From Armatimonadia bacterium (GTDB taxonomy: Bacteria; Armatimonadota; Zipacnadia; Zipacnadales; JABUFB01): 64,000 nt of DNA. This document shows, piece after piece, positions 1-64,000 of this stretch. The notes beneath the pieces were generated by a model. That model was not told where the DNA came from and did not search any database. It was given only the letters and a program-made list of their open reading frames with translations. Within the stretch, counting starts at the first letter, position 1. Each line of letters opens with the position of its first letter. The DNA is taken from positions 1 to 64,000 of the forward strand of contig JBDKVB010000016.1 in assembly GCA_039679385.1 (NCBI GenBank), read 5' to 3'. A program made the position numbers and the translations under genes.

Positions 1-86
1 GCTTTGAGCACCTGCTTCGCGCGCCGATTGAGACGCTCGTCGTGAAGGTTGAGCGTAGCGAGTTCCAACAGAAACCAGGTAGGCAT
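1..86 (-). CDS. IS4-family transposase, N-terminal fragment (runs off left edge)
   Basis: Reading leftwards from an ATG at 86, the frame is open to position 1 and begins MPTWFLLELATLNLHDERLN, followed by a basic stretch. An acidic-aromatic start followed by a D-E-R-L-N-R-R core resembles the N-terminal DNA-binding domain of Tn5/IS4-type transposases. A ribosome binding site (GAGGTGA) lies about 8 bases upstream, inside a perfect hairpin. Only 28 codons are visible, so the DDE catalytic domain cannot be checked and it is unknown whether the element is intact. The family call rests on this short stretch and is moderate. Confidence 0.55.
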   Translation of the reverse strand, partial: MPTWFLLELATLNLHDERLNRRAKQVLK

Positions 87-104
87 GCTTGAGTCACCTC
101 AAGC
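87..104 (-). promoter_or_regulatory. hairpin covering the transposase ribosome binding site
   Basis: A perfect 7-bp inverted repeat (GCTTGAG / CTCAAGC) with a 4-base loop directly precedes the transposase ATG. The GAGGTGA ribosome binding site spans its stem and loop. In IS10 and IS50, transcripts entering from outside fold so that the transposase start is hidden; the arrangement here would act the same way. The function is inferred from position and symmetry. Confidence 0.45.
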
Positions 105-360
105 ACCGATACTTCTTGCCGACCGGCCAAGAACCTCCTCCCCCCCCACGAAAAAGATGTGGGTAATGTATAGACGCGTGGCGAGGGGGAGTCGAGCGGC
201 AGCGAGACGGGGGTGAGGTCAAGGCCCGTGGCGCCCCATCCTCAGCCATCAAGAGGACACCCTTCTCTCGAGGTACTGACGGGCACCGGCTCGGTTCTGG
301 TCGACAGCTCTGGTTCCGTCCCTCACCAGGAAGTGGGTAACCGCCCAGGTCTGGCTCGCC
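105..360. other. non-coding stretch between IS fragment and bioY promoter
   Basis: No convincing gene is seen here. On the minus strand, 173-156 reads CTATACATTACCCACATC and lies about 70 bases outside the transposase start, so it may be the terminal inverted repeat of the IS element. The other end is outside the window, so this cannot be confirmed. The rest is GC-rich sequence without a recognised RNA motif. Confidence 0.3.
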
Positions 361-389
361 TTGATACGCACCGCCCGGGGTGGTAGAAT
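361..389 (+). promoter_or_regulatory. sigma70-type promoter for bioY
   Basis: TTGATA (361-366) and TAGAAT (384-389) are separated by exactly 17 bases, which places +1 near 396 and gives a leader of about 120 bases before bioY. I did not recognise a riboswitch or a BirA operator in that leader. Confidence 0.55.
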
Positions 390-514
390 CGCCCCACGTG
401 CCGAGCGCTGGGCCGCGGTGGCTGCAGGAAGGCCGAAGAGGCTGAGGAGCAGGGAACCGGCTGCTTGAGCACCCCGGGGACGCCTTGTATCTCACGTGGA
501 GACGGAGCCTTTGG

Positions 515-1087
515 ATGACGCAGGGAACACTGACCTTCGCAGTGCAGCAGGTCGTAACCAGGAAGTCGACGTGGGTTGAGCTTGGAGCTGTCTGTGGTGT
601 GGCGGGAGCTATGGCCCTTGCCGGACAAGTGCGAATCCCGCTTCCCTTCACGCCGGTGCCGCTGACCCTGCAGACCATGCTGGCACTGCTGTCGGGTGCA
701 GTTCTTGGAGCACGCACCGGCGCCCTGGGACAGGTGCTGTACCTGGGCCTGGGTGCAACGGGGCTGGGAGTGTTCGCGGGCGGGGCCAGTGGCCTCAGTG
801 GGGCGACCGCCGGCTACCTCGTCGGCTTCGTTGCAGCAGCGGCCGTCGTGGGGTTGATGACCCGGCGACCCTCGCACGCAAGGGTGGGCGCGGGGCTGCT
901 CGCCGGGACACTGGCGATCTACCTGTTCGGCGCCGGCTGGCTCGTCCTCGGACTGGGCCGAAGCGCTACGGAAGCAATAACCCTGGGCGTGATTCCGTTC
1001 TTGCCGGGCGACGCCATGAAGCTGGTAGTGGCAGGGATGTTGGCACAGCCGCTGCGCGCGATGTGGGGCCGTACTCGCGGAGCGTAG
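515..1087 (+). CDS. bioY: BioY, biotin ECF-transporter substrate-binding (S) component
   Basis: A 190-residue, very hydrophobic protein with about six membrane segments. It has the family signature near residues 35-60, where a RIPLPFTPVPLTLQT motif is followed by a Gly/Ala-rich helix. BioY binds biotin in the membrane and works with the shared ECF ATPases (EcfA, EcfA') and EcfT, or alone at high biotin. None of those partners is in this window. The ATG at 515 fits the usual family N-terminus; an in-frame start 30 bases upstream is possible. It is followed 24 bases later by a sirtuin gene, probably on the same transcript. The family call is secure. Confidence 0.93.
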   Translation: MTQGTLTFAVQQVVTRKSTWVELGAVCGVAGAMALAGQVRIPLPFTPVPLTLQTMLALLSGAVLGARTGALGQVLYLGLGATGLGVFAGGASGLSGATAGYLVGFVAAAAVVGLMTRRPSHARVGAGLLAGTLAIYLFGAGWLVLGLGRSATEAITLGVIPFLPGDAMKLVVAGMLAQPLRAMWGRTRGA

Positions 1088-1111
1088 GAACGCCAGAGTG
1101 TGGGAGCCCTT

Positions 1112-1888
1112 ATGCCCGAAGCCACCTTACACGAAGTCGCCGTCGCGGTCGTTGACAGGCTGGGGCCGGAGGCGATCATCGTCGCCTCGACCGGGGCCGG
1201 TATCTCCAAGGCGAGTGGGATCTCCACCTTCCGCGGCTCAGAAGGCCTGTGGAGCACCTACCGCTCGGAGGACGTGTGCACGCATGATGTACTCACGCGC
1301 GACCCGGCCATGTTCTGGCGGTTCCATGACCACCTGCGGGCGATGATCGTCAACGCCGTGCCTAATCCGGCGCACATGGTCCTGGCCGAGATGGAGGAGG
1401 TCCTGGGGGAGTCGGCTGAGTTCGCCGTCATCACCCAGAACATCGACCGTCTGCACCAGCGCGCAGGCAGCCGGCATGTGATCGAGCTGCACGGCGATGC
1501 ACTGGAGTACGAGTGCATGCGCTGTGGACACGAGCCGGAGGACATCCCGGTTCCGACCCCTGAGTACCCGCCTCGTTGCGAGAAGTGCGGCGCGGTGGTG
1601 CGGCCGAAGGTAGTGCTGTTCGGCGAGTCGCTGCCATCTGAGGCCCTGGATGAGGCGCGCGATCTGTGCTCCGAGGCGGACGTCATGTTCGTCATCGGGA
1701 CGTCGGTGGTCGTGGAGCCCGCTGCGTCGCTGCCCTTCCTGGCCCTCGCAGCAGGAGCGCTGGTGGTCGAGATCAACCCTTCGAAGACGCCACTAACAGG
1801 AGCTGCGCAGTACTCCGTGCAGTCGTCTTCGTCCTCGGCGCTGCCCGCTCTGTGGGAGCAGATGCAGGAGGCCCTGCGGGAGTCCTAG
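1112..1888 (+). CDS. Sir2-family NAD-dependent protein deacylase
   Basis: A 258-residue sirtuin that removes acyl groups from lysines using NAD+. All core motifs are present. The NAD-binding loop reads STGAGISKASGISTFRG. The catalytic segment reads TQNIDRLHQRAG and runs on to ELHGD with the catalytic histidine. Two CxxC pairs (CMRC and CEKC) make the structural zinc site. GTSVVVEPAA and INPSKTPL lie in the C-terminal Rossmann half. The ATG at 1112 is preferred; an in-frame GTG lies four codons upstream at 1100. It sits 24 bases after bioY and is followed by a strong terminator. Bacterial homologues (CobB) regulate acetyl-CoA synthetase, but no acs gene is nearby, so the target is unknown. Confidence 0.95.
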   Translation: MPEATLHEVAVAVVDRLGPEAIIVASTGAGISKASGISTFRGSEGLWSTYRSEDVCTHDVLTRDPAMFWRFHDHLRAMIVNAVPNPAHMVLAEMEEVLGESAEFAVITQNIDRLHQRAGSRHVIELHGDALEYECMRCGHEPEDIPVPTPEYPPRCEKCGAVVRPKVVLFGESLPSEALDEARDLCSEADVMFVIGTSVVVEPAASLPFLALAAGALVVEINPSKTPLTGAAQYSVQSSSSSALPALWEQMQEALRES

Positions 1889-1919
1889 GCGGGCGCCCTA
1901 ACCAAGCTTCGGAAAGAGA

Positions 1920-1949
1920 CAGGGCCGGCAGATGCCGGCCCTGTTTTCG
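1920..1949 (+). terminator. intrinsic terminator after the bioY-sirtuin operon
   Basis: A perfect 10-bp stem, CAGGGCCGGC / GCCGGCCCTG, with a 4-base AGAT loop is followed immediately by TTTTCG. It starts 31 bases after the sirtuin stop and separates it from the convergent DUF362 gene. Confidence 0.85.
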
Positions 1950-1973
1950 TAAGCGAAGCAGCCCTGCTCTGAG

Positions 1974-3011
1974 CTAGACGCGCGCGATCTTGAGGGCGTC
2001 GAGGTCCATGCGCCCGGCACCGGCCTCGGCAGCCAGCTTGATATGGGGCACCTTCTCAACCTTGATCCCCAGCATCTGCGCACTGAGCGTGTCGGCGGTG
2101 ACCATGTCATGGGTGACGATGACGGCGCGAGTGTCCTTGAGGTCACCGGGACCCTTGGGGCCGTTCGTCACCAGCCCGGCGATGGCGTCCACGATGACGA
2201 TGGTTGGACGCAGGGCTGTGGCAAGGTCGGCGATGTTCTGGTGAAGGTTGGGGCCTCTGGCAGCGGGCGAAGTGGCGTCGTGGTAGCGCTGCGGCCGCCA
2301 GATGGCACCCATCTGGTTCTTCATCGCCACAGACAGGACAGTGCCACCGTGGGTCTTGAGGCACGGCAAGTTGATGTAGACATCGCACTCGAGGAGGTCA
2401 CGGGGGATCTTCTCCGACTTGATCGTGACTCCCTGAGGGATGGGGCGTTCCTCGTACATGGCCTCGTTGTCGAGGCTGAGGAGCTTGACGCCCAGGGAGG
2501 AGCAGACCTCCTTCGCGCCGGTGAGGTCGAAGGTGACCTTCGAGGGGTCGCAGGAGTGCTCGACGACCAGGACCCTGCTCGCACCGGCTTCCTGGGCCAT
2601 CTTGATCACGGCGCCGAGAATCTCCGGCCTGGTGTTGGCTCCGACGTCCGGGGTGCGTCCCCAGGCGAGATTGGGCTTGATGACGACGACATCGCCCTTG
2701 TGGAGGAGAGTCTGTGGGCCGCCGTAGGCATCGACGGCAGCCTTGACCAACTCCGCGGGCTCCTTGTTGGTGGCGATCGCTGCATGGACGCGCGTGGGAG
2801 GCTTGTCGAAGACGCGGTGCTTGCCTAGCTTCCCGGCGGCCGGCGGAGTGGTTGTGCTGCCTGGCGAAGGGGATGGAGCTGAGGCTGGACTCTGGGCGGT
2901 CAAGGGCGCTCCGGCAGTGCCCTGGGCACCGCTCTTGCAGCCCGCCACTCCGAGAGTCGCCAGGGCTCCGGCTACACAGGCTCCCCGGGTGATGAAGTCC
3001 CTGCGTCTCAT
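1974..3011 (-). CDS. DUF362 domain protein with Tat lipoprotein signal
   Basis: A 345-residue exported protein. The N-terminus has a twin-arginine motif (RRRDFI), a hydrophobic segment and a lipobox ending LGVAGC at residue 25, so it is predicted to be exported folded by Tat and lipid-anchored. A Ser/Pro/Thr-rich linker covers about residues 35-60. The DUF362 core follows, with VVVIKPNLAWG, a segment ending VLVVEHSCDP, and YINLPCLKTHGG. DUF362 proteins often occur with Fe-S proteins, but no reaction is firmly assigned. A second, cytoplasmic DUF362 gene lies at 15891-17027. It converges on the sirtuin gene and diverges from selB. Confidence 0.85.
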   Translation of the reverse strand: MRRRDFITRGACVAGALATLGVAGCKSGAQGTAGAPLTAQSPASAPSPSPGSTTTPPAAGKLGKHRVFDKPPTRVHAAIATNKEPAELVKAAVDAYGGPQTLLHKGDVVVIKPNLAWGRTPDVGANTRPEILGAVIKMAQEAGASRVLVVEHSCDPSKVTFDLTGAKEVCSSLGVKLLSLDNEAMYEERPIPQGVTIKSEKIPRDLLECDVYINLPCLKTHGGTVLSVAMKNQMGAIWRPQRYHDATSPAARGPNLHQNIADLATALRPTIVIVDAIAGLVTNGPKGPGDLKDTRAVIVTHDMVTADTLSAQMLGIKVEKVPHIKLAAEAGAGRMDLDALKIARV

Positions 3012-3144
3012 AGGATCTCCTTCTGGAACGCGGCGTCATGGGCAAGAACGCCCCTCAAGAGTCGAGGGTTCCACAGGGAGCCTGGACCGTCCTCCTGGCG
3101 CGGACGGGGCAGGGAATGCGGAACCGTCGGAGAAGCATAGGTGC

Positions 3145-5070
3145 ATGAACACGCCAAGTCAGCCGCCAAACCTCATTCTTGGTACTGCCGGGCACGTGGA
3201 TCACGGGAAGACGGCGCTCATCGAGCGGCTGACCGGGATCAACGCCGACCGTCTGCAGGAGGAGCGGGACCGTGGCCTGACCATTGACCTGGGCTTCGCC
3301 TGGCTGCGGCTCCCCAGCGGCGCCTGGGCCGGAATCGTGGATGTGCCCGGGCATGAGCGATTCGTCAAGAACATGCTGGCCGGGGCAACCGGGATCGACC
3401 TGTTTCTGCTGGTGGTCGCTGCGGATGAAGGCGTCATGCCGCAGACCCGAGAGCACCTGACGATTCTGAGGGTGCTGGAGATCGACGCCGGAATCGTGGT
3501 GATCACCAAGTCCGACCTGGTGGAACCGGAGATGCTGGAGCTTGTCAAGGAAGACATCGCCGAGGCGCTGAGAGGGACGGTCTTCGAAAACGCGCCGAGG
3601 GTGGCGGTGTCCTCGAAGACCGGCGCCGGGATCGAGGAGTTGCTCGGCAAGCTGGAGGAGGTCGCGGCGAAGGTGCGTCCGCACGACATCGCCGGGCCGG
3701 TACGAATGCAGATCGACCGCAGCTTCACGGTCAAGGGCTTCGGCACCGTCGTCACCGGGTCGCTGATTCGCGGGAGGCTGGCGCTGGATCAGGAGCTGGA
3801 GGTGGCGCCCCGAGGGCTGCGCACTCGTGTTCGTGGGCTCGAGGTGTACGGTGAGCACGTGCAGGAAGTGGTGGCACCGTGCCGCGTGGGAGTGAACGTG
3901 GCCTCGCTAAGCCGAGAGGAAGTCGCGCGTGGCGACCAGCTCATCGCCCCGGGGAGCATGAGTCCAAGCTGGATGCTAGATGTGCGGGTGCGACTCTCGG
4001 CTGAGGCGCAGCGGCCTTTGGTGTACCGTGAGCGGGTTCATGTACACCATGGTGCGGCGGAGCTGCTGGGCCGAGTGGTGCTGCTGGATGCAGAGCAGTT
4101 GCTGCCGGGCGAAGAAGGTCTGGCGCAACTGCGGCTTGAGGCACCGGCGGTTGCGGCTACTGGTGACCATTTCGTACTGCGTCGCTATTCGCCACCCTAT
4201 GCCATCGGCGGCGGCGTGATTCTCGACCCCAGGCCGACTCGCCATCGACGTCGCGAGGAAGGGACCATCGAGCGACTGCTGACGCTGGAATCGGGGACCA
4301 GCGCGGACCATGCTCGGGACTGGATCCACTCGGAGGCCCTGCGCGTCTTCGGGGTGCGAGACCTGGCAAGCGGCTTGCAGCTTGACCCGGCCGAGGCCCA
4401 GCAACTCGTGGAGGCCCTGCAGGAGTCCGGAGCGGTGTCTGAACTCGCTCCCGGCCGGTTCGTCGATAGCGAGGAGGCCGATGGCCTGCTGCAGGCGATC
4501 CAGGAGGCTCTTGCGGAGTACCATGCGGCGAACCCGCTGCGGGCGAGCATGCCGCTTCACCATCTGCAGAGGACCGTCGGGAATCCGGCGCCGGAAGTCA
4601 TGCAGTGGGCGCTCGGGGTTCTGAAGAAGGGTGAGCTGATCGTCGCGGAGCCCGGCGGTTGGCGCAATCAGGGACATGAGCCACGAATAGAGGAGTCGCA
4701 ACGGGCACTGCTGAGGGCGGCTATCGCCGAGGCTGAGGCCGCCGCGAAGGCTCCTCCGATGCAAGAGCAAGTTCTGGCCAGGCTGGGCGGGACGGCGAAT
4801 TCCCGGGCGCTGCTGGAGCTGGCTGTGTCCGAGGGCGACGTGGTCCTGGTCGGCGACTTTGTGATGGGGCGTCGCGCGCTGGAGCAGGCAGTCGAAGAGC
4901 TTGCCGAGCTGTACCGCCGCAGTGGGGCCTTCGGGGTCTCCGAGGTGCGCGACCTGTGGGGCTCGAGTCGCAAGTATGTCGTGCCGATCCTGGAGTACCT
5001 GGACGGAGCCGGAGTCACGCGGCGTGAAGGTGACCGGCGGCACTTCGTCCGTTCCCTGGCCGCGAAGTAG
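3145..5070 (+). CDS. selB: SelB, selenocysteine-specific translation elongation factor
   Basis: A 641-residue GTPase that delivers Sec-tRNA to UGA codons marked by a SECIS element. The G1 loop GHVDHGKT is at residues 16-23, followed by the G3 motif [12 protein letters not shown] and the G4 motif ITKSDL. EF-Tu-like beta-barrel domains come next, and then a long C-terminal region of winged-helix domains that bind the SECIS hairpin, matching the family in length and order. The frame stays open upstream to 2743, but similarity starts at the ATG at 3145, with purine-rich sequence upstream. No selA, selC or selD was recognised in the window. Confidence 0.95.
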
Positions 5071-5156
5071 GCAGTTCCCGGCGGCTGTCGCGAGGCCGGG
5101 TCTTCTCACGTTTCTTGAGCGCTGCGGGCGAAGGTGCAGCGCAGTCTTCCTTACGG

Positions 5157-6401
5157 GTGATCCCCATTCCACTGTTCCGCTATCGTGCGAAGACCGAACG
5201 CGGCGCTGAAGTCACGGGCACGATCGAGGCGGCCACCAAGGCGCAGGCGATCGTAAGGCTGCGTCAGCGCGGGTTGTGGGTGGAAGTGCTGGCGGAGCCG
5301 GAGGCGATGGCCCGACGCACTCGTGTGGCAAGTGCTCCGGCGACCGAGGAGCCCTCTGCGCCACGGCCTCGGGAGCGCTGGTCCTTTCTCTATGGTCTGC
5401 TCCCGGTGACGGCGGGCGCACTGAGCAACTTCTTCGAGCAGCTCTCCAGTCTGTATCACGCCGGTGTGGGGATGCCGAGTCTGGTGTCCGACACGGCCTC
5501 CCGGGTCAACAGCCTGCGTCTTCAGCATGTTCTGGAAGAGGTTGCCCCGCGAGTGCAGAACGGCGAGAGCCTGGCCGCCTGTCTGGACGACTACCCACAG
5601 GTCTTCCCGCGTGGCGTGATTGGCTATCTGCGCGCCGGTGAGCTGAGCGGCAATCTGGACGAGGTCGCGCGTAACCTGGCCGACGATTACCGGGGCGAGC
5701 AACGGGTCTGGTGGCTGCTGATGATCCCGAAGCTGTACTTCGGCATCGTGTTGCTGCTGGCGATTCTGGTGCCAAGCTTCCCGTGGTTCATCAGCAAGGG
5801 TCTTCCCTGGTGGATCCATCATGTCCTGACGCACATTCTACCCATGCTGGGCCTGGTGGTCGGCGCATACATGCTGTGGCGGATTCTGTGGCACCTGCCA
5901 CCGCTGTTTGGGCTGCGAGACCAGATGGCCTTCCGCCTGCCGGTGTGGTCGGCGCTGACTCGTCGCGCCGGTCTGACGCGCTTCTACCAGGCGCTTCAAG
6001 TGTGCATCCGTGCCGGTGTGGACTTCCCGCAGGCGATGCAGACGTCGGCGGAGGCAGCGGGTAACCGAGTGATGGTGCGGCGAATGCATGAGGCGGAGAG
6101 TCGGGTGCGAGCAGGCATGCCGCTGCATGAGGCTCTGGATGGCTGCGGGTTCGTGTCGCGCTCGGATGCGGGGATTCTGGGCTCGGCGGCGCTGGGCGGG
6201 ACCTTCGATGAAGCGCTTCCCAGGATGGCAGAGCAGACCAAGGAGAGCCGCGACAACATGGTGCGCGGTCTGCGTATAGCGGCCATGGTGGTGGGGTACG
6301 GGATAACCTCGGTCATCGTGCTCATCGCCTGCGTGAGGGGATACACGGCGATCCAGGATGCGTTTGCACAGAAGTTCGGGGCGGAGGACTTGCTGCAATG
6401 A
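5157..6401 (+). CDS. type II secretion / type IV pilus GspF-like inner-membrane platform protein
   Basis: About 414 residues with the GspF/PilC layout. A short N-terminal region (FRYRAKTERGAEVTGTIEA) is followed by two repeated helical T2SSF domains at roughly residues 80-200 and 280-390. Membrane segments lie near residues 200-255 and at the C-terminus. This family forms the platform that couples the assembly ATPase to pilus or pseudopilus growth. No ATPase, secretin or pseudopilin gene is next to it, so it is an orphan here. The start is uncertain: a GTG at 5157 is used, and a TTG at 5115 is in frame. Its stop overlaps the next start as ATGA. Confidence 0.85.
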   Translation: MIPIPLFRYRAKTERGAEVTGTIEAATKAQAIVRLRQRGLWVEVLAEPEAMARRTRVASAPATEEPSAPRPRERWSFLYGLLPVTAGALSNFFEQLSSLYHAGVGMPSLVSDTASRVNSLRLQHVLEEVAPRVQNGESLAACLDDYPQVFPRGVIGYLRAGELSGNLDEVARNLADDYRGEQRVWWLLMIPKLYFGIVLLLAILVPSFPWFISKGLPWWIHHVLTHILPMLGLVVGAYMLWRILWHLPPLFGLRDQMAFRLPVWSALTRRAGLTRFYQALQVCIRAGVDFPQAMQTSAEAAGNRVMVRRMHEAESRVRAGMPLHEALDGCGFVSRSDAGILGSAALGGTFDEALPRMAEQTKESRDNMVRGLRIAAMVVGYGITSVIVLIACVRGYTAIQDAFAQKFGAEDLLQ

Positions 6402-8545
6402 GACGTTCCATGATGGTGTTTGCGGTAGTGCTGGGTCTGGCGGGCGTCGCCGGCGCCCAGAATCTGGATTTCGAGGCCGGCCTCGAGGGCTGGACGCAGG
6501 TTGCCGGTGTGGTGTCGGCGGAGCCTGGGGCAGCCCAGGGGAAGCAGTGCCTCGGCCTTGCTGCGACGGGCACAGAGGGCGCCTGGGCTAGGTCGGAGGC
6601 GCTGCCCGGTGTGGAGCCGGGGAAGGCCTTCGAGCTGAGCCTGGCACTGCGCAAGGTGGAGGGTGACGGGTCGGTTGCAGTCGCGCTTGTGGGCGAGAAG
6701 GGGCGTCCCGCGCGACCCTATCTGTGGGAGGGTTCGGTTCGCGAGGATAGCCGGTGGCACCGGCTGGTCCTGCAGGTAGTGACGGGACTGAGCAGCCCGC
6801 GAGTGGCCCTGGGAATCACGGGCTCCGGGCGATGGCTGGCCGATGACCTGCGGCTCCGACCGGTGCAACTGCGGGACGTCACGAAGCCGGTGGCGAAGAA
6901 GCTCCAGCCTCAGTATGCGGGCGAACTGCCCCAGGGCTGGGTTCCGAAGGATAAGCTGGACCTGCAGACGCGCAACTTCCTGGGCCGCGACAGCTACTAT
7001 GTGCGTCCCGGTCCCTTCGAGCTGAACCCGCAGGGAGAAGTGACGGTCCTGCAGGGCGAGCGCACGGGTGGCGAACTCGACGTGCTCAGTCGTGGGAAGG
7101 CGCGCAATGACCTGGGGGTCGAGGTGCAAGGCCCTCGAGGATGGCGCAGTGAGGTGTGGTCGGCGACCATCCCGGGCGAGTCACGAGTGAGCCTGAACGT
7201 GCCGCTACAGTCGATGACCTGCGGAGATAGCTACCTGAAGATCGGGTTCAGCTCCGGCGGCGAGGCCAAACTGGTGCCGCTGCTGGTGCACACTCAGCGA
7301 CGCTTTCCGGTTCTTGGCACGTGGTGGCCGCAGGGCTCGAAGGCGGATCTCACAAGCAAGCTCGATGCCGGGGCGATCCAGTTCCACGAGGTGCAGTGCT
7401 CGAGCGCCGCAGAGCTGAAGGAGGCTACCAGCACCTTCGGGCAACCGGGGGACGTGGCGGTTCGCTTCAGTGGCGAGGTGAAGTCGGCTGTGGCGGCCCT
7501 GACCGACCTCACGGTGCAGCAGCGAGGACGCATCTGCGCTTTCGGGCTTGAGGGCGAGGTGGCGGCTGCGGACCAGCAGGCTCTTGCGGCAGCACTTCCG
7601 GGGCTGATCCCGGAGGCAGCCGTTCTGAGCCCCGCTGTGAGCGTGGCGGCTGGTCAGCAGGGGCTGCAAGACGGCGAGAGGCTCCACAGTTTGCTGGCAG
7701 GCGGCGTCGGCGAGTCCTCGGAGGCGCTGGACGTGCAGATGCCTGCGCTGCCTTGCAGTGTGGTCCTCCGGGAGACGCTGGACGGTGCTGCACCAGCCGG
7801 TCCCATGGCCTCCTGGGGTGCTCTGGACAAGGCGCTGAGCCTGCAAGGCCTGCGGGATCAACTGAACCAGGCCGGGGCAGCACTTCCGCTCTACGCGCGC
7901 TTCAGCACGGGGACAGGAACTGCTGCGCCAGGGCTCGATGCGCTGGTGATGACGAGGGCCCTGCTGCAGGTGTTCTCGGTCGGGGCCAACGGTGCGGCGA
8001 TTCCGGCAGTGCAGGAGAAGGCAGGCGGTCTCGGTCTACTGGACGCACAGGGCCAGCCCGTCGATGCGGTGAGTGGGACCTATGCGGAGCTGGGCAGAGA
8101 GCTGGCCGGCGTTCGGGCGTTGGCACCGCCGCCGGACACCCAGATTGCCGGGTACTCGGGCGACAAGCCGATCACGTACCGTCCCTTCCTGCGCGGTGAC
8201 GAGGGAATCGTTGCGCTCTGGAACAACAGTGGGCAGCGCAAGGCTGTGGCGGTCGAGGTGCGCTGTCGTCCGTGGCAGGTGAGACTGCTGCGTATCTCCT
8301 ACCCCGGCGAGACCTGTCAGCGTGAGTTCGACGGTAGCTTCGAGTGGGATGAGCTTGCGAAGCGTTTCCGCCAGCCCGCGGTGTATGTGGACGTGGAGCC
8401 GCTGCAGACCGTGGTCCTGTCGCTGAAGCTGCGCGGCGCCCATGCTCAGTGGCTGCGGGAGATCGGCGAGAAGCCGATCGCGCCGCCCGCGGTCGACAGG
8501 ATGGACATGAAGGAGTTCGACAAGGAAGTGTGGGGACCGAAGTAG
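6398..8545 (+). CDS. large secreted protein with N-terminal carbohydrate-binding-like domain, function unknown
   Basis: 715 residues. A basic start and hydrophobic segment ending near residue 20 (GVAGAQ) make a signal peptide. Residues of about 22-150 begin LDFEAGLEGWTQ and contain several beta-rich stretches ending GSGRWLADDLRLRPV, the pattern of a CBM/galactose-binding-like jelly roll. The remainder is Ala/Leu/Gly-rich with a beta-rich C-terminal section and shows no catalytic motif that I recognise. It overlaps the GspF-like gene by 4 bases, so the two are translationally coupled. Export by that apparatus is a possible but untested link. Confidence 0.7.
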   Translation: MRRSMMVFAVVLGLAGVAGAQNLDFEAGLEGWTQVAGVVSAEPGAAQGKQCLGLAATGTEGAWARSEALPGVEPGKAFELSLALRKVEGDGSVAVALVGEKGRPARPYLWEGSVREDSRWHRLVLQVVTGLSSPRVALGITGSGRWLADDLRLRPVQLRDVTKPVAKKLQPQYAGELPQGWVPKDKLDLQTRNFLGRDSYYVRPGPFELNPQGEVTVLQGERTGGELDVLSRGKARNDLGVEVQGPRGWRSEVWSATIPGESRVSLNVPLQSMTCGDSYLKIGFSSGGEAKLVPLLVHTQRRFPVLGTWWPQGSKADLTSKLDAGAIQFHEVQCSSAAELKEATSTFGQPGDVAVRFSGEVKSAVAALTDLTVQQRGRICAFGLEGEVAAADQQALAAALPGLIPEAAVLSPAVSVAAGQQGLQDGERLHSLLAGGVGESSEALDVQMPALPCSVVLRETLDGAAPAGPMASWGALDKALSLQGLRDQLNQAGAALPLYARFSTGTGTAAPGLDALVMTRALLQVFSVGANGAAIPAVQEKAGGLGLLDAQGQPVDAVSGTYAELGRELAGVRALAPPPDTQIAGYSGDKPITYRPFLRGDEGIVALWNNSGQRKAVAVEVRCRPWQVRLLRISYPGETCQREFDGSFEWDELAKRFRQPAVYVDVEPLQTVVLSLKLRGAHAQWLREIGEKPIAPPAVDRMDMKEFDKEVWGPK

Positions 8546-8564
8546 CGCTGCAGCAGCAGGAGCC

Positions 8565-10373
8565 TCAGGCGGTCGGGGAAGTCTGGGAGAGGTGGCGCAG
8601 GAGGGTGTCGACGACGCGCTGAGTGGCCTGACCGTCGGCGGCACCGGTGTGCCGGGAGAGGAAAGCCGGTCGGGTCTGCTGAAGCTGCCGACCGCCATCG
8701 TCGAGAACCTGCTGCAGAGCCGGCAGGATATCACCGTAGCTGTACACACCGACCGCTCCCCCATCGGCCGCAAAGGGGAAGCGGTCGTCGCGTCCTGTGA
8801 GGTTGACGGTCAGCACGGGCACCTGCATCAGGTTCGCCTCGAAGACCACCGTCGAGTCGCGCGTCACCAGCACGTCGCACTTCGCCAGGGCCTCGGCCAT
8901 GGTGCAGGAGGCTGCCGACAGAAGGGTCACCGTGTCGGGAAGCTCCTGCGCAAGGGCTTCGTACATGCCTGTGTAGAGGTCGCGCGGGTGTAGCTTGATC
9001 TGCAGCGTCGCATGGATCTCTCGGCAGACCAGCGCAACCCCTCTCACCCACCACTCAGCGGACGCCACATCGTAGACTTGCTTCTCATCGGGCTGGGTCG
9101 CCAGGAGCACCACACGACCGGGCCTTCGGCCTGTGCGGTGTGTCAGGCCGCCGGTCACCACCTCGTCGTACAGGCAATGCCCCACGGGCACCACTGGTCC
9201 ACCGCAAGCACGCCCCTGCAACGCCTCCACCGCCGAGTGACCGAAGACCATGTACTCGTCGAAGGGCAGGGGCCGAATGCAGTCGTCCTTGGCCAAGTAC
9301 ACCCCGTGCTGCAGGTACAGCACAGGAAGGCCACGCTTCCGTGCCGCGAGAACCACCGGCGCGAGGCGATGCCAGTACAGGTGAAGCGCCACAAGGGCTC
9401 GCGGCTGCAGGTGGTCGAGGAGGCGATCGGCAGCGACGAGATCGGCGAGAACCTGCTGAGCATCGCGGGCCAGCGCGACCAGCAGACGGCCTCGCAACCC
9501 ACGCCAGAGCTCACCGTACCGGGCTGCGCCGAGACGTGCGGCATGTCGGTACCACGAGCGCCAGTGAGTCAGCACCTGACAGGCGACTGTGTGGGGTGCC
9601 GGATGGAAGCCGCCGAGGTAGTAGTAGGGCACGTCAGCGGTCGAGCGCTCCTCCATGCCGGCGTCCTCGGCAGCCAGGAGGAGTGCCGCTGTTCGCAGGT
9701 CGTGCTGGTCGCGCAGAGGCGAAGCCAGGCGATCAATCAGGGGCACGCTGGTGCCGCCGATGGCCAGGAAGAGGACGTCGCAAGGCTCCGGGTCGGCCGA
9801 GGGGCCTGGGAAACTGCGGGCAAGGCGTGCATCGGCCCTCAGGCGCGTCAGGCCGGTCGGCCAGGCGATCAGAGAAGGGCTGAGGAAGTCTCGCAGGAGG
9901 CGCAAGGAGGAACCCGGAGAGGCCTGTAGGGGCACACCGTCGAGGGCGCTGCCCAGAGCCTCGGCCACCTGCTGGCGGTAGCTCCACCACCCGGCTCTGC
10001 GCGGGTTCTCCAGGGCGAAGGCGGCGTCGGCCTTGTGCATCTGCAAGGCGCGACGGGCAAGGGTTCGGTTCGCAAGAAGGGGAGCCACGGCCCAGGAACG
10101 GAAGAACTCGGCATAGGCGTCCCAGAAGGACACGCCCTGGCCGTCGCCAGACTCCACCAACTCGGCCGGCAAGAGTTCCCGCAGCTCTGAGACGATCTGC
10201 TGGGATTGCGTGGCAACCTGGACGATGTCCTCGGCAGTCAGCGGCACCTCGCGGAGGACGCGGAGTTCGTGCTCACGCTGGACCATGGGCACCGCAGCGC
10301 AATCGCCCCGACGCTGAGCCAGAGCAGCGGCTGTCGAACGCGAGCCGTCGTCGTGGAAGACGACGGTCTTCAT
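8565..10373 (-). CDS. GT-B-fold surface polysaccharide glycosyltransferase
   Basis: 602 residues. The C-terminal half looks like the second Rossmann domain of capsule or CDP-glycerol-type transferases: VLYLQHGVYL, FDEYMVFGHSAVEAL, then VVPVGHCLYDEV, a core with KLHPRD, and CDVLVTRDSTVVFEANLM, where a nucleotide-sugar would bind. The N-terminal 300 residues are helical and weakly conserved to the eye. It is the last gene of the nonulosonic acid operon and overlaps the methyltransferase gene by 4 bases. It therefore may transfer the CMP-activated sugar or build the glycan that carries it. The donor and acceptor are not visible in the sequence. Confidence 0.65.
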   Translation of the reverse strand: MKTVVFHDDGSRSTAAALAQRRGDCAAVPMVQREHELRVLREVPLTAEDIVQVATQSQQIVSELRELLPAELVESGDGQGVSFWDAYAEFFRSWAVAPLLANRTLARRALQMHKADAAFALENPRRAGWWSYRQQVAEALGSALDGVPLQASPGSSLRLLRDFLSPSLIAWPTGLTRLRADARLARSFPGPSADPEPCDVLFLAIGGTSVPLIDRLASPLRDQHDLRTAALLLAAEDAGMEERSTADVPYYYLGGFHPAPHTVACQVLTHWRSWYRHAARLGAARYGELWRGLRGRLLVALARDAQQVLADLVAADRLLDHLQPRALVALHLYWHRLAPVVLAARKRGLPVLYLQHGVYLAKDDCIRPLPFDEYMVFGHSAVEALQGRACGGPVVPVGHCLYDEVVTGGLTHRTGRRPGRVVLLATQPDEKQVYDVASAEWWVRGVALVCREIHATLQIKLHPRDLYTGMYEALAQELPDTVTLLSAASCTMAEALAKCDVLVTRDSTVVFEANLMQVPVLTVNLTGRDDRFPFAADGGAVGVYSYGDILPALQQVLDDGGRQLQQTRPAFLSRHTGAADGQATQRVVDTLLRHLSQTSPTA

Positions 10374-11203
10374 GGGCGCGCCCCGAGAGGTTGGTCGGTG
10401 GCGGCCTCAGTCATCGGGCGCCGAGCCACGACGAGCAAGGTGAGCGCTGTCCGCGGGCCAATCAGCGGCAGACGGCAGGCCCGGCGACTGAGGGCACGAA
10501 GCTGCGAAGGCGCAAAGAGGCGCTTGAGGGCTCGCAGGCGGTCGGAATGGAGCATGCTGGCGTGGTACTCGTGCTCCAAGACCTCCAGACCAGCCTGCCG
10601 GGCAACCGAGAGCAGCCCGGGCAGATCGAAGGCAAAGAGGTGGTCCTCTCCCCCGGGTCCGAACTGCCGCTGAGTGAGGTCCGGCTCCGCGTTGCCGTCG
10701 TACAGTCGCTCGCGACTGCGCAGACGGGCACCGTTCGGCGTGGTGAGGAAGACCATGCCGCCGGGCTTGAGGCAACCGCAGAGCGTCGCCAGCACCTGTG
10801 CCGGCTCGGCACAATGCTCGAGAAGCTCGCCCACGACCAGAGCATCGCAGACACCCGACCTCAGGGGCACGGCCGCGGCTGAGGCACAGAGGGGCAGGAA
10901 GACCCCGCGCTCGTACTTGCGGCGAGCGTAGGAGAGGGCTTCGGGCATGAGATCGAGGGCCACGACGGTATAGCCCTCCTCGGCCAGCAGCAGCCCGAGA
11001 TTGGCCTGAGCACACCCGATCTCGGCCACCAGACCGGGAGCGGGGACGTGACGCCGGAGGGCAGCCCGAACGGCCTCCAGCCGGTCGAGGTACTTGAGAG
11101 CGAAGTGGGAGCGCTGATCGTCCGCGTCGATCTCGCGCAGATCGTAGTCACGCAGGCGGGATTCGGCGGGGTCGCAGGGCTCCAGACTCCGAGCGCTCTT
11201 CAT
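10370..11203 (-). CDS. class I SAM-dependent methyltransferase
   Basis: 277 residues. Motif I is present as LVAEIGCAQANLGLLLA, followed by the acidic strand end YTVVALDLMPEAL. A later motif VCDALVVGELLEHC and the post-motif GGMVFLTTPNG are typical of small-molecule and glycan methyltransferases. It lies between the NeuB fusion and the glycosyltransferase with 4-base overlaps on both sides, so it probably methylates the nonulosonic acid or the finished glycan. The substrate is inferred only from context. Confidence 0.85.
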   Translation of the reverse strand: MKSARSLEPCDPAESRLRDYDLREIDADDQRSHFALKYLDRLEAVRAALRRHVPAPGLVAEIGCAQANLGLLLAEEGYTVVALDLMPEALSYARRKYERGVFLPLCASAAAVPLRSGVCDALVVGELLEHCAEPAQVLATLCGCLKPGGMVFLTTPNGARLRSRERLYDGNAEPDLTQRQFGPGGEDHLFAFDLPGLLSVARQAGLEVLEHEYHASMLHSDRLRALKRLFAPSQLRALSRRACRLPLIGPRTALTLLVVARRPMTEAATDQPLGARP

Positions 11204-13164
11204 TGCTGCGGAGCCTCGTCCCCGTGAGACCTTCGGTCTCCAGACCGGAGGTCTCGAGACCGCAGGTCTTCAGGAAGGAAGCGGGACAGGCCCTGAAGCG
11301 CGAAGACAAAGCCCTCGCCACCGTTGCGATGGGCCAGCCAGATCTCGGGGACCAGGGTCGCGTCCATGGCGGCAATCAGGGGCATCAGGGCGGCGAAGTC
11401 GATATCGCCCTCTCCGATAGCCAGGCCCTCGCCATCAGTGCCCGAGGCGTCGGCGAGGTGCAGGTGCGAGACGTGAGGCGCCAACTCACGCACGAACTCC
11501 ACGAGGTCGCGGTGACCTGCGGTGCAGGCCAGAGCTGCATGGGAGAGGTCGAGGCAGAGGCGCACCCTCGCTCTTGACGCGAGCTCGAGCATGTCCTCCG
11601 CGTCGAGGAAGGCGTTGTGGTACCACTGGCCACCGAAGTACCAGGGGTACGGCGGCATGTTCTCGACCAGCAACTCCACGTCCGGCTCGCAGGTCAGGAA
11701 GGGCAGCACGTCACAGAGACGCTTGACTGCTTCCTCGCGCTGAGCCGGTGCAGGTTCGTAGCTCATGGCTCCGGGATGGACGACAATCCGCACGCGCTCA
11801 GGGGTGCCGGTGAAACTGCCGCGAAGGGTGCGGGCAACCTCCATGACGCGCCGAAGCAGATCGCAACTGCGACCAACGGTGTCGGCGTCGGAGGAAGCCA
11901 GGTCAACCAGGCGTCCGTGGTCGTACTCCGGGGCATGGACGACCAGCTCCTGTGGGCTCTCAGGAAGCTGCGGCGGTGTGCTGTTCAGGTCGGCATCGGT
12001 AAGGTGGAACTCGAACAGATGCGGGTTGAAGCGGGTCATCTGTGCGAAGTCGCGGTAACGCACTACCGGTCCCCAGCGGAGCGGGAAGGCGGCTGCGAGC
12101 TCCTCCACCGGCACGTCGGTGAGGTCGGAGGCACGGAACTGCTCTTCAGCGGCGATGTCGCGGTGAGCGACTCGGCCGACCAACTCGCGCATGCGCTGAG
12201 GTGAGATGCCGTGGCCAGGCCCCATCACCTTGACGGCGTCGTCGGTGATGGTGTCGCCGGGCTTCAGACAGCGAGCGGCCACCAGGCTCTTGCCGAGCGC
12301 CAGGCGGTTCATGATCTCGCCGCGCGAGAGGCCGCGGTGCTCGCTGCCCAGGGCCTCCTCGATGATACGAACGTCGCGCACCTGCTTCTGGATGCCCTGG
12401 GGCTCCAGGCTCGCGGCGTGATCAGGGCCCAGCATGGTGCGATCGAGGGTGATATGTCGCTCCAGGATGCAGGCGCCCAGGGCGACAGCGACGGTAGAGA
12501 CGGAGATACCGCGCTCGTGGCCGGAGTAGCCGACGGGCACACCGAACTCCCGGAGGCGGTTCATGAAGCGCAGGTTGACGTCCTTGAAGGCGGCCGGATA
12601 GGTGGACTGGCAGTGCAACAGCGCAAACACGACCCCACGCGACTTGAGGAAATCGACGGTGGCAGCGATCTCGGAGAGCTTGGACATGCCGGTGGACAGG
12701 ATCAGGGGCTTGCCTGTCTGCGACAGACGCTCGAGCAGCGGCATGTTGGTGAGATCAGGCGAGGAGACCTTGTAGGCGAGCAGCCCGATACGCTCAAGCA
12801 AGTCGAGGCTGGCGACATCCCAGGGGGTGCAGAGGAACTCGAGGCCCTGCTCCCGGGAGTAGGCGGCCAGGTCAGTGAGGACCGCGTCGGAGAGCTCGAA
12901 CTCCCGCAGGAAAGGCAGCAGGAGACCGATCTCCTTCTCCTCCCTGGTGGGGTCGAGGAGCGTCTCCGCCGGGTACAGGGAGCTGAGCTGCCGCTTCTGG
13001 AACTTGACGGCATCTACCCCGGCCGAGGCCGCGACGTCGATCAGCCGTCGGGCAATCTCCGGGTTACCGTTGTGGTTGATCCCGACCTCGGCGATGAGGT
13101 AAGCCGGCTCGCCGGGACCGATGCGGCGGTCGCCGATCTTGAAGTGAGTGAGGTAGGGAGTCAT
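11200..13164 (-). CDS. neuB: NeuB-type nonulosonic acid synthase fused to SAF and xylose-isomerase-like TIM-barrel domains
   Basis: 654 residues. Residues 1-270 are a NeuB synthase, condensing phosphoenolpyruvate with a six-carbon sugar: LIAEVGINHNGN, DAVKFQKRQ, LILSTGMSKLSEI, LLHCQSTYP, VGYSGHE and ERHITLDRTMLGPDH. Residues of about 285-350 form the SAF (antifreeze-like) domain, with LVAARCLKPGDTITDD. From about 360 the protein continues into a second TIM barrel of the sugar isomerase/epimerase type, with LLVENMPPYPW, RLCLDLSHAAL and HVSHLHLADASG. Single-domain NeuB proteins are about 350 residues, so this is a true fusion. The tail carries a short pentapeptide repeat. The gene is 3 bases after neuA and overlaps the methyltransferase by 4 bases. 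Confidence 0.9.
   Translation of the reverse strand: MTPYLTHFKIGDRRIGPGEPAYLIAEVGINHNGNPEIARRLIDVAASAGVDAVKFQKRQLSSLYPAETLLDPTREEKEIGLLLPFLREFELSDAVLTDLAAYSREQGLEFLCTPWDVASLDLLERIGLLAYKVSSPDLTNMPLLERLSQTGKPLILSTGMSKLSEIAATVDFLKSRGVVFALLHCQSTYPAAFKDVNLRFMNRLREFGVPVGYSGHERGISVSTVAVALGACILERHITLDRTMLGPDHAASLEPQGIQKQVRDVRIIEEALGSEHRGLSRGEIMNRLALGKSLVAARCLKPGDTITDDAVKVMGPGHGISPQRMRELVGRVAHRDIAAEEQFRASDLTDVPVEELAAAFPLRWGPVVRYRDFAQMTRFNPHLFEFHLTDADLNSTPPQLPESPQELVVHAPEYDHGRLVDLASSDADTVGRSCDLLRRVMEVARTLRGSFTGTPERVRIVVHPGAMSYEPAPAQREEAVKRLCDVLPFLTCEPDVELLVENMPPYPWYFGGQWYHNAFLDAEDMLELASRARVRLCLDLSHAALACTAGHRDLVEFVRELAPHVSHLHLADASGTDGEGLAIGEGDIDFAALMPLIAAMDATLVPEIWLAHRNGGEGFVFALQGLSRFLPEDLRSRDLRSGDRRSHGDEAPQQ
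11226..11270. repeat. three tandem 15-bp interrupted palindromes in the 3' end of the neuB fusion
   Basis: Units start at 11226, 11241 and 11256. Each has the form GAGACC-NNN-GGTCTC with one or two mismatches, so every unit is itself a small inverted repeat. On the coding strand they encode three pentapeptides of the form D-[LR]-R-S-X near the protein C-terminus. It is likely a recent local expansion in a dispensable tail. Confidence 0.75.
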
Positions 13165-13167
13165 GGG

Positions 13168-13875
13168 TTAGGGGATACGAAGGCCCTGGAGAACCTCCTG
13201 CGCCAGAAGGAAGTCCTGCTCGCTGTCGATGTCGATGGAGCGGACGGCATCCATGGGCACCACACGCACATCGCCGCCGAGGCGGTTGCCGACCCGGCGC
13301 AAGGTCTCGGTGCGAGTGACGTAGACGGCGCCGTTCTCGCGGAACTTCTCCGGCATCTGCTGCGAGAAGGGGCGTTTGTGGTAGTCGTACTCGGGCAGAA
13401 ACCGGTGGTCGTCGCCCATCCGGCCGCACAGATACCAATGCTGCATGTGAGTGACGGTCATGACGGCGTCGCAGCCTGACTCAAAGAGCAGGGCGATGCA
13501 GCGATCAATCAGGTCGGCCCCACGCAGAGGCGAAGTGCACTGGAGCAGTGAGACCGCCTCGGGGACATAGCCCTCGGTTGACTGGAGCTCGTCGAGAGCG
13601 TGCAGAAGGGCCAGCTCCGACGAAGCCGTGTCACCGGCGATCTCGACCGGCCGATGGATCACCTCGGCACCGGCACCGGCCGCAACCTGCGCGATCTCGT
13701 CGTCATCGGTGGAGACCACGATTCGGCTGAGGCGCCGTGCACGCAAGGCGGCCTCGATGGTCCACACGATAAGCGGCTTGCCCGCCAGGGGTCGGACGTT
13801 CTTGCGAGGCACCCCTTTGGAGCCGCCACGGGCCGGGATGATGCCGAGGACGGAGCCTATCTGGGGAGCGTCCAC
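13168..13875 (-). CDS. neuA: acylneuraminate (CMP-nonulosonate) cytidylyltransferase
   Basis: 235 residues. It activates a nonulosonic acid with CTP to the CMP-sugar. The nucleotide-binding start GIIPARGGSKGVPRKNVRPL is the family signature, followed by KPLIVWTIEAAL, IVVSTDDDEIA and QCTSPLRGADLID. The later motif IDIDSEQDFLLA carries the metal-binding Asp residues. Length and motifs match NeuA, LegF and related enzymes; which sugar is used cannot be told. It sits 3 bases from the genes on either side, in the middle of the operon. Confidence 0.93.
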   Translation of the reverse strand: MDAPQIGSVLGIIPARGGSKGVPRKNVRPLAGKPLIVWTIEAALRARRLSRIVVSTDDDEIAQVAAGAGAEVIHRPVEIAGDTASSELALLHALDELQSTEGYVPEAVSLLQCTSPLRGADLIDRCIALLFESGCDAVMTVTHMQHWYLCGRMGDDHRFLPEYDYHKRPFSQQMPEKFRENGAVYVTRTETLRRVGNRLGGDVRVVPMDAVRSIDIDSEQDFLLAQEVLQGLRIP

Positions 13876-13878
13876 GAG

Positions 13879-14895
13879 TTAGAACCTCTCAATAGTGAGA
13901 CCCGGGCTCGGAACGAGCCGAATCAGGCGCTCAGCCCCCGCAGCGAGAAGCTGCTGGCCCATCCAGTCGGGATCTTCGTGGAGGGCGATGATGGTTCCGC
14001 CGCGTCCTGCGCCGGAGAGCTTGGCACCGAGGGCACCGGAGTCCATCGCGGCACGGATCAAACGCTCGTTGGCCTCACCGGCGCCGATGAGGTCCTGAAC
14101 GATGGCGTGGTTCTCGTTCATGAGGTTGCCCAGGCGCTGCCAGTCGCCGCGTACCAGGGCCCGTTTGCCGAGACGTCCAAGTTCGCCAATGCGCTGGAAA
14201 CCGGCAACGTAGCTCGGGTCATCCTGCTCCCAGCGTCGGCGCGGATTCGCATGGTACTGACCGGAATGGCGCTGGATACCGGTATTCGCCAGGATGAAGG
14301 GCAGATATGGGATGTCGGCCGTAAGGGGCTCGACGCAAGCATAGGGCACGTCGGGCCCATCCTCATGGTTCTCTTTGTCGCGCAGGTCGACGCAGTTGAT
14401 GCCGCCGAAGACGATCATGTACTGGTCTTGATAGCCGCACTGAACGCCGAGCTCGTTGCGCTCCACCCTGCGAGCAAGTTCCGCGAGCCCGTGGCGCTCG
14501 ACCTGAATCTCGAAGTGCGCCAGGACGCCGGCCAGGATCGCCATGAGCATGGCCGTGGAGCCCGCGCATCCCGACATGAGCGGGATGTTGCTCTGGGCGC
14601 GGACATGGAAGGTCGCTTTGGGGTCGATGAGGCCGCGCTCGGCATATCCGGAGGTGCGCAGGTAGCGCCAGACGGCCTTGGCGACGTTCAGGTAGTGTAG
14701 TGCCGGGTCGTCGCGAAGCTGCTCTTCGGCCTCAACGACCTCGAAGTGACCGTAGATGTCGAAGATGAGACGCGGGCTCGGCGAGATGGTGGCGTCGGCG
14801 CGCTCGCCGATGGTGCAGGAAACGACGGTTCCCCCATAGATGTCGGAGGGATTGCCGATGATTCCTCCGCGCCCGGGTGCAGTCACCCTGATCAT
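13879..14895 (-). CDS. GHMP-family sugar kinase (HddA-like)
   Basis: 338 residues. The N-terminus MIRVTAPGRGGIIGNPSD is the GHMP substrate-binding strand. Near residue 105 IPLMSGCAGSTAMLMAI replaces the usual PxxxGLGSS phosphate loop. SGAGRGGTIIAL near residue 310 is the C-terminal GHMP motif. HddA and related kinases phosphorylate heptoses, fucose, arabinose or similar sugars at the anomeric carbon. As first gene of the operon it may make the phosphosugar used by NeuB or a linked sugar. GHMP kinases are not part of the standard sialic or legionaminic routes, so its role here is open. Confidence 0.85.
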   Translation of the reverse strand: MIRVTAPGRGGIIGNPSDIYGGTVVSCTIGERADATISPSPRLIFDIYGHFEVVEAEEQLRDDPALHYLNVAKAVWRYLRTSGYAERGLIDPKATFHVRAQSNIPLMSGCAGSTAMLMAILAGVLAHFEIQVERHGLAELARRVERNELGVQCGYQDQYMIVFGGINCVDLRDKENHEDGPDVPYACVEPLTADIPYLPFILANTGIQRHSGQYHANPRRRWEQDDPSYVAGFQRIGELGRLGKRALVRGDWQRLGNLMNENHAIVQDLIGAGEANERLIRAAMDSGALGAKLSGAGRGGTIIALHEDPDWMGQQLLAAGAERLIRLVPSPGLTIERF

Positions 14896-14935
14896 GCCTT
14901 ATGGTCACCTCTTCAGAGTCGCCCAACAGGTTCGT

Positions 14936-14964
14936 ATTGTTCAACAGTTCGGGCAACGAGTCAA
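14936..14964 (-). promoter_or_regulatory. promoter of the nonulosonic acid operon
   Basis: On the minus strand TTGACT (14964-14959) and AACAAT (14941-14936) are 17 bases apart, placing +1 near 14929. A GAGGTGA ribosome binding site lies before the kinase ATG at 14895. No other promoter is seen before the 3' end of the five-gene operon. Confidence 0.6.
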
Positions 14965-15177
14965 GATACGGCCCGTCGGGCTCCTGCCCTCTTCTGCTGC
15001 CGAGAGGCGAGGCAGCACTCCACCCTATCCCCACTCATGGAAAGGTAGCGTACCGCCAGCCGGCGCAGCCGGGGTTCTCCCTGGGCGACGGGATGGCTGA
15101 TCCGCCACAGCCGCAGATCGTGGCGGTTCCCGCCGCCAGATAGCGGCAAGGTCTCTGCCCGCAGAGAGGCTGGAGGA

Positions 15178-15843
15178 TCAGTCGAGGCCCTTGCGGGGAC
15201 AGACCTCGCGGAGTGTGCAGGTGTCGCAGGCGGGCTTACGGGCCTCGCAGACGCGGCGTCCGTGCCAGATAACGGCGTCGCCGAAGTGGGTCCAATGGTC
15301 CCTCGGGATCAGTGCCATCAGGACCTGCTCGATCTTCTCGGGCGTGTTCGCCGAGGCGGGCACAAGGCCCAGACGAGCGGTGACTCGAGCCACATGGCGG
15401 TCGACGGCGATCCCCTCGGGGCTGTCAGGGCGCAAGGCATGGGACAAGACCACGTTGGCGGTCTTGCGGGCAACGCCCGGAAGCGTGAGCATCTGATCCA
15501 TGCTCGCCGGGACCTCTCCCCCGTAGTTCTCCAGAATCGCTCGAGCTGCACCGACCAGGCTTTTGGCCTTGTTGCGGTAGAACCCTGTCGGGCGGACCAG
15601 CTGCTCCAGGGCCTCCAGATCGGCCTCCGCGTAGTGTGTAGGGGTAGGGTAGGCTCGGAAGAGGTCGGCGGTGACCTCGTTGACCTTGTCGTCGGTACAC
15701 TGGGCCGAGAGGATCGTGGCCGCCAGCAGTTCCCAGGGCGTGGTCCAGTTGAGGGCTGTGGTAGCCTCCGGGTAGGCGGCCTCAAGACGCTCCAGGATCG
15801 TGAGCGCGCGTGCCTTCAGGGCCGACTTGGTCTCGCGAGGCAT
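15178..15843 (-). CDS. nth: endonuclease III, base-excision DNA glycosylase/AP lyase
   Basis: 221 residues. It removes oxidised pyrimidines and cleaves the abasic site. The helix-hairpin-helix LPGVARKTANVV contains the catalytic lysine. The catalytic aspartate is in GIAVDRHVARV. The C-terminal Fe-S loop has the exact C-x6-C-x2-C-x5-C spacing (CEARKPACDTCTLREVC). The ATG at 15843 is chosen because the family start matches MPRETKSALKARAL; the frame runs further upstream without similarity. It lies 47 bases after the stop of the DUF362 gene and may share its transcript. Confidence 0.96.
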   Translation of the reverse strand: MPRETKSALKARALTILERLEAAYPEATTALNWTTPWELLAATILSAQCTDDKVNEVTADLFRAYPTPTHYAEADLEALEQLVRPTGFYRNKAKSLVGAARAILENYGGEVPASMDQMLTLPGVARKTANVVLSHALRPDSPEGIAVDRHVARVTARLGLVPASANTPEKIEQVLMALIPRDHWTHFGDAVIWHGRRVCEARKPACDTCTLREVCPRKGLD

Positions 15844-15890
15844 GGTGTGTACCTCCCAGGCAGGATTGCCGGTTTGGGGCTCTGCGCCGT

Positions 15891-17027
15891 CTACAGGGAC
15901 GGGCTGGTCAAGGCCTCCAGGATATCCTCCACCCGGGGAGGGCAACCGCGAACGGTTCTGCCGTCACCGCCAGGGGAGCCCGCGCACTTGCCGATGCGTA
16001 GAGCGGGACGGTCGACGGCGGGCTCGGTGCCCGCAACCAGGCAGTCGGCAAGGACGGTCTTGCCCTGCTGATGGGCCATCTCCAAGGCACGGAACAAGTT
16101 CATCACACAGCCACTGCAGGCGTGCTCGGTCAGAACGGTGAGGTCGGGGAAGCTCGCCGCCAGGGCCTCGTAGGGCAGGGCAAGGCGGCGACGATGGTCC
16201 TGGGGTGAGGCGCCGACGGTGCGGATCTTGGTCAGGTCGGTCTCCCCCACACCGCGCTCAGCACAGGCACGGAGCAGGCGAGCCGAAGCCGGGTCGATCC
16301 CCATCAGGTCACAGGCGACACTATCGACGGCAGCGACATCGGAGGAGGCCAGCAGCAGGTTCATCGGCACCGGAGTCGCTGCGGAGGGCCCCATGCCCTC
16401 ATAGGCTGTGGTGGCATCGAGGACGGTGGCGCTGACCCAGGGCTTCAGCAACCGGGCAACTGAGGCCAGGGCGGCATTCAGCTCGAGCTCGTGTAGCGTC
16501 TTCTTGTCGATCTGGCGCAGGCAACCCTTGAGGTTCTTGACGCCGAGGGTCACGAGGGTGTTGAAGTGGGTCTTCATCACCGGCAGGTTGATCACGACGT
16601 CGGCCTCGACCAAATGCTGGGAGAAGCCCAGGGTCGGTGGCAGGTCTGGTGAGTGGGTCTCGATGATGTGGTACTCGCCCGCATGGAAGTCAACGGGCGT
16701 TGCGCCGGTCTCCTCGCACACCTGAAGCATGCCAGTCTGCTCGAAGTAGCCCATCGGGTTCTTGTGGCCCCAGAAGGGCCCGTCCCCGACGACGACGGAG
16801 GCAGCTCCCTGCGCAAAGGCCCATTGCACGCCGGCGCGAATCACGGCGGCCGAGGTGTAGCCCTCTCCCCCATGCTGGTTGGGCTTGAAAAGGACGCGGC
16901 TGCCGGGCTGGACAAGCCCCGCAAGCCCGGCGAGATCGAGGACACGGCCGAAATCGGCGGCAGTTGGTTCAGAAGTGGCGACAAGCGCAACGAGACTCAA
17001 AGGGACGGCACCCACCTTGCTATGCAT
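15891..17027 (-). CDS. cytoplasmic DUF362 domain protein with C-terminal cysteines
   Basis: 378 residues from the ATG at 17027. It has the DUF362 core: SRVLFKPNQHGGEGY, VVVGDGPFWGHKNPMG and a strand DVVINLPVMKTH followed by VKNLKGC. A C-terminal extension holds a CSGC pair near residue 315 and further cysteines (KCAGS, RGCPP), suggesting a metal or Fe-S site. Unlike the copy at 1974-3011 it has no Tat signal. It is transcribed from a good promoter placed back to back with the promoter of the Fe-S gene pair, so the two units may be co-regulated. The reaction is unknown. Confidence 0.8.
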   Translation of the reverse strand: MHSKVGAVPLSLVALVATSEPTAADFGRVLDLAGLAGLVQPGSRVLFKPNQHGGEGYTSAAVIRAGVQWAFAQGAASVVVGDGPFWGHKNPMGYFEQTGMLQVCEETGATPVDFHAGEYHIIETHSPDLPPTLGFSQHLVEADVVINLPVMKTHFNTLVTLGVKNLKGCLRQIDKKTLHELELNAALASVARLLKPWVSATVLDATTAYEGMGPSAATPVPMNLLLASSDVAAVDSVACDLMGIDPASARLLRACAERGVGETDLTKIRTVGASPQDHRRRLALPYEALAASFPDLTVLTEHACSGCVMNLFRALEMAHQQGKTVLADCLVAGTEPAVDRPALRIGKCAGSPGGDGRTVRGCPPRVEDILEALTSPSL

Positions 17028-17058
17028 TTCGAGAACAGCCCCGAGGGGCCCGTCAGGT

Positions 17059-17087
17059 ATGATACGCAACCCGGGCCGGCCGTGCAA
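17059..17087 (-). promoter_or_regulatory. promoter of the DUF362-nth unit
   Basis: On the minus strand TTGCAC (17087-17082) and TATCAT (17064-17059) are 17 bases apart, with +1 near 17052 and the ATG at 17027. It sits only 12 bases from the divergent plus-strand promoter. Confidence 0.6.
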
Positions 17088-17099
17088 CCTGAGGTCGTT

Positions 17100-17128
17100 T
17101 TGACGCAGTCGACAGTGGCAGGTATAAT
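17100..17128 (+). promoter_or_regulatory. promoter of the Fe-S protein operon
   Basis: TTGACG (17100-17105), a 17-base spacer and a perfect TATAAT (17123-17128). The start of transcription would be near 17135, about 58 bases before the first start codon. It is one of the closest matches to the sigma70 consensus found in the window. Confidence 0.75.
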
Positions 17129-17192
17129 TCGGGCCAGCGTGTGAAGTGCCAGCAAGAGGCCCACCTTTGAGTGGGCCCGGGAGGCAACGGAC

Positions 17193-18116
17193 GTGTCTGA
17201 TCTGACGGCCGAATTCAAGGAGTACTGCCGGTCAAGAGGTGCAGACCTGGTAGGTATCGCCCCGCTGGAGCGTTTCGAGGGCGTGCCGGCCCAGAACGAC
17301 CCGCGGACGATCTTCCCTGACGCCAAGGCGGTAGTAGTGATCGGGCGACGGATCACCCGAGGAAGTCTCAGAGGGTGGGAAGAGGGCACCAACCGAGACA
17401 TCTATGAGCTGTTTGGCTATAGCTGGCTGGACAAGGAGTTCCTGGCCCTGACGACCTTCGAGGCTACGGAATGGCTGGAGGACCACGGCTGGGAGGCAAC
17501 TCCAGTCATGTCCTATCCACCGGAGACACCGGCGCAGGGCATCCCCGTTCGCCCCAATCAGCCGGGGCCGAACGTCAACATCGACATGCAGCATGCGGCC
17601 GTGGCGGCGGGTCTGGGCGAGATTGGCCTGCACGGCGTCTTCCTGAGCCCGCGGTTCGGTCCGCGGCAGCGCTTCCAGGCGATCCTTACCGATGCGCCGC
17701 TGACCGCCGATCCGCTGTGCGAGCGCTCCATCTGCGGCAACTGCGGTGTCTGCGTCAGTGTCTGCCCGCTGCAGGCCATCGACGGGGAGAAGACGCAGGA
17801 AGTCGATATCGCCGGCAAGAAGATGACCGTGGCGGCCGTGGATGATGACAAGTGCCGTCGTTGCCAGAATGGTGCTCGCAGGAACCTGTACCATCCCTCC
17901 GGCAAGCCGGACCGGATCGCCGCTCTGTGTGTGCGGTCTTGTCTGGACATGCTGGAACGCAACGAGAAGATCGACGACCAGTTCGCCTTCGGGTTCCGAC
18001 AGCGAGAGCCGTGGGCGCTGAGCGAGACGGGGCAGAACGTGACAGTAGAGGCCAAGGCTCAGGGCGGCGGTTGTGCGGACCCCGAGGGCTTCCGCAAGCG
18101 CGAGCAGGATGCCTGA
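17193..18116 (+). CDS. QueG-like 4Fe-4S protein (first of a tandem pair)
   Basis: 307 residues related to epoxyqueuosine reductase and reductive-dehalogenase-type Fe-S proteins (COG1600-like). The N-terminal region has DLVGIAPLERFEG followed by VIGRRITRGSLRGWEEGT. The middle has a GEIGLHGVFLSPRFGPRQR motif. A ferredoxin-like segment CGNCGVCVSVCP follows, with more cysteines (KCRRC, CVRSC) that could hold a second cluster. Real QueG is longer and acts on tRNA; this protein lacks its C-terminal HEAT-like part, so a different redox role is likely. It is the first gene of the operon behind the strong promoter and is followed by a paralogue. Confidence 0.75.
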   Translation: MSDLTAEFKEYCRSRGADLVGIAPLERFEGVPAQNDPRTIFPDAKAVVVIGRRITRGSLRGWEEGTNRDIYELFGYSWLDKEFLALTTFEATEWLEDHGWEATPVMSYPPETPAQGIPVRPNQPGPNVNIDMQHAAVAAGLGEIGLHGVFLSPRFGPRQRFQAILTDAPLTADPLCERSICGNCGVCVSVCPLQAIDGEKTQEVDIAGKKMTVAAVDDDKCRRCQNGARRNLYHPSGKPDRIAALCVRSCLDMLERNEKIDDQFAFGFRQREPWALSETGQNVTVEAKAQGGGCADPEGFRKREQDA

Positions 18117-18178
18117 CCGGTGGTACTAGCGGAAGGAAGGCAAGGCCGCAGAATCTGTCAGATGTGAAGGGACCCACA

Positions 18179-19225
18179 ATGGCTGAGTTGACTTCTGAGC
18201 GAATCAAGGAGTATGCACTGACGACGGGCCTGGACCTGGTGGGCATTGCCAACATCGAGCGATTTGAGGGCGCCCCGGAACGCATGCACCCGTCGGAGAT
18301 ATTCCCAGAGTGCCGGTCAGTTATCGTTACTGGACGCCGAATCCCGCGAGGGACCTACCGGGGGATCGAGGAAGGCACTCTGTGGAGCAATTATACGTTC
18401 TACTCGTACAATCGGCTGAACACGTGGTTCCGGCCGAAGGGGACCTATGACCTGGCCTGCTTCATCGAGGATCATGGCCGGGAGGCCGTGCCGGTCTACC
18501 CGGGCGTGCCGGAGGCCCAGCCGGATAGCAAGCCACTGCGACCGGGATCGCCTGCGCCGGATGTCCAGATGGCGATCCGGATTGCCGGTTGCGCCGCCGG
18601 CGTGGGAGAGATGGGCTGGTCGAAGGTGTTTCTGACCCGGAAGTTCGGACCGCGGCAGCGTCTCGGGATGATCCTGACCGACGCCGAGCTTGAGCCGGAT
18701 CCGCTGATCAAAGAGGACGAACGAGTGTGCAACAAGTGCATGGCCTGCGTGCGGGACTGCACCGGGCACTGCATTCCGCACCTCAAGGACAAGGATACGA
18801 TCAGCATCGAGATCGAGGGCGTGAAGTTCGAGTGGGCGAACGTGGACATGGGCAAGTGCACCCTTACCCACCACGGCCTTAACAAGGAGGCCTCGCCCTT
18901 CCTGGCGAAGGACTGCCCTGGACTGCGGCTGAACGTGGCAGAGCAGAAGCTGAGCGAGGAGGAGGCCTACAAGCTCACCTACACGCTTGCGGGAGCGACC
19001 TGGCGCGCAACCAAGGAGTTCCCCTCCGGCCGCATCATCGACTACTACAAGACAATGCTGGACACCGTCGGGTACTTTGCTGTGTGCGGGGCCCGAGGAT
19101 GCGTTCGCGCCTGCATGATGAACCTCGAAAAGTCGGGGCGTATTGAGCAGAACTTCGAGAACGAGTTCAGACGGCGCCCGATGTGGGAGCTCGGCTGGGA
19201 CGGGAAAGTCGCGCCGGAGAAGTAA
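18179..19225 (+). CDS. QueG-like 4Fe-4S protein (second of a tandem pair)
   Basis: 348 residues, paralogous to the gene just upstream. The N-terminus DLVGIANIERFEG and the motif VTGRRIPRGTYRGIEEGT match it almost position for position. The Fe-S segment differs: CNKCMACVRDCTGHC, then a conserved histidine-containing loop (KCTLTHHG) and a longer C-terminus with CGARGCVRACMMNLEK. The start at 18179 lies 62 bases after the previous stop; the open frame extends upstream inside that gene without similarity. A heterodimer with the first copy is a reasonable inference. The substrate is unknown. Confidence 0.75.
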   Translation: MAELTSERIKEYALTTGLDLVGIANIERFEGAPERMHPSEIFPECRSVIVTGRRIPRGTYRGIEEGTLWSNYTFYSYNRLNTWFRPKGTYDLACFIEDHGREAVPVYPGVPEAQPDSKPLRPGSPAPDVQMAIRIAGCAAGVGEMGWSKVFLTRKFGPRQRLGMILTDAELEPDPLIKEDERVCNKCMACVRDCTGHCIPHLKDKDTISIEIEGVKFEWANVDMGKCTLTHHGLNKEASPFLAKDCPGLRLNVAEQKLSEEEAYKLTYTLAGATWRATKEFPSGRIIDYYKTMLDTVGYFAVCGARGCVRACMMNLEKSGRIEQNFENEFRRRPMWELGWDGKVAPEK

Positions 19226-19279
19226 CCAAGAACCCGGCCTCGTGCATTCCGGGGCAAGAGTTAACGGGAGCGATGAGCG

Positions 19280-20302
19280 ATGTCCAAAGCCAAGGTATGG
19301 TACGTTCAGCCGGCGAGTCATACAGAGCGCGTGTTCCATCCGGACCACTATAAGGCAATGTTGGAGGAGTTCGAGGTCACGGTCAACGAGACCGGCAAGA
19401 ACCTGACGGCAGAGGAGGTCGCTGCTGGGATCGCCGGGTATGACGCGATCGTGACGGGCTGGGGCGCTCCGGCCATGCAGGCCGAGATCCTCGAGAAGGC
19501 CGACAGCCTGAAGATCATCGCCCACTCGGCGGGCTCGATCAAGGCCCTGGTCTCGCGGGAGATGATCGACAAGTACCTGATCCCGCACGGGACGGTGCTG
19601 TTCAGCGCGAACGTAGCGATTGCCTACAACGTCGCGGAATCAGCCGTCGGGATGCTTCTGATGACGATGCGGCGTTGGCCGGATCTGAACGCGTACTACA
19701 AGCGAACGGGCAAGTGGAAAGACCCAGAGGTCCGGTGGAACGGCCAGTACCTGATGGGCAGCACCGTGGGCGTCGTGGCAGCAAGCTCCGTGGGTCGTGA
19801 AGTGATGCGTCTGTTGCAGCCCTGGCCGCTCAAGGTTCTGCTGTACGATCCGTATGTGAGTTCAGAGCAAGCCGCAGCGATGGGTGCGGAGAAGGTCGAG
19901 CTGAACGAGCTGTTCCAGCGGGCGGACCACGTGACGATCCACCTGCCGAGCATCGAGTCCACGAATAGCCTGATCGGCAAGGAGCAGTTGGACCTGATGA
20001 AGCCCGGGGCGACGCTGATCAACACCTCCCGCGGCTCGGTGATCGACCACGACGCTTTGATCGAGAAGTGCAAGAAGGACGAGATCTACGTGTGTCTCGA
20101 TGTGACCACGCCGGAGCCACTGCCAAAGTACAGCGAGTTTCGGATGCTGGACAACGTCTACATTGCACCGCACGTGTCGGGGTCGGGCTTCTACGGATAC
20201 CATCGCATCGGCGAGCAGACACTCCAGGCCTTGCGCGATTGCTTCGGCGGTCGACCGGTACAGGGCGCAGTGGACTATGGTCGCTATGAGTTGCTCGCCT
20301 AG
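19280..20302 (+). CDS. D-2-hydroxyacid dehydrogenase family protein
   Basis: 340 residues, NAD-dependent two-domain fold. The nucleotide-binding loop reads VGVVAASSVGREVMRLL, so the usual GxGxxG is replaced by an A-A-S-S-V-G form known in a subgroup of this family. The catalytic Arg is in NTSRGSVIDHDAL, the Glu in LDVTTPEPLP and the His in YIAPHVSGSG, so it should be active. It follows the Fe-S pair by 54 bases and probably belongs to the same operon, suggesting that all three act on one small-molecule pathway. The 2-hydroxyacid is unknown. Confidence 0.88.
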   Translation: MSKAKVWYVQPASHTERVFHPDHYKAMLEEFEVTVNETGKNLTAEEVAAGIAGYDAIVTGWGAPAMQAEILEKADSLKIIAHSAGSIKALVSREMIDKYLIPHGTVLFSANVAIAYNVAESAVGMLLMTMRRWPDLNAYYKRTGKWKDPEVRWNGQYLMGSTVGVVAASSVGREVMRLLQPWPLKVLLYDPYVSSEQAAAMGAEKVELNELFQRADHVTIHLPSIESTNSLIGKEQLDLMKPGATLINTSRGSVIDHDALIEKCKKDEIYVCLDVTTPEPLPKYSEFRMLDNVYIAPHVSGSGFYGYHRIGEQTLQALRDCFGGRPVQGAVDYGRYELLA

Positions 20303-20346
20303 AGCAGCCCTTAGCAAGACGCCCTGACGGCTGAGGAGATGCTGGA

Positions 20347-21108
20347 GTGGACGCAAAGGTACCGGTCCGGAGTTTGTCGATTGTCATTCCTGCCTACAAC
20401 GAGAAAAAGCGCCTGCCGCCCAGTCTGGAGAGGATCTGCGACTGGGCGGCAGACCAATCCCGTGCGATCGACATCGTGCTGGTCGATGACGGGAGCACCG
20501 ACGGGACGCTGGAGGCAGCCGAGGCAACGGTGGCAGGTCGCGTTCCCCTGCAGGCGCTGGTGAACAAGCCGAACCGTGGCAAGGGCTTCTCGGTTCGTCG
20601 GGGGATGATGGAGGCCGAGGGTGATTGCGTCCTGTTCACGGACGCGGATCTGTCAACACCGATTGAGGAGGCCGACCGTCTGCTTGAGGCGATCGAAGCC
20701 GGCTCGGAGGTGGCGATTGGGTCGCGAGGCATGAAGGAGTCCCAGATCAAGCTCCACCAGCCCTGGTGGCGTGAGAAGGCCGGCAAGCTCTTTGGCCTTG
20801 TGACGCGGACGATTGCCTTGCCGGGGATCCGCGACAGCCAGTGCGGGTTCAAGTGCTTCCGGCGAGAGGCTGCTCAAGCGATCTTCTCCCGCCAGACTCT
20901 GGACGGCTGGGCCTTCGACGTCGAGCTCCTGGTGATCGCGCGGCAGCTTGGCTACGAGATTGCGCAGGTTCCGGTGGAGTGGGTGAACGACCCAAATACC
21001 AAGGTACACATGCTGACAGACGGGCCGAAGATGGTACTGGACATGATTCGTGTGCGGCTGAAGCACCGGCACCTCACGCCGGCGGACCGCAGGGATCAGG
21101 GGCGGTAA
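20347..21108 (+). CDS. family 2 glycosyltransferase, dolichyl/polyprenyl-phosphate glucosyltransferase type
   Basis: 253 residues with a GT-A fold. The start LSIVIPAYNEKKRLP is followed by IVLVDDGSTDGTLEAA. The metal-binding motif is DADLSTPIEEAD, and SQCGFKCFRREAA with the final WAFDVELLVIARQLGY is characteristic of Alg5-like enzymes. These move a sugar from UDP-sugar to a polyprenyl phosphate. No membrane segment is seen, so it is probably peripheral. The start is a GTG at 20347. It precedes galT, which fits a supply of UDP-hexose. Confidence 0.85.
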   Translation: MDAKVPVRSLSIVIPAYNEKKRLPPSLERICDWAADQSRAIDIVLVDDGSTDGTLEAAEATVAGRVPLQALVNKPNRGKGFSVRRGMMEAEGDCVLFTDADLSTPIEEADRLLEAIEAGSEVAIGSRGMKESQIKLHQPWWREKAGKLFGLVTRTIALPGIRDSQCGFKCFRREAAQAIFSRQTLDGWAFDVELLVIARQLGYEIAQVPVEWVNDPNTKVHMLTDGPKMVLDMIRVRLKHRHLTPADRRDQGR

Positions 21109-21188
21109 GCCGGGGCGAAGCACCAAGCTTGCAGGACGAAGGTGCGCAGCCCAGGGGGCCGGTGTCAGCGGAACTGGTGGTGCTATTC

Positions 21189-22220
21189 ATGTCGGAGCTG
21201 CGCAGGGATCCAGTAACAGACCGGTGGGTGATCATCACACCGGAGCGCGGTGTTCGCCCACGAGACTTCGTGCCCGAGCCGGAGGACGAACTCGGTCCCC
21301 TGGGGTGTCCGTTCTGCGAGGGTAACGAGCGGATGACGCCGCCGGAGGTGCTCGGGCTTCGCGACCGAGGCGAGCGCGACCGTCCGGGCTGGTACGTACG
21401 AGTGGTGCCCCACAAGTTTCCGGTCTTGCGTGTCGAGGGAAGCACGGAGATTCACGGGGAAGGGCTCTTTCGGTCCCTCGACGGCATCGGGGCCCATGAG
21501 ATCGTCATCGAGAGCCCTCGGCACGACCTGGACTTGGCCTTCGCGCCCGTGGAGCAGGTGATCCGGGTCATCGGCGCCTGCCAGCAACGGGTCGAGGACC
21601 TGCGCCGCGACCGCCGCTTCCGCCATATCATCGTCTTCCGCAACCACCGCAAGGCAGCGGGGGCTTCGACCAACCACCCCCATTCACAGGTGATCGCCCT
21701 TCCCATCGTCCCGCAGCTTGTTCAACGCGAGATTTCGGCTGCGCGGGACTACTTTGGGGAACAGGGGAAGTGCCTCTTCTGCAGCCTGATCGAGCAAGAG
21801 CGGGCTGCCGGTGTGCGGGTGGTGGCTGAGACCGCGCACCACGTCGCTATCTGTCCGTACGCTTCGTGTTTCCCCTTCGCAGTGACGATCTACCCTCTGC
21901 AGCACTGCCATGATTTCGTGCAGATGGGCGTGGCGGAACGTGCCGACCTGGCTGAGCTGCTACGCAGCCTGTTGGCAGCGCTTCGCTCGGCGCTCTTCAA
22001 CCCACCCTACAACCTCGTCTACCAGACAGTTCCAGGTCCTGACCGCGCTGTGCCGGACGCGGCAGCCCCTCCGAGTGTCACACAGGTGTACCATTGGCAT
22101 GTCAACATCATGCCGCGGTTTACACCGGCGGCCGGCTTCGAATGGGAAACCGGGTTCTATACCAACCCTGTCGCACCTGAGGAGGCCGCAGCGGCTCTGA
22201 GGGAGCACATGCAACTCTAG
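21189..22220 (+). CDS. galT: galactose-1-phosphate uridylyltransferase
   Basis: 343 residues. It exchanges UMP between UDP-glucose and galactose-1-phosphate in the Leloir pathway. The first half has RDPVTDRWVIITPERG, a CPFCEG zinc-type pair and ERPR-like arginines. The catalytic half has FRNHRKAAGASTNHPHSQ, in which the H-P-H triad includes the nucleophilic histidine. YHWHVNIMPRF closes the protein. The ATG at 21189 fits the family start MSELRRDP; in-frame upstream sequence has no similarity. Homologues also act as ADP-glucose phosphorylase-like enzymes, so the exact substrate is not certain. Confidence 0.9.
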   Translation: MSELRRDPVTDRWVIITPERGVRPRDFVPEPEDELGPLGCPFCEGNERMTPPEVLGLRDRGERDRPGWYVRVVPHKFPVLRVEGSTEIHGEGLFRSLDGIGAHEIVIESPRHDLDLAFAPVEQVIRVIGACQQRVEDLRRDRRFRHIIVFRNHRKAAGASTNHPHSQVIALPIVPQLVQREISAARDYFGEQGKCLFCSLIEQERAAGVRVVAETAHHVAICPYASCFPFAVTIYPLQHCHDFVQMGVAERADLAELLRSLLAALRSALFNPPYNLVYQTVPGPDRAVPDAAAPPSVTQVYHWHVNIMPRFTPAAGFEWETGFYTNPVAPEEAAAALREHMQL

Positions 22221-22325
22221 ACCGAGGAGCGTCCAGACCCCTGAGTAACGTCGGGGCGCTCTCCCCGGGTTCGATCAGACCTGGAGGGCATAGGTGATTG
22301 GACCTTACGTGAGGCTGAACTGAAG

Positions 22326-24917
22326 ATGGAAGACAGGACGGGGCTGAGACAGCGTCTCGCGGCCCTGCTGATCGAGCAGGAGCCTGCGATCGTGCAAGGA
22401 TGGCAGGGGAGGGTCGCGGAAGGCGCCGAGGGCCCGGCTATCACTGCGGAGGAATGGCAGCAGGGAGCGCCGGAAATCCTGCGAATCCTGGCAGAGCGGC
22501 TGCGGGACGAGGACACCAGCACTCACCGGGACCGTCTGGTGGCGCTGCTCCAGCAGTTCCACGACGCGCGGCCGGCCGTGGGGAGTGCTGCGGCTGGTCT
22601 GAGCGCACTGGTGACGGCCAGTGTGCTCAGTCTGAAGGGCCATCTTGGCGCGGGAGACAAGATGGAGGAGATCGAGGCCGAACTGGAGTCGGAGGTCACC
22701 GCTCTGCGGGCTGAGGTGTGGGCTGCGGAAGCAGAGCTCTCGCAGGGAGATGTCGACGACCTGCAGGGGCAGTTCGATTCCCTGCTGGAGGTCGTGCCCG
22801 ATCCGGTTCTGGTGGTAGGTGTCGCAAGGGGCAGAATCCGAGCAGCGAACCCGGCAGCGCTGGCGCTGACCGGCTACTCACCCGCGCAACTGCGCACCCT
22901 CCTCCTGCAAGACCTCATTCCCGCTCTGGACGGGACTGGCCCCGGCAAGTTTCTCGACGAAGTGGTCGAGACCGGCACGAGCATCCGAGACGGCCTGGAG
23001 CTGGTGAGCAGGAGCGGCGACAGGATCAGCGGAGACCTGCGAGGGGCACTAGTCCGCCGAGATGGGCTTCCGGCTGCCGTATGCATCTATCGCGTGGGGA
23101 CGTCGGACGCTCCTGGGACGGGAACTGCGGTCCCAGAGGAGGCCTTTGCCAGCAAGTACGAACAGCTAGATGTGTTCTTTGAGAACGTGATCTCGGCGCT
23201 CCCGCTGCGACTGGTTGTGTTGGACTCGGACCTGCGGGTCATCCATGCGAACCCGGCCTTCTACGTACAGCGCGGGATGGCCAAGGAGGAGGTACTCGGA
23301 CAGGACATCGACGCGGTACTTCCGCCCGAGTTGCTCGACGACGCCGGCCTGCGTGCGGCGCTCCAGTCGGTGCTGCTGACGGGAGAGCGCGTGCGGTGGA
23401 CAGGGTATCGAGACTACACGCCACGTCAGGGCGAGCGGATTCTGAATGTGCGGCTTGACCCGTGCGAGGGTCCTGCCCGGCAGCGAATGGTGCTGCTGAC
23501 CTTCGAGGACATCACCGAGCGCCACTACCAGTTGTATGAGCGCTCCGTACTTCAGCAGATCGCGAGGGCATTGCTGGGTGAACTGAACCTCCCGAAGCTG
23601 CTGTACGCGATCCTGACCGGGATGACTGCCGGTGGCGCTGTCGGGCTGGGGTTCAACCGGGCGATACTGATGCTGGTGGATGAGGAGGCCGGGGTGCTAC
23701 GGGCTGAGATGGCCGTAGGGCCGGCCTCGCTGGAGCAAGCTGCGGCGATCTGGACAGAAGTCTCGGACGACTACCGAACGCTGGACGATTTCCTGGCAAA
23801 CTACGAGAAGCTGCCACCGGCGGAGGAGCGTCCTCTTCATGAACTCGTGCACCGAATGGTGTTCCCGCTGAAGGCCACGCAGAACCTGCCGATGGCGGCG
23901 ATCACGCAGCGGCAGACGATTCATGTGGTGGATGCGGAGATGGACGAGCGCGTGCCGTCGGCGCTGCGGGAGATGCTGGAGACCGATGAGTTCGTGGTGG
24001 CGCCGCTGGTAGCGCGGGACAAGATAATCGGCGTAGCGATTGCGGACAACCGATTCTCGCAGCAACCGATCGGCCACTCGGCAGTGCAACTGCTGACGGC
24101 GCTGGCGGACCAGGCAGCTTTGGCCATCGACTCGGCGCGGATGTTCAGCCAGGCCACGGAGGATGCGCGTCGGCTGGACCAGGCGTTGACGGACCTGAGG
24201 TCGGCGCAGGAGGAGAGTCTCCGGACGGCCAAGCTCGCGGCGATCGGTGAGGTGACGGCAATCGTCGCCCACGAAATACGCAGCCCGCTATCGGCGATCG
24301 GTGGGTTCGCACGCAGTATTGTCCGAGAGCCGCACAGGGTGGACCGGAACGCTCGGGCTGCGAAGATCATCGTGGAGGAGGTCGTGCGTCTGGAACGGAT
24401 CCTGGCGGAGTTGCTTGACTTCACGAAGCCGTCGGAATCGGTTCTGGAGCCGGTCGATCTTGCACCACTGGTGGCAGGCGTAGTGCAGAAGATGCGGGCA
24501 GCACCCGAGAGCGCCGAGGTGGAATACCACGTGAGGATCGAGGAGGGGCTGCCACTCGTCGAGGCGGACCCCAAGCACGTGACGCAGATCGTGCAGAACC
24601 TGGTGATGAACGCGCTGCAGGCGATGCCGCAAGGCGGGTCGCTGACAGTGACTGCTCACGCGAAGCCCTCTGAAGTCGAGGTCTCGATAGAGGATACGGG
24701 CGAAGGTATCGCGGAGGACCGTCTGGAGAAGGTCTTCGACACCTTCTACACGACAAAGCCGACGGGGACCGGGCTGGGGCTGGCGCTGTGCCAGAAGCTC
24801 GCGGCGCAACAGGGCGCCGAGATCAAGGTGAAGAGCACGGTGGGCAAGGGTACCACTTTCATCGTGTCCTTCCCGGTGAGACCAAAGACGCGGGCTCTGG
24901 AGCAGGGAGTGCAGTGA
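22326..24917 (+). CDS. hybrid-sensor-type histidine kinase: PAS-PAS-GAF-HisKA-HATPase
   Basis: 863 residues, no membrane segment, so a cytoplasmic sensor. A helical N-terminal region (1-140) precedes two PAS domains (about 145-260, starting SLLEVVPDPVLVV; and 275-395, starting VISALPLRLVVLDSD). A GAF domain spans about 400-610 and ends in LADQAALAIDSARMFSQA. The H-box IVAHEIRSPLSAIGG places the phosphorylated histidine at residue 649. N-box MNALQAMPQGG, G1 DTGEGI and G2 GTGLGLALC complete the ATPase domain. It is followed 68 bases later by a free receiver protein and then glgC-glgA, so it may control them or simply be co-transcribed. Confidence 0.95.
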   Translation: MEDRTGLRQRLAALLIEQEPAIVQGWQGRVAEGAEGPAITAEEWQQGAPEILRILAERLRDEDTSTHRDRLVALLQQFHDARPAVGSAAAGLSALVTASVLSLKGHLGAGDKMEEIEAELESEVTALRAEVWAAEAELSQGDVDDLQGQFDSLLEVVPDPVLVVGVARGRIRAANPAALALTGYSPAQLRTLLLQDLIPALDGTGPGKFLDEVVETGTSIRDGLELVSRSGDRISGDLRGALVRRDGLPAAVCIYRVGTSDAPGTGTAVPEEAFASKYEQLDVFFENVISALPLRLVVLDSDLRVIHANPAFYVQRGMAKEEVLGQDIDAVLPPELLDDAGLRAALQSVLLTGERVRWTGYRDYTPRQGERILNVRLDPCEGPARQRMVLLTFEDITERHYQLYERSVLQQIARALLGELNLPKLLYAILTGMTAGGAVGLGFNRAILMLVDEEAGVLRAEMAVGPASLEQAAAIWTEVSDDYRTLDDFLANYEKLPPAEERPLHELVHRMVFPLKATQNLPMAAITQRQTIHVVDAEMDERVPSALREMLETDEFVVAPLVARDKIIGVAIADNRFSQQPIGHSAVQLLTALADQAALAIDSARMFSQATEDARRLDQALTDLRSAQEESLRTAKLAAIGEVTAIVAHEIRSPLSAIGGFARSIVREPHRVDRNARAAKIIVEEVVRLERILAELLDFTKPSESVLEPVDLAPLVAGVVQKMRAAPESAEVEYHVRIEEGLPLVEADPKHVTQIVQNLVMNALQAMPQGGSLTVTAHAKPSEVEVSIEDTGEGIAEDRLEKVFDTFYTTKPTGTGLGLALCQKLAAQQGAEIKVKSTVGKGTTFIVSFPVRPKTRALEQGVQ

Positions 24918-24985
24918 GTTGATGCCAAGGACGCTCGCCTTCGCCATGCTGGTGAGGGAAGGAGCGCGGCAAGGAGCGTGACGGA

Positions 24986-25372
24986 GTGCCAAGAGTGCTG
25001 GTCGTGGACGACGAGGAGCATCTGTGCATGCTGTACGAGCAGGAGCTTCACTACGCCGGGTACGAGGTCGTGACGGCCTCAAGCGGCCCTGAAGCGCTGG
25101 CGGCTCTGGAGCAGCATGACATTGACGTCGTGGTCCTGGACATCGCGATGCCGGGGATGGACGGGATCGAGACGCTGCGCAAGATCCTGGCGGTCAACAA
25201 CCGCATGCCGGTGATTCTCAACACGGCGTATGCGAGCTACCAGGACGATTTCATGACATGGGCAGCAGAGGATTACGTGGTGAAGAGCAGCGACGTGTCC
25301 GAGCTTTCGCAGCACATTGCCGACGTGCTGCGCAAGCGAGGTATCAAGCCTCCTGAGCCCCCTGCGGCTTAG
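24986..25372 (+). CDS. stand-alone response regulator receiver protein
   Basis: 128 residues: one CheY-like domain and no output domain. The acidic pair is D8-D9, the phosphoacceptor is D52 in VVVLDIAMPGMDG, the switch Thr is in NTAYAS and the conserved Lys is in VVKSSD. It starts with GTG at 24986. It is the natural partner of the kinase immediately upstream. With no DNA-binding domain it must act by protein contact or as a phosphorelay step. It lies 20 bases before glgC. Confidence 0.93.
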   Translation: MPRVLVVDDEEHLCMLYEQELHYAGYEVVTASSGPEALAALEQHDIDVVVLDIAMPGMDGIETLRKILAVNNRMPVILNTAYASYQDDFMTWAAEDYVVKSSDVSELSQHIADVLRKRGIKPPEPPAA

Positions 25373-25392
25373 GGTCGTTAGAGGTACGGACT

Positions 25393-26628
25393 ATGGATCG
25401 GAAGGACAACGCCGATGCTGCACGGGACATCGTGGTGATGGTCCTCGCCGGTGGCGAGGGCCAGCGCCTGTACCCTTTGACGCGGCGGCGGGCCAAGCCG
25501 GCGGTGCGGTATGGCGGGGACTACCGGATGATCGATTTCACGCTGAGCAACTGCGTGAACTCCGGCTACCGGCGGATCTACCTGCTTACGCAGTTCGCCG
25601 CCTCGTCGCTACACCGGCATGTTCGGCGTGGCTGGGTGCCGCTGCTGAGCGATGAACTTGGGGAGTTCATCGAGATGGTGCCGGCACAGCGGATGGCGGA
25701 GGATCGTTGGTACGCCGGGACGGCCGACGCCATCTACCAGAACCTGTTCATTCTCCAAGAGGAGCGGCCCTCACTGGTCATCATCCTGTCGGGTGACCAC
25801 GCGTACAAGATGGACTACCGGGGGATGGTTCGCCAGCACCTGGAGACCGGGGCAGCGCTGACGATTGCGAGCCTGAAGGCGCCGCGCACGCAGTGCACGC
25901 AACTGGGCGTCCTGGAGGTTGACCGAGACTGGCGAGTGGCGGGCTTCGAGGAGAAACCTGTCGACCCGCGGGGCGTGCCTGATGACCCGGACCACTCTCT
26001 CGTGTCGATGGGCGTGTACGTATGGACGACGGCAGAGCTGGTGCGGCGAGTGGCCGACGATTCGACGCGCGATACGAACCACGACTTCGGCAAGGACCTG
26101 ATACCGACGATGGTATCGGAGGGCAGTGGGGTCTGGGCGTACCACTTCGACCGCGACCCCTCGGGCAGTCCGAGCTACTGGCGGGACATTGGGACTCTCG
26201 ATGCATACTGGCAGGCGAACATGGAGCTGGTGGGGATCCTGCCGGAGTTGAACCTGTATGACCGTGAGTGGCCGGTGTACAGCCACAAGGTGCAGCTGCC
26301 GCCGGCGAAGACCGTGCATGGCAGCCTGTGCTCGGTGACGGACTCGCTGATCTCGCCGGGGTGCGTGATCTCGGGGGCGCGGATACACTCGAGCGTCCTC
26401 TCCCCCGGCGTGTATGTGCATCGGGGTGCGGAGATCAGTGAGTCGATCATCATGGACGACTGCGAGGTCGGGCGGGATGCGGTGCTGCATCGGACAGTCG
26501 TGGACGAGGGAGTGAAGGTTCCGGAGGGGTTCCGCGCCGGCTTCGACCGGGCGGAGGACGAGCGACGCTTCCTGGTGACGGAGGGCGGCGTAACGGTGAT
26601 TCCGCAGGGAATGGTGTTGCACAAGTGA
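25393..26628 (+). CDS. glgC: glucose-1-phosphate adenylyltransferase
   Basis: 411 residues. It makes ADP-glucose from ATP and glucose-1-phosphate, the committed step of glycogen synthesis. The N-terminal pyrophosphorylase motif is MVLAGGEGQRLYPLTRRRAK, followed by YRMIDFTLSNCVNSG, and GTADAIYQNLF binds the substrate. YWRDIGTLDAYWQANMEL is the classical GlgC signature. A left-handed beta-helix C-terminus (SLISPGCVISGARI, SIIMDDCEVG) completes the normal length. Its stop overlaps the glgA start by 4 bases. Confidence 0.97.
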   Translation: MDRKDNADAARDIVVMVLAGGEGQRLYPLTRRRAKPAVRYGGDYRMIDFTLSNCVNSGYRRIYLLTQFAASSLHRHVRRGWVPLLSDELGEFIEMVPAQRMAEDRWYAGTADAIYQNLFILQEERPSLVIILSGDHAYKMDYRGMVRQHLETGAALTIASLKAPRTQCTQLGVLEVDRDWRVAGFEEKPVDPRGVPDDPDHSLVSMGVYVWTTAELVRRVADDSTRDTNHDFGKDLIPTMVSEGSGVWAYHFDRDPSGSPSYWRDIGTLDAYWQANMELVGILPELNLYDREWPVYSHKVQLPPAKTVHGSLCSVTDSLISPGCVISGARIHSSVLSPGVYVHRGAEISESIIMDDCEVGRDAVLHRTVVDEGVKVPEGFRAGFDRAEDERRFLVTEGGVTVIPQGMVLHK

Positions 26629-28070
26629 CGGTATCGACGACTCCAGTGAAAGTGCTGTTCGCTTCGGTCGAAGTGGCACCCTTCGCGTGGACCGGCGGGA
26701 TGGGGGACGTCGCGGGAAGCCTGCCGAAGGCGCTCCACAAGCTCGGAGTAGACGTCCGGGTCATCATGCCGAAGCACCGGGGCTGCGCCGAAAGGGCCGG
26801 CTCGATGCGGCGCATTGTGAATACGTGCGAAGTCCACATGCCGTGGTGGGTCACGGGTTGCGCTGTCGACGAAGGGCGGCTACCGGGCTCGGAAGTGCCG
26901 GTGTACTTCGTCGAACATCAGCAGTACTTCGACCGCGAGGGGGTGTATGGTCCGCCGGGAGCAAGTTGGCAGGACAACCTCGAGCGGTTCTCGTTCTTCT
27001 GCCGATCTGTGGTGGAGGTCCTGCGGCATCTGGACTGGCAGCCGGACCTGGTGCACCTGAACGACTGGCACACCTCCCTGCTGGCGCTCTACCAGAGGCT
27101 ATGGGGACTGGACTTCCGCACCATCTATACGGCCCACCAGCTTGGCCCGGCGTTCCACGGGACCTTCCCGGCCGCGCAGCAGACACTCGCAGGGATCGAC
27201 CTGGGACGACTGGAAACGCGGCGGTTCGTTGCGCACGGTCAGATCGACCTTGCCCGTGCCGGCCTGGCGCTAGCGGACAGGGCGAACACTGTCAGTGAAC
27301 GATATGCGCAGGAGGTTGCCGCTCCGGGCTCCGAGGAAGGGGTTTCGGATCTGGTTGCGGAGCTTGGCGACCGGTTCTGCGGCATCCTCAACGGGATCGA
27401 TACGGAGGTATGGAACCCGCGCCTCGATCACGTGATCGCAGCTCAGTACAGTGAGGAGGATCTGGGCGGCAAGCTGGAGTGCAGACGAGCACTGCAGCGC
27501 GAAGTGGGGCTGCCGGTGACGGATTCCGTGCCGCTGGTCGGCATGGTCAGCCGACTGGACCAACTCAAGGGCTTTGACTTGATACAGGCGGCTCTTCCGC
27601 AGCTCGGGGGCGCTCAGTTCGTGTTTCTGGGCTCGGGTGATCCAGGCTACACGGCCTTCCTGGAGGGAACGGCCCGCTACCGGGAAGACGTCGCCGCCGT
27701 GTGTCGGTTCGATTCGGAGCTGGCGCGCAAGATCTACGCCGGGGCCGACATGCTGCTGATGCCGTCGCGTCGCGAGCCGGCCGGACTTGCCCAGATGATC
27801 GCCCTGTCCTATGGGACGATCCCGGTGGTGCACTACACGGGCGGGCTCGCGGACACGATCAGTGAGGATCCGCGGCACCAGAACGGCTTTGTGTTCCACG
27901 AGTACCGGCCAGACCATCTGACGGCGGCGCTCGGCCGGGCCTTCAACGCATACCGAGAGCATGAGCGGTGGCAGGAGCTGATGCGGCATGCGATGCGCTG
28001 TGACCACTCCTGGGGTGCCTCAGCGGCCAAGTACCAGGAGATGTACCTGCGGGCGCTCCAGGCCCCGTAG
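26625..28070 (+). CDS. glgA: glycogen synthase (GT5)
   Basis: 481 residues, GT-B fold. It adds glucose from ADP-glucose to glycogen. N-terminal VLFASVEVAPFAWTGGMGDV matches the start of GT5 enzymes, but the usual KxGGL loop reads W-T-G-G-M, without the lysine that contacts ADP-glucose in E. coli GlgA. The C-terminal half is standard: a segment ending FVFLGSGDP, then MLLMPSRREPAGLAQMIA with the catalytic Glu, and VVHYTGGLADTI. The GTG start overlaps glgC by 4 bases. The Lys change makes donor preference worth testing, but activity is still likely. Confidence 0.94.
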   Translation: MTVSTTPVKVLFASVEVAPFAWTGGMGDVAGSLPKALHKLGVDVRVIMPKHRGCAERAGSMRRIVNTCEVHMPWWVTGCAVDEGRLPGSEVPVYFVEHQQYFDREGVYGPPGASWQDNLERFSFFCRSVVEVLRHLDWQPDLVHLNDWHTSLLALYQRLWGLDFRTIYTAHQLGPAFHGTFPAAQQTLAGIDLGRLETRRFVAHGQIDLARAGLALADRANTVSERYAQEVAAPGSEEGVSDLVAELGDRFCGILNGIDTEVWNPRLDHVIAAQYSEEDLGGKLECRRALQREVGLPVTDSVPLVGMVSRLDQLKGFDLIQAALPQLGGAQFVFLGSGDPGYTAFLEGTARYREDVAAVCRFDSELARKIYAGADMLLMPSRREPAGLAQMIALSYGTIPVVHYTGGLADTISEDPRHQNGFVFHEYRPDHLTAALGRAFNAYREHERWQELMRHAMRCDHSWGASAAKYQEMYLRALQAP

Positions 28071-28120
28071 AAGCACAGCAACGGGCATAGGAGACACTGC
28101 GCAAGAAGATACACACAGGA

Positions 28121-28155
28121 AGCCCTGCCACTAAGGAGTGGCGGGGCTCTTTGCT
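28121..28155 (+). terminator. terminator after glgA
   Basis: A 12-bp stem with one G-U pair, AGCCCTGCCACT / AGTGGCGGGGCT, and a 4-base AAGG loop is followed by CTTTGCTT. It ends the kinase-receiver-glgCA transcript 50 bases after the glgA stop and faces the convergent kinase gene. Confidence 0.75.
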
Positions 28156-28178
28156 TGCTCAGGAGCTGAGGGTTGAGC

Positions 28179-30110
28179 TTAGTTGGGGCGCAGGCGCCCC
28201 GGTGCATCGATGCTGTGGAGGACAGAGGCGATGGTCGTCTCGTCCTCGGGCGGGATTGCGATGGGGACGGAGAACCAGAAGGTGGCCCCGGCGCCCGGCA
28301 TGCTCTCCACGCCGATCTCTCCGCCATGCAGCTCGACCAGGTTACGGCTCAGAGGTAGACCCAGACCAGCCCCACCAAGTTGGTCCTCCTGGCGTCCGAC
28401 CTGGACGAACTCCTGGAAGATGGCGCCATGCAGTTCGGGCGGGATACCGGCACCACGATCGGTAACGGACATGCGGGCGAAGTCGGCATCGGACTCCACC
28501 GAGATATCAACGGCGGTGCCCTCAGGGGCGTACCGGATGGCGTTGGTGAGCAGGTTGAAGAGAATCTGCTTGATCCGCCTCTCGTCGGCAAGGACGACGG
28601 GCGGATCGTCCGGCATGTGGACCTGGAGGCTAACGCCCTTGTTGCGTGCCATGCCCTTGATGATCTTTGTGGCCTGGTCAACGACCAGGTCGACACGAAT
28701 CGGCTGGAGGTCGAGCTTGATGGTGCCGGCCTCGACCTTGGAGAGGTCGATGACGTCGTTAATGAGCTGGAGGAGATGCTGCCCGGCGTCGATGATACGC
28801 TCGACGAAACCGCGCTGCTGCTCATCGAGGGTGCCGAAGGAGTCGTCGGCGAGCAACTCGGCGAAACCGTTGATGGCGTTGAGCGGCGTGCGTATCTCGT
28901 GACTCATGTTGGCGAGGAACTGGGACTTAACGACGTTGGCCCTCGCAAGCTGAGCATTGACGCGCTGCAGCTCGGCGCCCTGGACCTCGAGGTCACGGTT
29001 GGTCTTCTCAAGCTGCTCACGAAGCTTGCGGCGCTCTGAGACATCGTGGAAAACGAGCTGGACGAGGCGCTTGTCCTGATAGGTTACGAGACTGCCGCTG
29101 AGGTCGACGCTGACGAACTGACCGTCACGGCGCCGCAAGGGGATCTCGGAGAAGAGCACGCCGGTTTTGCGGATCGTCTCCTGGACGATGTTACGGAAGC
29201 GCACGACGCCGTCGGCATCCAGGATCGCAACAGTCTGGTCGAGGAGCTCCTCGCGGGTGGCCCCGATCACCTGCAGCGCCTGAGGATTGGCGTCGCGGAT
29301 GACGGTAGTGTCGGCGTCGACCAGCAGGACAGCGTCCATGGCCTGAGCGAAGAGGGCGCGGTGGCGCACTTCAGAGGCTGCAAGCTGGCCCACGCTGTCG
29401 GTGAGCTCTTGGTTGGCGGCACGGAGGGCTTCGGAGCGACGTTCGAGCTCTTCCTCCATCGCGCGTCGCTCGGTCGTGTCGTGCAGTGCGATAAGCGCGA
29501 CGGGACTGGCAGACTCTCCAAGCATACGGGAGTACATGTCGAGCCAGACGATCGCGCCATCGCGACGGATCCAGGGGACCTCGCGTGCGTGCGAGAAGCG
29601 CTCGGTGGCCAGCCGCTGCAGGCCGAGTTCGGCCCGAGTGGCCACCCACTCGGGGCACAGTCCGAGGCCGATCTGGCCCTCGAGTTCCTCGCGGGCGTAG
29701 CCGAGGAGCTTGGCGAAGTCGTCGTTGACGTAGAGCATGGTGCGGCTTGGGACATGGAAGGCATACATGGGCGTGGGACTGGCCTCGACTGCAGCAGCGG
29801 CCTCGCTGTGAGCGGCGAGGGTGGGCTGGGTCTCAGAGCGGAGTGCAATGTTAGCCCAGGCTTGCAGGCCCGAGATCCCGAGTATCGCAATAGCGACCGC
29901 AAAGGCCTGCAGGAGGAACCATTCGCGTTGCCCTGCGAACACGACGAGTATGGCGCCACCGACTGCCAGGAGCGACCACCATAGCCCAATCTTCTCCGCT
30001 ACGGCCCGCAAAGCCCGGTGACTGAGCGCGGCGCCATTGGTGCGTTTTGGAGCGGGCTGTTGACTGGGGCTTACCGTGTTCAGATAACTCACCGTCCTTC
30101 CTGCAGTCAT
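28179..30110 (-). CDS. membrane-anchored PAS histidine kinase
   Basis: 643 residues. Two membrane helices (about residues 41-60 and 68-86) anchor the protein. Two PAS domains follow (about 105-225, with PTPMYAFHVPSRTMLYV; and 255-370, with MDAVLLVDADTTVIRDA). A coiled segment leads to the H-box FLANMSHEIRTPLNAING with the phosphorylated histidine at residue 404. N-box NLLTNAIRYAPEG, G1 VTDRGAGI and G2 GGAGLGLPLSRNLV complete the catalytic domain. No response regulator gene is adjacent. It has its own promoter and ends 24 bases from the glg terminator. Confidence 0.95.
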   Translation of the reverse strand: MTAGRTVSYLNTVSPSQQPAPKRTNGAALSHRALRAVAEKIGLWWSLLAVGGAILVVFAGQREWFLLQAFAVAIAILGISGLQAWANIALRSETQPTLAAHSEAAAAVEASPTPMYAFHVPSRTMLYVNDDFAKLLGYAREELEGQIGLGLCPEWVATRAELGLQRLATERFSHAREVPWIRRDGAIVWLDMYSRMLGESASPVALIALHDTTERRAMEEELERRSEALRAANQELTDSVGQLAASEVRHRALFAQAMDAVLLVDADTTVIRDANPQALQVIGATREELLDQTVAILDADGVVRFRNIVQETIRKTGVLFSEIPLRRRDGQFVSVDLSGSLVTYQDKRLVQLVFHDVSERRKLREQLEKTNRDLEVQGAELQRVNAQLARANVVKSQFLANMSHEIRTPLNAINGFAELLADDSFGTLDEQQRGFVERIIDAGQHLLQLINDVIDLSKVEAGTIKLDLQPIRVDLVVDQATKIIKGMARNKGVSLQVHMPDDPPVVLADERRIKQILFNLLTNAIRYAPEGTAVDISVESDADFARMSVTDRGAGIPPELHGAIFQEFVQVGRQEDQLGGAGLGLPLSRNLVELHGGEIGVESMPGAGATFWFSVPIAIPPEDETTIASVLHSIDAPGRLRPN

Positions 30111-30151
30111 ACGGACGAAGATATGAACGCTTTAACGGTGTACTTGGGAAA

Positions 30152-30180
30152 AGTGTAACTCTTCTCCGTGGCAAGGTCAA
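30152..30180 (-). promoter_or_regulatory. promoter of the membrane histidine kinase gene
   Basis: On the minus strand TTGACC (30180-30175) and TACACT (30157-30152) are 17 bases apart, +1 near 30145. The surrounding 30111-30302 interval is less GC-rich than the genes on either side and holds no other recognised element. Confidence 0.55.
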
Positions 30181-30302
30181 TATCAATGCGGCTGGCTGTT
30201 GCGTTGTCGTTACGTGCGTGTGTGCGCAACCTGAAGGAGAGCATTGGTTAGCTGTAACAGCAGTCAAGGTCCCCTCACGACACAGCCCTTCGCCCATGTA
30301 TT

Positions 30303-31328
30303 TCACGTAAAGACCCGCGTGAGTTCATCCTGGTCGAACCGAGGTAGCGGCACCGCGCCTTCGGGTGTTCGAAGGACGCAGTCGCCACCGGGCTGCGTCA
30401 CACGCCCAAGGAGGGTGCAGTCGATTCCTCCGCGAAGGCAGGCCTCGATGACCGCAGGAGCGTCTTCCGGTGCCACGGCCAGCAGCAGGGATCCGGAGGC
30501 GATGAGCCCTAGCGGGTTGAGGCCCAGGTGCCGGCAGAGCCTGGCTCCCTCGGAAAGCAGGGGCAGTGCAGAGCCGTCGACCTCAAGGCCGACGTGGCCT
30601 GCGGTGGACATCTCCCACAGTCCGGTAGCGAGTCCCCCCTCCGTGGGGTCATGCATTGCGTGAACGCGTGCTGTCTCACAGGCCAGCTTCGCTTCGGCCA
30701 AGACGCCGATGCCCGGACGGTGGAGCAGGTCGGCACAGGCATCGAGGAACTCCGGAGCGAAGCCCTCCTCCAGAAGACGCGGCCGGAGCTCCCGCGCGAG
30801 GAGTGAGGTGCCCTCCAGAGGCACCGCCTTCGTGACGAGAAGTGCGTCGCCGGGCCGGATCCCGCTGTTGGTAACCAGGCGGTCTCGCGCGACCTGGCCA
30901 ACAACGGTGCCCGAGATGACCGGGCGGTCGAGGCCGAGGGTGACCTCGGTGTGGCCGCCAACAAGGGACATCCCGTAGTGGTCGCACGCGGACCGGACCT
31001 GGGTCAGGAGTGAGGAGACCGAGTCCGCGGTCGCGTCCTTCTCGGGCAGCAGCACGGTGGCAAGGAACCAGCGCGGAGTGCCTCCGGCGGTAGCGATATC
31101 GTTGACGTTGACGGTGACGGCATAGAAGCCGATCTCGTCGGTAGCGAAGGTGATGGGATCGCTCTTGAGGAGGAGCAACTCAGGGGCACCGACGTCGATC
31201 ACGGCGACGTCGCGTCCGATCCCAGGGCCGACGACAACAGAGGGGTCACCTCCGAGAGAACCCAGGAGCGTAGCAAGAAGGTCGGCATCCAGTTTGCCCG
31301 GTTTCAGAGGGATCTGCGAGGGGAGCAT
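30303..31328 (-). CDS. AIR synthase-related protein (HypE/PurM fold)
   Basis: 341 residues of the PurM/SelD/HypE/ThiL ATP-binding superfamily. Recognisable parts are VGPGIGRDVAVIDVG, a strand KSDPITFATDE, VNVNDIATAGGTPRWFLA, GHTEVT, and the C-terminal HAMHDPTEGGLATGLWEMS. True HypE ends in a PRIC-like motif whose cysteine is carbamoylated; this protein ends ELTRVFT and has no such cysteine. SelD hallmarks (N-terminal Cys/Sec loop) are also absent. It therefore belongs to an unassigned branch. Its start overlaps the HAD phosphatase gene by 25 bases, implying coupling, unless an internal start is used. Confidence 0.8.
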   Translation of the reverse strand: MLPSQIPLKPGKLDADLLATLLGSLGGDPSVVVGPGIGRDVAVIDVGAPELLLLKSDPITFATDEIGFYAVTVNVNDIATAGGTPRWFLATVLLPEKDATADSVSSLLTQVRSACDHYGMSLVGGHTEVTLGLDRPVISGTVVGQVARDRLVTNSGIRPGDALLVTKAVPLEGTSLLARELRPRLLEEGFAPEFLDACADLLHRPGIGVLAEAKLACETARVHAMHDPTEGGLATGLWEMSTAGHVGLEVDGSALPLLSEGARLCRHLGLNPLGLIASGSLLLAVAPEDAPAVIEACLRGGIDCTLLGRVTQPGGDCVLRTPEGAVPLPRFDQDELTRVFT

Positions 31329-32020
31329 GCTATCAACTCGGAGGTATCCCCGGAGAGAAGGAAACGGGCGACGACGGCCAGATCGGCCGCGACGAGATCG
31401 GCCCCGTAGTCAGCGAACTGCTCCCGGGTAGTACGGTCGGTGAGCACGCCACAGGTGAAGGCCCCGGCAGCCTGCCCACACTCGATGTCAGTGCGGTGAT
31501 CGCCGACAAGGAGGGCATGGTCGGGCGCCACGTGCAGGACTTCAAGGGCTGCGAGCAGGTGGCCCCTATCAGGCTTGACGGCAGGGACGTCGTCGCGGGT
31601 AAGCAGGAGGTCGAAGTAGAGAGGATGGCGAGCCAGAAAGGCCTCCACAGCGCGACGGCAGTTCCGGGTGATGATGCCGATGCGCATCCCGGCGTTAGCC
31701 AGGTCCATCAGCGCATCGGGAATACCGGGAAAGGGGCTTCCCTTCGCGCAGAAGCCAATCTCGACGTCCTCAAGAACCGCGTCGGCCTCCCGACGGAACT
31801 GCGAACGGCGGAAGGGGTCTGCAGCAAGACGGTCCTCGGCGACCTCGATGAGCTCGAGGACGTAGAGGCCCTGATCCATTGTGGCTTGCCACAGACCCCA
31901 GGTTTTGATGAGCTCGACGGTTCGGCTCCGCATCTGGGCGAAGTCGATCTGCGTGTGTGCCAGCGTGCCATCGAAATCGCAGACGACGGCCTGGATTTGG
32001 TCGATGGCGAAGCTGGACAT
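31304..32020 (-). CDS. HAD-superfamily phosphatase (Gph/PGP-like)
   Basis: 238 residues. HAD motif I is VVCDFDGTLAHT, with the nucleophile and acid aspartates. Motif II is IGIITRN. The motif III Lys is in VPAVKPDRGH, and motif IV is LLVGDHRTDIECGQAAG. A helical C1 cap lies between motifs I and II. This is the pattern of phosphoglycolate-type and pyrophosphatase-like HAD enzymes. The substrate is unknown. It lies 42 bases after the UPF0182 gene on the same strand and overlaps the AIR-synthase-like gene. Confidence 0.9.
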   Translation of the reverse strand: MSSFAIDQIQAVVCDFDGTLAHTQIDFAQMRSRTVELIKTWGLWQATMDQGLYVLELIEVAEDRLAADPFRRSQFRREADAVLEDVEIGFCAKGSPFPGIPDALMDLANAGMRIGIITRNCRRAVEAFLARHPLYFDLLLTRDDVPAVKPDRGHLLAALEVLHVAPDHALLVGDHRTDIECGQAAGAFTCGVLTDRTTREQFADYGADLVAADLAVVARFLLSGDTSELIACSPRRSL

Positions 32021-32062
32021 ACGTGCAACCTCTATCGGTTGGTTAGCGTTAGGGCAGTCTGG

Positions 32063-35020
32063 CTACTGGGCCAGCTTCTCGATCTGGTCGAGGATATTGG
32101 CCAGTTCGCTGTCAAGGCGCTGGAACTCGCCCAGGTTCCCGGAGTTCAGGGCCTTCTCCTTGCTCTGCTGCAACTCCAGTGCCTGCTCCACAAGGCTCTT
32201 TATGGTAGCGGCCTGGGCCTGTCCGGCCGGGGGTGCCTGTGACGGCGAGATGCTGCTCGCCGCAGCTTCCTCCGGAGTGCGCCCGAAGAGCTTAGCGAGG
32301 GCGGAATCCAGGTCAGTACCGAAGGCAACGCGGTTGCCGTTCACGAGGAGCACGAGTTTGAGTTCAGGGATCGGGCTCTTGGCCGCGGCGATGTAGACCG
32401 GCTCAGCATAGAGCAGGGAGTTCTCGATGGGAATGACGAGAAGGTTGCCGCGGATGATGGTGGACCCTCGCTGTCCCCACAGGGTCTGGTTCTTGGAGAA
32501 CTCGGGGTCCTGGCCGATGCGTGACTCGACCTGCATGGGCCCGTCAACAAGGGCGTTCTTGGGGAAGCGGTAGCAGACGATCTCGCCGTAGTGCGCCGGG
32601 TCGCAACGGGCAGCCATCCAGGCGACCATGTTCTTGTCCTCACGGCCCTTGGGTGTGAAGGGCAGCATGAGCAGGAACTCTTCCTTTGTTTCGCCCGGCA
32701 GCTTCATGACGGCGTAGTAGGCCTCGGTCTTGCGGGCCTCAGAGCCGTAGATCTCGTTGGGGATGGCCCAGCTATCCTCCCGCTGGTAGAAGGTGGTCGC
32801 GTCGGTCATGTGGTAGTCCGCGTAGGTATCCGCCTGGACGGTGAAGAGCAGTTGCGGGAATCGGAAGTGCTGCTGGACCTCTCTGGGCGCCGGCTCTTTC
32901 TTGAGCAGCGTCGGGAAGATGCTCTGGTAGCACTGGATCATGGGATCAGTGGGATCAGTGCAGTAGAACTCGGGAATGCCGTCGTAGGCGTCGCAGACGA
33001 CCTTCACGGAGTTGCGCATGTAGTTGACGCCCACCAGGGAGTGCGGTGTGGAATACGGATAGGTGCGCGAGTAGGTGTAGGCGTCGTTGATCCACTTGAG
33101 TTTGCCGTCGATGACCGTGATATACGGATCCGGATCACAGAGCAGGAAGAGGGGGCACAGAGTCTGGATGCGCTCCGGCAGGGTGCGGTTAATGATAACC
33201 CGACTGTCCTTGGTGAGGGACTGGGTGAAGAGGAGCTGCCAGTCCTGGAACCGAGCGAAGAAGGCGAGACGACGCCAGAAGCTAGCGACGGGTATGCCGC
33301 CCTTGCCGGTGTAGCGTGTGTAGGCGTTGCCTTCCTGGGCGTTGGCCGCGTTAGAGCCACCGCGAGCGTAGTCGAGTTCGTCAACCTTGGTGTTGGCGAT
33401 GACGTAGTCCTCGATCTTGGCCAGGGGTTCGTCCATGATGCGCTGCTCAGCCGCACCGGGTCGATCCTGATCCTGCTGCGGTCCGCCCTGCTGTCCGGAC
33501 TGCTGGCCGGTAGCGTCGGTGCCCTGGTTGGACTGGTCAGGCTGACCGGCTCGCTCGTGACGTTCGATGCTCTGGATGAGCTCGATGAAGCGTGGATGAA
33601 TGCTGGTGAAGAAGTAGACGCCAGGCTGGTTGATCTGGAGGTCCTTGATGGACTGGGGCGGGATGTCCTTGACCCAGAAGTTGGGCAGGCCCTCCCCCGT
33701 CTCGCCGCGCCCAATCTCGTTGACCGGGGCTGCACAGACACCGTAGCCATGGGTGTACTGGAGGTGGCTCTTGACCCAAGTCTGGGGGGCCGGGATGCGA
33801 TTGGAGTCGACCTGTCGAGGCGCGATCATGACCTGACGCACATGTCCGTCGATCGTGTAGCGGTCAACGTCGACGTCTGGGAAATCGTAGTAGGCCCGAA
33901 GTCCCTGGCGCTGATCCATGGTGCGCTCAAGGGGCCGGTGATCCCACAGGCGGATGTTGTCGATGGTGAGACGGTTGCGCTCGACCTGGTCCCAGGTGAG
34001 GTTCGTGACGACGTTGTGTAGGCGGTTCTGGATCTTGTCGAGGCCGAAGGCCTTGTTGGTGGCCTTGATGTTGGACTCGATGAAGGGCTTTTCCTTGTCG
34101 AACTGGGTCGGGTTGACCACGAGCCTCTGGACAGCCACGGGGTAGACCGTGCCACCCAGGAAGGAGAAGAGGAGGAGGACAGCGAGAGAACCCGCCGGCC
34201 AGAAGAGGCGGCGTGAGCGGATGCTGGCGATCATCACTACGGCACCGACAAGGCACAGAACCATCAGGCCATACATGACCGGAAGCCGGCCATAGACATC
34301 CGCATAGGCGGCACCCCAGAGGACGCCTCCCTTGTTGGACAGGAGCAGGCCGAACTGGTCGATCCGGTAGTTGATGATCTTGACGAGGAGGCCAAGGGCA
34401 ACCAGAGCGTAGACATGGGTCCGGGCCCTCTGGGTGGTCTGGATGGAGTTGCCGACCACGCGGATGGCTTCCTGGTAGAGGTGGACCAGGATGGAGGCGA
34501 TGGTCGCGACGACTACAGCCAGGAAGGCCGAGCGGACGAGATAGCGCAGGAAGCCGAGCTTGAAGACGTAGAAGCTGGCGTCCTTGCCGAAGATCGGATC
34601 GACATCATTGAAGGGGACAGCGTGGCCAAACTGCAGCCAGGGCAGCCATTTCCCGCTGGCGACGACTCCGGCCATAAGCCCGCCGAGGAGGGCGAAGACA
34701 AGCAGCGCCTTGTCGGCGTACTGCTCGATCTGCGCGCGCTCTTCGTCCGGCAGAAGGCGCTTGCCGAGAAGGGCGACATCGGGCGGCAGCGGCTTGCGGG
34801 CAATCCTGAGGTTGATCCACAACCACAGGAAGAAGAGGACACCGATGATGAGGCCGAGGACGATACGAGTGGAGAGAATGGTGGTAAACACAGCGCCCTG
34901 GGAGAGCGCGCTGAACCACAGGTAGTCAGTCCACAGTGTGAGAGCTTTGGCGGCAAGGATGAGGGCCAGGATTGCACCGAAGATGTAGTAGAACACTTTG
35001 GACGGCAGCGTCACAGTCAT
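32063..35020 (-). CDS. UPF0182 (COG1615) large integral membrane protein
   Basis: 985 residues. About seven membrane helices occupy the first 300 residues, starting VFYYIFGAILALILAAKAL. A long extracytoplasmic region follows with family-typical segments (YDFPDVDVDRYTIDG, NFWVKDIPPQS, YIEPVY-like LLYAEPVYIAAA near the end). A low-complexity Gln/Asp-rich insert sits around residues 505-530. The last 60 residues are a helical Gln/Glu-rich tail. Length fits the family, which is widespread in actinobacteria, cyanobacteria and clostridia but has no assigned function. It lies 24 bases after the bifunctional nuclease gene. Confidence 0.9.
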   Translation of the reverse strand: MTVTLPSKVFYYIFGAILALILAAKALTLWTDYLWFSALSQGAVFTTILSTRIVLGLIIGVLFFLWLWINLRIARKPLPPDVALLGKRLLPDEERAQIEQYADKALLVFALLGGLMAGVVASGKWLPWLQFGHAVPFNDVDPIFGKDASFYVFKLGFLRYLVRSAFLAVVVATIASILVHLYQEAIRVVGNSIQTTQRARTHVYALVALGLLVKIINYRIDQFGLLLSNKGGVLWGAAYADVYGRLPVMYGLMVLCLVGAVVMIASIRSRRLFWPAGSLAVLLLFSFLGGTVYPVAVQRLVVNPTQFDKEKPFIESNIKATNKAFGLDKIQNRLHNVVTNLTWDQVERNRLTIDNIRLWDHRPLERTMDQRQGLRAYYDFPDVDVDRYTIDGHVRQVMIAPRQVDSNRIPAPQTWVKSHLQYTHGYGVCAAPVNEIGRGETGEGLPNFWVKDIPPQSIKDLQINQPGVYFFTSIHPRFIELIQSIERHERAGQPDQSNQGTDATGQQSGQQGGPQQDQDRPGAAEQRIMDEPLAKIEDYVIANTKVDELDYARGGSNAANAQEGNAYTRYTGKGGIPVASFWRRLAFFARFQDWQLLFTQSLTKDSRVIINRTLPERIQTLCPLFLLCDPDPYITVIDGKLKWINDAYTYSRTYPYSTPHSLVGVNYMRNSVKVVCDAYDGIPEFYCTDPTDPMIQCYQSIFPTLLKKEPAPREVQQHFRFPQLLFTVQADTYADYHMTDATTFYQREDSWAIPNEIYGSEARKTEAYYAVMKLPGETKEEFLLMLPFTPKGREDKNMVAWMAARCDPAHYGEIVCYRFPKNALVDGPMQVESRIGQDPEFSKNQTLWGQRGSTIIRGNLLVIPIENSLLYAEPVYIAAAKSPIPELKLVLLVNGNRVAFGTDLDSALAKLFGRTPEEAAASSISPSQAPPAGQAQAATIKSLVEQALELQQSKEKALNSGNLGEFQRLDSELANILDQIEKLAQ

Positions 35021-35044
35021 TCTCCTAGGGGGTAGTGGGCCGGC

Positions 35045-35557
35045 TTAGTGGTCGTCTTCGTCCTCATCGACGTCGGCAGGGGGTTCGTCCGCGTCGAGGC
35101 CCATGTTGCCCATTATCTTACGGAACTGTGTGAGTTCATCGTTCTCGTCGTCTTCCAGGTCAGCCGCCCAGACTTGGGCTTCGCCCAGCACCTGCTCGGC
35201 GACGAAGATGCGGGCATTCGTTCGCAAGGCGAGAGCGATGGCGTCGCTAGGTCTGGCATCAAGGGTTACGGAGCCGGTCGAGGTCGTAAGATGCAGGAGT
35301 CCGTAGAAGGTGCCGTTCTCCAGCTTCGTGACCTCAACGCGGGTCAAGCGGTGTCCAAGGGCCTGCAGGGCGTTGGCGAAGAGATCATGGGTAAGGGGTC
35401 GCTCGAAGGTCTCGCCGCGCAGGGCCAGGGCAATGGCATAGGCTTCGTACTCGCCAATGAGGATCGGGAGCAGTCTGACCTGCTGCAGGTCGGCGAGAAT
35501 GACCAGAGTGTGTCCCTGCTGGTTCATGCCGATACGGTGGACGAGCATTTCTACCAT
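35045..35557 (-). CDS. bifunctional nuclease family protein (DUF151)
   Basis: 170 residues. The BFN core is visible: HTLVILADLQQVRLLPILIG, EAYAIALALRGETFERPLTHD and DARPSDAIALALRTNARIFV. The last 40 residues form an acidic tail ending DVDEDEDDH. Plant and some bacterial homologues have RNase and DNase activity, but most bacterial ones are uncharacterised. It is the gene before UPF0182 on the same strand. Confidence 0.9.
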   Translation of the reverse strand: MVEMLVHRIGMNQQGHTLVILADLQQVRLLPILIGEYEAYAIALALRGETFERPLTHDLFANALQALGHRLTRVEVTKLENGTFYGLLHLTTSTGSVTLDARPSDAIALALRTNARIFVAEQVLGEAQVWAADLEDDENDELTQFRKIMGNMGLDADEPPADVDEDEDDH

Positions 35558-35640
35558 CGGTCCATGACCTGCCTGTCAGATGGCCGGGGCCTCGCCAGAA
35601 GCGGGCCTTCCGGGTAAGCAGAGGACAGTTGGCGAGCCAG

Positions 35641-36432
35641 TCACCGGTCCTGCTGGTTGCTGTTGCGGCGCACGGCGTCGTAGTCAAGGCCAGCAGACTC
35701 GACGGCGTCGCGCCAAGTTCCGTACATCGATGGTTTGCGGGCTGCTGCGACGAGACTCCCCCATCCGTGGGTGCGCAGCCAAGAGACCGTGAGGCGTCCT
35801 CCCTGGGCGTGGATCTGCTTGATGGCACTGAGCACAGACTCGCGCGTCCAGTGGTGCCGCACGCGCTCCTTGTACTCAAGCCCCGCTGACCTGACAGCAG
35901 CGGCCCAGGAGCCGAAGTAGCGCGGACTGATCGCGGCGGCAAACAGGTCTGGTTGAGTGGCCCGCACACTCGTGGGGCTGAGGCCCCCCGGAGCCGTTCG
36001 AAGCTCACGCAGGGCGGCAAGGATGGCCTCACGAGACCAATGGCGCCTGTGTTCGTGCTCAGCAGGCTCCAGCCCTGCAGCGGCGAGGGCGGCACTCCAA
36101 CTTCCGAGGTCTGGATGACGGAGTGCAGCCTGCACCAAGGGCGGGCTGAGACGTCTGGCCGCCGAGAAGGACAGGCGATGCCCTTCCCGAGCGAGGCGAC
36201 GGATGTCAAGAAGGATACGCTCACGCGACCATTTGGAGCGGTTATTCGGCGGCGCATCTACCTCGGCCGCCCGCAGAGCGCTACGCCAGTCGCCGAAGAG
36301 CTTGTAGGCGGTAGTGACCATCCCGCCGAGGCCCAGATCGCGCAGTCGCCGAACTGAGAGCCTCTCTCCGCGGGCGTGCAGTCTGCGGATCTCGAGGAGT
36401 ATGCGTTCGGATGTCCATTTCTGACGCTGCAT
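35641..36432 (-). CDS. protein made only of four homing-endonuclease-associated (HNR) repeats
   Basis: 263 residues consisting of four copies of a 50-55-residue unit: residues 6-56, 68-120, 132-184 and 195-248. Each unit opens with W-[ST]-x-E-x-[IV]-L, has a helix rich in Arg/Leu, a central L-S/T region, and closes with a G-[ST]-W-x-x-A-[LV]-x-[AS]-[AS]-G motif. This is the pattern of the HNH-associated repeat (PF18780), a helix-turn-helix-like DNA-binding unit normally attached to homing endonucleases. No HNH, GIY-YIG or LAGLIDADG segment is present. A sequence-specific DNA-binding role is inferred. The ATG at 36432 has no clear ribosome binding site. Its promoter and a terminator-like leader hairpin lie upstream. 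Confidence 0.75.
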   Translation of the reverse strand: MQRQKWTSERILLEIRRLHARGERLSVRRLRDLGLGGMVTTAYKLFGDWRSALRAAEVDAPPNNRSKWSRERILLDIRRLAREGHRLSFSAARRLSPPLVQAALRHPDLGSWSAALAAAGLEPAEHEHRRHWSREAILAALRELRTAPGGLSPTSVRATQPDLFAAAISPRYFGSWAAAVRSAGLEYKERVRHHWTRESVLSAIKQIHAQGGRLTVSWLRTHGWGSLVAAARKPSMYGTWRDAVESAGLDYDAVRRNSNQQDR

Positions 36433-36495
36433 GGTGGCAAGGCATCGGGCGCAACCCTCTTCCGGGCCCGACCGACGGCCCTCCCTAGTGGCACG

Positions 36496-36519
36496 AAAAC
36501 CTGCCGGTGCTCCGGCAGG
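36496..36519 (-). terminator. terminator-like hairpin in the leader of the HNR-repeat gene
   Basis: On the minus strand CCTGCCGG-AGCA-CCGGCAGG is followed directly by TTTTCG, the same tail as the terminator at 1920. It lies between the promoter at 36561-36589 and the start codon at 36432, so it would stop most transcripts before the gene. It could be an attenuator, or a terminator for transcripts arriving from the right. Confidence 0.65.
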
Positions 36520-36560
36520 CTTGGGTTGCTGCCCGTGTTGAGCTTGTGTGAATGGTTCGA

Positions 36561-36589
36561 GTGTAACACAGGCAGACAGGGCAAGTCAA
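36561..36589 (-). promoter_or_regulatory. promoter of the HNR-repeat gene
   Basis: On the minus strand TTGACT (36589-36584) and TTACAC (36566-36561) are 17 bases apart, +1 near 36554. This gives a leader of about 120 bases containing the terminator-like hairpin. Confidence 0.55.
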
Positions 36590-36681
36590 CTTGGCGACCG
36601 CCTGGGAAACCGCGTCAGGGGGCCAATCAGGCGCCACAAGGCGTCGGTCGGAGGGAACGGGTGAACTGGGAGGGGAAAGCA

Positions 36682-36712
36682 TTCGGCCACCGGGCGCGAT
36701 CCGGTGGCCGAA
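36682..36712 (-). terminator. terminator downstream of the winged-helix regulator gene
   Basis: A perfect 12-bp stem, TTCGGCCACCGG / CCGGTGGCCGAA, with a 7-base loop. On the minus strand it is followed by TGCTTTCC, a weak T-run. It lies 115 bases after the regulator stop. A second small dyad (GACAAG-TCGC-CTTGTC, 36728-36743) lies between them. Confidence 0.55.
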
Positions 36713-36827
36713 GAGGGCCTAGGAAGGGACAAGTCGCCTTGTCGCAGATCCAATCGACACTACTATTGTACGGCAGCGGCACGTGGAACTTGATCAGATT
36801 ATGCGCATGGGCGGGTCAAGTTTTGGT

Positions 36828-37196
36828 CTAGTCTCCGCCGCCGATGTTCTCCGCTCTAGACGGTGCAGAGGCAGAGGTACTCGAAGGCTTGGCAACTCCC
36901 TGCCGGATACCGTCGAGCTTGCTCCAGTAACCCAGGAGGGCGGCACGTCCGGCCTCCGTGATCGAGTAGGAGGTGTTGGGCGTGGCACCGATAAAGCGCT
37001 TCACTACGACGACGTACCCTGCCTCCGCGAGCTTGGCCATGTGGGAGGAGAGGTTTCCTCGGCTGAGGCCCAAGGCAGCTAGCAGGTAGTTGAAGTCGAC
37101 CTCGTCCACACCACTAAGCATGGATAGGATTGCCAGGCGTGCCGGCTCATGAACCAGTCGATCAAGGGTCGGCACGCCAGCACTGATGGCTGTCAT
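36828..37196 (-). CDS. winged-helix transcriptional regulator (HTH_34/ArsR-like)
   Basis: 122 residues. A single winged helix: LVHEPARLAILSMLSGVDE, then the recognition region LLAALGLSRGNLSSHMAKL, and a beta-wing EAGYVVVVKRFIGATPNT. The C-terminal tail is Ser/Ala-rich. The ATG at 37196 overlaps the stop of the upstream membrane protein gene by 4 bases, so the two are coupled. In many bacteria such regulators control the membrane or ABC proteins encoded beside them. Here autoregulation of the pair is an inference. Confidence 0.88.
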   Translation of the reverse strand: MTAISAGVPTLDRLVHEPARLAILSMLSGVDEVDFNYLLAALGLSRGNLSSHMAKLAEAGYVVVVKRFIGATPNTSYSITEAGRAALLGYWSKLDGIRQGVAKPSSTSASAPSRAENIGGGD

Positions 37197-37894
37197 CGCT
37201 CGCCGGCCTCCCTGGCGTGACGCCGCATCTCGACCAGCAGCCAGCGGTTGTAGGCATGAAGGGCAACCGCAGCAACAAGCCAGGCGACAAGCAGCCATAC
37301 GGAGATTGTCACCGCCGCGCTTTGAGCGTAGAAGGCGGAGGCGATCTCGGGCGCAACCGGCAGCGCTCCCCCCTGAAAGACGAGCTGAGGTGCAGCGGCG
37401 AGGATGCCGCCGAGGAGTACGGTAGTCGAGCCGATGATCTCTGTACCAGGCTCGCGAAGGCTGTACCTACCGACGATGTAAAGGTATAGTCCAAAGACCG
37501 TCAGGCCGATCACAGAGGCCTGCCAGGAGTCGACGTGGCCCGTGGCGGCCATGATGATTGGCAGCAGGATGCATGCGGGTCCGACCACTCGAGCCCAAAG
37601 CGGGGTCCGACGTGGCGTGGCGCAGGCGTTGCCGACCTGCTCGTAATAGACCTTCTCGACGGCACCGGGCGCCATCCTGAGCGCCAACCAGACGCAGAAG
37701 AGGAAGAAGGCACCGCCCAGAACGTACATCCCGGCGGTCTCAACCGGCGGCACGAGACCAGCGACGCGCAGCACAAAGAGCAGGGGGATGATGCCGATCG
37801 TGAACAGGATTCCCTGGGTGATCAGCGTCAGGCCCTTGGAGCGCGCGTAGAGGCGAGTGCACCCGGCCAGTATCTGGAGGCGGCTTCGGTCCAT
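37193..37894 (-). CDS. polytopic membrane protein of unknown function
   Basis: 233 residues with about six hydrophobic helices; clear ones are ILFTIGIIPLLFVLRVAGLV, AGMYVLGGAFFLFCVWLALR and SVWLLVAWLVAAVALHAYN. No enzyme or transporter motif is recognised. The ATG at 37894 is preferred because the promoter start lies near 37943, which leaves almost no leader for the in-frame upstream ATG at 37933. It is co-transcribed with the regulator gene, and their ends overlap by 4 bases. Confidence 0.75.
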   Translation of the reverse strand: MDRSRLQILAGCTRLYARSKGLTLITQGILFTIGIIPLLFVLRVAGLVPPVETAGMYVLGGAFFLFCVWLALRMAPGAVEKVYYEQVGNACATPRRTPLWARVVGPACILLPIIMAATGHVDSWQASVIGLTVFGLYLYIVGRYSLREPGTEIIGSTTVLLGGILAAAPQLVFQGGALPVAPEIASAFYAQSAAVTISVWLLVAWLVAAVALHAYNRWLLVEMRRHAREAGER

Positions 37895-37949
37895 AGCTCG
37901 ACGCCCGTCGGTCGGCAGATTGGTTTGCCCCACAAACTGATTTGCAGGC

Positions 37950-37977
37950 AGTATAGCTCTCGGTCAGCGGAAGTCAA
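37950..37977 (-). promoter_or_regulatory. promoter of the membrane protein-regulator pair
   Basis: On the minus strand TTGACT (37977-37972) and TATACT (37955-37950) are 16 bases apart. This places +1 near 37943. Confidence 0.6.
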
Positions 37978-38049
37978 GGGGTCTGCGCGTTTTTGTGTCG
38001 TGTGGCTGCAAGGCGCGGAGATGGAGCGGAGCGAGTGGAAGACATGGAA

Positions 38050-38082
38050 ACCGGGAGGCCTGTTGCGGAAGGGCCTCCCGGT
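38050..38082 (-). terminator. terminator downstream of the Ig-like lipoprotein gene
   Basis: A perfect 11-bp stem, ACCGGGAGGCC / GGCCTCCCGGT, with an 11-base loop, about 70 bases after the lipoprotein stop. On the minus strand it continues TTTCCATG, a short T-run, so termination may be partial. Confidence 0.5.
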
Positions 38083-38152
38083 GGAGTACGAACTGAAGTG
38101 GGCCATACATGCAAGGCAAGGCCCGGTTGCTGGGTTGTTCAGGCGTTGTGCC

Positions 38153-39214
38153 CTAGCCCGGCGGTGGCGGCACATCAACGCCGGCTACGTAGAAGTCGTA
38201 GAAGGCTGAGTAGGAGACTTGCCCGTTGAGGTCCCGGGCAACGACGCGGACGCTGTACAGCTCAGGAGCCTGGGTACCGTCCGAACCGATGGAGTGAGAG
38301 TTTGGCGGGACGGCGTAGTTGAGGGACCAGGTGCCGTCGTAGATTGTGCCGGCCGTGGGAGCGCCCGGCGCCAACTCGGTCACGCCGCCGGTGGGACCGT
38401 AGACTTCGAACCGGAGACCCTTAGGCGAGCCGGAGGTGGAGGTGTTGATGCCATCGGCATCGGAGATCGCAGCGGTAAGGGTGAGCTGGCCTCCGGAGGC
38501 GCTGATCGGGAGCTCTTTGCTGGCAGAGAGCAGCACGGAGGTGATCTGCGGCGGCAACGGGCCAGTGACGTTGACGGAAGTGGCGCTGTACAGGCCACCG
38601 ATGGAAGCGGAAACGTTAGCAGTTCCGGCCGCGAGGCCCTGGAAGACACCAGCGGCGCTTATCTGGCCGATGTCACCGGTGGCGGGGTTCTCGACGACCC
38701 AGGTGGGCTGGAGGTCGACCTTGTCGGCACCGACGTAGATGGAAGCGCGGAACTGCAGGGTTCCACCGACCTGAGCGCTGGGGCTCTGAGGATCAAGCGC
38801 AAGCGATGTGGGTGTGCCAAGGGCGGTAGGGATCATCGCGAGGCTGACGGCGGTGGTGCGATGTGCCAGGGTCTTGATGCGGACGGAGGTGTTGCGGTAG
38901 TCGCCGGACTCAGGGCTTTCAGCGGTGAGTACGACGGAGCCGCCGGGCAGCCCGGTAAGTGTGAAGGCCCCGTTGGCATCCGCGGTGGCGGACTGGCCGG
39001 TGACGGGTTCGCTGACGACGGCACCGGGAATGCCGACGGAGACGTCATCGGCCTCGACGACCTTGCCCTGGATCGTGGCATTGTCGGGGCTGGGGTGCGG
39101 TCCCACGTTGGGTGCGGCGCCGTCGCCGCCTCCACAGCCGGAGAGCAGCGATGCAGTGAGGATGAGACCAGCGACCAGCGCGAGCGGTGCGGAAGCAGTG
39201 GCGAGCCGTGACAT
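38153..39214 (-). CDS. secreted lipoprotein with carboxypeptidase-regulatory-like and Ig-like domains
   Basis: 353 residues. The signal peptide ends in a lipobox LLSGCGGG (Cys about 27). Residues of about 45-125 look like a CarboxypepD-regulatory fold: ATIQGKVVEADDVSVGIPGA, TADANGAFTLTGLPGG and a closing strand. Residues 135-215 resemble a bacterial Ig-like (Big) domain: QVGGTLQFRASIYVG and GTANVSASIGGLYSATSVNV. The last 130 residues are beta-rich (LTAAISDADGINTST; YSVRVVARDLNGQVSYSAFY). No catalytic motif is seen. It is probably a surface adhesin or structural protein. It is followed by a terminator-like hairpin. Confidence 0.75.
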   Translation of the reverse strand: MSRLATASAPLALVAGLILTASLLSGCGGGDGAAPNVGPHPSPDNATIQGKVVEADDVSVGIPGAVVSEPVTGQSATADANGAFTLTGLPGGSVVLTAESPESGDYRNTSVRIKTLAHRTTAVSLAMIPTALGTPTSLALDPQSPSAQVGGTLQFRASIYVGADKVDLQPTWVVENPATGDIGQISAAGVFQGLAAGTANVSASIGGLYSATSVNVTGPLPPQITSVLLSASKELPISASGGQLTLTAAISDADGINTSTSGSPKGLRFEVYGPTGGVTELAPGAPTAGTIYDGTWSLNYAVPPNSHSIGSDGTQAPELYSVRVVARDLNGQVSYSAFYDFYVAGVDVPPPPG

Positions 39215-39336
39215 GTAGCAGAGCCCCCTGGCCGGAGGGAGAGACCAGGCCCCTCAGGTGGTTGGTGTGGACGCAGCCGTCGTGCCGGTACCCGTCAGCC
39301 GACAAGGAGCGACCGGCGGGACCGACGGTATGTATT

Positions 39337-42300
39337 TTAGCGGGCAACCCGCACAAGACGCAAGGCCGACGCCATAGTTCCATCGTCAGCACAGGCAGAA
39401 ACTCGAACCAGATACTGTCCGGAGGGCACCTGAGTGCCCGTGGCACTGCGGCCGTCCCAGGCGACGGAGTTGACTCCGGCGGTATGCAGACGGGCGGATT
39501 CGATCGCGCGCACAGGGCGACCGGCGATGTTCATCACGGAGACCTCGCACTGGGCATCGCGCGACAGGGTGAAGACAATCTGGGCACCGGAACCAGTCTG
39601 GGACACCGACATGGCGGTCACCTGAAGACCTGCGGAGGAGCGCAGAGAGGCTTCAAGGGTGAAGACCCTCTCCCCTGCCGTCTGTCCGGTATCGAAGGTG
39701 TACTGGGTCTGGTGCCTCATGCTGGTGCGGACGCCGGTGGAGAGGTCCGTCAGGTACAGATTGTAATCGGAAGGCACCTTGCTCAGGTCGGGCCAAGTCA
39801 GCGCGACCTTGCCCTGTGGGCTATCCCACGCCAGCCGTGCCTGCCACTTCATTGAACTCGCAGCGTGCGAGAGGAAGGAGGTGGCGTAGCCGGCGGAGGA
39901 GGCTGACGCCGTGCCGACGGTCGCGAAGGACAGGTCGAGGCCACCACTGAGTCGCGGCGGCGACTGGATGCCGTTCGCGGTCGAGCAAACGCCGAAGTAG
40001 TTGGCAGCATCGACCGCCGTGGTGCTGCGGGCGATGAGCTGGACGGGCCACTCCTTGGAGGCCACCGCGGAGGTGGTGACTCGCGAGCTCGAGGAGACCG
40101 CGCTTGTGCCGGAGGGACGAGAGATGGTGAGCGTGCAGGCCTTGTCAGCATAGACCCAGAAGCCGCGCCACGGGGCTACCAGGGTGGTGGCGCCAAACAG
40201 CGGGTGAACCAACTCGTAGTCGCCCGTGGAGGTGTTGTAGGTCCACGAGTAGCTGCGCATGATACCCGCGGCGTCGGCACTTGTGAGGTCCATGGTGGTG
40301 GTGCCATAGGTGACAGTTGAGGCGCTGAAGTCGACCGGAGCAAAGAAGGGATTGCCGAGCTGCTGCCATCCGGGCTGGACGGCGATGTCGAAGTTGCCCG
40401 CAGGCGCCGTGGTTCCGGAAGGAGTGACCGTACTGGGAGCGGGCAGCTTGATCCAGAAGCCTCGCCCGAGTCCCAGCTTGAGGAAGTCGCTAAGTGGCTC
40501 ACCGGAGTAGACGGCATAGGTGTCCGAGGTGGGCTGATAGCGGGCGTACTTGAGCGCGCTTGTACTCAGGTTGAAGAGCGTCGCCGGATGGGCATCCAGG
40601 GGAAGGGCAGGGGCGCCGAGCATCTGGAGACCGGCCGGGAAGCTGACAGCGCCGTTCGCATAGCTCTGGACCGGGCCGGCCGCGACGACGTCCTTGCGCT
40701 CGTTGCCGAGCGTATCGATGCCGGTGATGGCGTAGTAGTAGTCAGCACCGTTGACGGTGGTCGAGTCGGTGTAGGTGCGCGCCGAAGGGTCGCTCAGTGT
40801 GACCAGGGGAGTGCGTCCCGATGCCGAGGAGAAGGATCGGGTGTCACGGTAGATGCGGAAGCGGGCCAAGTCGGAGGGTGCGACGTAGCCCGACCAGTCG
40901 AGCAGGATGACGCCGCCAGAGTCAGCCGGACGATCCTGGACGGTCAGTGTCTCCACACGTGTTGGTGCGTTGTCGTCATAGGAGTGGATCGGCCCAACGG
41001 TGCTGGACTCGACGCGATGGACTCCATCGGAGGCGGCCACACGGTAGTAGTAGTCGACGCCGTCGGTGGTCGTGTTGTCGACGTACTCGACCGTACCCTT
41101 GGCGCGGGTAGCGAGGTCGGTCCAGGTGGAGGTGGCAGACCCCTGCGCGCGGCTCACGATGTAGGAGGTGACAGTGTTGCCACCGGAGCCGTCATCGGCC
41201 GACTTGGTCCAGGTCAGCGTAATGCTGCCCCCCTGGTCGCCGGTCGTGTCTGCTGCGGCGAGGTTGGTGGGAGCACCCGGCGGAAGGGCTGCGCCCATGG
41301 CCCTGGCAGCGTTGATGCGACCGGCACCCAGCTTGCCGGCGTAGCCCGCATTCGAGGAGTCGATGTTGTCGCAGGAGGCGCGGAGGATGCGCAAGATGTC
41401 GGCGCCGGTGCGGGTCGGGTCCTGGGCTTTGAGCAAGGCGGCGAGCCCAGAGACCAGAGGCGCCGAGAACGAGGTGCCGCTGTTGTTCGTGAAGTAGCTC
41501 GTGAACCCGGAGACGGAGGGGTAGTAGACCCCGTCGCCGTGCAGGTTGACCCCAGGAGCGACGAGGTCAACGAAGTTGCGGTTGGTGGAGGCGTCGTAGT
41601 TGCTCCAGGAGGCCTTGCGGTCCTGAGAGTCAACGGAACCGACGCCGATGTTCATGTTGTCCGTCAGTGGGCCATTGCCGTTGTTGCACGCGGGCGAAGA
41701 CCAAGTGGACTGGCTGTCGGTGAACTGCTGGTTGTCATTGCCTGCGGCCGAGACGGTGATGCCGCCCAGATTCCAGAGCTCGACAATGGGCCCCGTGAAG
41801 CTGGCCTCATAGCCCGCGCCGATGCTGAGGTTGAGGATGAAAGCGCCGTTGTCGACGGCATAGTACATGGCTTCGACGACGGTGGAGACGGCGGTCGTGC
41901 CATCATCGGGGAAGACCTTGAGCGGCATGACCGTGGCTTGCCAGGCAACACCGACACAGCCCCAGCCATTGGCAGCCGCAGCGGCCAGGCTGGCGCCGAG
42001 AGTGCCGTGGTTCACCTGCTCATCGGGCTCGCCGTCGTGGTTCTCATCGCGGCCGTTGGGTATGGCCTGGACGTTGTTGTTGTTGTCGTAGAAGTTCCAA
42101 CCGTGGACATCGTCGATGTAGCCGTTGTCGTCGTCGTCGATGCCGTTGTTGGGGATCTCGTCGGAGTTGGTCCAGATTCTGTCGACGAGGTCGGGATGAT
42201 CCAGGTCGATGCCGGAGTCGACGAAGGCGATCACAACGCTGCTGCTACCGGTGCCGATATCCCAGGCGGCCGGGGCCTTGATCTGCGGCAGATGCGTCTG

Positions 42301-42750
42301 GCTGGCATACTCGGGATCGGTTGGCGTGGCGGCGAGGTAGACGGCACGGTCTGGCTCAGCGAAGGCGACGTCCGGCAGGTTCTGGTACCGGGCGGCGGCA
42401 GTGAGGATGTCCGAACCGGCAGGGAGGTCTACGACCAGAAGGCGGCCGCGACCGAGCTGGCGGTTGACGGTGCCGCCCAGGGCGCGGACGCTGCTCGTTG
42501 CGACTGCAGCGGAGCGGACCCCAGGCTTGATACCGACGAGGAGGCGGTCAGCGACGGCAAGGTCAGGGACCCAGCGACTGGCCGTTCTGACCATGTGGCC
42601 GGCACCGCCGAGCTGAACGAAGCTCGTGTCGCCGGGAACGGCCAAGGCTGCCGCCGGCAGAAGGGTTGCCATGAGGAAAAGGATGGAGAGCGGGACTCGC
42701 GAGGCCTTCGGGGAGACTCTCCCAAGAAGGTGGGCTGGCATGTTAGGCAT
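39337..42750 (-). CDS. secreted subtilase (S8) with FN3 repeats and FlgD-like C-terminal domain
   Basis: 1137 residues. The signal peptide is LSILFLMATLLPAAALA (residues 21-37). A prodomain-like region (65-140) precedes the catalytic domain, with Asp178 in IAFVDSGID, His248 in VNHGTLGAS and Ser427 in SGTSFSAP. An Asp/Asn-rich insert NGIDDDDNGYIDD is likely to bind calcium. Two FN3 domains follow (about 470-570 and 575-680), then beta-rich modules. The end is a FlgD-type Ig domain with WDGRSATGTQVPSGQYLVRV, often linked to sorting or anchoring. The ATG at 42750 has AGGAG 8 bases upstream. The same tail occurs on the adjacent M6 protease. Confidence 0.93.
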   Translation of the reverse strand: MPNMPAHLLGRVSPKASRVPLSILFLMATLLPAAALAVPGDTSFVQLGGAGHMVRTASRWVPDLAVADRLLVGIKPGVRSAAVATSSVRALGGTVNRQLGRGRLLVVDLPAGSDILTAAARYQNLPDVAFAEPDRAVYLAATPTDPEYASQTHLPQIKAPAAWDIGTGSSSVVIAFVDSGIDLDHPDLVDRIWTNSDEIPNNGIDDDDNGYIDDVHGWNFYDNNNNVQAIPNGRDENHDGEPDEQVNHGTLGASLAAAAANGWGCVGVAWQATVMPLKVFPDDGTTAVSTVVEAMYYAVDNGAFILNLSIGAGYEASFTGPIVELWNLGGITVSAAGNDNQQFTDSQSTWSSPACNNGNGPLTDNMNIGVGSVDSQDRKASWSNYDASTNRNFVDLVAPGVNLHGDGVYYPSVSGFTSYFTNNSGTSFSAPLVSGLAALLKAQDPTRTGADILRILRASCDNIDSSNAGYAGKLGAGRINAARAMGAALPPGAPTNLAAADTTGDQGGSITLTWTKSADDGSGGNTVTSYIVSRAQGSATSTWTDLATRAKGTVEYVDNTTTDGVDYYYRVAASDGVHRVESSTVGPIHSYDDNAPTRVETLTVQDRPADSGGVILLDWSGYVAPSDLARFRIYRDTRSFSSASGRTPLVTLSDPSARTYTDSTTVNGADYYYAITGIDTLGNERKDVVAAGPVQSYANGAVSFPAGLQMLGAPALPLDAHPATLFNLSTSALKYARYQPTSDTYAVYSGEPLSDFLKLGLGRGFWIKLPAPSTVTPSGTTAPAGNFDIAVQPGWQQLGNPFFAPVDFSASTVTYGTTTMDLTSADAAGIMRSYSWTYNTSTGDYELVHPLFGATTLVAPWRGFWVYADKACTLTISRPSGTSAVSSSSRVTTSAVASKEWPVQLIARSTTAVDAANYFGVCSTANGIQSPPRLSGGLDLSFATVGTASASSAGYATSFLSHAASSMKWQARLAWDSPQGKVALTWPDLSKVPSDYNLYLTDLSTGVRTSMRHQTQYTFDTGQTAGERVFTLEASLRSSAGLQVTAMSVSQTGSGAQIVFTLSRDAQCEVSVMNIAGRPVRAIESARLHTAGVNSVAWDGRSATGTQVPSGQYLVRVSACADDGTMASALRLVRVAR

Positions 42751-43013
42751 TGGGCTCCTCTTGGTGGGTCCGCGACGCCAGGGGTGTCGGGACGACACAG
42801 GCAGACAGAGAATGGCGCTGGATCGCGCGAAGGTGGCGTGCGCGCCCAGGGCCCCTGGCATCGCGTGGACCCCACAGAGGACGCTGATCCTGTGAGGGGT
42901 CTACGCGACATTACCCGAGGCTGATGCCCGGGCGGAAATCCACGCGCACCTGGACCAGCGGGTGCTTAGGGAGATGACCTCCGCCGGGCGCGAAAAGTTC
43001 CCGCCGTCGGAGG

Positions 43014-46000
43014 CTATCTGTTCAGGTTGAGGGCGGTTGTCCCAGAGACCGTCTGCCCGTCCTCGCAATTGGCAGTGATGCGGAGCAGGTAGCGACCGCT
43101 GGGCACCCGTGTACCTGCCGAGCTGCGACCATCCCAGGCGAGCGTGGTGGTCGTGCCGCCGGAGACAGGTGTGGCAAGGGCAATCGAGCGGACGACGCGA
43201 CCAGCGACGTTGAGGACGTCGGCACGGACGGTGGCGTCCTTGCTCAGGGTGAAGACCACTTCAGCGCCGAGGCCACTGGTGTGCGCGGCCAGACTGCGCA
43301 CGGCGAGGGTACCGACGGCGTCGTCGCGATTGACCTCGAGAGAGAAGGCACGCTCGGAGCCGGCGTCCGCATCGAAGGTGTAGCCGGAGACCGTGCGCAT
43401 GTAGATGCGCTTGCCCGAGGCGAGGTCGACGAGGACCGGCTTGACGTCGGAAGGCAATCCGCTGAGATCGGGCCACTTGACGGTGACTGACCCGGCCTGC
43501 TGAGCCACGACCTTGACGGAGGCAGTGAAGCTCTGGGACGTGCGGTCGGCGAAGCAGGCTGCGGTGCGCGCCCCGTTAGCTCCGTCGAAGTAGAGGTCGA
43601 CGACCTGCGCCGGCGGTCCCACGATGGTGTTGAGAGCCGCGGCCTGTGGGCTGACGCCGACGAAGTTGTCGGTGTCGGCGCCGTTCTGGGTTTCGGCGGC
43701 AAGGCGCAGAGCCCAGTCAGCCTGGATAGCGGCGGGATTGGACGTCTGCGAAGAGACGACCGGCTTGGCGAACTGGAGGGTTCCGTCGCTGAAGGCGCGG
43801 ATGAATACGCCGCGGCCCTTGCGTAGGGTCTTGTCGGCGAAGCTGATGGTGGGGCTCACGAGCTTGTAGCTGCGCGTGAAGGCGTCGTAGGCCCACATGT
43901 AGTCACGGATCCAGTTGCGGGTAGCAGCACCTGCGAGCGTATCCGTGATTCCGGCGACGACCACAGAGAGGCCGGTGGTAGAGACGTCGGCAGGATAGGG
44001 GTTGCCGACCATGTTCCAGCCGGTGGTGAAGGACACCGGATAGGTGTCCTCGGTGGTAGGCAGTCCTGCGATGTCCACGGAGAGCGCACTGGACAGGGAG
44101 AGCCAGTATGCGCGGCCAAGGGCGTGCTGCAGGAAGCTATCGGAGGGGTTGGACTGATAGGTTCGGTAGGAGCTGGTGGCCGGATCGTAGCGTGCGAGCA
44201 GGAGGTCTGCCGCCGGGATCCCGAGGATGGTGGCCATGTCAGTGGACACGGGTGTCGCACCGATGGCGATCATCGACGTGCCGACCGGGAAGTTGAAGGT
44301 GTAGTTGGGGCTGGAGAAGACCGGGCCCGACGCCAGGACGGACGGGTTCTCGTTGCCGTCGGGAGCCACGGAGTCGGAGACATTGTCGGAGGCGGTGACG
44401 GCGTACCAGAACCTCGTGCCGTCAGCGGTGGGCTTGTCGACATAGGTCTGAAGGCCCACGTCGGTGATGGTGGCAAGGCGGGTCACACCGGTCTCGGTGA
44501 TATTGTTGAAGCTGGCCGAGGAGCGGTAGATATTGAAGCGCGCGAAGTCGAGAGGCGCCGTGTATCCGCTCCAGGAGAGTGTGATTGAGGAGCCGTTGTC
44601 ACCGGGAGTGTCGGCCGCGACGAGATTGGTCACCTGAGCCGGCGGAGCATCGTTGCGTGGGACGGCCGGGCCAGCAACCTTGGACTCGGTAACGTTGCCA
44701 GAGGCGTCCTGGACGGCCACCTTGTACCAATAGGAGAGACCGTCGGTGACGGTAGCGTCGGCGTAGGAGGTCGTGCCCTTGGGGAGCATGGAAGCGGTGA
44801 CCTTGGTGAAGGGACCGCTGGCTGAGCTGGCCCGGAAGACGTTGTAGCCGACGACGTCATTGGCTCCGCGACCGTCGTCACCGGACTTGGACCAGGTGAC
44901 GGTGGCGCTTCCGCCCTCATCGTTGGGGGTATCGACGGCCTGGATGGTCTTCGGCGCCAGCGGGAAGGTGATGTCCATGATGTCGAGGGTCATGGAAGCG
45001 CCGGAGTTGCTGATGTTGCGGACCACCAAGGGCGAAGTCGTGCCATCGTAGAGGGCTGCGGTCGGGTTGCTGGTGTCGTCGAAGGTGCGGTTGCCCGAGG
45101 TGCCAGGATAGGGGTCGCCGCCATCGCCCTCGTTGTTGTAGTGCTCGAGGTCGTAGCGGTTGTCAGCCTGCTCGAGAGCAACCTGATAATGGGAGATGGA
45201 GGGCAGGCCAGGGTACCACTGGCTGTCGTTGCCGGAGACGGAGTCGTCAACGTGGTAGATCAGCAGGCCGGCGCCGGGTAGCCCCGCATCGAAGCCGGTC
45301 TTCTGGCGGTTCTCGATGAGGAAGTACTCGCTGCCGGTGGTACCGGTGGCCTCGATCTTCATGATCCAAGGGTTGGTCTCGGTCTGGGGGACCACGACGC
45401 CCTGCTGGTGGACGGCGATGTTGGGTGTGATCCAGCCAAGGCTTGCTTTGCACCAAGCATCCATGTGCGCCGGAAGGTCGCCGGCGTTACCGTTCCAGCT
45501 CCCGCCAGCCATGAGTGACCAGTTGCCGAGGCCGCTCGAGTCGTAGCCGTAGTCGTAGAAGTCGGGCAGCCCGAGGGCATGCCCGTACTCGTGGCAGTAG
45601 ACGCCGATGGTGACGAGGGCCGTGCTGGGGTACTGGTGCTCCGGCTGGATGATGAAGCTGTTAACCTTGACGCCATCGTTGGTGGTGACTTCGCCGGTAC
45701 CATCACCAAAGGCCTGGGCGGAGTTGAGGTCCCAGCTGCAGGACCAGATGTTGGCAGCGGCAGCACCGTACTCTTCGCCTGTCCCCTGGTGGATGACGGA
45801 GACGCTGTCTACGTATCCATCCTTGTTCTGGTCGTAGGGGGCGAAGTTGAAGCCAGCAGCGTCGGCTGCTTTGATGGTCTCAATGACCAGTTCGGCGAGG
45901 TGCACATCGGAGCCACCGGCGCCGTTCTGGCCGTAGTAGTCGTGAGTGTTGGAGGCAGTGTACCAGCCGGCAACCCCGCCGGGCCCCGGGCCGACGGTGA

Positions 46001-46439
46001 ACTTGCCGCCCGAGACCTCCGTGTAGTAGGCCTTCATGCTCCGAGCACCGGAGAAGAGAAGGGTGTTGAAATCAGTGGGTGCGTAGGTTGTGGTGGTATC
46101 GGAGAAGTTGACGCACAGGACGGCGATGTTGTCGGTGCCTGTGGTGGGAATTCGCTGTGGCGACACCAGGGTTCGCCGCCGGGCAGAGGCAGCCGCAGTG
46201 GTCACGGGTCGCGAGGAGGGTAGCCAGCTGCCACTCCGGGGATCCTGAGCGATGATCTGTCCGTCGAGGGTCTGCCACCAGTGCCCGCGCTCGTCGCCGC
46301 GGAGGACGGCCTGGACCGTGGCGCCGCTGGGTTGGGTAAGGGTGTGCACAGTCGGCGCTGCAGGGACCGCAAAGGCCGCCGTTGATCCCCACAACGAAAG
46401 AGCCATTGCGAAGGCCAAGGCGAAGGTGGGTTTGGTCAC
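43014..46439 (-). CDS. secreted M6 (immune inhibitor A-like) metalloprotease with FN3 and FlgD-like domains
   Basis: 1141 residues. The signal peptide ends near residue 24 (GSTAAFA). The zinc motif HEYGH at 283-287 continues LGLPDFYDYG, which is the M6 signature. TTGIAVLCVNFSD-like and GYVDSVSVIHQGTGEEY segments match the same family. After the catalytic domain there are two FN3 domains (about 530-640 and 640-740), beta-rich modules, and a FlgD-type tail, WDGRSSAGTRVPSGRYLLRI. The start is a GTG at 46439 with GGGAGGA upstream; the open frame extends further without similarity. It lies 263 bases before the S8 gene on the same strand. Confidence 0.93.
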   Translation of the reverse strand: MTKPTFALAFAMALSLWGSTAAFAVPAAPTVHTLTQPSGATVQAVLRGDERGHWWQTLDGQIIAQDPRSGSWLPSSRPVTTAAASARRRTLVSPQRIPTTGTDNIAVLCVNFSDTTTTYAPTDFNTLLFSGARSMKAYYTEVSGGKFTVGPGPGGVAGWYTASNTHDYYGQNGAGGSDVHLAELVIETIKAADAAGFNFAPYDQNKDGYVDSVSVIHQGTGEEYGAAAANIWSCSWDLNSAQAFGDGTGEVTTNDGVKVNSFIIQPEHQYPSTALVTIGVYCHEYGHALGLPDFYDYGYDSSGLGNWSLMAGGSWNGNAGDLPAHMDAWCKASLGWITPNIAVHQQGVVVPQTETNPWIMKIEATGTTGSEYFLIENRQKTGFDAGLPGAGLLIYHVDDSVSGNDSQWYPGLPSISHYQVALEQADNRYDLEHYNNEGDGGDPYPGTSGNRTFDDTSNPTAALYDGTTSPLVVRNISNSGASMTLDIMDITFPLAPKTIQAVDTPNDEGGSATVTWSKSGDDGRGANDVVGYNVFRASSASGPFTKVTASMLPKGTTSYADATVTDGLSYWYKVAVQDASGNVTESKVAGPAVPRNDAPPAQVTNLVAADTPGDNGSSITLSWSGYTAPLDFARFNIYRSSASFNNITETGVTRLATITDVGLQTYVDKPTADGTRFWYAVTASDNVSDSVAPDGNENPSVLASGPVFSSPNYTFNFPVGTSMIAIGATPVSTDMATILGIPAADLLLARYDPATSSYRTYQSNPSDSFLQHALGRAYWLSLSSALSVDIAGLPTTEDTYPVSFTTGWNMVGNPYPADVSTTGLSVVVAGITDTLAGAATRNWIRDYMWAYDAFTRSYKLVSPTISFADKTLRKGRGVFIRAFSDGTLQFAKPVVSSQTSNPAAIQADWALRLAAETQNGADTDNFVGVSPQAAALNTIVGPPAQVVDLYFDGANGARTAACFADRTSQSFTASVKVVAQQAGSVTVKWPDLSGLPSDVKPVLVDLASGKRIYMRTVSGYTFDADAGSERAFSLEVNRDDAVGTLAVRSLAAHTSGLGAEVVFTLSKDATVRADVLNVAGRVVRSIALATPVSGGTTTTLAWDGRSSAGTRVPSGRYLLRITANCEDGQTVSGTTALNLNR

Positions 46440-46644
46440 GGGAGTCCTCCCTATGCTGCGGCGAGCAGTTGGTAGAAAAAGAATGCCGAGCACGCACGGC
46501 CGGGTTTGCGGCAGAAGGTATGGTCTGCGCGTCCGGTCGGCGCGTGGGGCACTTTGGATGCTGGTGTCAAGGACGGGACTCGCACGGACATCTCCTCCGG
46601 AGCTTGGGCGGGCCACTGAGGCTCAGCTTCGGAGGGCCTAGGTG
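46440..46644 (-). other. long untranslated leader of the M6 protease gene
   Basis: About 200 bases lie between the predicted +1 near 46638 and the GTG start. GC-rich, with no riboswitch class that I recognise. The only clear element is the ribosome binding site next to the start codon. Confidence 0.35.
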
Positions 46645-46674
46645 ATGATAGCACGGCCTTTTCCAGCGAGTCAA
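46645..46674 (-). promoter_or_regulatory. promoter of the M6 protease gene
   Basis: On the minus strand TTGACT (46674-46669) and TATCAT (46650-46645) are 18 bases apart, a good sigma70 match. Confidence 0.6.
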
Positions 46675-47145
46675 CGTGTGCTGGACTGCAAGGCAGTCCC
46701 AGGAGCTGGGCACTGCAACTCGCGGTCCAGGGGCCTGTCGGGCCCGTAATCACCGGTAACAGCGACCGCCCGTCGTGGAGTATTCCCCTGGCGGCGACGG
46801 AGTCCTGCAAGGAATCGGGACAAGGTTGGGGGCGTCTGTGGCACAAGACGCACAAGGAGGTGAGTGAAGGGTAGGTAGGCGTTTGGGGCGAGAGTGAGCG
46901 GGGCGGCCATCTGTCAATATTCTTGTCAGTTACATTTTCGTTGAATCATGAAGGCGCGACGTTTTGTGCTGAATAGGCGAAGGGTACTGGTACGCAGGGA
47001 TATTACACACGAGTTACTTTGAGTAACTGAAGACACCATGCACCGATTGGCGGTCAATACGGACCTGTGATAGTGGAAGCGGCACGGTGGCCTGCCTCAA
47101 GGCAGCAGGCCATGCCGAGACGAGTGAGTGTAGGGAGAGTGGCTG
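46675..47145. other. non-coding left flank of the virion module
   Basis: No gene is supported here. Positions 46910-47040 are clearly richer in A+T than the rest of the window, as expected for a regulatory region. A dyad AGTTAC-TTTGA-GTAACT lies at 47012-47028, and CTGCC-TCAA-GGCAG lies near 47092-47105. No integrase, repressor, small terminase or tRNA/att sequence is seen, so the left boundary of the phage-like segment cannot be placed exactly. Confidence 0.5.
47012..47028. promoter_or_regulatory. palindromic operator-like dyad upstream of the terminase gene
   Basis: A perfect 6-bp inverted repeat with a 5-base spacer (AGTTAC-TTTGA-GTAACT) in the A+T-richer flank, 118 bases before the terminase start. 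It could be a repressor or activator site for the late operon. No -35/-10 pair of good quality was found next to it. Confidence 0.35.
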
Positions 47146-48654
47146 GTGCAGGAGCGACCGTGGCTCCTCGGTGAGGGGCATCTGCGAACCGGACGAGCGG
47201 GTGTGCGGGAGTTCGTGCAAGCTCCGGAGTACCTGGGACTTGGCGACACAGTGTTTCCGGGAGTGCTGGAGACGCTGGAGGAGATGTTCAGCGGCGGATA
47301 CGACGAAGCGGTGATCTGCTGGGGAATTGGGTCGGGCAAGTCATATCTGGGCGCGTTGGCGCTGGCGTACATGGCTCACTCGGTGCTGTGTCTGAGGGAT
47401 CCGCAACGGTCCCTGGGAGTAGCGCCGGGTAGCAGCATCGTGTTCCTGGTGGCGGCACCGAGCGCGAGGCAAGCACGGCAGGTGGTGTTTGCGACGGTGA
47501 AGCGCCAGGTGCAAACGTCGCCGTGGTTCCGGGCATACGCCCCACAGACGGCGTTTCTGGCGACGGAGATCCGGTTTCCGCAACAGGTTGCGCTCGTCGC
47601 CGGGAACTCCTCGACGACGTTCCCGCTGGGGTACAACGTGCTGGGCGCGGTGGTGGATGAAGCGGCATGGTTCACGGCGGAGGCTCAAGGCGAAGAGGAG
47701 AGTGTGGAGGAGGTCTACAACGGTCTGAAGCGGCGGGTGCTGAGCCGGTTCAATGACCGCGGGTTCGTACTGGTGATCAGCTCGCCACGAACCGGCGAGG
47801 ACTTCCTCGAACGCCGCCTGCGTGTGGCGGAGAGTGATCCGCGGGTGTTGGGATCGCGGCGGCCGACCTGGGAAGTGAGACCGGCGCGGATGTACTGCGG
47901 TGAGACCTTCCGATACGAGGGAATGGAAGTGCCCGTGGAGTACCGTCGTGAGTTTGAGGTGAACCCGCAACGGGCGCTACGAGACCTCGCGGCAAGACCG
48001 ACGGCAGCCCTGCACCCGTACCTGAGCGACTGGGAGTGTCTCGAGGCGGCGAAGGACGAGAGGCAGCGACACCCCTTCGATGCCCGGGGGCGGCTGGAGG
48101 AATGGTTCCGTCCGAAGGGCGGACAGACACGCTATGTGCACATTGACCTGGGACTGAAGCATGATGCCTGCGGGGTCGCGATGGCGTACTGCGAGGACTC
48201 TGCGGGAGAGGGTGGACGGCCCCAGGTGGTCGTGGAGCTGATGCACCGGATGAAGGCTCCGAAAGGTGGCGAGGTGGATCTGGCGACCCCGCGCGAGATC
48301 GTGCTTTCGCTGCGGGAGCGAGGGTTCCCCATCGGGCAAGTGAGCTACGACGGATGGCAGAGCGCGGACAGTCGTCAGATTCTCGGAAGGCATGGTGTAG
48401 CCACCCGCACAGTGTCCGTAGACCGGACGATGGAGGCGTATGAGACGCTGAAGGGGCTGCTCGTTGAGCGTCGGCTCCGCACCTACGCCTATCCTCCCTT
48501 TGAGGAGGAGATGCGGAGACTGGAGCTGGTGGCGGGTCGGAAGGTCGACCATCCGCCGGGAGGCTCAAAGGATGTGGCGGATGCTGTGGCGGGGGCTGTC
48601 TGCGAGGCTGTGAAGCGTGGGAGCGGACGTGGGATGAGAGCAACTGTAGTGTAG
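47146..48654 (+). CDS. terL: phage terminase large subunit
   Basis: 502 residues. This is the DNA-packaging motor. Walker A is WGIGSGKS (residues 59-66), and Walker B is VLGAVVDEAAWF with D171-E172. Coupling motif VISSPRTGEDF follows. The C-terminal RNase H-like nuclease starts VHIDLGLKHDACGVAMAY, where the first Asp would bind metal. It starts with GTG at 47146, preceded by GGGAG. No small subunit gene is seen just upstream, its usual place. It is the first gene of the plus-strand morphogenesis module. Confidence 0.9.
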   Translation: MQERPWLLGEGHLRTGRAGVREFVQAPEYLGLGDTVFPGVLETLEEMFSGGYDEAVICWGIGSGKSYLGALALAYMAHSVLCLRDPQRSLGVAPGSSIVFLVAAPSARQARQVVFATVKRQVQTSPWFRAYAPQTAFLATEIRFPQQVALVAGNSSTTFPLGYNVLGAVVDEAAWFTAEAQGEEESVEEVYNGLKRRVLSRFNDRGFVLVISSPRTGEDFLERRLRVAESDPRVLGSRRPTWEVRPARMYCGETFRYEGMEVPVEYRREFEVNPQRALRDLAARPTAALHPYLSDWECLEAAKDERQRHPFDARGRLEEWFRPKGGQTRYVHIDLGLKHDACGVAMAYCEDSAGEGGRPQVVVELMHRMKAPKGGEVDLATPREIVLSLRERGFPIGQVSYDGWQSADSRQILGRHGVATRTVSVDRTMEAYETLKGLLVERRLRTYAYPPFEEEMRRLELVAGRKVDHPPGGSKDVADAVAGAVCEAVKRGSGRGMRATVV

Positions 48655-48692
48655 CGGCGGAGAGACAGGGGATGGAAGTGAGTCGCAAGGAG

Positions 48693-48725
48693 GGGGACAG
48701 AGCCCTGAGGGGTCCTGTCCCCTTT
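48693..48725 (+). terminator. hairpin after the terminase gene
   Basis: GGGGACAG (48693-48700) pairs with CTGTCCCC (48715-48722) and is followed by TTTGTG. It lies 38 bases after the terL stop. It may be a partial terminator that sets the ratio of packaging to structural proteins. Confidence 0.5.
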
Positions 48726-48801
48726 GTGTTCCGGGTGAGCAGGCAGAGGCGGAGGGCACCTCCGGGACGCGGTGCCATCCAGTTCGGGAGGTAGCACGAG
48801 A

Positions 48802-49992
48802 ATGTCGAGTGTGCTGGCGAAAGCGCATGTGCTCGGAGAGACTGCACGCGGTGAGACGAAGCAGTTGCCGGAGTCACCGTGGTGCGGGCTGTATGAGGAC
48901 GGCACGGTGGTCGAGCCACCCTATGACCTTGACGCCCTGGCGGCGCTCTACGGGAGCAACGCAACCCACAAGGCATGTGTGGATGCGAAGGTCGCGACCG
49001 TGGTGGGGCTCGGGCACCGGTTCGTGAGCGTGAGTGCAGAGAGTAAGGACGAGGAACTGGCACGGTTGGAGGAGCTGTTCGGGTCGTGTAACCCGGAGAT
49101 GACCTTCACCGAGGTTATGCGCACCGTCTGGGCCGACGTGGAGACGATCGGCAACGGCTACCTGGAGATCACGCGGGACGCGCAGCGGCAGATCGACGGG
49201 TTCTACCACGTGCCCGGGACGACGGTTCGTGTGACGGGCGATCGAGGAGGCTACGTGCAGATCCGGGGCGCGCGGCGGCAGTGGTTCCGGGCCTTCGGCA
49301 GTCGCGGCCAGGGCGCAGAGGATGCGAGTGAGATCCTGCACTTCCGGAAGTACACACCGGAGTCGAGCTACTACGGGGTGCCGGACATCATCGCAGCGTT
49401 GCCCGCAATCGCCGGGGATAAGGCAGCGCGCGAGTACAACCTGGATTTCTTCGAGCACAACGCAGTGCCGCGGATGGCGATCATCGTCGAAGGCGGCCAA
49501 CTCTCGGAGGCCCTGCTACGGCAGATCCAGGGCTTCATGGAGAGCGAGGTCCGCGGTCACGGGCACAAGACGCTGGTGCTGGACGTCCCCGGCGATGGGG
49601 TGAAGGTGCGCCTGGAACCGCTGACGGTGGGCATGGCTGATGATGCGGCGTTCCTGGGATACCGCAAGGCGAACCGGGACGAGATCATGATGGTTCACCG
49701 GGTTCCGCCGAGCAAAGTGACGGTGATTGAGAACGCCAACCTGGCGAACAGCCAGGATCAGGACAAGACCTTCCGCGAGCAGGTGATCCGGCCCGAGCAG
49801 CGGGCGATCGAGTACCAGATGAACCGTCTGATCCGCGAGGCCCTGGGAATCCGGACGTGGGAGTTCCGGTTCCGCGAGATGGACCTGGGTGAGGAGCGGG
49901 AGCATGCGGAGATCGCTCGACTGTACCAGGAGATGGGCGTCTGGACGCCCGAGGAAGTGCGCGGGCATCTGGGTCTGAAGGCATCCGCCTAG
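48802..49992 (+). CDS. phage portal protein
   Basis: 396 residues, HK97/SPP1-type portal. A segment reading YLEITRDAQRQIDGFYHVPG, the motif ILHFRKYTPESSYYGVPDI, and VDLD-type HRVPPSKVTVIENANLANSQ are typical, as is the long helical C-terminus ending in an EEVRGHLGLKA tail. The portal forms the dodecameric entrance for DNA. It lies between terminase and prohead protease as in HK97-like phages. The ATG at 48802 is used; an in-frame start 10 codons upstream is less likely. Confidence 0.9.
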   Translation: MSSVLAKAHVLGETARGETKQLPESPWCGLYEDGTVVEPPYDLDALAALYGSNATHKACVDAKVATVVGLGHRFVSVSAESKDEELARLEELFGSCNPEMTFTEVMRTVWADVETIGNGYLEITRDAQRQIDGFYHVPGTTVRVTGDRGGYVQIRGARRQWFRAFGSRGQGAEDASEILHFRKYTPESSYYGVPDIIAALPAIAGDKAAREYNLDFFEHNAVPRMAIIVEGGQLSEALLRQIQGFMESEVRGHGHKTLVLDVPGDGVKVRLEPLTVGMADDAAFLGYRKANRDEIMMVHRVPPSKVTVIENANLANSQDQDKTFREQVIRPEQRAIEYQMNRLIREALGIRTWEFRFREMDLGEEREHAEIARLYQEMGVWTPEEVRGHLGLKASA

Positions 49993-50048
49993 GGGCAGGG
50001 AGAGGCGCTGTCGTCCGGTGAGACAGGGCATGAGGAGCGAGGTTCGCA

Positions 50049-50990
50049 GTGGCGATGGAGAGCGAGGAGCAGCAGGAATGGCGGTTCGAAGGGCTGGCGG
50101 CCTCGACCAGGATTGACCGCCAGCATGAGCGTCTGGGTCACAGGGCGCTGGAGAGCATGGTGCGCCGGCTGAGGGGCGAGACGGAGGGCGGCTCCGCGCA
50201 CAGGGGTGGCGGAAGGAGACCGGCCCTGACCCTGGGGCACCAGGGAAGAGACAGGACTGTACTGGGTGTGGTGGAGGAGAGCTGGGTCGATGAGGAAGGG
50301 CTGCACGTCCGAGGCCGGCTGGACCGAGGGCATGCTGAGGCCAAGAGCGTGTACGAGAACCTCAGGCACGGCGGGGAGTACGGGCTGAGTGTAGGCGGTC
50401 GCGTCACGGCAGCGCACCGAGTGTACGACGAATCGGCCGGGGAGGTGATCCGGGTGATCGACGATGTGACGCTGGATCATGTCGCAGTATGCAAGCCGGA
50501 GCAGGCGGCGAATCCGGCCACGTACCTGCGGGCGTTGGAGAAGGAGGGTGAAGCAGTGGAAGCAGAGGATGAGCCTGAGAGCAGAGAGGCAACAGAGGGC
50601 GCTGGTGAAGAGGCGAACGCGAGTGGGGCTACGCGTGGAGGGAAGCTCGGAGGCCTATTGCAGGAGCTGCGCCGAGTTCTAGGGCGTGGTGGCCCCAGGG
50701 CGCAGGAGACGGAGCCAGCAGAACCAGGGCCAAGTGACGAGGCCGATCCTCCCGGCGACCTGTGGGATGAGATGGAAGCGCTGGCACAGAAGCTGGAGGC
50801 GCTTGGTGGTCAGGTGGAGGCGCTGGAGAAGGCGATCGCTGAGGGCGAGCCATCCGGCGAGACGATGGAGGGCACGGCGCTGCGGCGCGACAGGAGCCTG
50901 CGTCGCAGCTTCGAGGCACAGCAGAGGACGGATGTGGAGTACGGACCCAAGGGGCATCAGGGAGCCCAACTGTGGAAGGGAGTGTTGTAG
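50049..50990 (+). CDS. HK97-family prohead protease, probably with fused scaffold
   Basis: 313 residues. The first 165 residues match the S78 prohead protease: an early RIDRQHERLGHRALESMV, a central strand-rich part with LTLGHQGRDRTVLGVVEESW, the conserved ENLRHGGEYGLSVGGRV carrying the likely catalytic Ser, and DHVAVCKPEQAANPATY. From 170 on it is a charged, Glu-rich helical region with LWDEMEALAQKLEALGGQVE, as expected for a delta or scaffolding domain that is removed on maturation. The stop touches the capsid start directly. Confidence 0.85.
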   Translation: MAMESEEQQEWRFEGLAASTRIDRQHERLGHRALESMVRRLRGETEGGSAHRGGGRRPALTLGHQGRDRTVLGVVEESWVDEEGLHVRGRLDRGHAEAKSVYENLRHGGEYGLSVGGRVTAAHRVYDESAGEVIRVIDDVTLDHVAVCKPEQAANPATYLRALEKEGEAVEAEDEPESREATEGAGEEANASGATRGGKLGGLLQELRRVLGRGGPRAQETEPAEPGPSDEADPPGDLWDEMEALAQKLEALGGQVEALEKAIAEGEPSGETMEGTALRRDRSLRRSFEAQQRTDVEYGPKGHQGAQLWKGVL

Positions 50991-51932
50991 TTGAGCGCGG
51001 AGGAACTGCTGCAGAAGGCTGTAGACACGACGGATCTGGAGGCTGGTGGCGTACTCAGCACCCAGCAGGCGAACCGGTTCATCGACCTGGTTGCGGACCA
51101 GTCAACGATGGTCAAGCAGGCGCGGGTCGTTCGGATGCGGTCTGCGTCGATGGAACTGGACCGGATTGGGACATCCGGTCGCGTGAGCATGCTGAGGAGC
51201 GAGGGTGTCGCACCGGGGTCTCTGAGTGAGCCGGCATTCTCGAAGGTGAGCCTGTCGGCGGTCGAGGTCATGACCCCCTTCGAGATCACCTTTGAGGCGC
51301 TGGAGGACAGCATCGCCGGTGGTGAGCTGGAGAGCACCGTTATCACGGCGATGGCCAAGCAGACGGCAACGGACCTTGAGGAGCTCGCCATCCAGGGCGA
51401 CAAGACCTCGGCCGACACCTTCCTGCACGGGATGAACGGGTGGCGGAAGCTCGCAGGCGACGGGCACGTGGTGAACGTCACCGGCGACACGCTCGACAAG
51501 AGCGTGCTGCAGGCGATGTACAGGGCACTTCCGGACAAGCACAAGCGCAATCACCGCGATCTGCGATTCTTCTTCGCGCCGGCCTGCGTCCAGGACTGGC
51601 ACGACAGCTTCGCGGACCGGCCGACAGCCGGTGGCGACAGTGCGCTGCAGGGCATCGCGACGCCGCCCTATATGGGCGTGCCGGTGATCTCGGTTCCCAG
51701 CATCCCGACGAACCTGAGTGGTGTCAGTGAGTATGTGGGGACCAACCTCTCGTACGGTTTCCTGACGCCGCGTGAGAACCTGGTGTTTGGGGTTCACCGG
51801 GAGATCCGGATCGACAAGGACCGCGACATCCTGCGAGGCGTGAACATCTACGCGATCACCACGCGGGTAGCCGTTGAGTTCGAGAACGACGACGCGGTGG
51901 TCGTGGCTGTGAACCTTGCCCAGACTGCCTAG
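50991..51932 (+). CDS. major capsid protein, HK97 fold
   Basis: 313 residues. It has the family order: an N-arm (LQKAVDTTDLEAGGVLSTQQ), an E-loop and spine-helix region (FEITFEALEDSIAGGELEST), and a P-domain with DKHKRNHRDLRFFFAPACVQ. The C-terminal part ITTRVAVEFENDDAVVVAVN is the strand that ends many HK97-type capsids. The start is a TTG at 50991 immediately after the protease stop. The long N-terminal arm of HK97 itself is absent, consistent with a separate scaffold domain in the protease gene. Confidence 0.88.
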   Translation: MSAEELLQKAVDTTDLEAGGVLSTQQANRFIDLVADQSTMVKQARVVRMRSASMELDRIGTSGRVSMLRSEGVAPGSLSEPAFSKVSLSAVEVMTPFEITFEALEDSIAGGELESTVITAMAKQTATDLEELAIQGDKTSADTFLHGMNGWRKLAGDGHVVNVTGDTLDKSVLQAMYRALPDKHKRNHRDLRFFFAPACVQDWHDSFADRPTAGGDSALQGIATPPYMGVPVISVPSIPTNLSGVSEYVGTNLSYGFLTPRENLVFGVHREIRIDKDRDILRGVNIYAITTRVAVEFENDDAVVVAVNLAQTA

Positions 51933-51976
51933 AGGATAGGTCAGGAGCAGGCGAAGGTGGCAGCAGGGGTCTGGAG

Positions 51977-52008
51977 GACGCCGCCCGGCAGCGATGTCGG
52001 GCGGCGTC
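51977..52008 (+). terminator. hairpin after the capsid gene
   Basis: A perfect 11-bp stem, GACGCCGCCCG / CGGGCGGCGTC, 45 bases after the capsid stop. There is no T-run, so it may act as a processing site or weak terminator. The ATG at 51994 lies in its loop, which argues that translation of the next gene begins further down. Confidence 0.5.
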
Positions 52009-52044
52009 TGCGTGAGGCGGGAGAGAGAGGCTAAGGCCGGAAAG

Positions 52045-55000
52045 GTGCGTGCCCGATTGGATCGGAGACAGTTTTTGTGGATCGATGCTCGCGGCGCCGG
52101 GGCGTGGTATCCGGCAGCGGGGAACATCCGTGCAGGAGCCGGTGAAAAGGGCACACTAGCCATCTGGCAGTGGCCCCAGTACACCCACGACAACACCGAC
52201 CTGTACTGGCGGCTAGAGGTCAACAGCTCGAACTACATCCGGCAGTGCAGCGGGCGAACGCTCGGTGTGTGCTCAAACGGCACGGTCTGGTACGCGAGCA
52301 CGGAGTGGAAGACGACGAACGTGGCGTGGGAGCACCTGGTCTACACGTGGGATTTCACAGTGGCAAACCAGGGGCACCTGAGGGTGTACTGGAACGGCGT
52401 GGACGCGGGCTACCACATTGACACCGCAAACGCGCCAGTGGGAACGCCGACGAAGCTGCAGTTGGGTCCAGTGATCGGGACCATAAGCCACGGCCCGCAC
52501 ATGATGCACTCGATGGCAGTGTGGGACGATGCGATGACTGGGGCCCAGGCAGCCGCCCTCTGGCAGGAAGGCCTTCGGTACCGGGTCACGGGAGCCGAGG
52601 GGAACGGGAACCTGACGTTCTACGCGGGCTTCAACGACCGATTGAACGCGGACTACGCCGCCGGGGACGGAACCTTCCATGTGGATGGTGCAGCGGACCG
52701 GTACTGCCTGGTGGATGACGGAGCCCGGGAGCAGGGGATACGGCGGTTCCTGATTGGGATGCCCCGACACGACTTCAGCGAGGACGACCGTTTGCCCCTG
52801 GGCGTTCCGTGCGCTCTGACCCTGGACGCGGGACGCGCGTCCTACGTACAGGACACCAACTACACGAACTATGCTGAACTGAAGGTGCTCCCGGGGTATG
52901 GCGGCGACCGCCGGATTGGAGCAGCGATCCCGGGACGTCCCGTGCTGGACAACTGGTCAGTTCCACGACCGGGCACGTACCGGCAGCGAGTGCACGTTCC
53001 GAAGGACAACCCGTCGGGGCGATACATCCGGCTCGGGCCCGTCGACTATTTGCACTACCCGACGCTGGCAACGAACGTGTATGACCAGTGGACGACCGGG
53101 CGCTCGTTCTCGGTGGTCAGCGACGCGGGGAACACTGCGACCAGCTTCAAGACGGACTTCGCGGACGGGATACCGTCAGACTACTGGAATGGCGCGTCTA
53201 TCACGTTCCTGACGGGGAACTGCGCGGACCGGCGCGTAAAGGCAGCCGACTACGACGCTACGACGAAGGTGCTCACGCTGGACAGTCCCTTGCCCGCGAT
53301 TCCTTCGGGCGGGAGCCTAGGTGTGGCGGACCACGGGGCACGGCTGACCGGGTGCAGGTCGTGGGGCAGCACGCAGCAGGGGCAGCGGATCCCCGAGATG
53401 ACGATGGACGCCTTGCTGTGGGAGTTCCACGGCGACCAGCGGTACTTCACGGAGCTGGAGTGGCAGTACGCAGAAGAGGGCAACACGGACTTCGTGTCGC
53501 CGAATGTTCTGCGGTACGACCGAGGTCGGACGGCGTTCATGGATGGCAGCGGGACCTCGTGGTACGAGAATGGCGCCTGCTACGGGAAGCCGTCGACGTG
53601 GGAGACGAACACGCTGGAATGCCGGGTTCTCCTGGAGCGGGTTGAGGTTGAGGGGCCGACGACGTACCAGGTGCTGCGCCGGGACGCGAATGGTGCCGGG
53701 CCGGATCTGGCAGACAACTTCATGCTGGCCCAGGCGGATGGGCAGAGTCCAAAGGCCTGGCGAGTGAAGCGGTTGTCGCGCAAGATCACGCGTCCGACGA
53801 AGCAGACCAGCCCTGAGGCTGTGCGAGCGGATCTGACCGCGTCCGGGACGTGGCGTCACGACATTGGGTCGGCGCCGATTCCAGTGCTGTACGACGAGGC
53901 AACTGAAGAGTCCGTTGCACTGATCGTTGGGGTGGACAGCAGCGGTGTGTCACGGGCTGGGTACATACGCGGGAGCTGGAACACAGAGACGGGACGCATC
54001 CGGTGGGTGGACGACACGCCTCCGGCAGGGAAGCAGAATCCCTTCCTGGCGGTTTCGGACATGCGGCCAGGTAAGGAGAGGGATGTCGCCTGCAATACGG
54101 GATACCCCGTGTCCGTGGTTCGGTGCCCTGACGGCACGTGGTCGCTAGTGTATGTCGCGCAGTCGTCGCACCCAGACCATTTCATGGGCTACCAGCTCTG
54201 CGGTGCGCCGGACCGGTGGTCCTTCAGTCGCGAGAAGCACTGGTGGGACGGGAACCCCATCTGTCCGATCCTGGGTGGCGCGGATCGCCTGGCGGCGCAG
54301 CTGAACGGGTTCGGGGTGTGGGCGAACCGAGACGCGGATTGGAAGATCATCGAGAACCCGTACGAGAAGGCAGGGGCGAGGCGCTACTGGGGCATCGCAC
54401 GCGGGAAGTCGATTCACGACCGGATGACCACGAACTGCGCGGACCTGCGGCCGGTGATCGGGGTTCGCGGCAGCGACCCGCGTTCGCTGCAGCCGCTGCC
54501 GCACGGGAACACGGTGTCGCCACTCGCGGGGCCTCTCGTTCATGCGGGGGAGTGCGCAGTGCTGGACCAGGCGGACTGCCTGGGGCTGTACACGGATACG
54601 GCGACCGCTATGTCGTCGGGAGTGTACTGCTACGTTAGCGAGGACGGAGTGCACTTCCAGCAGTTCGCGAACGACGGGCAATGGATCCCGAGGTCGGAGT
54701 TGTCCGGGGAGCCGAGTCGCCTGGTGCCGGACCGTCCGTTCCAGTTGGGTGATAGGCGGGTCTACTACTACGAATCGTGGCCGTGGGTGAACTTCGCTTC
54801 GATCCGTCTGAGCGGCGAGGCCTGGTACGAGCTGAGCGATGGTCAGACCACCGGGCTTCTGGAGACGCCGCTGCTTGAGAAGCCCGCAGAAGGCTGGGGG
54901 ACGCTGCGCCTGAACTGCACACCGGGAGCGGGGCATATCGCGGTTGAGGTGCTGGACGGGACGACGGAGCAGCCGATGGCGGGGTTCACGGCGGCGGACT

Positions 55001-55476
55001 TCGATGGGTGCGTGGATGCGGTCTCGGTGGAAGCACTGTGGAAGGGCCAACGTCTGAGTTCGCTGACGACGGGCCTGGTGCGGTTGCGGTTCGTGTTCGG
55101 ACGGGCGAGCAGCGCAGAGGCGACGCCGAAGCTGTATGCGTGGCGCATCGCAGAAGCTCCGGAAGCGGCGCGACCCCGAGTCAGTCAGTTGCGCGTCGAA
55201 GGACAGGAGAACCCGACGAGCATCGCGGACCCGACGCCGGAGTTCGCCTGGCAGTACGCGCACGATGAGGGTGGGGCTCAGAGCGCCTATCAGGTGATCG
55301 TGGCGTCGAGTCGGGAGCTGCTGGAGCAAGGGATCGGTGATGTGTGGGACAGCGGGGTCGTGTCCTCCAGCGAGAGCCGTGCGGTGTATGACGGCGGGTC
55401 TCTGACCAGTGAGCACCTGTACCGGTGGCGCGTGCGGGTACGCGATGAGAAGGGAACGTGGTCCGAGGAATGGTAG
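52045..55476 (+). CDS. LamG / beta-propeller / FN3 multidomain protein inside the head gene cluster
   Basis: About 1143 residues from a GTG at 52045 (1160 from the ATG at 51994, which lies in the capsid hairpin). The first 230 residues look like a concanavalin/LamG jelly roll (NVAWEHLVYTWDF; LRVYWNGVDAGYHID; MMHSMAVWDDAMTGAQAAAL). Residues of about 600-940 resemble a GH43/sialidase-type propeller. The block after it (GWGTLRLNC; AVEVLDGTTEQPMAGFTAAD; VRLRFVF) is found at the end of such glycosidase-like proteins in Planctomycetota and relatives. The end resembles the N-terminal FN3 of alpha-L-rhamnosidases. No signal peptide. Its position suggests a capsid decoration or fibre that binds surface glycans. 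Confidence 0.75.
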   Translation: MRARLDRRQFLWIDARGAGAWYPAAGNIRAGAGEKGTLAIWQWPQYTHDNTDLYWRLEVNSSNYIRQCSGRTLGVCSNGTVWYASTEWKTTNVAWEHLVYTWDFTVANQGHLRVYWNGVDAGYHIDTANAPVGTPTKLQLGPVIGTISHGPHMMHSMAVWDDAMTGAQAAALWQEGLRYRVTGAEGNGNLTFYAGFNDRLNADYAAGDGTFHVDGAADRYCLVDDGAREQGIRRFLIGMPRHDFSEDDRLPLGVPCALTLDAGRASYVQDTNYTNYAELKVLPGYGGDRRIGAAIPGRPVLDNWSVPRPGTYRQRVHVPKDNPSGRYIRLGPVDYLHYPTLATNVYDQWTTGRSFSVVSDAGNTATSFKTDFADGIPSDYWNGASITFLTGNCADRRVKAADYDATTKVLTLDSPLPAIPSGGSLGVADHGARLTGCRSWGSTQQGQRIPEMTMDALLWEFHGDQRYFTELEWQYAEEGNTDFVSPNVLRYDRGRTAFMDGSGTSWYENGACYGKPSTWETNTLECRVLLERVEVEGPTTYQVLRRDANGAGPDLADNFMLAQADGQSPKAWRVKRLSRKITRPTKQTSPEAVRADLTASGTWRHDIGSAPIPVLYDEATEESVALIVGVDSSGVSRAGYIRGSWNTETGRIRWVDDTPPAGKQNPFLAVSDMRPGKERDVACNTGYPVSVVRCPDGTWSLVYVAQSSHPDHFMGYQLCGAPDRWSFSREKHWWDGNPICPILGGADRLAAQLNGFGVWANRDADWKIIENPYEKAGARRYWGIARGKSIHDRMTTNCADLRPVIGVRGSDPRSLQPLPHGNTVSPLAGPLVHAGECAVLDQADCLGLYTDTATAMSSGVYCYVSEDGVHFQQFANDGQWIPRSELSGEPSRLVPDRPFQLGDRRVYYYESWPWVNFASIRLSGEAWYELSDGQTTGLLETPLLEKPAEGWGTLRLNCTPGAGHIAVEVLDGTTEQPMAGFTAADFDGCVDAVSVEALWKGQRLSSLTTGLVRLRFVFGRASSAEATPKLYAWRIAEAPEAARPRVSQLRVEGQENPTSIADPTPEFAWQYAHDEGGAQSAYQVIVASSRELLEQGIGDVWDSGVVSSSESRAVYDGGSLTSEHLYRWRVRVRDEKGTWSEEW

Positions 55477-56126
55477 CTGAGGGCATCTTCGGGATGGGGC
55501 TGTGGAGCTCCTACTGCAGCACTGCAGACGTGCTGCGTCTGCTGGCCGGATACGATCTGAGCGGAGTTGGCGACAGCGACCAGGTCCAGACACGGGTACA
55601 GGAGTTGATGGCGGCAGCGCGTTGTGCCCTGGAGCATGAGGCGGGCCGGGACTTCCTATACCACGCGGATGACGAAGTGGTGGTCGACGGTAAGGGTCGG
55701 GACAGGCTGATCCTGGCTGCGAGTGGCATCTACCCCGTGGTGAGGATTCAGGAGCTGCGAGTTGGCGGCGAGGTGGTTCCGGCAGACGAGTACGTCACCT
55801 TCGGTGAGGAGGGGACGATTCGGCTGAAGGAGGAGGGGAAGCTGCTGGGGGCCTTCCCGCGCGGCGTGATGAACGTGCACCTCACGGTTGACTGGGGCTA
55901 TGTGACGGCGCCTGCAGACATTGCGCTGGCCCAGGCGAAGCTGGTGGCGGCAGAGGTGTTGGCGGAGGGAACTGGAACGCAGGGAGCGGTCTCAAGCCTG
56001 CGGATCGGGGACTACGCGGTGAGCTACGACGAGGGTGGCGAGAATGCGGGGACAGTCCTGAGGTGGGCCTCGGAGGCTCGCAAGGCGGCCAGGTCGTACC
56101 GACGAATCGGTCTCGTGGCGGTCTGA
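55470..56126 (+). CDS. head-tail connector protein (gp6-like)
   Basis: About 218 residues. The N-terminal helices (CSTADVLRLLAGYDLSG; VQTRVQELMAAARCALEHEA) and a beta-rich centre with IYPVVRIQELRVGGEVVPAD are the pattern of gp6/YqbG connector proteins that bind below the portal. The C-terminal helix holds QAKLVAAEVLAEGTG. The ATG at 55470 overlaps the previous stop. GTG 55458 and ATG 55494 are alternatives; the last has the better-placed GAGGG ribosome binding site. Confidence 0.7.
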   Translation: MVAEGIFGMGLWSSYCSTADVLRLLAGYDLSGVGDSDQVQTRVQELMAAARCALEHEAGRDFLYHADDEVVVDGKGRDRLILAASGIYPVVRIQELRVGGEVVPADEYVTFGEEGTIRLKEEGKLLGAFPRGVMNVHLTVDWGYVTAPADIALAQAKLVAAEVLAEGTGTQGAVSSLRIGDYAVSYDEGGENAGTVLRWASEARKAARSYRRIGLVAV

Positions 56127-56197
56127 GGGCAGACCGTCTGGCGAGACTAGACGGGGTTGGGCGAGGTAGAGGGCGTGGAGGACGGGACAGACTGAGT

Positions 56198-56239
56198 CGG
56201 GCCCCCGTGAGCCTGCGGACAGGCAGCCACGGGGGCCCG
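56198..56239 (+). terminator. two-tier hairpin between connector and head-closure genes
   Basis: A perfect 12-bp outer stem CGGGCCCCCGTG / CACGGGGGCCCG encloses a second 5-bp stem GCCTG-CGGA-CAGGC. It is followed by TCTGATTCC, only a weak T-run. The next ribosome binding site (AGGAGG) is 12 bases downstream. Confidence 0.5.
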
Positions 56240-56265
56240 TCTGATTCCACAGGAGGCGGTGCTGA

Positions 56266-56808
56266 TTGTCCGACCCATGCTTGCTGGCGCTGATGAGAGA
56301 CGTAGTGTCCATTCGCCGGCCGCGGGTGGCGCAGACGGGACTGGGTGAGGTACTGACGGGAGTGTACGAGCTGGCGGCTACTGCGGTGCCGTGCGCCCTT
56401 CAGCCAAGAGGGGCAAAGGCTGCGGAGACGCTGGTCGGCAGACTGGAAGGGGCAACGCATGCCTGCTACCTGGAGCCCTGTGACGTGCAAGTAGGCGATC
56501 TGCTCACCGAGGCCAAGGTCGGGGATACGCTGCAGGTCGCGGTAGTCGCAGGACAGACACAGGTGACGGTGGCGGTTGGGCTGCTGCAGAGCGGAGACCG
56601 GGTGGAGGTTGGTCTGGGTGAATGCTCCGAGCTGAACAGCGTGGTGGCGGTCGACGGGCAACAGGTGACGCTGGGCACAGCGCTGCGGGCAGCACATTCG
56701 GTCGCGGAGCCAGTGACTGCTGTGGTCGTCTACGAGGTGTTGGGCGTTGAGGACCAGGCCGGGGCAGGCCATCACCTCAGGCTCGCGGTGAGACGGCAAG
56801 AGGTCTGA
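56266..56808 (+). CDS. putative head closure protein of the virion module
   Basis: 180 residues. MSDPCLLALMRDVVSIRRPR followed by a beta-barrel-like stretch (TAVPCALQPRGAK; DVQVGDLLTEAKVGDTLQV) resembles small head-tail stopper proteins. The second half is Val-rich with alternating strands. The identification rests mostly on position between connector and tail terminator. It starts with TTG at 56266, 9 bases after a perfect AGGAGG, so the unusual start codon is well supported. Confidence 0.55.
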   Translation: MSDPCLLALMRDVVSIRRPRVAQTGLGEVLTGVYELAATAVPCALQPRGAKAAETLVGRLEGATHACYLEPCDVQVGDLLTEAKVGDTLQVAVVAGQTQVTVAVGLLQSGDRVEVGLGECSELNSVVAVDGQQVTLGTALRAAHSVAEPVTAVVVYEVLGVEDQAGAGHHLRLAVRRQEV

Positions 56809-56904
56809 GGGCCGGCAGCGGCGTGCTGTCTCGAGAAGCTGTCCGGTGTGTAGCGAGGGCGGCCATCCGCAGGGAATCAGCAGAGTGGTAAGGGGGTAGG
56901 TCGG

Positions 56905-57597
56905 ATGGGTGTTGAGATGTTCCACCACGGAGAGATCCTGGAGGCGTTGCGCCTGCTGTGCCAGGGCGCCGTGCGGCTCCGAAGTGACGCGGAGCTTGAG
57001 GACACGCTTCAGGTAGGGAGCAATCGTCTCTTCGCTGTGGGCACGGAGGTCGAGGTGACCGAGGACGGTGGAGTCACCGAGCGGCGGACGGTTCAGGGGC
57101 TAGTAGGACTGGAGCAAGTGGTGCTGACGGAGGCGCTCACGGGGAGCTATCACGTGGCGAAGAACGCGGTGGTGAAGCTAGTTCAGACGGGCGTGCCCGA
57201 ACTGGCATGGATCGGGCAAGGCAAGCCTGCGGTGACCCCGCGGCCGATGCCCGGAGCCTTCCCGTGTGTCGTGGTGTCGCCGGTGGCGATGGAACAGCCG
57301 CTGAAGGAAGGGACGAACCGGTCGTACACGCAGGGGTATCTGAGCAGCGTGTACTACGTGCGGAAACGCCTGGAGGGTGAGGTTGAGGAGCAGAGATTCC
57401 AGAGCGAGGTTGCCGGGCTGTTCAACCTGCTGATGGGCGATCCGTACCTGGGCGGCACCTGCTGGTACGGGCAAGTGACACGGGTCGACTACCGTTGCTC
57501 CGAGGAGCCTGCTTTACATGAGCGCGGTTCGGCGGTGAGAGTGGCGAGACTCGAGGTGCTGGCGAGACGGTCGGAGGTCTGGGGCGCTGCGTCCTAG
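56905..57597 (+). CDS. putative tail completion/terminator protein
   Basis: 230 residues. The N-terminus FHHGEILEALRLLCQGAVRL is helical. The C-terminal half has strands with SYTQGYLSSVYYVRKRLEG and RVDYRCSEEPALHERGSAVR, similar in layout to Gp37-like tail terminators in which a helix packs on a sheet. No specific motif is diagnostic. Its position just before the tail tube gene supports the call. It starts at an ATG 96 bases after the previous stop. Confidence 0.45.
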   Translation: MGVEMFHHGEILEALRLLCQGAVRLRSDAELEDTLQVGSNRLFAVGTEVEVTEDGGVTERRTVQGLVGLEQVVLTEALTGSYHVAKNAVVKLVQTGVPELAWIGQGKPAVTPRPMPGAFPCVVVSPVAMEQPLKEGTNRSYTQGYLSSVYYVRKRLEGEVEEQRFQSEVAGLFNLLMGDPYLGGTCWYGQVTRVDYRCSEEPALHERGSAVRVARLEVLARRSEVWGAAS

Positions 57598-57651
57598 GCA
57601 CGGACCGGCCAGCTCCAGAGGGATCAGCGAGGATGCGAGGAGGGTGACCAG

Positions 57652-58557
57652 ATGGCAGTTGCGTTGTCGCTAGAGGGGTCGTTTGGGTTCGCACTGCAGG
57701 AGACGAAGGGAACGTATGTGGCGCCGAGTACCTGGCTGCCGTTGACGGGTGTCAACGCCGACCACGGTGAGACGCTGAGCTGGAAAAAGAACTACGTGGT
57801 GCTGGATACGGCGGACGGTCGCGCGTATCAGACCAGCTACTACTCCGCCGGGGAATGGGCAGAGGGCTCTGTGCGAGTGCCGATCGTGCCCGGGAGTCTG
57901 AGCTCCCTGTTTTCGTGGATCCAGGATCGGGATGTGGACAGCCAGGGCAAGTGGGCCTCGATCCTTGTGGATTGCATCAACGACGTCAAGAAGCTGACGG
58001 ATGTGAAGGTGCGGACGGCGACCTTCGACTTCGTGAAGGGTGAACCGGTGACCTGCAGCCTGGAGCTGTGTGGGTTGCGGATGGAGAGAGGAACGTCGGC
58101 CACTCCGAGCATCCCGGTGGCGGCGCCGTACGTGTTCCGCGAAGCGAAGGTGGAGATCGCCACGGCCGGTGGTGCGCTGGTCGAGGACGTGAACTGCGAG
58201 GCGATCCAGGTCGTGCTGGACAACGTGGTGGAGGACCCGGAGGAGGGTCTGCGGCTGCGCGAGAGTGGTGAGCCACTGCAACTGTACAACCTGGCCGGCG
58301 TGCGCTGCCGAGGAGCGCTGTCCCGGGACTTCGTGGACAGCAAGGTCTTCGCGGACTTCGCGGCGGGTCAGGAGGCGGCACTGCGTCTGACCCTGGAGCG
58401 TGGCGCGACAGTGGCGACGGTGACGATGCCGCGAGTGCTGTACACGTCGAGCGATCTGGGGCTTCCGGGTTCGCATGAGCGGCGGATTTCGGAGAAGGTG
58501 GACTTCGTGGCGCTTGGCAGCACCGATGGTCTGACGGCACCTGTGGTGCTGGCATGA
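57652..58557 (+). CDS. phage tail tube protein
   Basis: 301 residues, beta-rich. The start AVALSLEGSFGFALQETKGT followed by YVAPSTWLPLTG is the pattern of siphovirus tail tube proteins (phage_tube family). GEPVTCSLELCGL and ETATAGGALVEDV-like segments with alternating strands follow. NSPEEGLR-type (VEDPEEGLRLRESGEPLQLY) and a final RISEKVDFVAL match the duplicated tube fold. The stop overlaps the start of the chaperone gene as ATGA, so expression is coupled. Confidence 0.82.
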   Translation: MAVALSLEGSFGFALQETKGTYVAPSTWLPLTGVNADHGETLSWKKNYVVLDTADGRAYQTSYYSAGEWAEGSVRVPIVPGSLSSLFSWIQDRDVDSQGKWASILVDCINDVKKLTDVKVRTATFDFVKGEPVTCSLELCGLRMERGTSATPSIPVAAPYVFREAKVEIATAGGALVEDVNCEAIQVVLDNVVEDPEEGLRLRESGEPLQLYNLAGVRCRGALSRDFVDSKVFADFAAGQEAALRLTLERGATVATVTMPRVLYTSSDLGLPGSHERRISEKVDFVALGSTDGLTAPVVLA

Positions 58558-59069
58558 GTCGGGGCTATGTAGCGAGAGGCGATGAGCTGGAGGCCTCGCA
58601 ATGGGTCATTGTGGCGGCTGCTGAAGGGGGCACCGTGCGGTTCGAAGCGCCGCCAGTAGCCCCTGGAGGCTGCTGGGTGGAAGTGCGTGCCTTGACCCAC
58701 CGTGAGGCGCTGGAACGCGAGAGCGTCGGCGGGTACGAGGAGTACGAACTCAGCGACGGAGGACGAGTGCTGTCGGTCGTGCGGCGGTGTGATCGCTGGG
58801 CGATGGCGGAGTACGACTATCGGTATTCGCTGGTGGACTGGTGCCTTCCGGTGCGGCAGTACGACGGCTCGACGGGTCTGCAGTGTGGGAGCGAGCTTGC
58901 GGAGGAAGAGCGTGTGGACCTGCTCGCAGCGATGCCGCCAGCCCTGGCGGAATGGGTCGGGGAGTGCATCGATCGCGTGAACTTGAGGAATGCCGAGGGC
59001 GAAGGTGCACTGGAGGACGCGAAAAAAAAGCCGCCGACCTGGTGTGCGGAGGCAGCCGAGGCCTGCTGA
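58554..59069 (+). CDS. tail assembly chaperone, short (0-frame) form
   Basis: 171 residues. Lambda-G-like chaperone that coats the tape measure in other siphoviruses. It has a beta start (SQWVIVAAAEGGTVRF), then RALTHREALERESVGGY and a helical second half. Identification rests on location directly after the tail tube and on the frameshift site near its end (59024-59030). After that site only 12 more codons are read in this frame (PPTWCAEAAEAC). Confidence 0.7.
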   Translation: MSRGYVARGDELEASQWVIVAAAEGGTVRFEAPPVAPGGCWVEVRALTHREALERESVGGYEEYELSDGGRVLSVVRRCDRWAMAEYDYRYSLVDWCLPVRQYDGSTGLQCGSELAEEERVDLLAAMPPALAEWVGECIDRVNLRNAEGEGALEDAKKKPPTWCAEAAEAC

Positions 59070-59380
59070 GTGTGCGAGAAATCGTGGCCGTCGAGAGGTC
59101 TGAGGTTGGGGGCCGGGTTCTGCGGGAAGGCTCGGACTTCGCAACCCAGGAGGAGCTGGAAGGCAAGGCGGCCGGACCTCGCCTGGAACTGCTGGAGCCG
59201 CTCGCAGCGCGGTTGGCGATGCTGGCCTGCGAAGACTGGAGCGCCGCGTCCATCTGCGGGTGGCGGGGATTGGAGAGGCTGGACGGGATGCCGGCATGGA
59301 GGGCTGAGCTATGGGAACACGTGTGCAGAGCGGCGTCGCCGTGGATCGGTCCGTGTGCGTCCGACGGCGTGGGCTGCTGA
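58554..59380 (+). CDS. tail assembly chaperone, long (-1 frameshift, G-T type) form
   Basis: About 275 residues if ribosomes slip -1 at 59024-59030. The fusion keeps residues 1-159 of the short form, then reads AADLVCGGSRGLLSVREIVA and on to a stop at 59378. The extension contains a helix-rich part (LELLEPLAARLAMLACEDWS; MPAWRAELWEHVCRA) of the size and type of the T domain. The coding frames fit exactly, and the 0 frame stops just beyond. A GTG at 59072 could also start the second part by itself, so the frameshift is strongly suggested but not proven. Confidence 0.6.
59012..59030 (+). promoter_or_regulatory. programmed -1 frameshift site (A AAA AAG) with upstream SD-like sequence
   Basis: Eight adenines (59022-59029) followed by G give the heptamer A AAA AAG in the correct phase: the 0-frame codons are AAA AAG. 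This is the E. coli dnaX slippery sequence. GGAGG at 59012-59016 lies 7 bases upstream, where an internal Shine-Dalgarno stimulates slipping. GC-rich sequence with several short inverted repeats follows and could form a stimulatory stem. Confidence 0.75.
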
Positions 59381-60003
59381 AGGTGACGTCGGTGCGTGTG
59401 GGACTGCTCCGGCAACTGTCACGGGGCAGACGACGGGCCACCTGGGAGACGGAGAGCAAGGCGGTGGCTGAGACCGGAGTTAGGGTGAGCGCGTCGCGCC
59501 TGAGGACGAGAAGGGCTGCGCGGCAGAGCGGAACCGGAAGGCTGAGGACCTGGTCGGGAGCCTGCGAAGCGGGAAGCGCTGTACACCGGCAGAGCAGGGC
59601 ATCGGTGCAGACGTCCATGGGCAAGGTCGGCCATCAGAGGCGGCAGGGGCCCTCGGGAGCGGTTGCAGAGGCCTGGAAACGAGGGCGCCAGGCGACTCGG
59701 CAAGGGCCGGCAGAGCCAAGGCTGCGTCGAGGGCAAGGCGTGTCGGCGAGGACGATGGCGCCAAGGGAATCAGGTCACAGGGCGACGAGCAGCTCGGCCC
59801 TCGGAAGTGCGGGCATGGGCTTCCGGGGAAGCAGAGGAAGGGCAAGAGTGCCCGGGCGATGCCCGAAGGTTGCGTCTGAGAGCTTAGGCGTGAGGAAGAG
59901 CGCCCGGGCGGCAGCCACGGGAAGTGCGGGAACCCGAGTCGACCTCGGACAGCGGTCCTGGGACGGTTTCATGCGGGCGTGTCGGCTGGACCTGGCGCGG
60001 TAG
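59311..60003 (+). CDS. very basic Arg/Ala/Gly/Ser-rich ORF in the tape-measure position, doubtful
   Basis: 230 residues with no recognised fold and about one residue in six an arginine. It has no long coiled coil or membrane helix, so it does not look like a tape measure protein. In favour of it being real: GGAGGG sits 7 bases before the ATG at 59311, the frame is the only open one across 59381-60003, and it fills the gap between chaperone and the next structural gene. Against: the arginine codons AGG, AGA and CGA are used more than in neighbours, and it overlaps the frameshifted chaperone by 70 bases. An alternative start is GTG 59383. Confidence 0.4.
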   Translation: MGTRVQSGVAVDRSVCVRRRGLLKVTSVRVGLLRQLSRGRRRATWETESKAVAETGVRVSASRLRTRRAARQSGTGRLRTWSGACEAGSAVHRQSRASVQTSMGKVGHQRRQGPSGAVAEAWKRGRQATRQGPAEPRLRRGQGVSARTMAPRESGHRATSSSALGSAGMGFRGSRGRARVPGRCPKVASESLGVRKSARAAATGSAGTRVDLGQRSWDGFMRACRLDLAR

Positions 60004-60057
60004 CGAAGTGTCGGAGACTGCCGAGCGGTTCGGAAGTCAGGGTCTGGGGGAAGGGCC

Positions 60058-62886
60058 ATGCAGAGGAGATACGCGACAGGCGACCGCGTTGTGCTGGGCG
60101 GCCGTGAGGGCGTCATCGTGGACGGGCGGAAGGCCGCTCAGGGTCAGTATGCCTTCACAACGAGCGCCGGCGTGGTGCAAGGCCGGGTACTCAAGGCAAC
60201 CGGGCCAGAGGTGGTCCTCGACGGCGCACAGGTGTGGCTGATCGAGGAAGGGACGACCCCCGGAGGCAGCGGCCGGTATGCGGTGATGGTGGAGGACTGG
60301 TACTGGGGTGTGCGGGTGGAACCGGCGGAGTTTGTCGCGGCGCCGATCACGAAGGACCTTGTGATGGGCTATCGCCTGGAGGGCCAAGTGCTTCGTGATG
60401 GGGTGCCTGAGGCAGGGGCCAAGGTGAGCCTTGAGGTGATACTCGAGACTCGCGAGGACGGCGAGGTCGTACTGTGGGATAGCGAGGAGTACAACGAGCT
60501 GGTGTACTCGGAGTCGCTGGGCACATGGGTAGAGGGCCCGCGGGTTCTGACGCCAATCCAGGCAGATGCGACGGGCTGCTGGAAGACCATCGTGCCGAAG
60601 GGTGACGGGGCCGTCTACCAGCGCCCCGGAGACCGGCGAGACGGCAGTGAGGAGACGGCTCGGAAGGCACTGCCCCGGTGGGTGAAGGGCATCAGCGTAA
60701 TGTACCTCGGTCACCGGGCACCAGTGAGTGAGGGTTTTCCGGCGGTCATCAGCCTGGAGAGCGGGGTATTGAGGGTGACGGCGACCCCCGGGGCCTACCT
60801 GCGCATCGGGACGATGGAGGATGCGGGTGAGGTGTACGGGGTGCCTGAGAGCGGGCAGGTGACCGTGAGCGGTCTCCCCCACTGTGAGCATACGGTAGTG
60901 CAGTTCCGCAGGAACGCCTGGGGCGACTGGGATCCCGGATGGGGCTGTGCCCGACGCGTGGTTGAGGTGCAGGAGGGGACGGAGACAGCGTTGGTGATGC
61001 CTCCGCTGGAGGCGTATGACACTGGTGGCGAGACGGTCTGCGGGCGAGTGTATGAACGGCCGGGAGTGCCCCTTAGTGGGCTGAGCATCGTGATCGTGGA
61101 CATGGAGAAGTGCCAGGTGGTCGGGACCGCCGCGACGACTAACAGCGAGGGGTACTGGAGCGCGACGATCCCGACAGAGGGTTTTGGCGGAGAGCTAGGC
61201 ATCCACGATGCGACCTGGGGAAGCGTGCCGGTACTGGGATGGCCGTACTCGGACATAGTGCTCGGGGCGAGGGCGTACTCGTCGTGGGATGACACGTACC
61301 GCCCCGAGGCGTGGCGCAAGGGGAGCTTCGGGCACAAGAACTTCCCCTATGTGCGCGGAGCGCTGTGGGTGGAAGACGCGGAGACCGGCGAGAGGTTCGA
61401 GGTGGAAGAGGCCAGCTACGGCGGCTGGGTGACGAAGTCGACGCTGCCGAAGTACCGGTACGTGGCCGACGTCGGGCAAGTGGTCAATCAGGGGTCTGTG
61501 ATCCGCAGCTACAACGTGGTGGAGGAGGAAGGGCCTCTTGAGAGCGGCTTCACCCTGGGCAGCCAGCCCTTCGAGGACTACGAGAGCAGTCCGGGGCAGT
61601 TCCGCGCGGCCGGTCACTACCCTGAGGCGAAGTGGCTGATCGGCGGCAAGCTCCAGGGGAACGTGGTGCTGGACAGTGAGGACCGGATCGACGAGCAGGA
61701 GCCGGAAGCTGCCCGCGTGGGACTGGAGTTCGGCAAGGTGCATCCCTCTGTGGAGATGCGGACGGGGAAGTCGGAGGGCACGTGCGACTGGACCAGCATC
61801 GCCGGGTTCCTGTGCCCCTACTGCGGAGGTCCGGCCTACCGTGACCCGGAGAGCAGTCTGGGAGTCCAGGGGTACTGCACCAACTGCGCGGAAGCCTTCG
61901 ACAACCCGCAAGCTATGGACTGCCGGAGTTACTTCCGCAGTCCGACAGTGATGACAGGGCGCTACCGCCAGCGAGGGGTAGCGCAGACTGCGAGCGGCGT
62001 GCTGCAGCGAGGAGTCCGGTACCACTGGCGGCCTGATCTGTACGAAGAGAGCGAGGGGTTCCTGACCCAGACCGGCACGGGGCAACCAACCAACGCTCCG
62101 CGATGGTTCGCGGTGCACCCGGAGGAACTCGGCGACGGATTGGGCTTGGGGCGATTCGACGCAGACGGGTCACCGCAGTTCGTGGCGGGGCATGACCTGG
62201 GCTACTACGGCGGGCTGATGGGGGCGGGCCGTGAAGTGGGTCCTGCGCAACTCAAGTTGGTCTTCGATGCCGGGTACCAGGTGCCCGAGGAGTTCGCCCT
62301 GGACGTCGATGCGGCGCGATGGGATGGGACCCTCGAGACAGTGCGAGTGGTGGTTCCCGCGGGGATGCGTGGACCCTGTGCCCAGGTTCCCTTCGGGGAG
62401 GTCGTGCGGCTGAGGTCGACGGCGAGGATGAAGGCGGAACTCGTGAGCTCCCCCTACAGGGGATCCGGGGTCTACAGAGGGGTCGCCGACATGCGACTGG
62501 CTTCCGCTGGTCCAGCGTCGGGATGCCGGTGCAGGGCCACCGCAGATGGTCCGTACCTGGCCTCACCGGTGGGTGTGAAGGTGGAGAACCGCGTGGGGAC
62601 TCCGGTGGCGCTGCAGCTCGATCGGGCCTGGGGGAACCCGGACCTGACTGAGGACCAGTTCGGGCAGCTCTTCGTGGCCTACACCAGGGAGGGCAACATC
62701 GAGCTTCGACGTCGCGGCGGGCTGAGCGGCACCTGGGAAGAGGCACAGGTGGTGTCGGGGGATGGCATGAGCGACTATGCGGACGTGGCGAAGAACGGGC
62801 AGGGGACACTGCTTGTGGCCTACGAGCGCGACGGCCAAGAGACGGTAGTGGTGCAGTCGCGCGATGACGGACAGGAAGTGGAGTGA
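60058..62886 (+). CDS. large beta-rich structural protein with zinc ribbon (tail/baseplate region)
   Basis: 942 residues. The N-terminus has short beta modules (RYATGDRVVLGGREGVIVDG; EDWYWGVRVEPAEFVAAPI). Two carboxypeptidase-regulatory-like folds follow (about 105-200, EGQVLRDGVPEAGAKVSLEV; and 325-385, GRVYERPGVPLSGLSIVI). A CxxC-x17-CxxC zinc ribbon lies near 585-610 (CPYCGG ... YCTNCAEAF). Residues 860-942 read like beta-propeller blades (LFVAYTREGNIELRRRGG; TLLVAYERDGQETVVVQSRD) and appear to continue in the next gene. No signal peptide, so probably a virion part. The stop overlaps the next start as GTGA. Confidence 0.7.
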   Translation: MQRRYATGDRVVLGGREGVIVDGRKAAQGQYAFTTSAGVVQGRVLKATGPEVVLDGAQVWLIEEGTTPGGSGRYAVMVEDWYWGVRVEPAEFVAAPITKDLVMGYRLEGQVLRDGVPEAGAKVSLEVILETREDGEVVLWDSEEYNELVYSESLGTWVEGPRVLTPIQADATGCWKTIVPKGDGAVYQRPGDRRDGSEETARKALPRWVKGISVMYLGHRAPVSEGFPAVISLESGVLRVTATPGAYLRIGTMEDAGEVYGVPESGQVTVSGLPHCEHTVVQFRRNAWGDWDPGWGCARRVVEVQEGTETALVMPPLEAYDTGGETVCGRVYERPGVPLSGLSIVIVDMEKCQVVGTAATTNSEGYWSATIPTEGFGGELGIHDATWGSVPVLGWPYSDIVLGARAYSSWDDTYRPEAWRKGSFGHKNFPYVRGALWVEDAETGERFEVEEASYGGWVTKSTLPKYRYVADVGQVVNQGSVIRSYNVVEEEGPLESGFTLGSQPFEDYESSPGQFRAAGHYPEAKWLIGGKLQGNVVLDSEDRIDEQEPEAARVGLEFGKVHPSVEMRTGKSEGTCDWTSIAGFLCPYCGGPAYRDPESSLGVQGYCTNCAEAFDNPQAMDCRSYFRSPTVMTGRYRQRGVAQTASGVLQRGVRYHWRPDLYEESEGFLTQTGTGQPTNAPRWFAVHPEELGDGLGLGRFDADGSPQFVAGHDLGYYGGLMGAGREVGPAQLKLVFDAGYQVPEEFALDVDAARWDGTLETVRVVVPAGMRGPCAQVPFGEVVRLRSTARMKAELVSSPYRGSGVYRGVADMRLASAGPASGCRCRATADGPYLASPVGVKVENRVGTPVALQLDRAWGNPDLTEDQFGQLFVAYTREGNIELRRRGGLSGTWEEAQVVSGDGMSDYADVAKNGQGTLLVAYERDGQETVVVQSRDDGQEVE

Positions 62887-63209
62887 GGGTTGTGAGTGAG
62901 GCCTGCATGCTGTCCTTGCCGGTTGCCGTGGAGCGGGACGGTCTTTTGTACGTGGTAGGTATCCGGGACGGGTTCTACCGGGTCCGGCGCAGCAGTGATG
63001 GCGGTGCAACGTGGCTCCCCTATTCCGGCGGTGAAGTGGAGAGGCCGGTGGCGGAAGCCTGCACGGGCCAGAGAGCAGCGCTGGTCAAGCTGACGGGGCA
63101 GGGCGCGCCACTTCTGGCATGTGTAGCGGGATGGCCGGAACTAGTGGTCTACGCCTCCTACGATGACGGGGAGACGTGGGAAGCGGAGAGCACGATTGGC
63201 GGAGCGTAG
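62883..63209 (+). CDS. Asp-box (BNR/sialidase-repeat) small protein
   Basis: 108 residues. Two Asp-box motifs are present: SSDGGATW near residue 37 and SYDDGETW near residue 92. Such motifs mark propeller blades in sialidases and related proteins. The blade-like end of the 942-residue protein and this product look like parts of one propeller encoded by two genes. The GTG at 62883 overlaps the upstream TGA by 4 bases. Another GTG in frame at 62892 is possible. Confidence 0.65.
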   Translation: MRVVSEACMLSLPVAVERDGLLYVVGIRDGFYRVRRSSDGGATWLPYSGGEVERPVAEACTGQRAALVKLTGQGAPLLACVAGWPELVVYASYDDGETWEAESTIGGA

Positions 63210-63289
63210 GGCGCGGAAGAGAGCCGTCGGAGGCAGGATCCAGGCCAGGGCGACAGAGCAACCTGTCGCCGAGTGAGGCGGAAGGGCAT

Positions 63290-64000
63290 ATGGCGAAACG
63301 CATCTATCCGGGCGCACGAGTGCGGCTGTACGAGCCGGGCCGGCAGTACATACAGGAGTTTGATGGATTCGGGCGGTACGAGGTGGTGGGTGACCTCTGG
63401 CGAGCCGGGCGCGTGCAGTGCAATACGGTGTCGTCGGAGACGCTGGGGCTTGGTGCGGGACTGGGCAGCCACAGTGAAGCCTCGGCAGCAATGCTCCTGG
63501 ACCACCGCGAGCTGAACCTGGCAGTGTGCCGACCGTTCCTGGACAGCACGCAGTCGGTGGGTCTGGACCAGTTCGATCTGTACGGCGGTCGCTGGCAGGG
63601 TCTAGAAGGCCTGGGGATCGGGAAAGAGGTGCGGCTCTACCAGTCGGACGGCAACGCCGAGATCGCAACGGGAGCTGTGAGCCGCTTCACGTTGCCGCGC
63701 AACCCGGTCATCTGTGTTGGGCTGCAGAGGGTTCCGCCACGGGCGGGGCACTCGTGGGCCTCTCAGCCTCCAAGCACAGAGGTGCAACTGGGAGTCGGCT
63801 CGGCGAAGGAATGGTCGCTGGTGGTCCCCTATGGTGGCCCGGCCTTCCTGAGGCGGCGACGAGGCGGGGTGTGGGAGAGTGTGCCTGGTCAGGGGCACGG
63901 GAGGAGGATCGGCAACCTGGAGGGGAACGCCTCCGGGCAGCGCGTTCTGCTGTGGCTGGCGGTGTGGCGAGGGAAACTCGTGGCCTCGACCGATGGCTTC
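63290..64000 (+). CDS. structural protein of the virion module, partial (runs off right edge)
   Basis: 237 codons are visible from the ATG at 63290, preceded by GGAAGG, and the frame stays open to the last base. The sequence starts MAKRIYPGARVRLYEPGRQY and is rich in short strands (RYEVVGDLWRAGRVQ; EVQLGVGSAKEWSLVVPYGG). No family is recognised. It follows the Asp-box gene by 80 bases on the same strand and is probably another tail or fibre protein. The true length is unknown. Confidence 0.65.
   Translation, partial: MAKRIYPGARVRLYEPGRQYIQEFDGFGRYEVVGDLWRAGRVQCNTVSSETLGLGAGLGSHSEASAAMLLDHRELNLAVCRPFLDSTQSVGLDQFDLYGGRWQGLEGLGIGKEVRLYQSDGNAEIATGAVSRFTLPRNPVICVGLQRVPPRAGHSWASQPPSTEVQLGVGSAKEWSLVVPYGGPAFLRRRRGGVWESVPGQGHGRRIGNLEGNASGQRVLLWLAVWRGKLVASTDGF

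Follow-up and report, generated by a model that had tools for sequence, protein, structure and literature searches.

The DNA analysed here, referred to throughout as the window, is a 64,000-nucleotide stretch of an Armatimonadia contig (JBDKVB010000016.1). On its plus strand, between the genes for an HK97-type capsid protein and a head-tail adaptor, lies one large gene encoding a LamG-propeller-Ig protein (hereafter the LamG protein; Table 1). Its frame is open and intact from an ATG at 51994 to the stop at 55476 (1160 codons). Because alignments with homologues begin only at residue ∼18–24, the start is probably near 52045, where a GTG is plausible; the protein is 1143–1160 aa long, by start 52045 or 51994. 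The 3′ end of the gene overlaps the start of the adaptor gene by 19 nt, as it does in most homologues. Full-length homologues with 33–56% identity were recovered from ∼25 other genomes, and dN/dS was 0.17–0.18 in two close pairs; these results rule out a chance ORF. The large gene that the original prediction placed between capsid and connector is therefore present as an intact ORF with Phage_capsid and phrog_442 neighbours. In one relative (G031; L033:8233-11445) the gene is split into three overlapping frames, reflecting either sequencing error or decay.

Table 1. Features of the module and of related loci. Positions refer to the window unless a locus is named.
Feature	Position	Strand	Evidence or remarks
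Large terminase (TerL), first module gene	47146..48654	+	phrog_2 5.6e-20; homologues 50–57%
Portal protein	48772..49992	+	Pfam Phage_portal 1.6e-44; 60–68% across order
Prohead protease (S78 family)	50049..50990	+	Pfam 2.1e-5, phrog_80 4.6e-11
HK97-type major capsid protein	50991..51932	+	Phage_capsid (Pfam) 3e-11, phrog_1623 1.5e-82; 63–73% across order
LamG-propeller-Ig protein	52045..55476 (open from 51994)	+	ORF, Pfam, homologues, AF2 models
LamG / pentraxin-like lectin fold	52069..52569, residues ∼26–192	+	Pfam Laminin_G_3, profile, Foldseek
Five-bladed beta-propeller	53878..54834, residues ∼629–947	+	AF2 sub-domain model, Foldseek
Beta jelly-roll-like domain	54850..55152, residues ∼953–1053	+	DSSP strands of AF2 models
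Ig_Rha78A_N domain	55180..55467, residues 1063–1158	+	Pfam 4e-22; 40% identity to host GH78 N-terminal domain
Head-tail adaptor	55458..56126	+	phrog_442 2.8e-17
Conserved neck-position protein, 180 aa	56266..56808	+	Position; homologues in order
Conserved neck/tail-terminator-position protein, 230 aa	56905..57597	+	Position; homologues in order
Tail tube protein	57652..58557	+	Pfam Phage_tube_2 3.6e-11; 57–71% across order
Tail assembly chaperone, two frames	58554..59380	+	A-rich slippery site ∼59022 (AAAAAAAAG), −1 frame on to 59380
Short low-complexity ORF, 230 aa, tape-measure position	59311..60003	+	Weak; putative assignment
Large tail/baseplate-position protein, 942 aa	60058..62886	+	CarboxypepD_reg-like, Pfam 6.2e-5, below cut-off; 45–57% in order
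100-aa protein, Asp-box-like motifs (SSDGGATW, YDDGETW)	62907..63209	+	Sequence; conserved
758-aa tail-position protein, start	63290..64000 (to 65566 on contig)	+	phrog_1887 (tail) 0.011, weak; 45–55% in order
jag-yidC end of module, family f1	L003:6004-8376 (contig 68003-70378)
Glycosyltransferase genes, family f3	L027:3315-4166, L027:6570-7475, L078:4059-5111 (G005)		Equivalents in G015, G018

The gene belongs to a module of ∼20 kb that runs from terL at 47146 to ∼66524, beyond the window end, with small ORFs continuing to 67928. The order is terL, portal, S78 protease, HK97 capsid, LamG, adaptor, two neck-position genes, tail tube, chaperone, a short low-complexity ORF, genes for 942-, 100-, 758- and 235-aa proteins, and small membrane-type or holin-like ORFs. 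Pfam and PHROG matches mark terL, portal, protease, capsid, adaptor and tail tube as phage-type particle genes, known at the level of genes, and TerL contains a Walker A motif (GIGSGKS). Most genomes checked have the chaperone's slippery A run in this position too, with a −1 frame extension as at 59022–59380 of the window. A search for a tape measure gene of normal length found none; the short low-complexity ORF, whose C-terminus (like ‘LDLAR’, LxLxR-like) recurs in relatives, is the sole candidate and suggests a very short tail. GC content is even throughout the window, and no tRNA was found in it. Upstream of terL, on the minus strand (43014-46616), is a gene for a large predicted secreted protein that, on reading, appears metalloprotease-like with FN3-like repeats.

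Domain assignments for the LamG protein drew on Pfam, profile searches and AlphaFold2 (AF2) models. The Laminin_G_3 match (residues 63–185) has a Pfam value of 3e-5, below the cut-off, and the same domain is matched by 8/15 homologues (best 6e-16). The N-terminal part also gave a profile match to a SAP-like pentraxin (8e-4), and its nearest solved structures in Foldseek were pentraxin and laminin G domains. The propeller is visible by structure alone. An AF2 model of the whole protein was fair (pLDDT 73.9) and weak in this region; a separate sub-domain model was therefore made (residues 566–1062, 25 homologues; pLDDT 86.7, pTM 0.88). We take its predicted strands to form five blades, with a beta jelly-roll after them, and the nearest solved structures were GH43, sialidase, GH130 and GH32 proteins. 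The structure check that had been proposed thus returned a five-bladed propeller of GH43/GH130/sialidase type, and the predicted LamG and propeller domains, typical of carbohydrate-active proteins, were confirmed by Pfam in homologues, the AF2 model and Foldseek.

The C-terminal Ig_Rha78A_N domain was matched in 15/15 aligned homologues. A rhamnosidase-type FN3 end had been predicted; the module is indeed C-terminal and rhamnosidase-related, but it is the Ig-like PF25788 rather than FN3. The host genome encodes its own GH78 alpha-L-rhamnosidase, with an N-terminal Ig module 40% identical to this one. Despite the homologous module, the LamG protein differs from GH78 enzymes in lacking the catalytic domain (its Pfam matches are Ig_Rha78A_N and Laminin_G_3 only) and in carrying PF25788 at the C-terminus, not the N-terminus. 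Single-domain matches to this module are common in the phylum. C-terminal matches in ∼160 genomes from elsewhere in the phylum, beyond this class, were rejected as relatives of the whole protein, since they comprise the Ig domain alone, mostly in frames of 850–1150 aa. Large phage proteins of Caudoviricetes (BFVD matches) share a LamG/concanavalin-like domain, but with low TM-scores over the whole length and no common architecture shown.

The original prediction gave binding or trimming of surface glycans as a plausible role, and the propeller's resemblance to GH43, GH130, GH32 and sialidases, together with an Ig module common to GH78 enzymes, could indicate a working glycosidase that trims them. 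The likeness to these propellers is one of modelled fold, at 8–16% sequence identity and with five blades where sialidases have six; the LamG protein also differs from them in showing, by sequence and DSSP, no clear conserved catalytic set and in its place within a phage-type structural module. Acids conserved throughout a 25-row alignment (D574, D673, D/E674, D728, D740, D/E764, D828, D/E883, D/E884 and E942) fall mostly at blade turns or in Asp-box-like motifs, and family f6 has lost acids near inner-strand starts, for example those of ELPGE ahead of blade five. The proposed check of active-site residues found no acid that all homologues conserve where the inner strands begin, as placed in this alignment by sequence and DSSP, not coordinates. 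Such placement is an indication, not proof, against an active site, and a trimming enzyme appears quite improbable. Because the conserved acids mark no clear active site in every homologue, binding seems likelier than hydrolysis, and attachment to surface glycans is, by analogy, our best guess at function; the trimming part of the claim was not borne out. The LamG protein also evolves fastest of the eight genes measured (2.65× rpoB, compared with 0.88× for the capsid), as might be expected for exposed or binding proteins.

All genomes compared were draft MAGs, and contigs bearing the capsid gene are labelled Candidatus Zipacnadia, Armatimonadetes or candidate division WS1. The host order was represented by 41 genomes, that of the window among them, and 30 gave relatives of LamG, capsid or portal (G019 being counted by a portal fragment only). 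Among the 19 genomes with ≥90% completeness and ≤5% contamination, the module was present in 16 and absent from G004, G006 and G007. The full-length LamG protein is single-copy in nearly every genome having one; capsid and portal are likewise single-copy, the exceptions being matches interrupted by broken frames and distant portals that belong to other phages. The arrangement terL-portal-protease-capsid-LamG-adaptor-(two genes)-tube-chaperone, followed by the 942-, 100-, 758- and 235-aa genes, is syntenic in four families (f1, f3, f4 and f6), and most of the module is present in G042, which belongs to a different order of this class, with a capsid 58% identical. A separate insertion of the LamG gene, which would have spoken against the original prediction, is ruled out at this locus by synteny across the order and by the match between trees; throughout the order, and also in G042, the gene has a fixed place between capsid and adaptor.

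In long contigs host genes lie on both sides of the module, which is thus endogenized. In f1 (G000 and G002, long contigs) jag-yidC follows directly; in f6 (G013 and G031) rpmH follows directly, and then yidC-jag in G031. An rpmH-yidC-jag neighbourhood is common to f1 and f6, with the operon inverted between them, and the flanks of f3 and f4 differ. In those f3 and f6 genomes that were read, the module is followed by an Amidase_2 endolysin gene; in the f1 genomes it is not. In f3 genomes, GT4 and GT9 glycosyltransferase genes are inserted between portal and protease, between capsid and LamG, and downstream of the 235-aa gene.

Host families, and most genus pairs, came out alike in trees built from rpoB, from six core module genes together and from the LamG protein. 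The rpoB tree shared 18/22 splits with that of the core genes and 19/22 with that of LamG, while shuffled labels never gave more than 4 common splits in 2000 trials. Mantel correlations with rpoB were 0.82 for LamG and 0.69 for the capsid, and were also significant within f3 and f6. We excluded G035 from the split and distance tests: its module nearly matches that of G026 though its rpoB does not, and its bin is 8% contaminated. The two modules (L039 and L040) share ∼99.7% DNA identity, through contamination or recent transfer. Module genes have dN/dS values of 0.07–0.24, indicating purifying selection; the pair G030/G037 was discarded, as a misaligned broken frame gave nonsense values. By these comparisons the module is passed mostly from parent to offspring, co-diversifying with its hosts. 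The gene, its domains, its fixed place, intact frames under purifying selection, single copy and descent with the host are all directly supported.

Tree agreement could alternatively reflect host specificity, if the modules were ordinary temperate or lytic phages of this order with LamG as a head decoration. All recognised genes have tailed-phage homologues, IMG/VR lists some of the contigs as viral, and the near-identity of the G026 and G035 modules could be a recent transfer. Set against this are a single module in each genome, tree congruence that extends to genus pairs and host flanks conserved in two families; moreover, neither the module nor the adjacent genes listed for ten genomes, whose flanks were searched in part, showed a recognisable integrase, repressor or replication gene. 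We consider such phages unlikely, and the LamG gene is probably not an ordinary phage gene, since it is fixed in a vertically inherited head-and-tail set.

Comparisons with viral databases bear on the same question. Named phages gave only capsid and portal matches at ∼33–41% identity, with none to the LamG or tube proteins; INPHARED gave no LamG match. Single-sequence scans of viral and genome contigs with the LamG protein found nothing, alignments being needed. No full-length phage genome carrying the LamG gene was found among named phages or in IMG/VR, a further point against ordinary phages. Three IMG/VR contigs do carry LamG: L130 and L131 match stretches of the G013 and G035 host contigs at 100% identity, and L132 is a distinct relative. 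With 2/3 being exact slices of bacterial MAG contigs, we rejected the reading of those two matches as free phage. A capsid scan of IMG/VR added six short capsid-only contigs; tracing to host slices covers the LamG contigs. That such modules are listed as viruses in viral databases is a warning.

We compared the module with known gene transfer agents (GTAs). Proposed criteria are tailed-phage homologues for caudovirion-like particles, mostly vertical inheritance and full endogenization, and further the packaging of mostly random host DNA, an inability to package the whole of its own gene set, and delivery to other cells (PMC9662315). On those that sequence can address, the module qualifies, having phage-type particle genes, endogenization and co-diversification. 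As in RcGTA of Rhodobacter capsulatus (structure: PMC7296036), there is a single head and tail gene cluster that descends with its host, and a short gene in the tape-measure position. The head spike fibre of RcGTA binds capsule polysaccharide, as studied experimentally, and its gene adjoins capsule genes (PMC10218006); for the Zipacnadia LamG protein, sugar binding on the head is only proposed, and in f3 it is glycosyltransferase genes that lie between capsid and LamG. The RcGTA spikes (Rcc01079/Rcc01080) consist of a jelly-roll base and a 325-aa fibre, whereas here a single protein of ∼1140 aa is encoded beside the capsid gene. RcGTA belongs to a different phylum, we claim no sequence relation, and the Zipacnadia module is known from its genes.

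Our preferred reading, to which we assign a probability of about 0.6, places the LamG protein in the head region of a domesticated, vertically inherited, GTA-like particle of Ca. Zipacnadia, where it would bind glycans. The fuller statement, at roughly even odds, is of an independently domesticated, undescribed GTA across Ca. Zipacnadia with a head-region LamG-propeller-Ig adhesin of ∼1140 aa, bearing a module related to host rhamnosidases. We infer that particles are produced and package host DNA: the module would give rise to a small tailed particle, into which terminase and portal would pack DNA, and lysis genes would release it. Sited on the head or neck, the LamG protein would then bind envelope or capsule glycans of kin cells, and tail-mediated delivery would follow, much as RcGTA uses its head spike fibre.

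Co-descent and purifying selection alone do not show DNA transfer, and a vertically inherited, phage-derived particle might serve another use, bacteriocin-like or empty. Such a non-carrier seems improbable, however, as none of terminase, portal, protease and capsid has been lost, TerL retains its Walker A motif, and terL, portal and capsid are constrained when a tail-only device would need none of them. Other points count against a GTA-like reading: three good genomes (G004, G006 and G007) are without the module, its chromosomal position is common to f1 and f6 only, and no endolysin gene follows it in the f1 genomes. The G026/G035 near-identity, the G014 homologue and the broken G031 LamG gene weigh in the same direction.

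The location of the protein within the particle is a separate matter. In G014 (family f2; L037) the LamG homologue adjoins genes of tail type, NlpC/P60-CHAP among them, that belong to another module, which leaves a head decoration, as originally proposed, less than certain, even though the gene's fixed place between capsid and adaptor agrees with it. That homologue, next to a tail-lysozyme-like gene and other tail-type genes, and a weak Foldseek similarity to podovirus tail-hub propellers would fit a tail or neck adhesin instead. Elsewhere, where neighbours are readable, the LamG gene lies between capsid and adaptor, away from tail genes, and we regard a tail or neck position as less likely, if worth keeping in mind; a head-region protein remains our preference.

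Three independently exapted GTA groups were recognised in 2022, in Alphaproteobacteria and spirochaetes (PMC9662315). In the open-access literature on Armatimonadota and their prophage capsids, on Zipacnadia and on UBA5377, we found no report of a GTA or such element, and the main text of the 2023 description of class Zipacnadia does not mention phage, virus or gene transfer (PMC10290634). Order-wide vertical inheritance of the whole module, which formed no part of the original prediction, gives the locus its wider interest, as a GTA-like module descended with a whole Armatimonadota order would be a further, probably independent case. If true, it would mean that uncultured bacteria of anoxic sediments, spread across the globe, exchange genes through particles of their own making, and it would offer one large protein, open to expression and testing, as a candidate for kin recognition.
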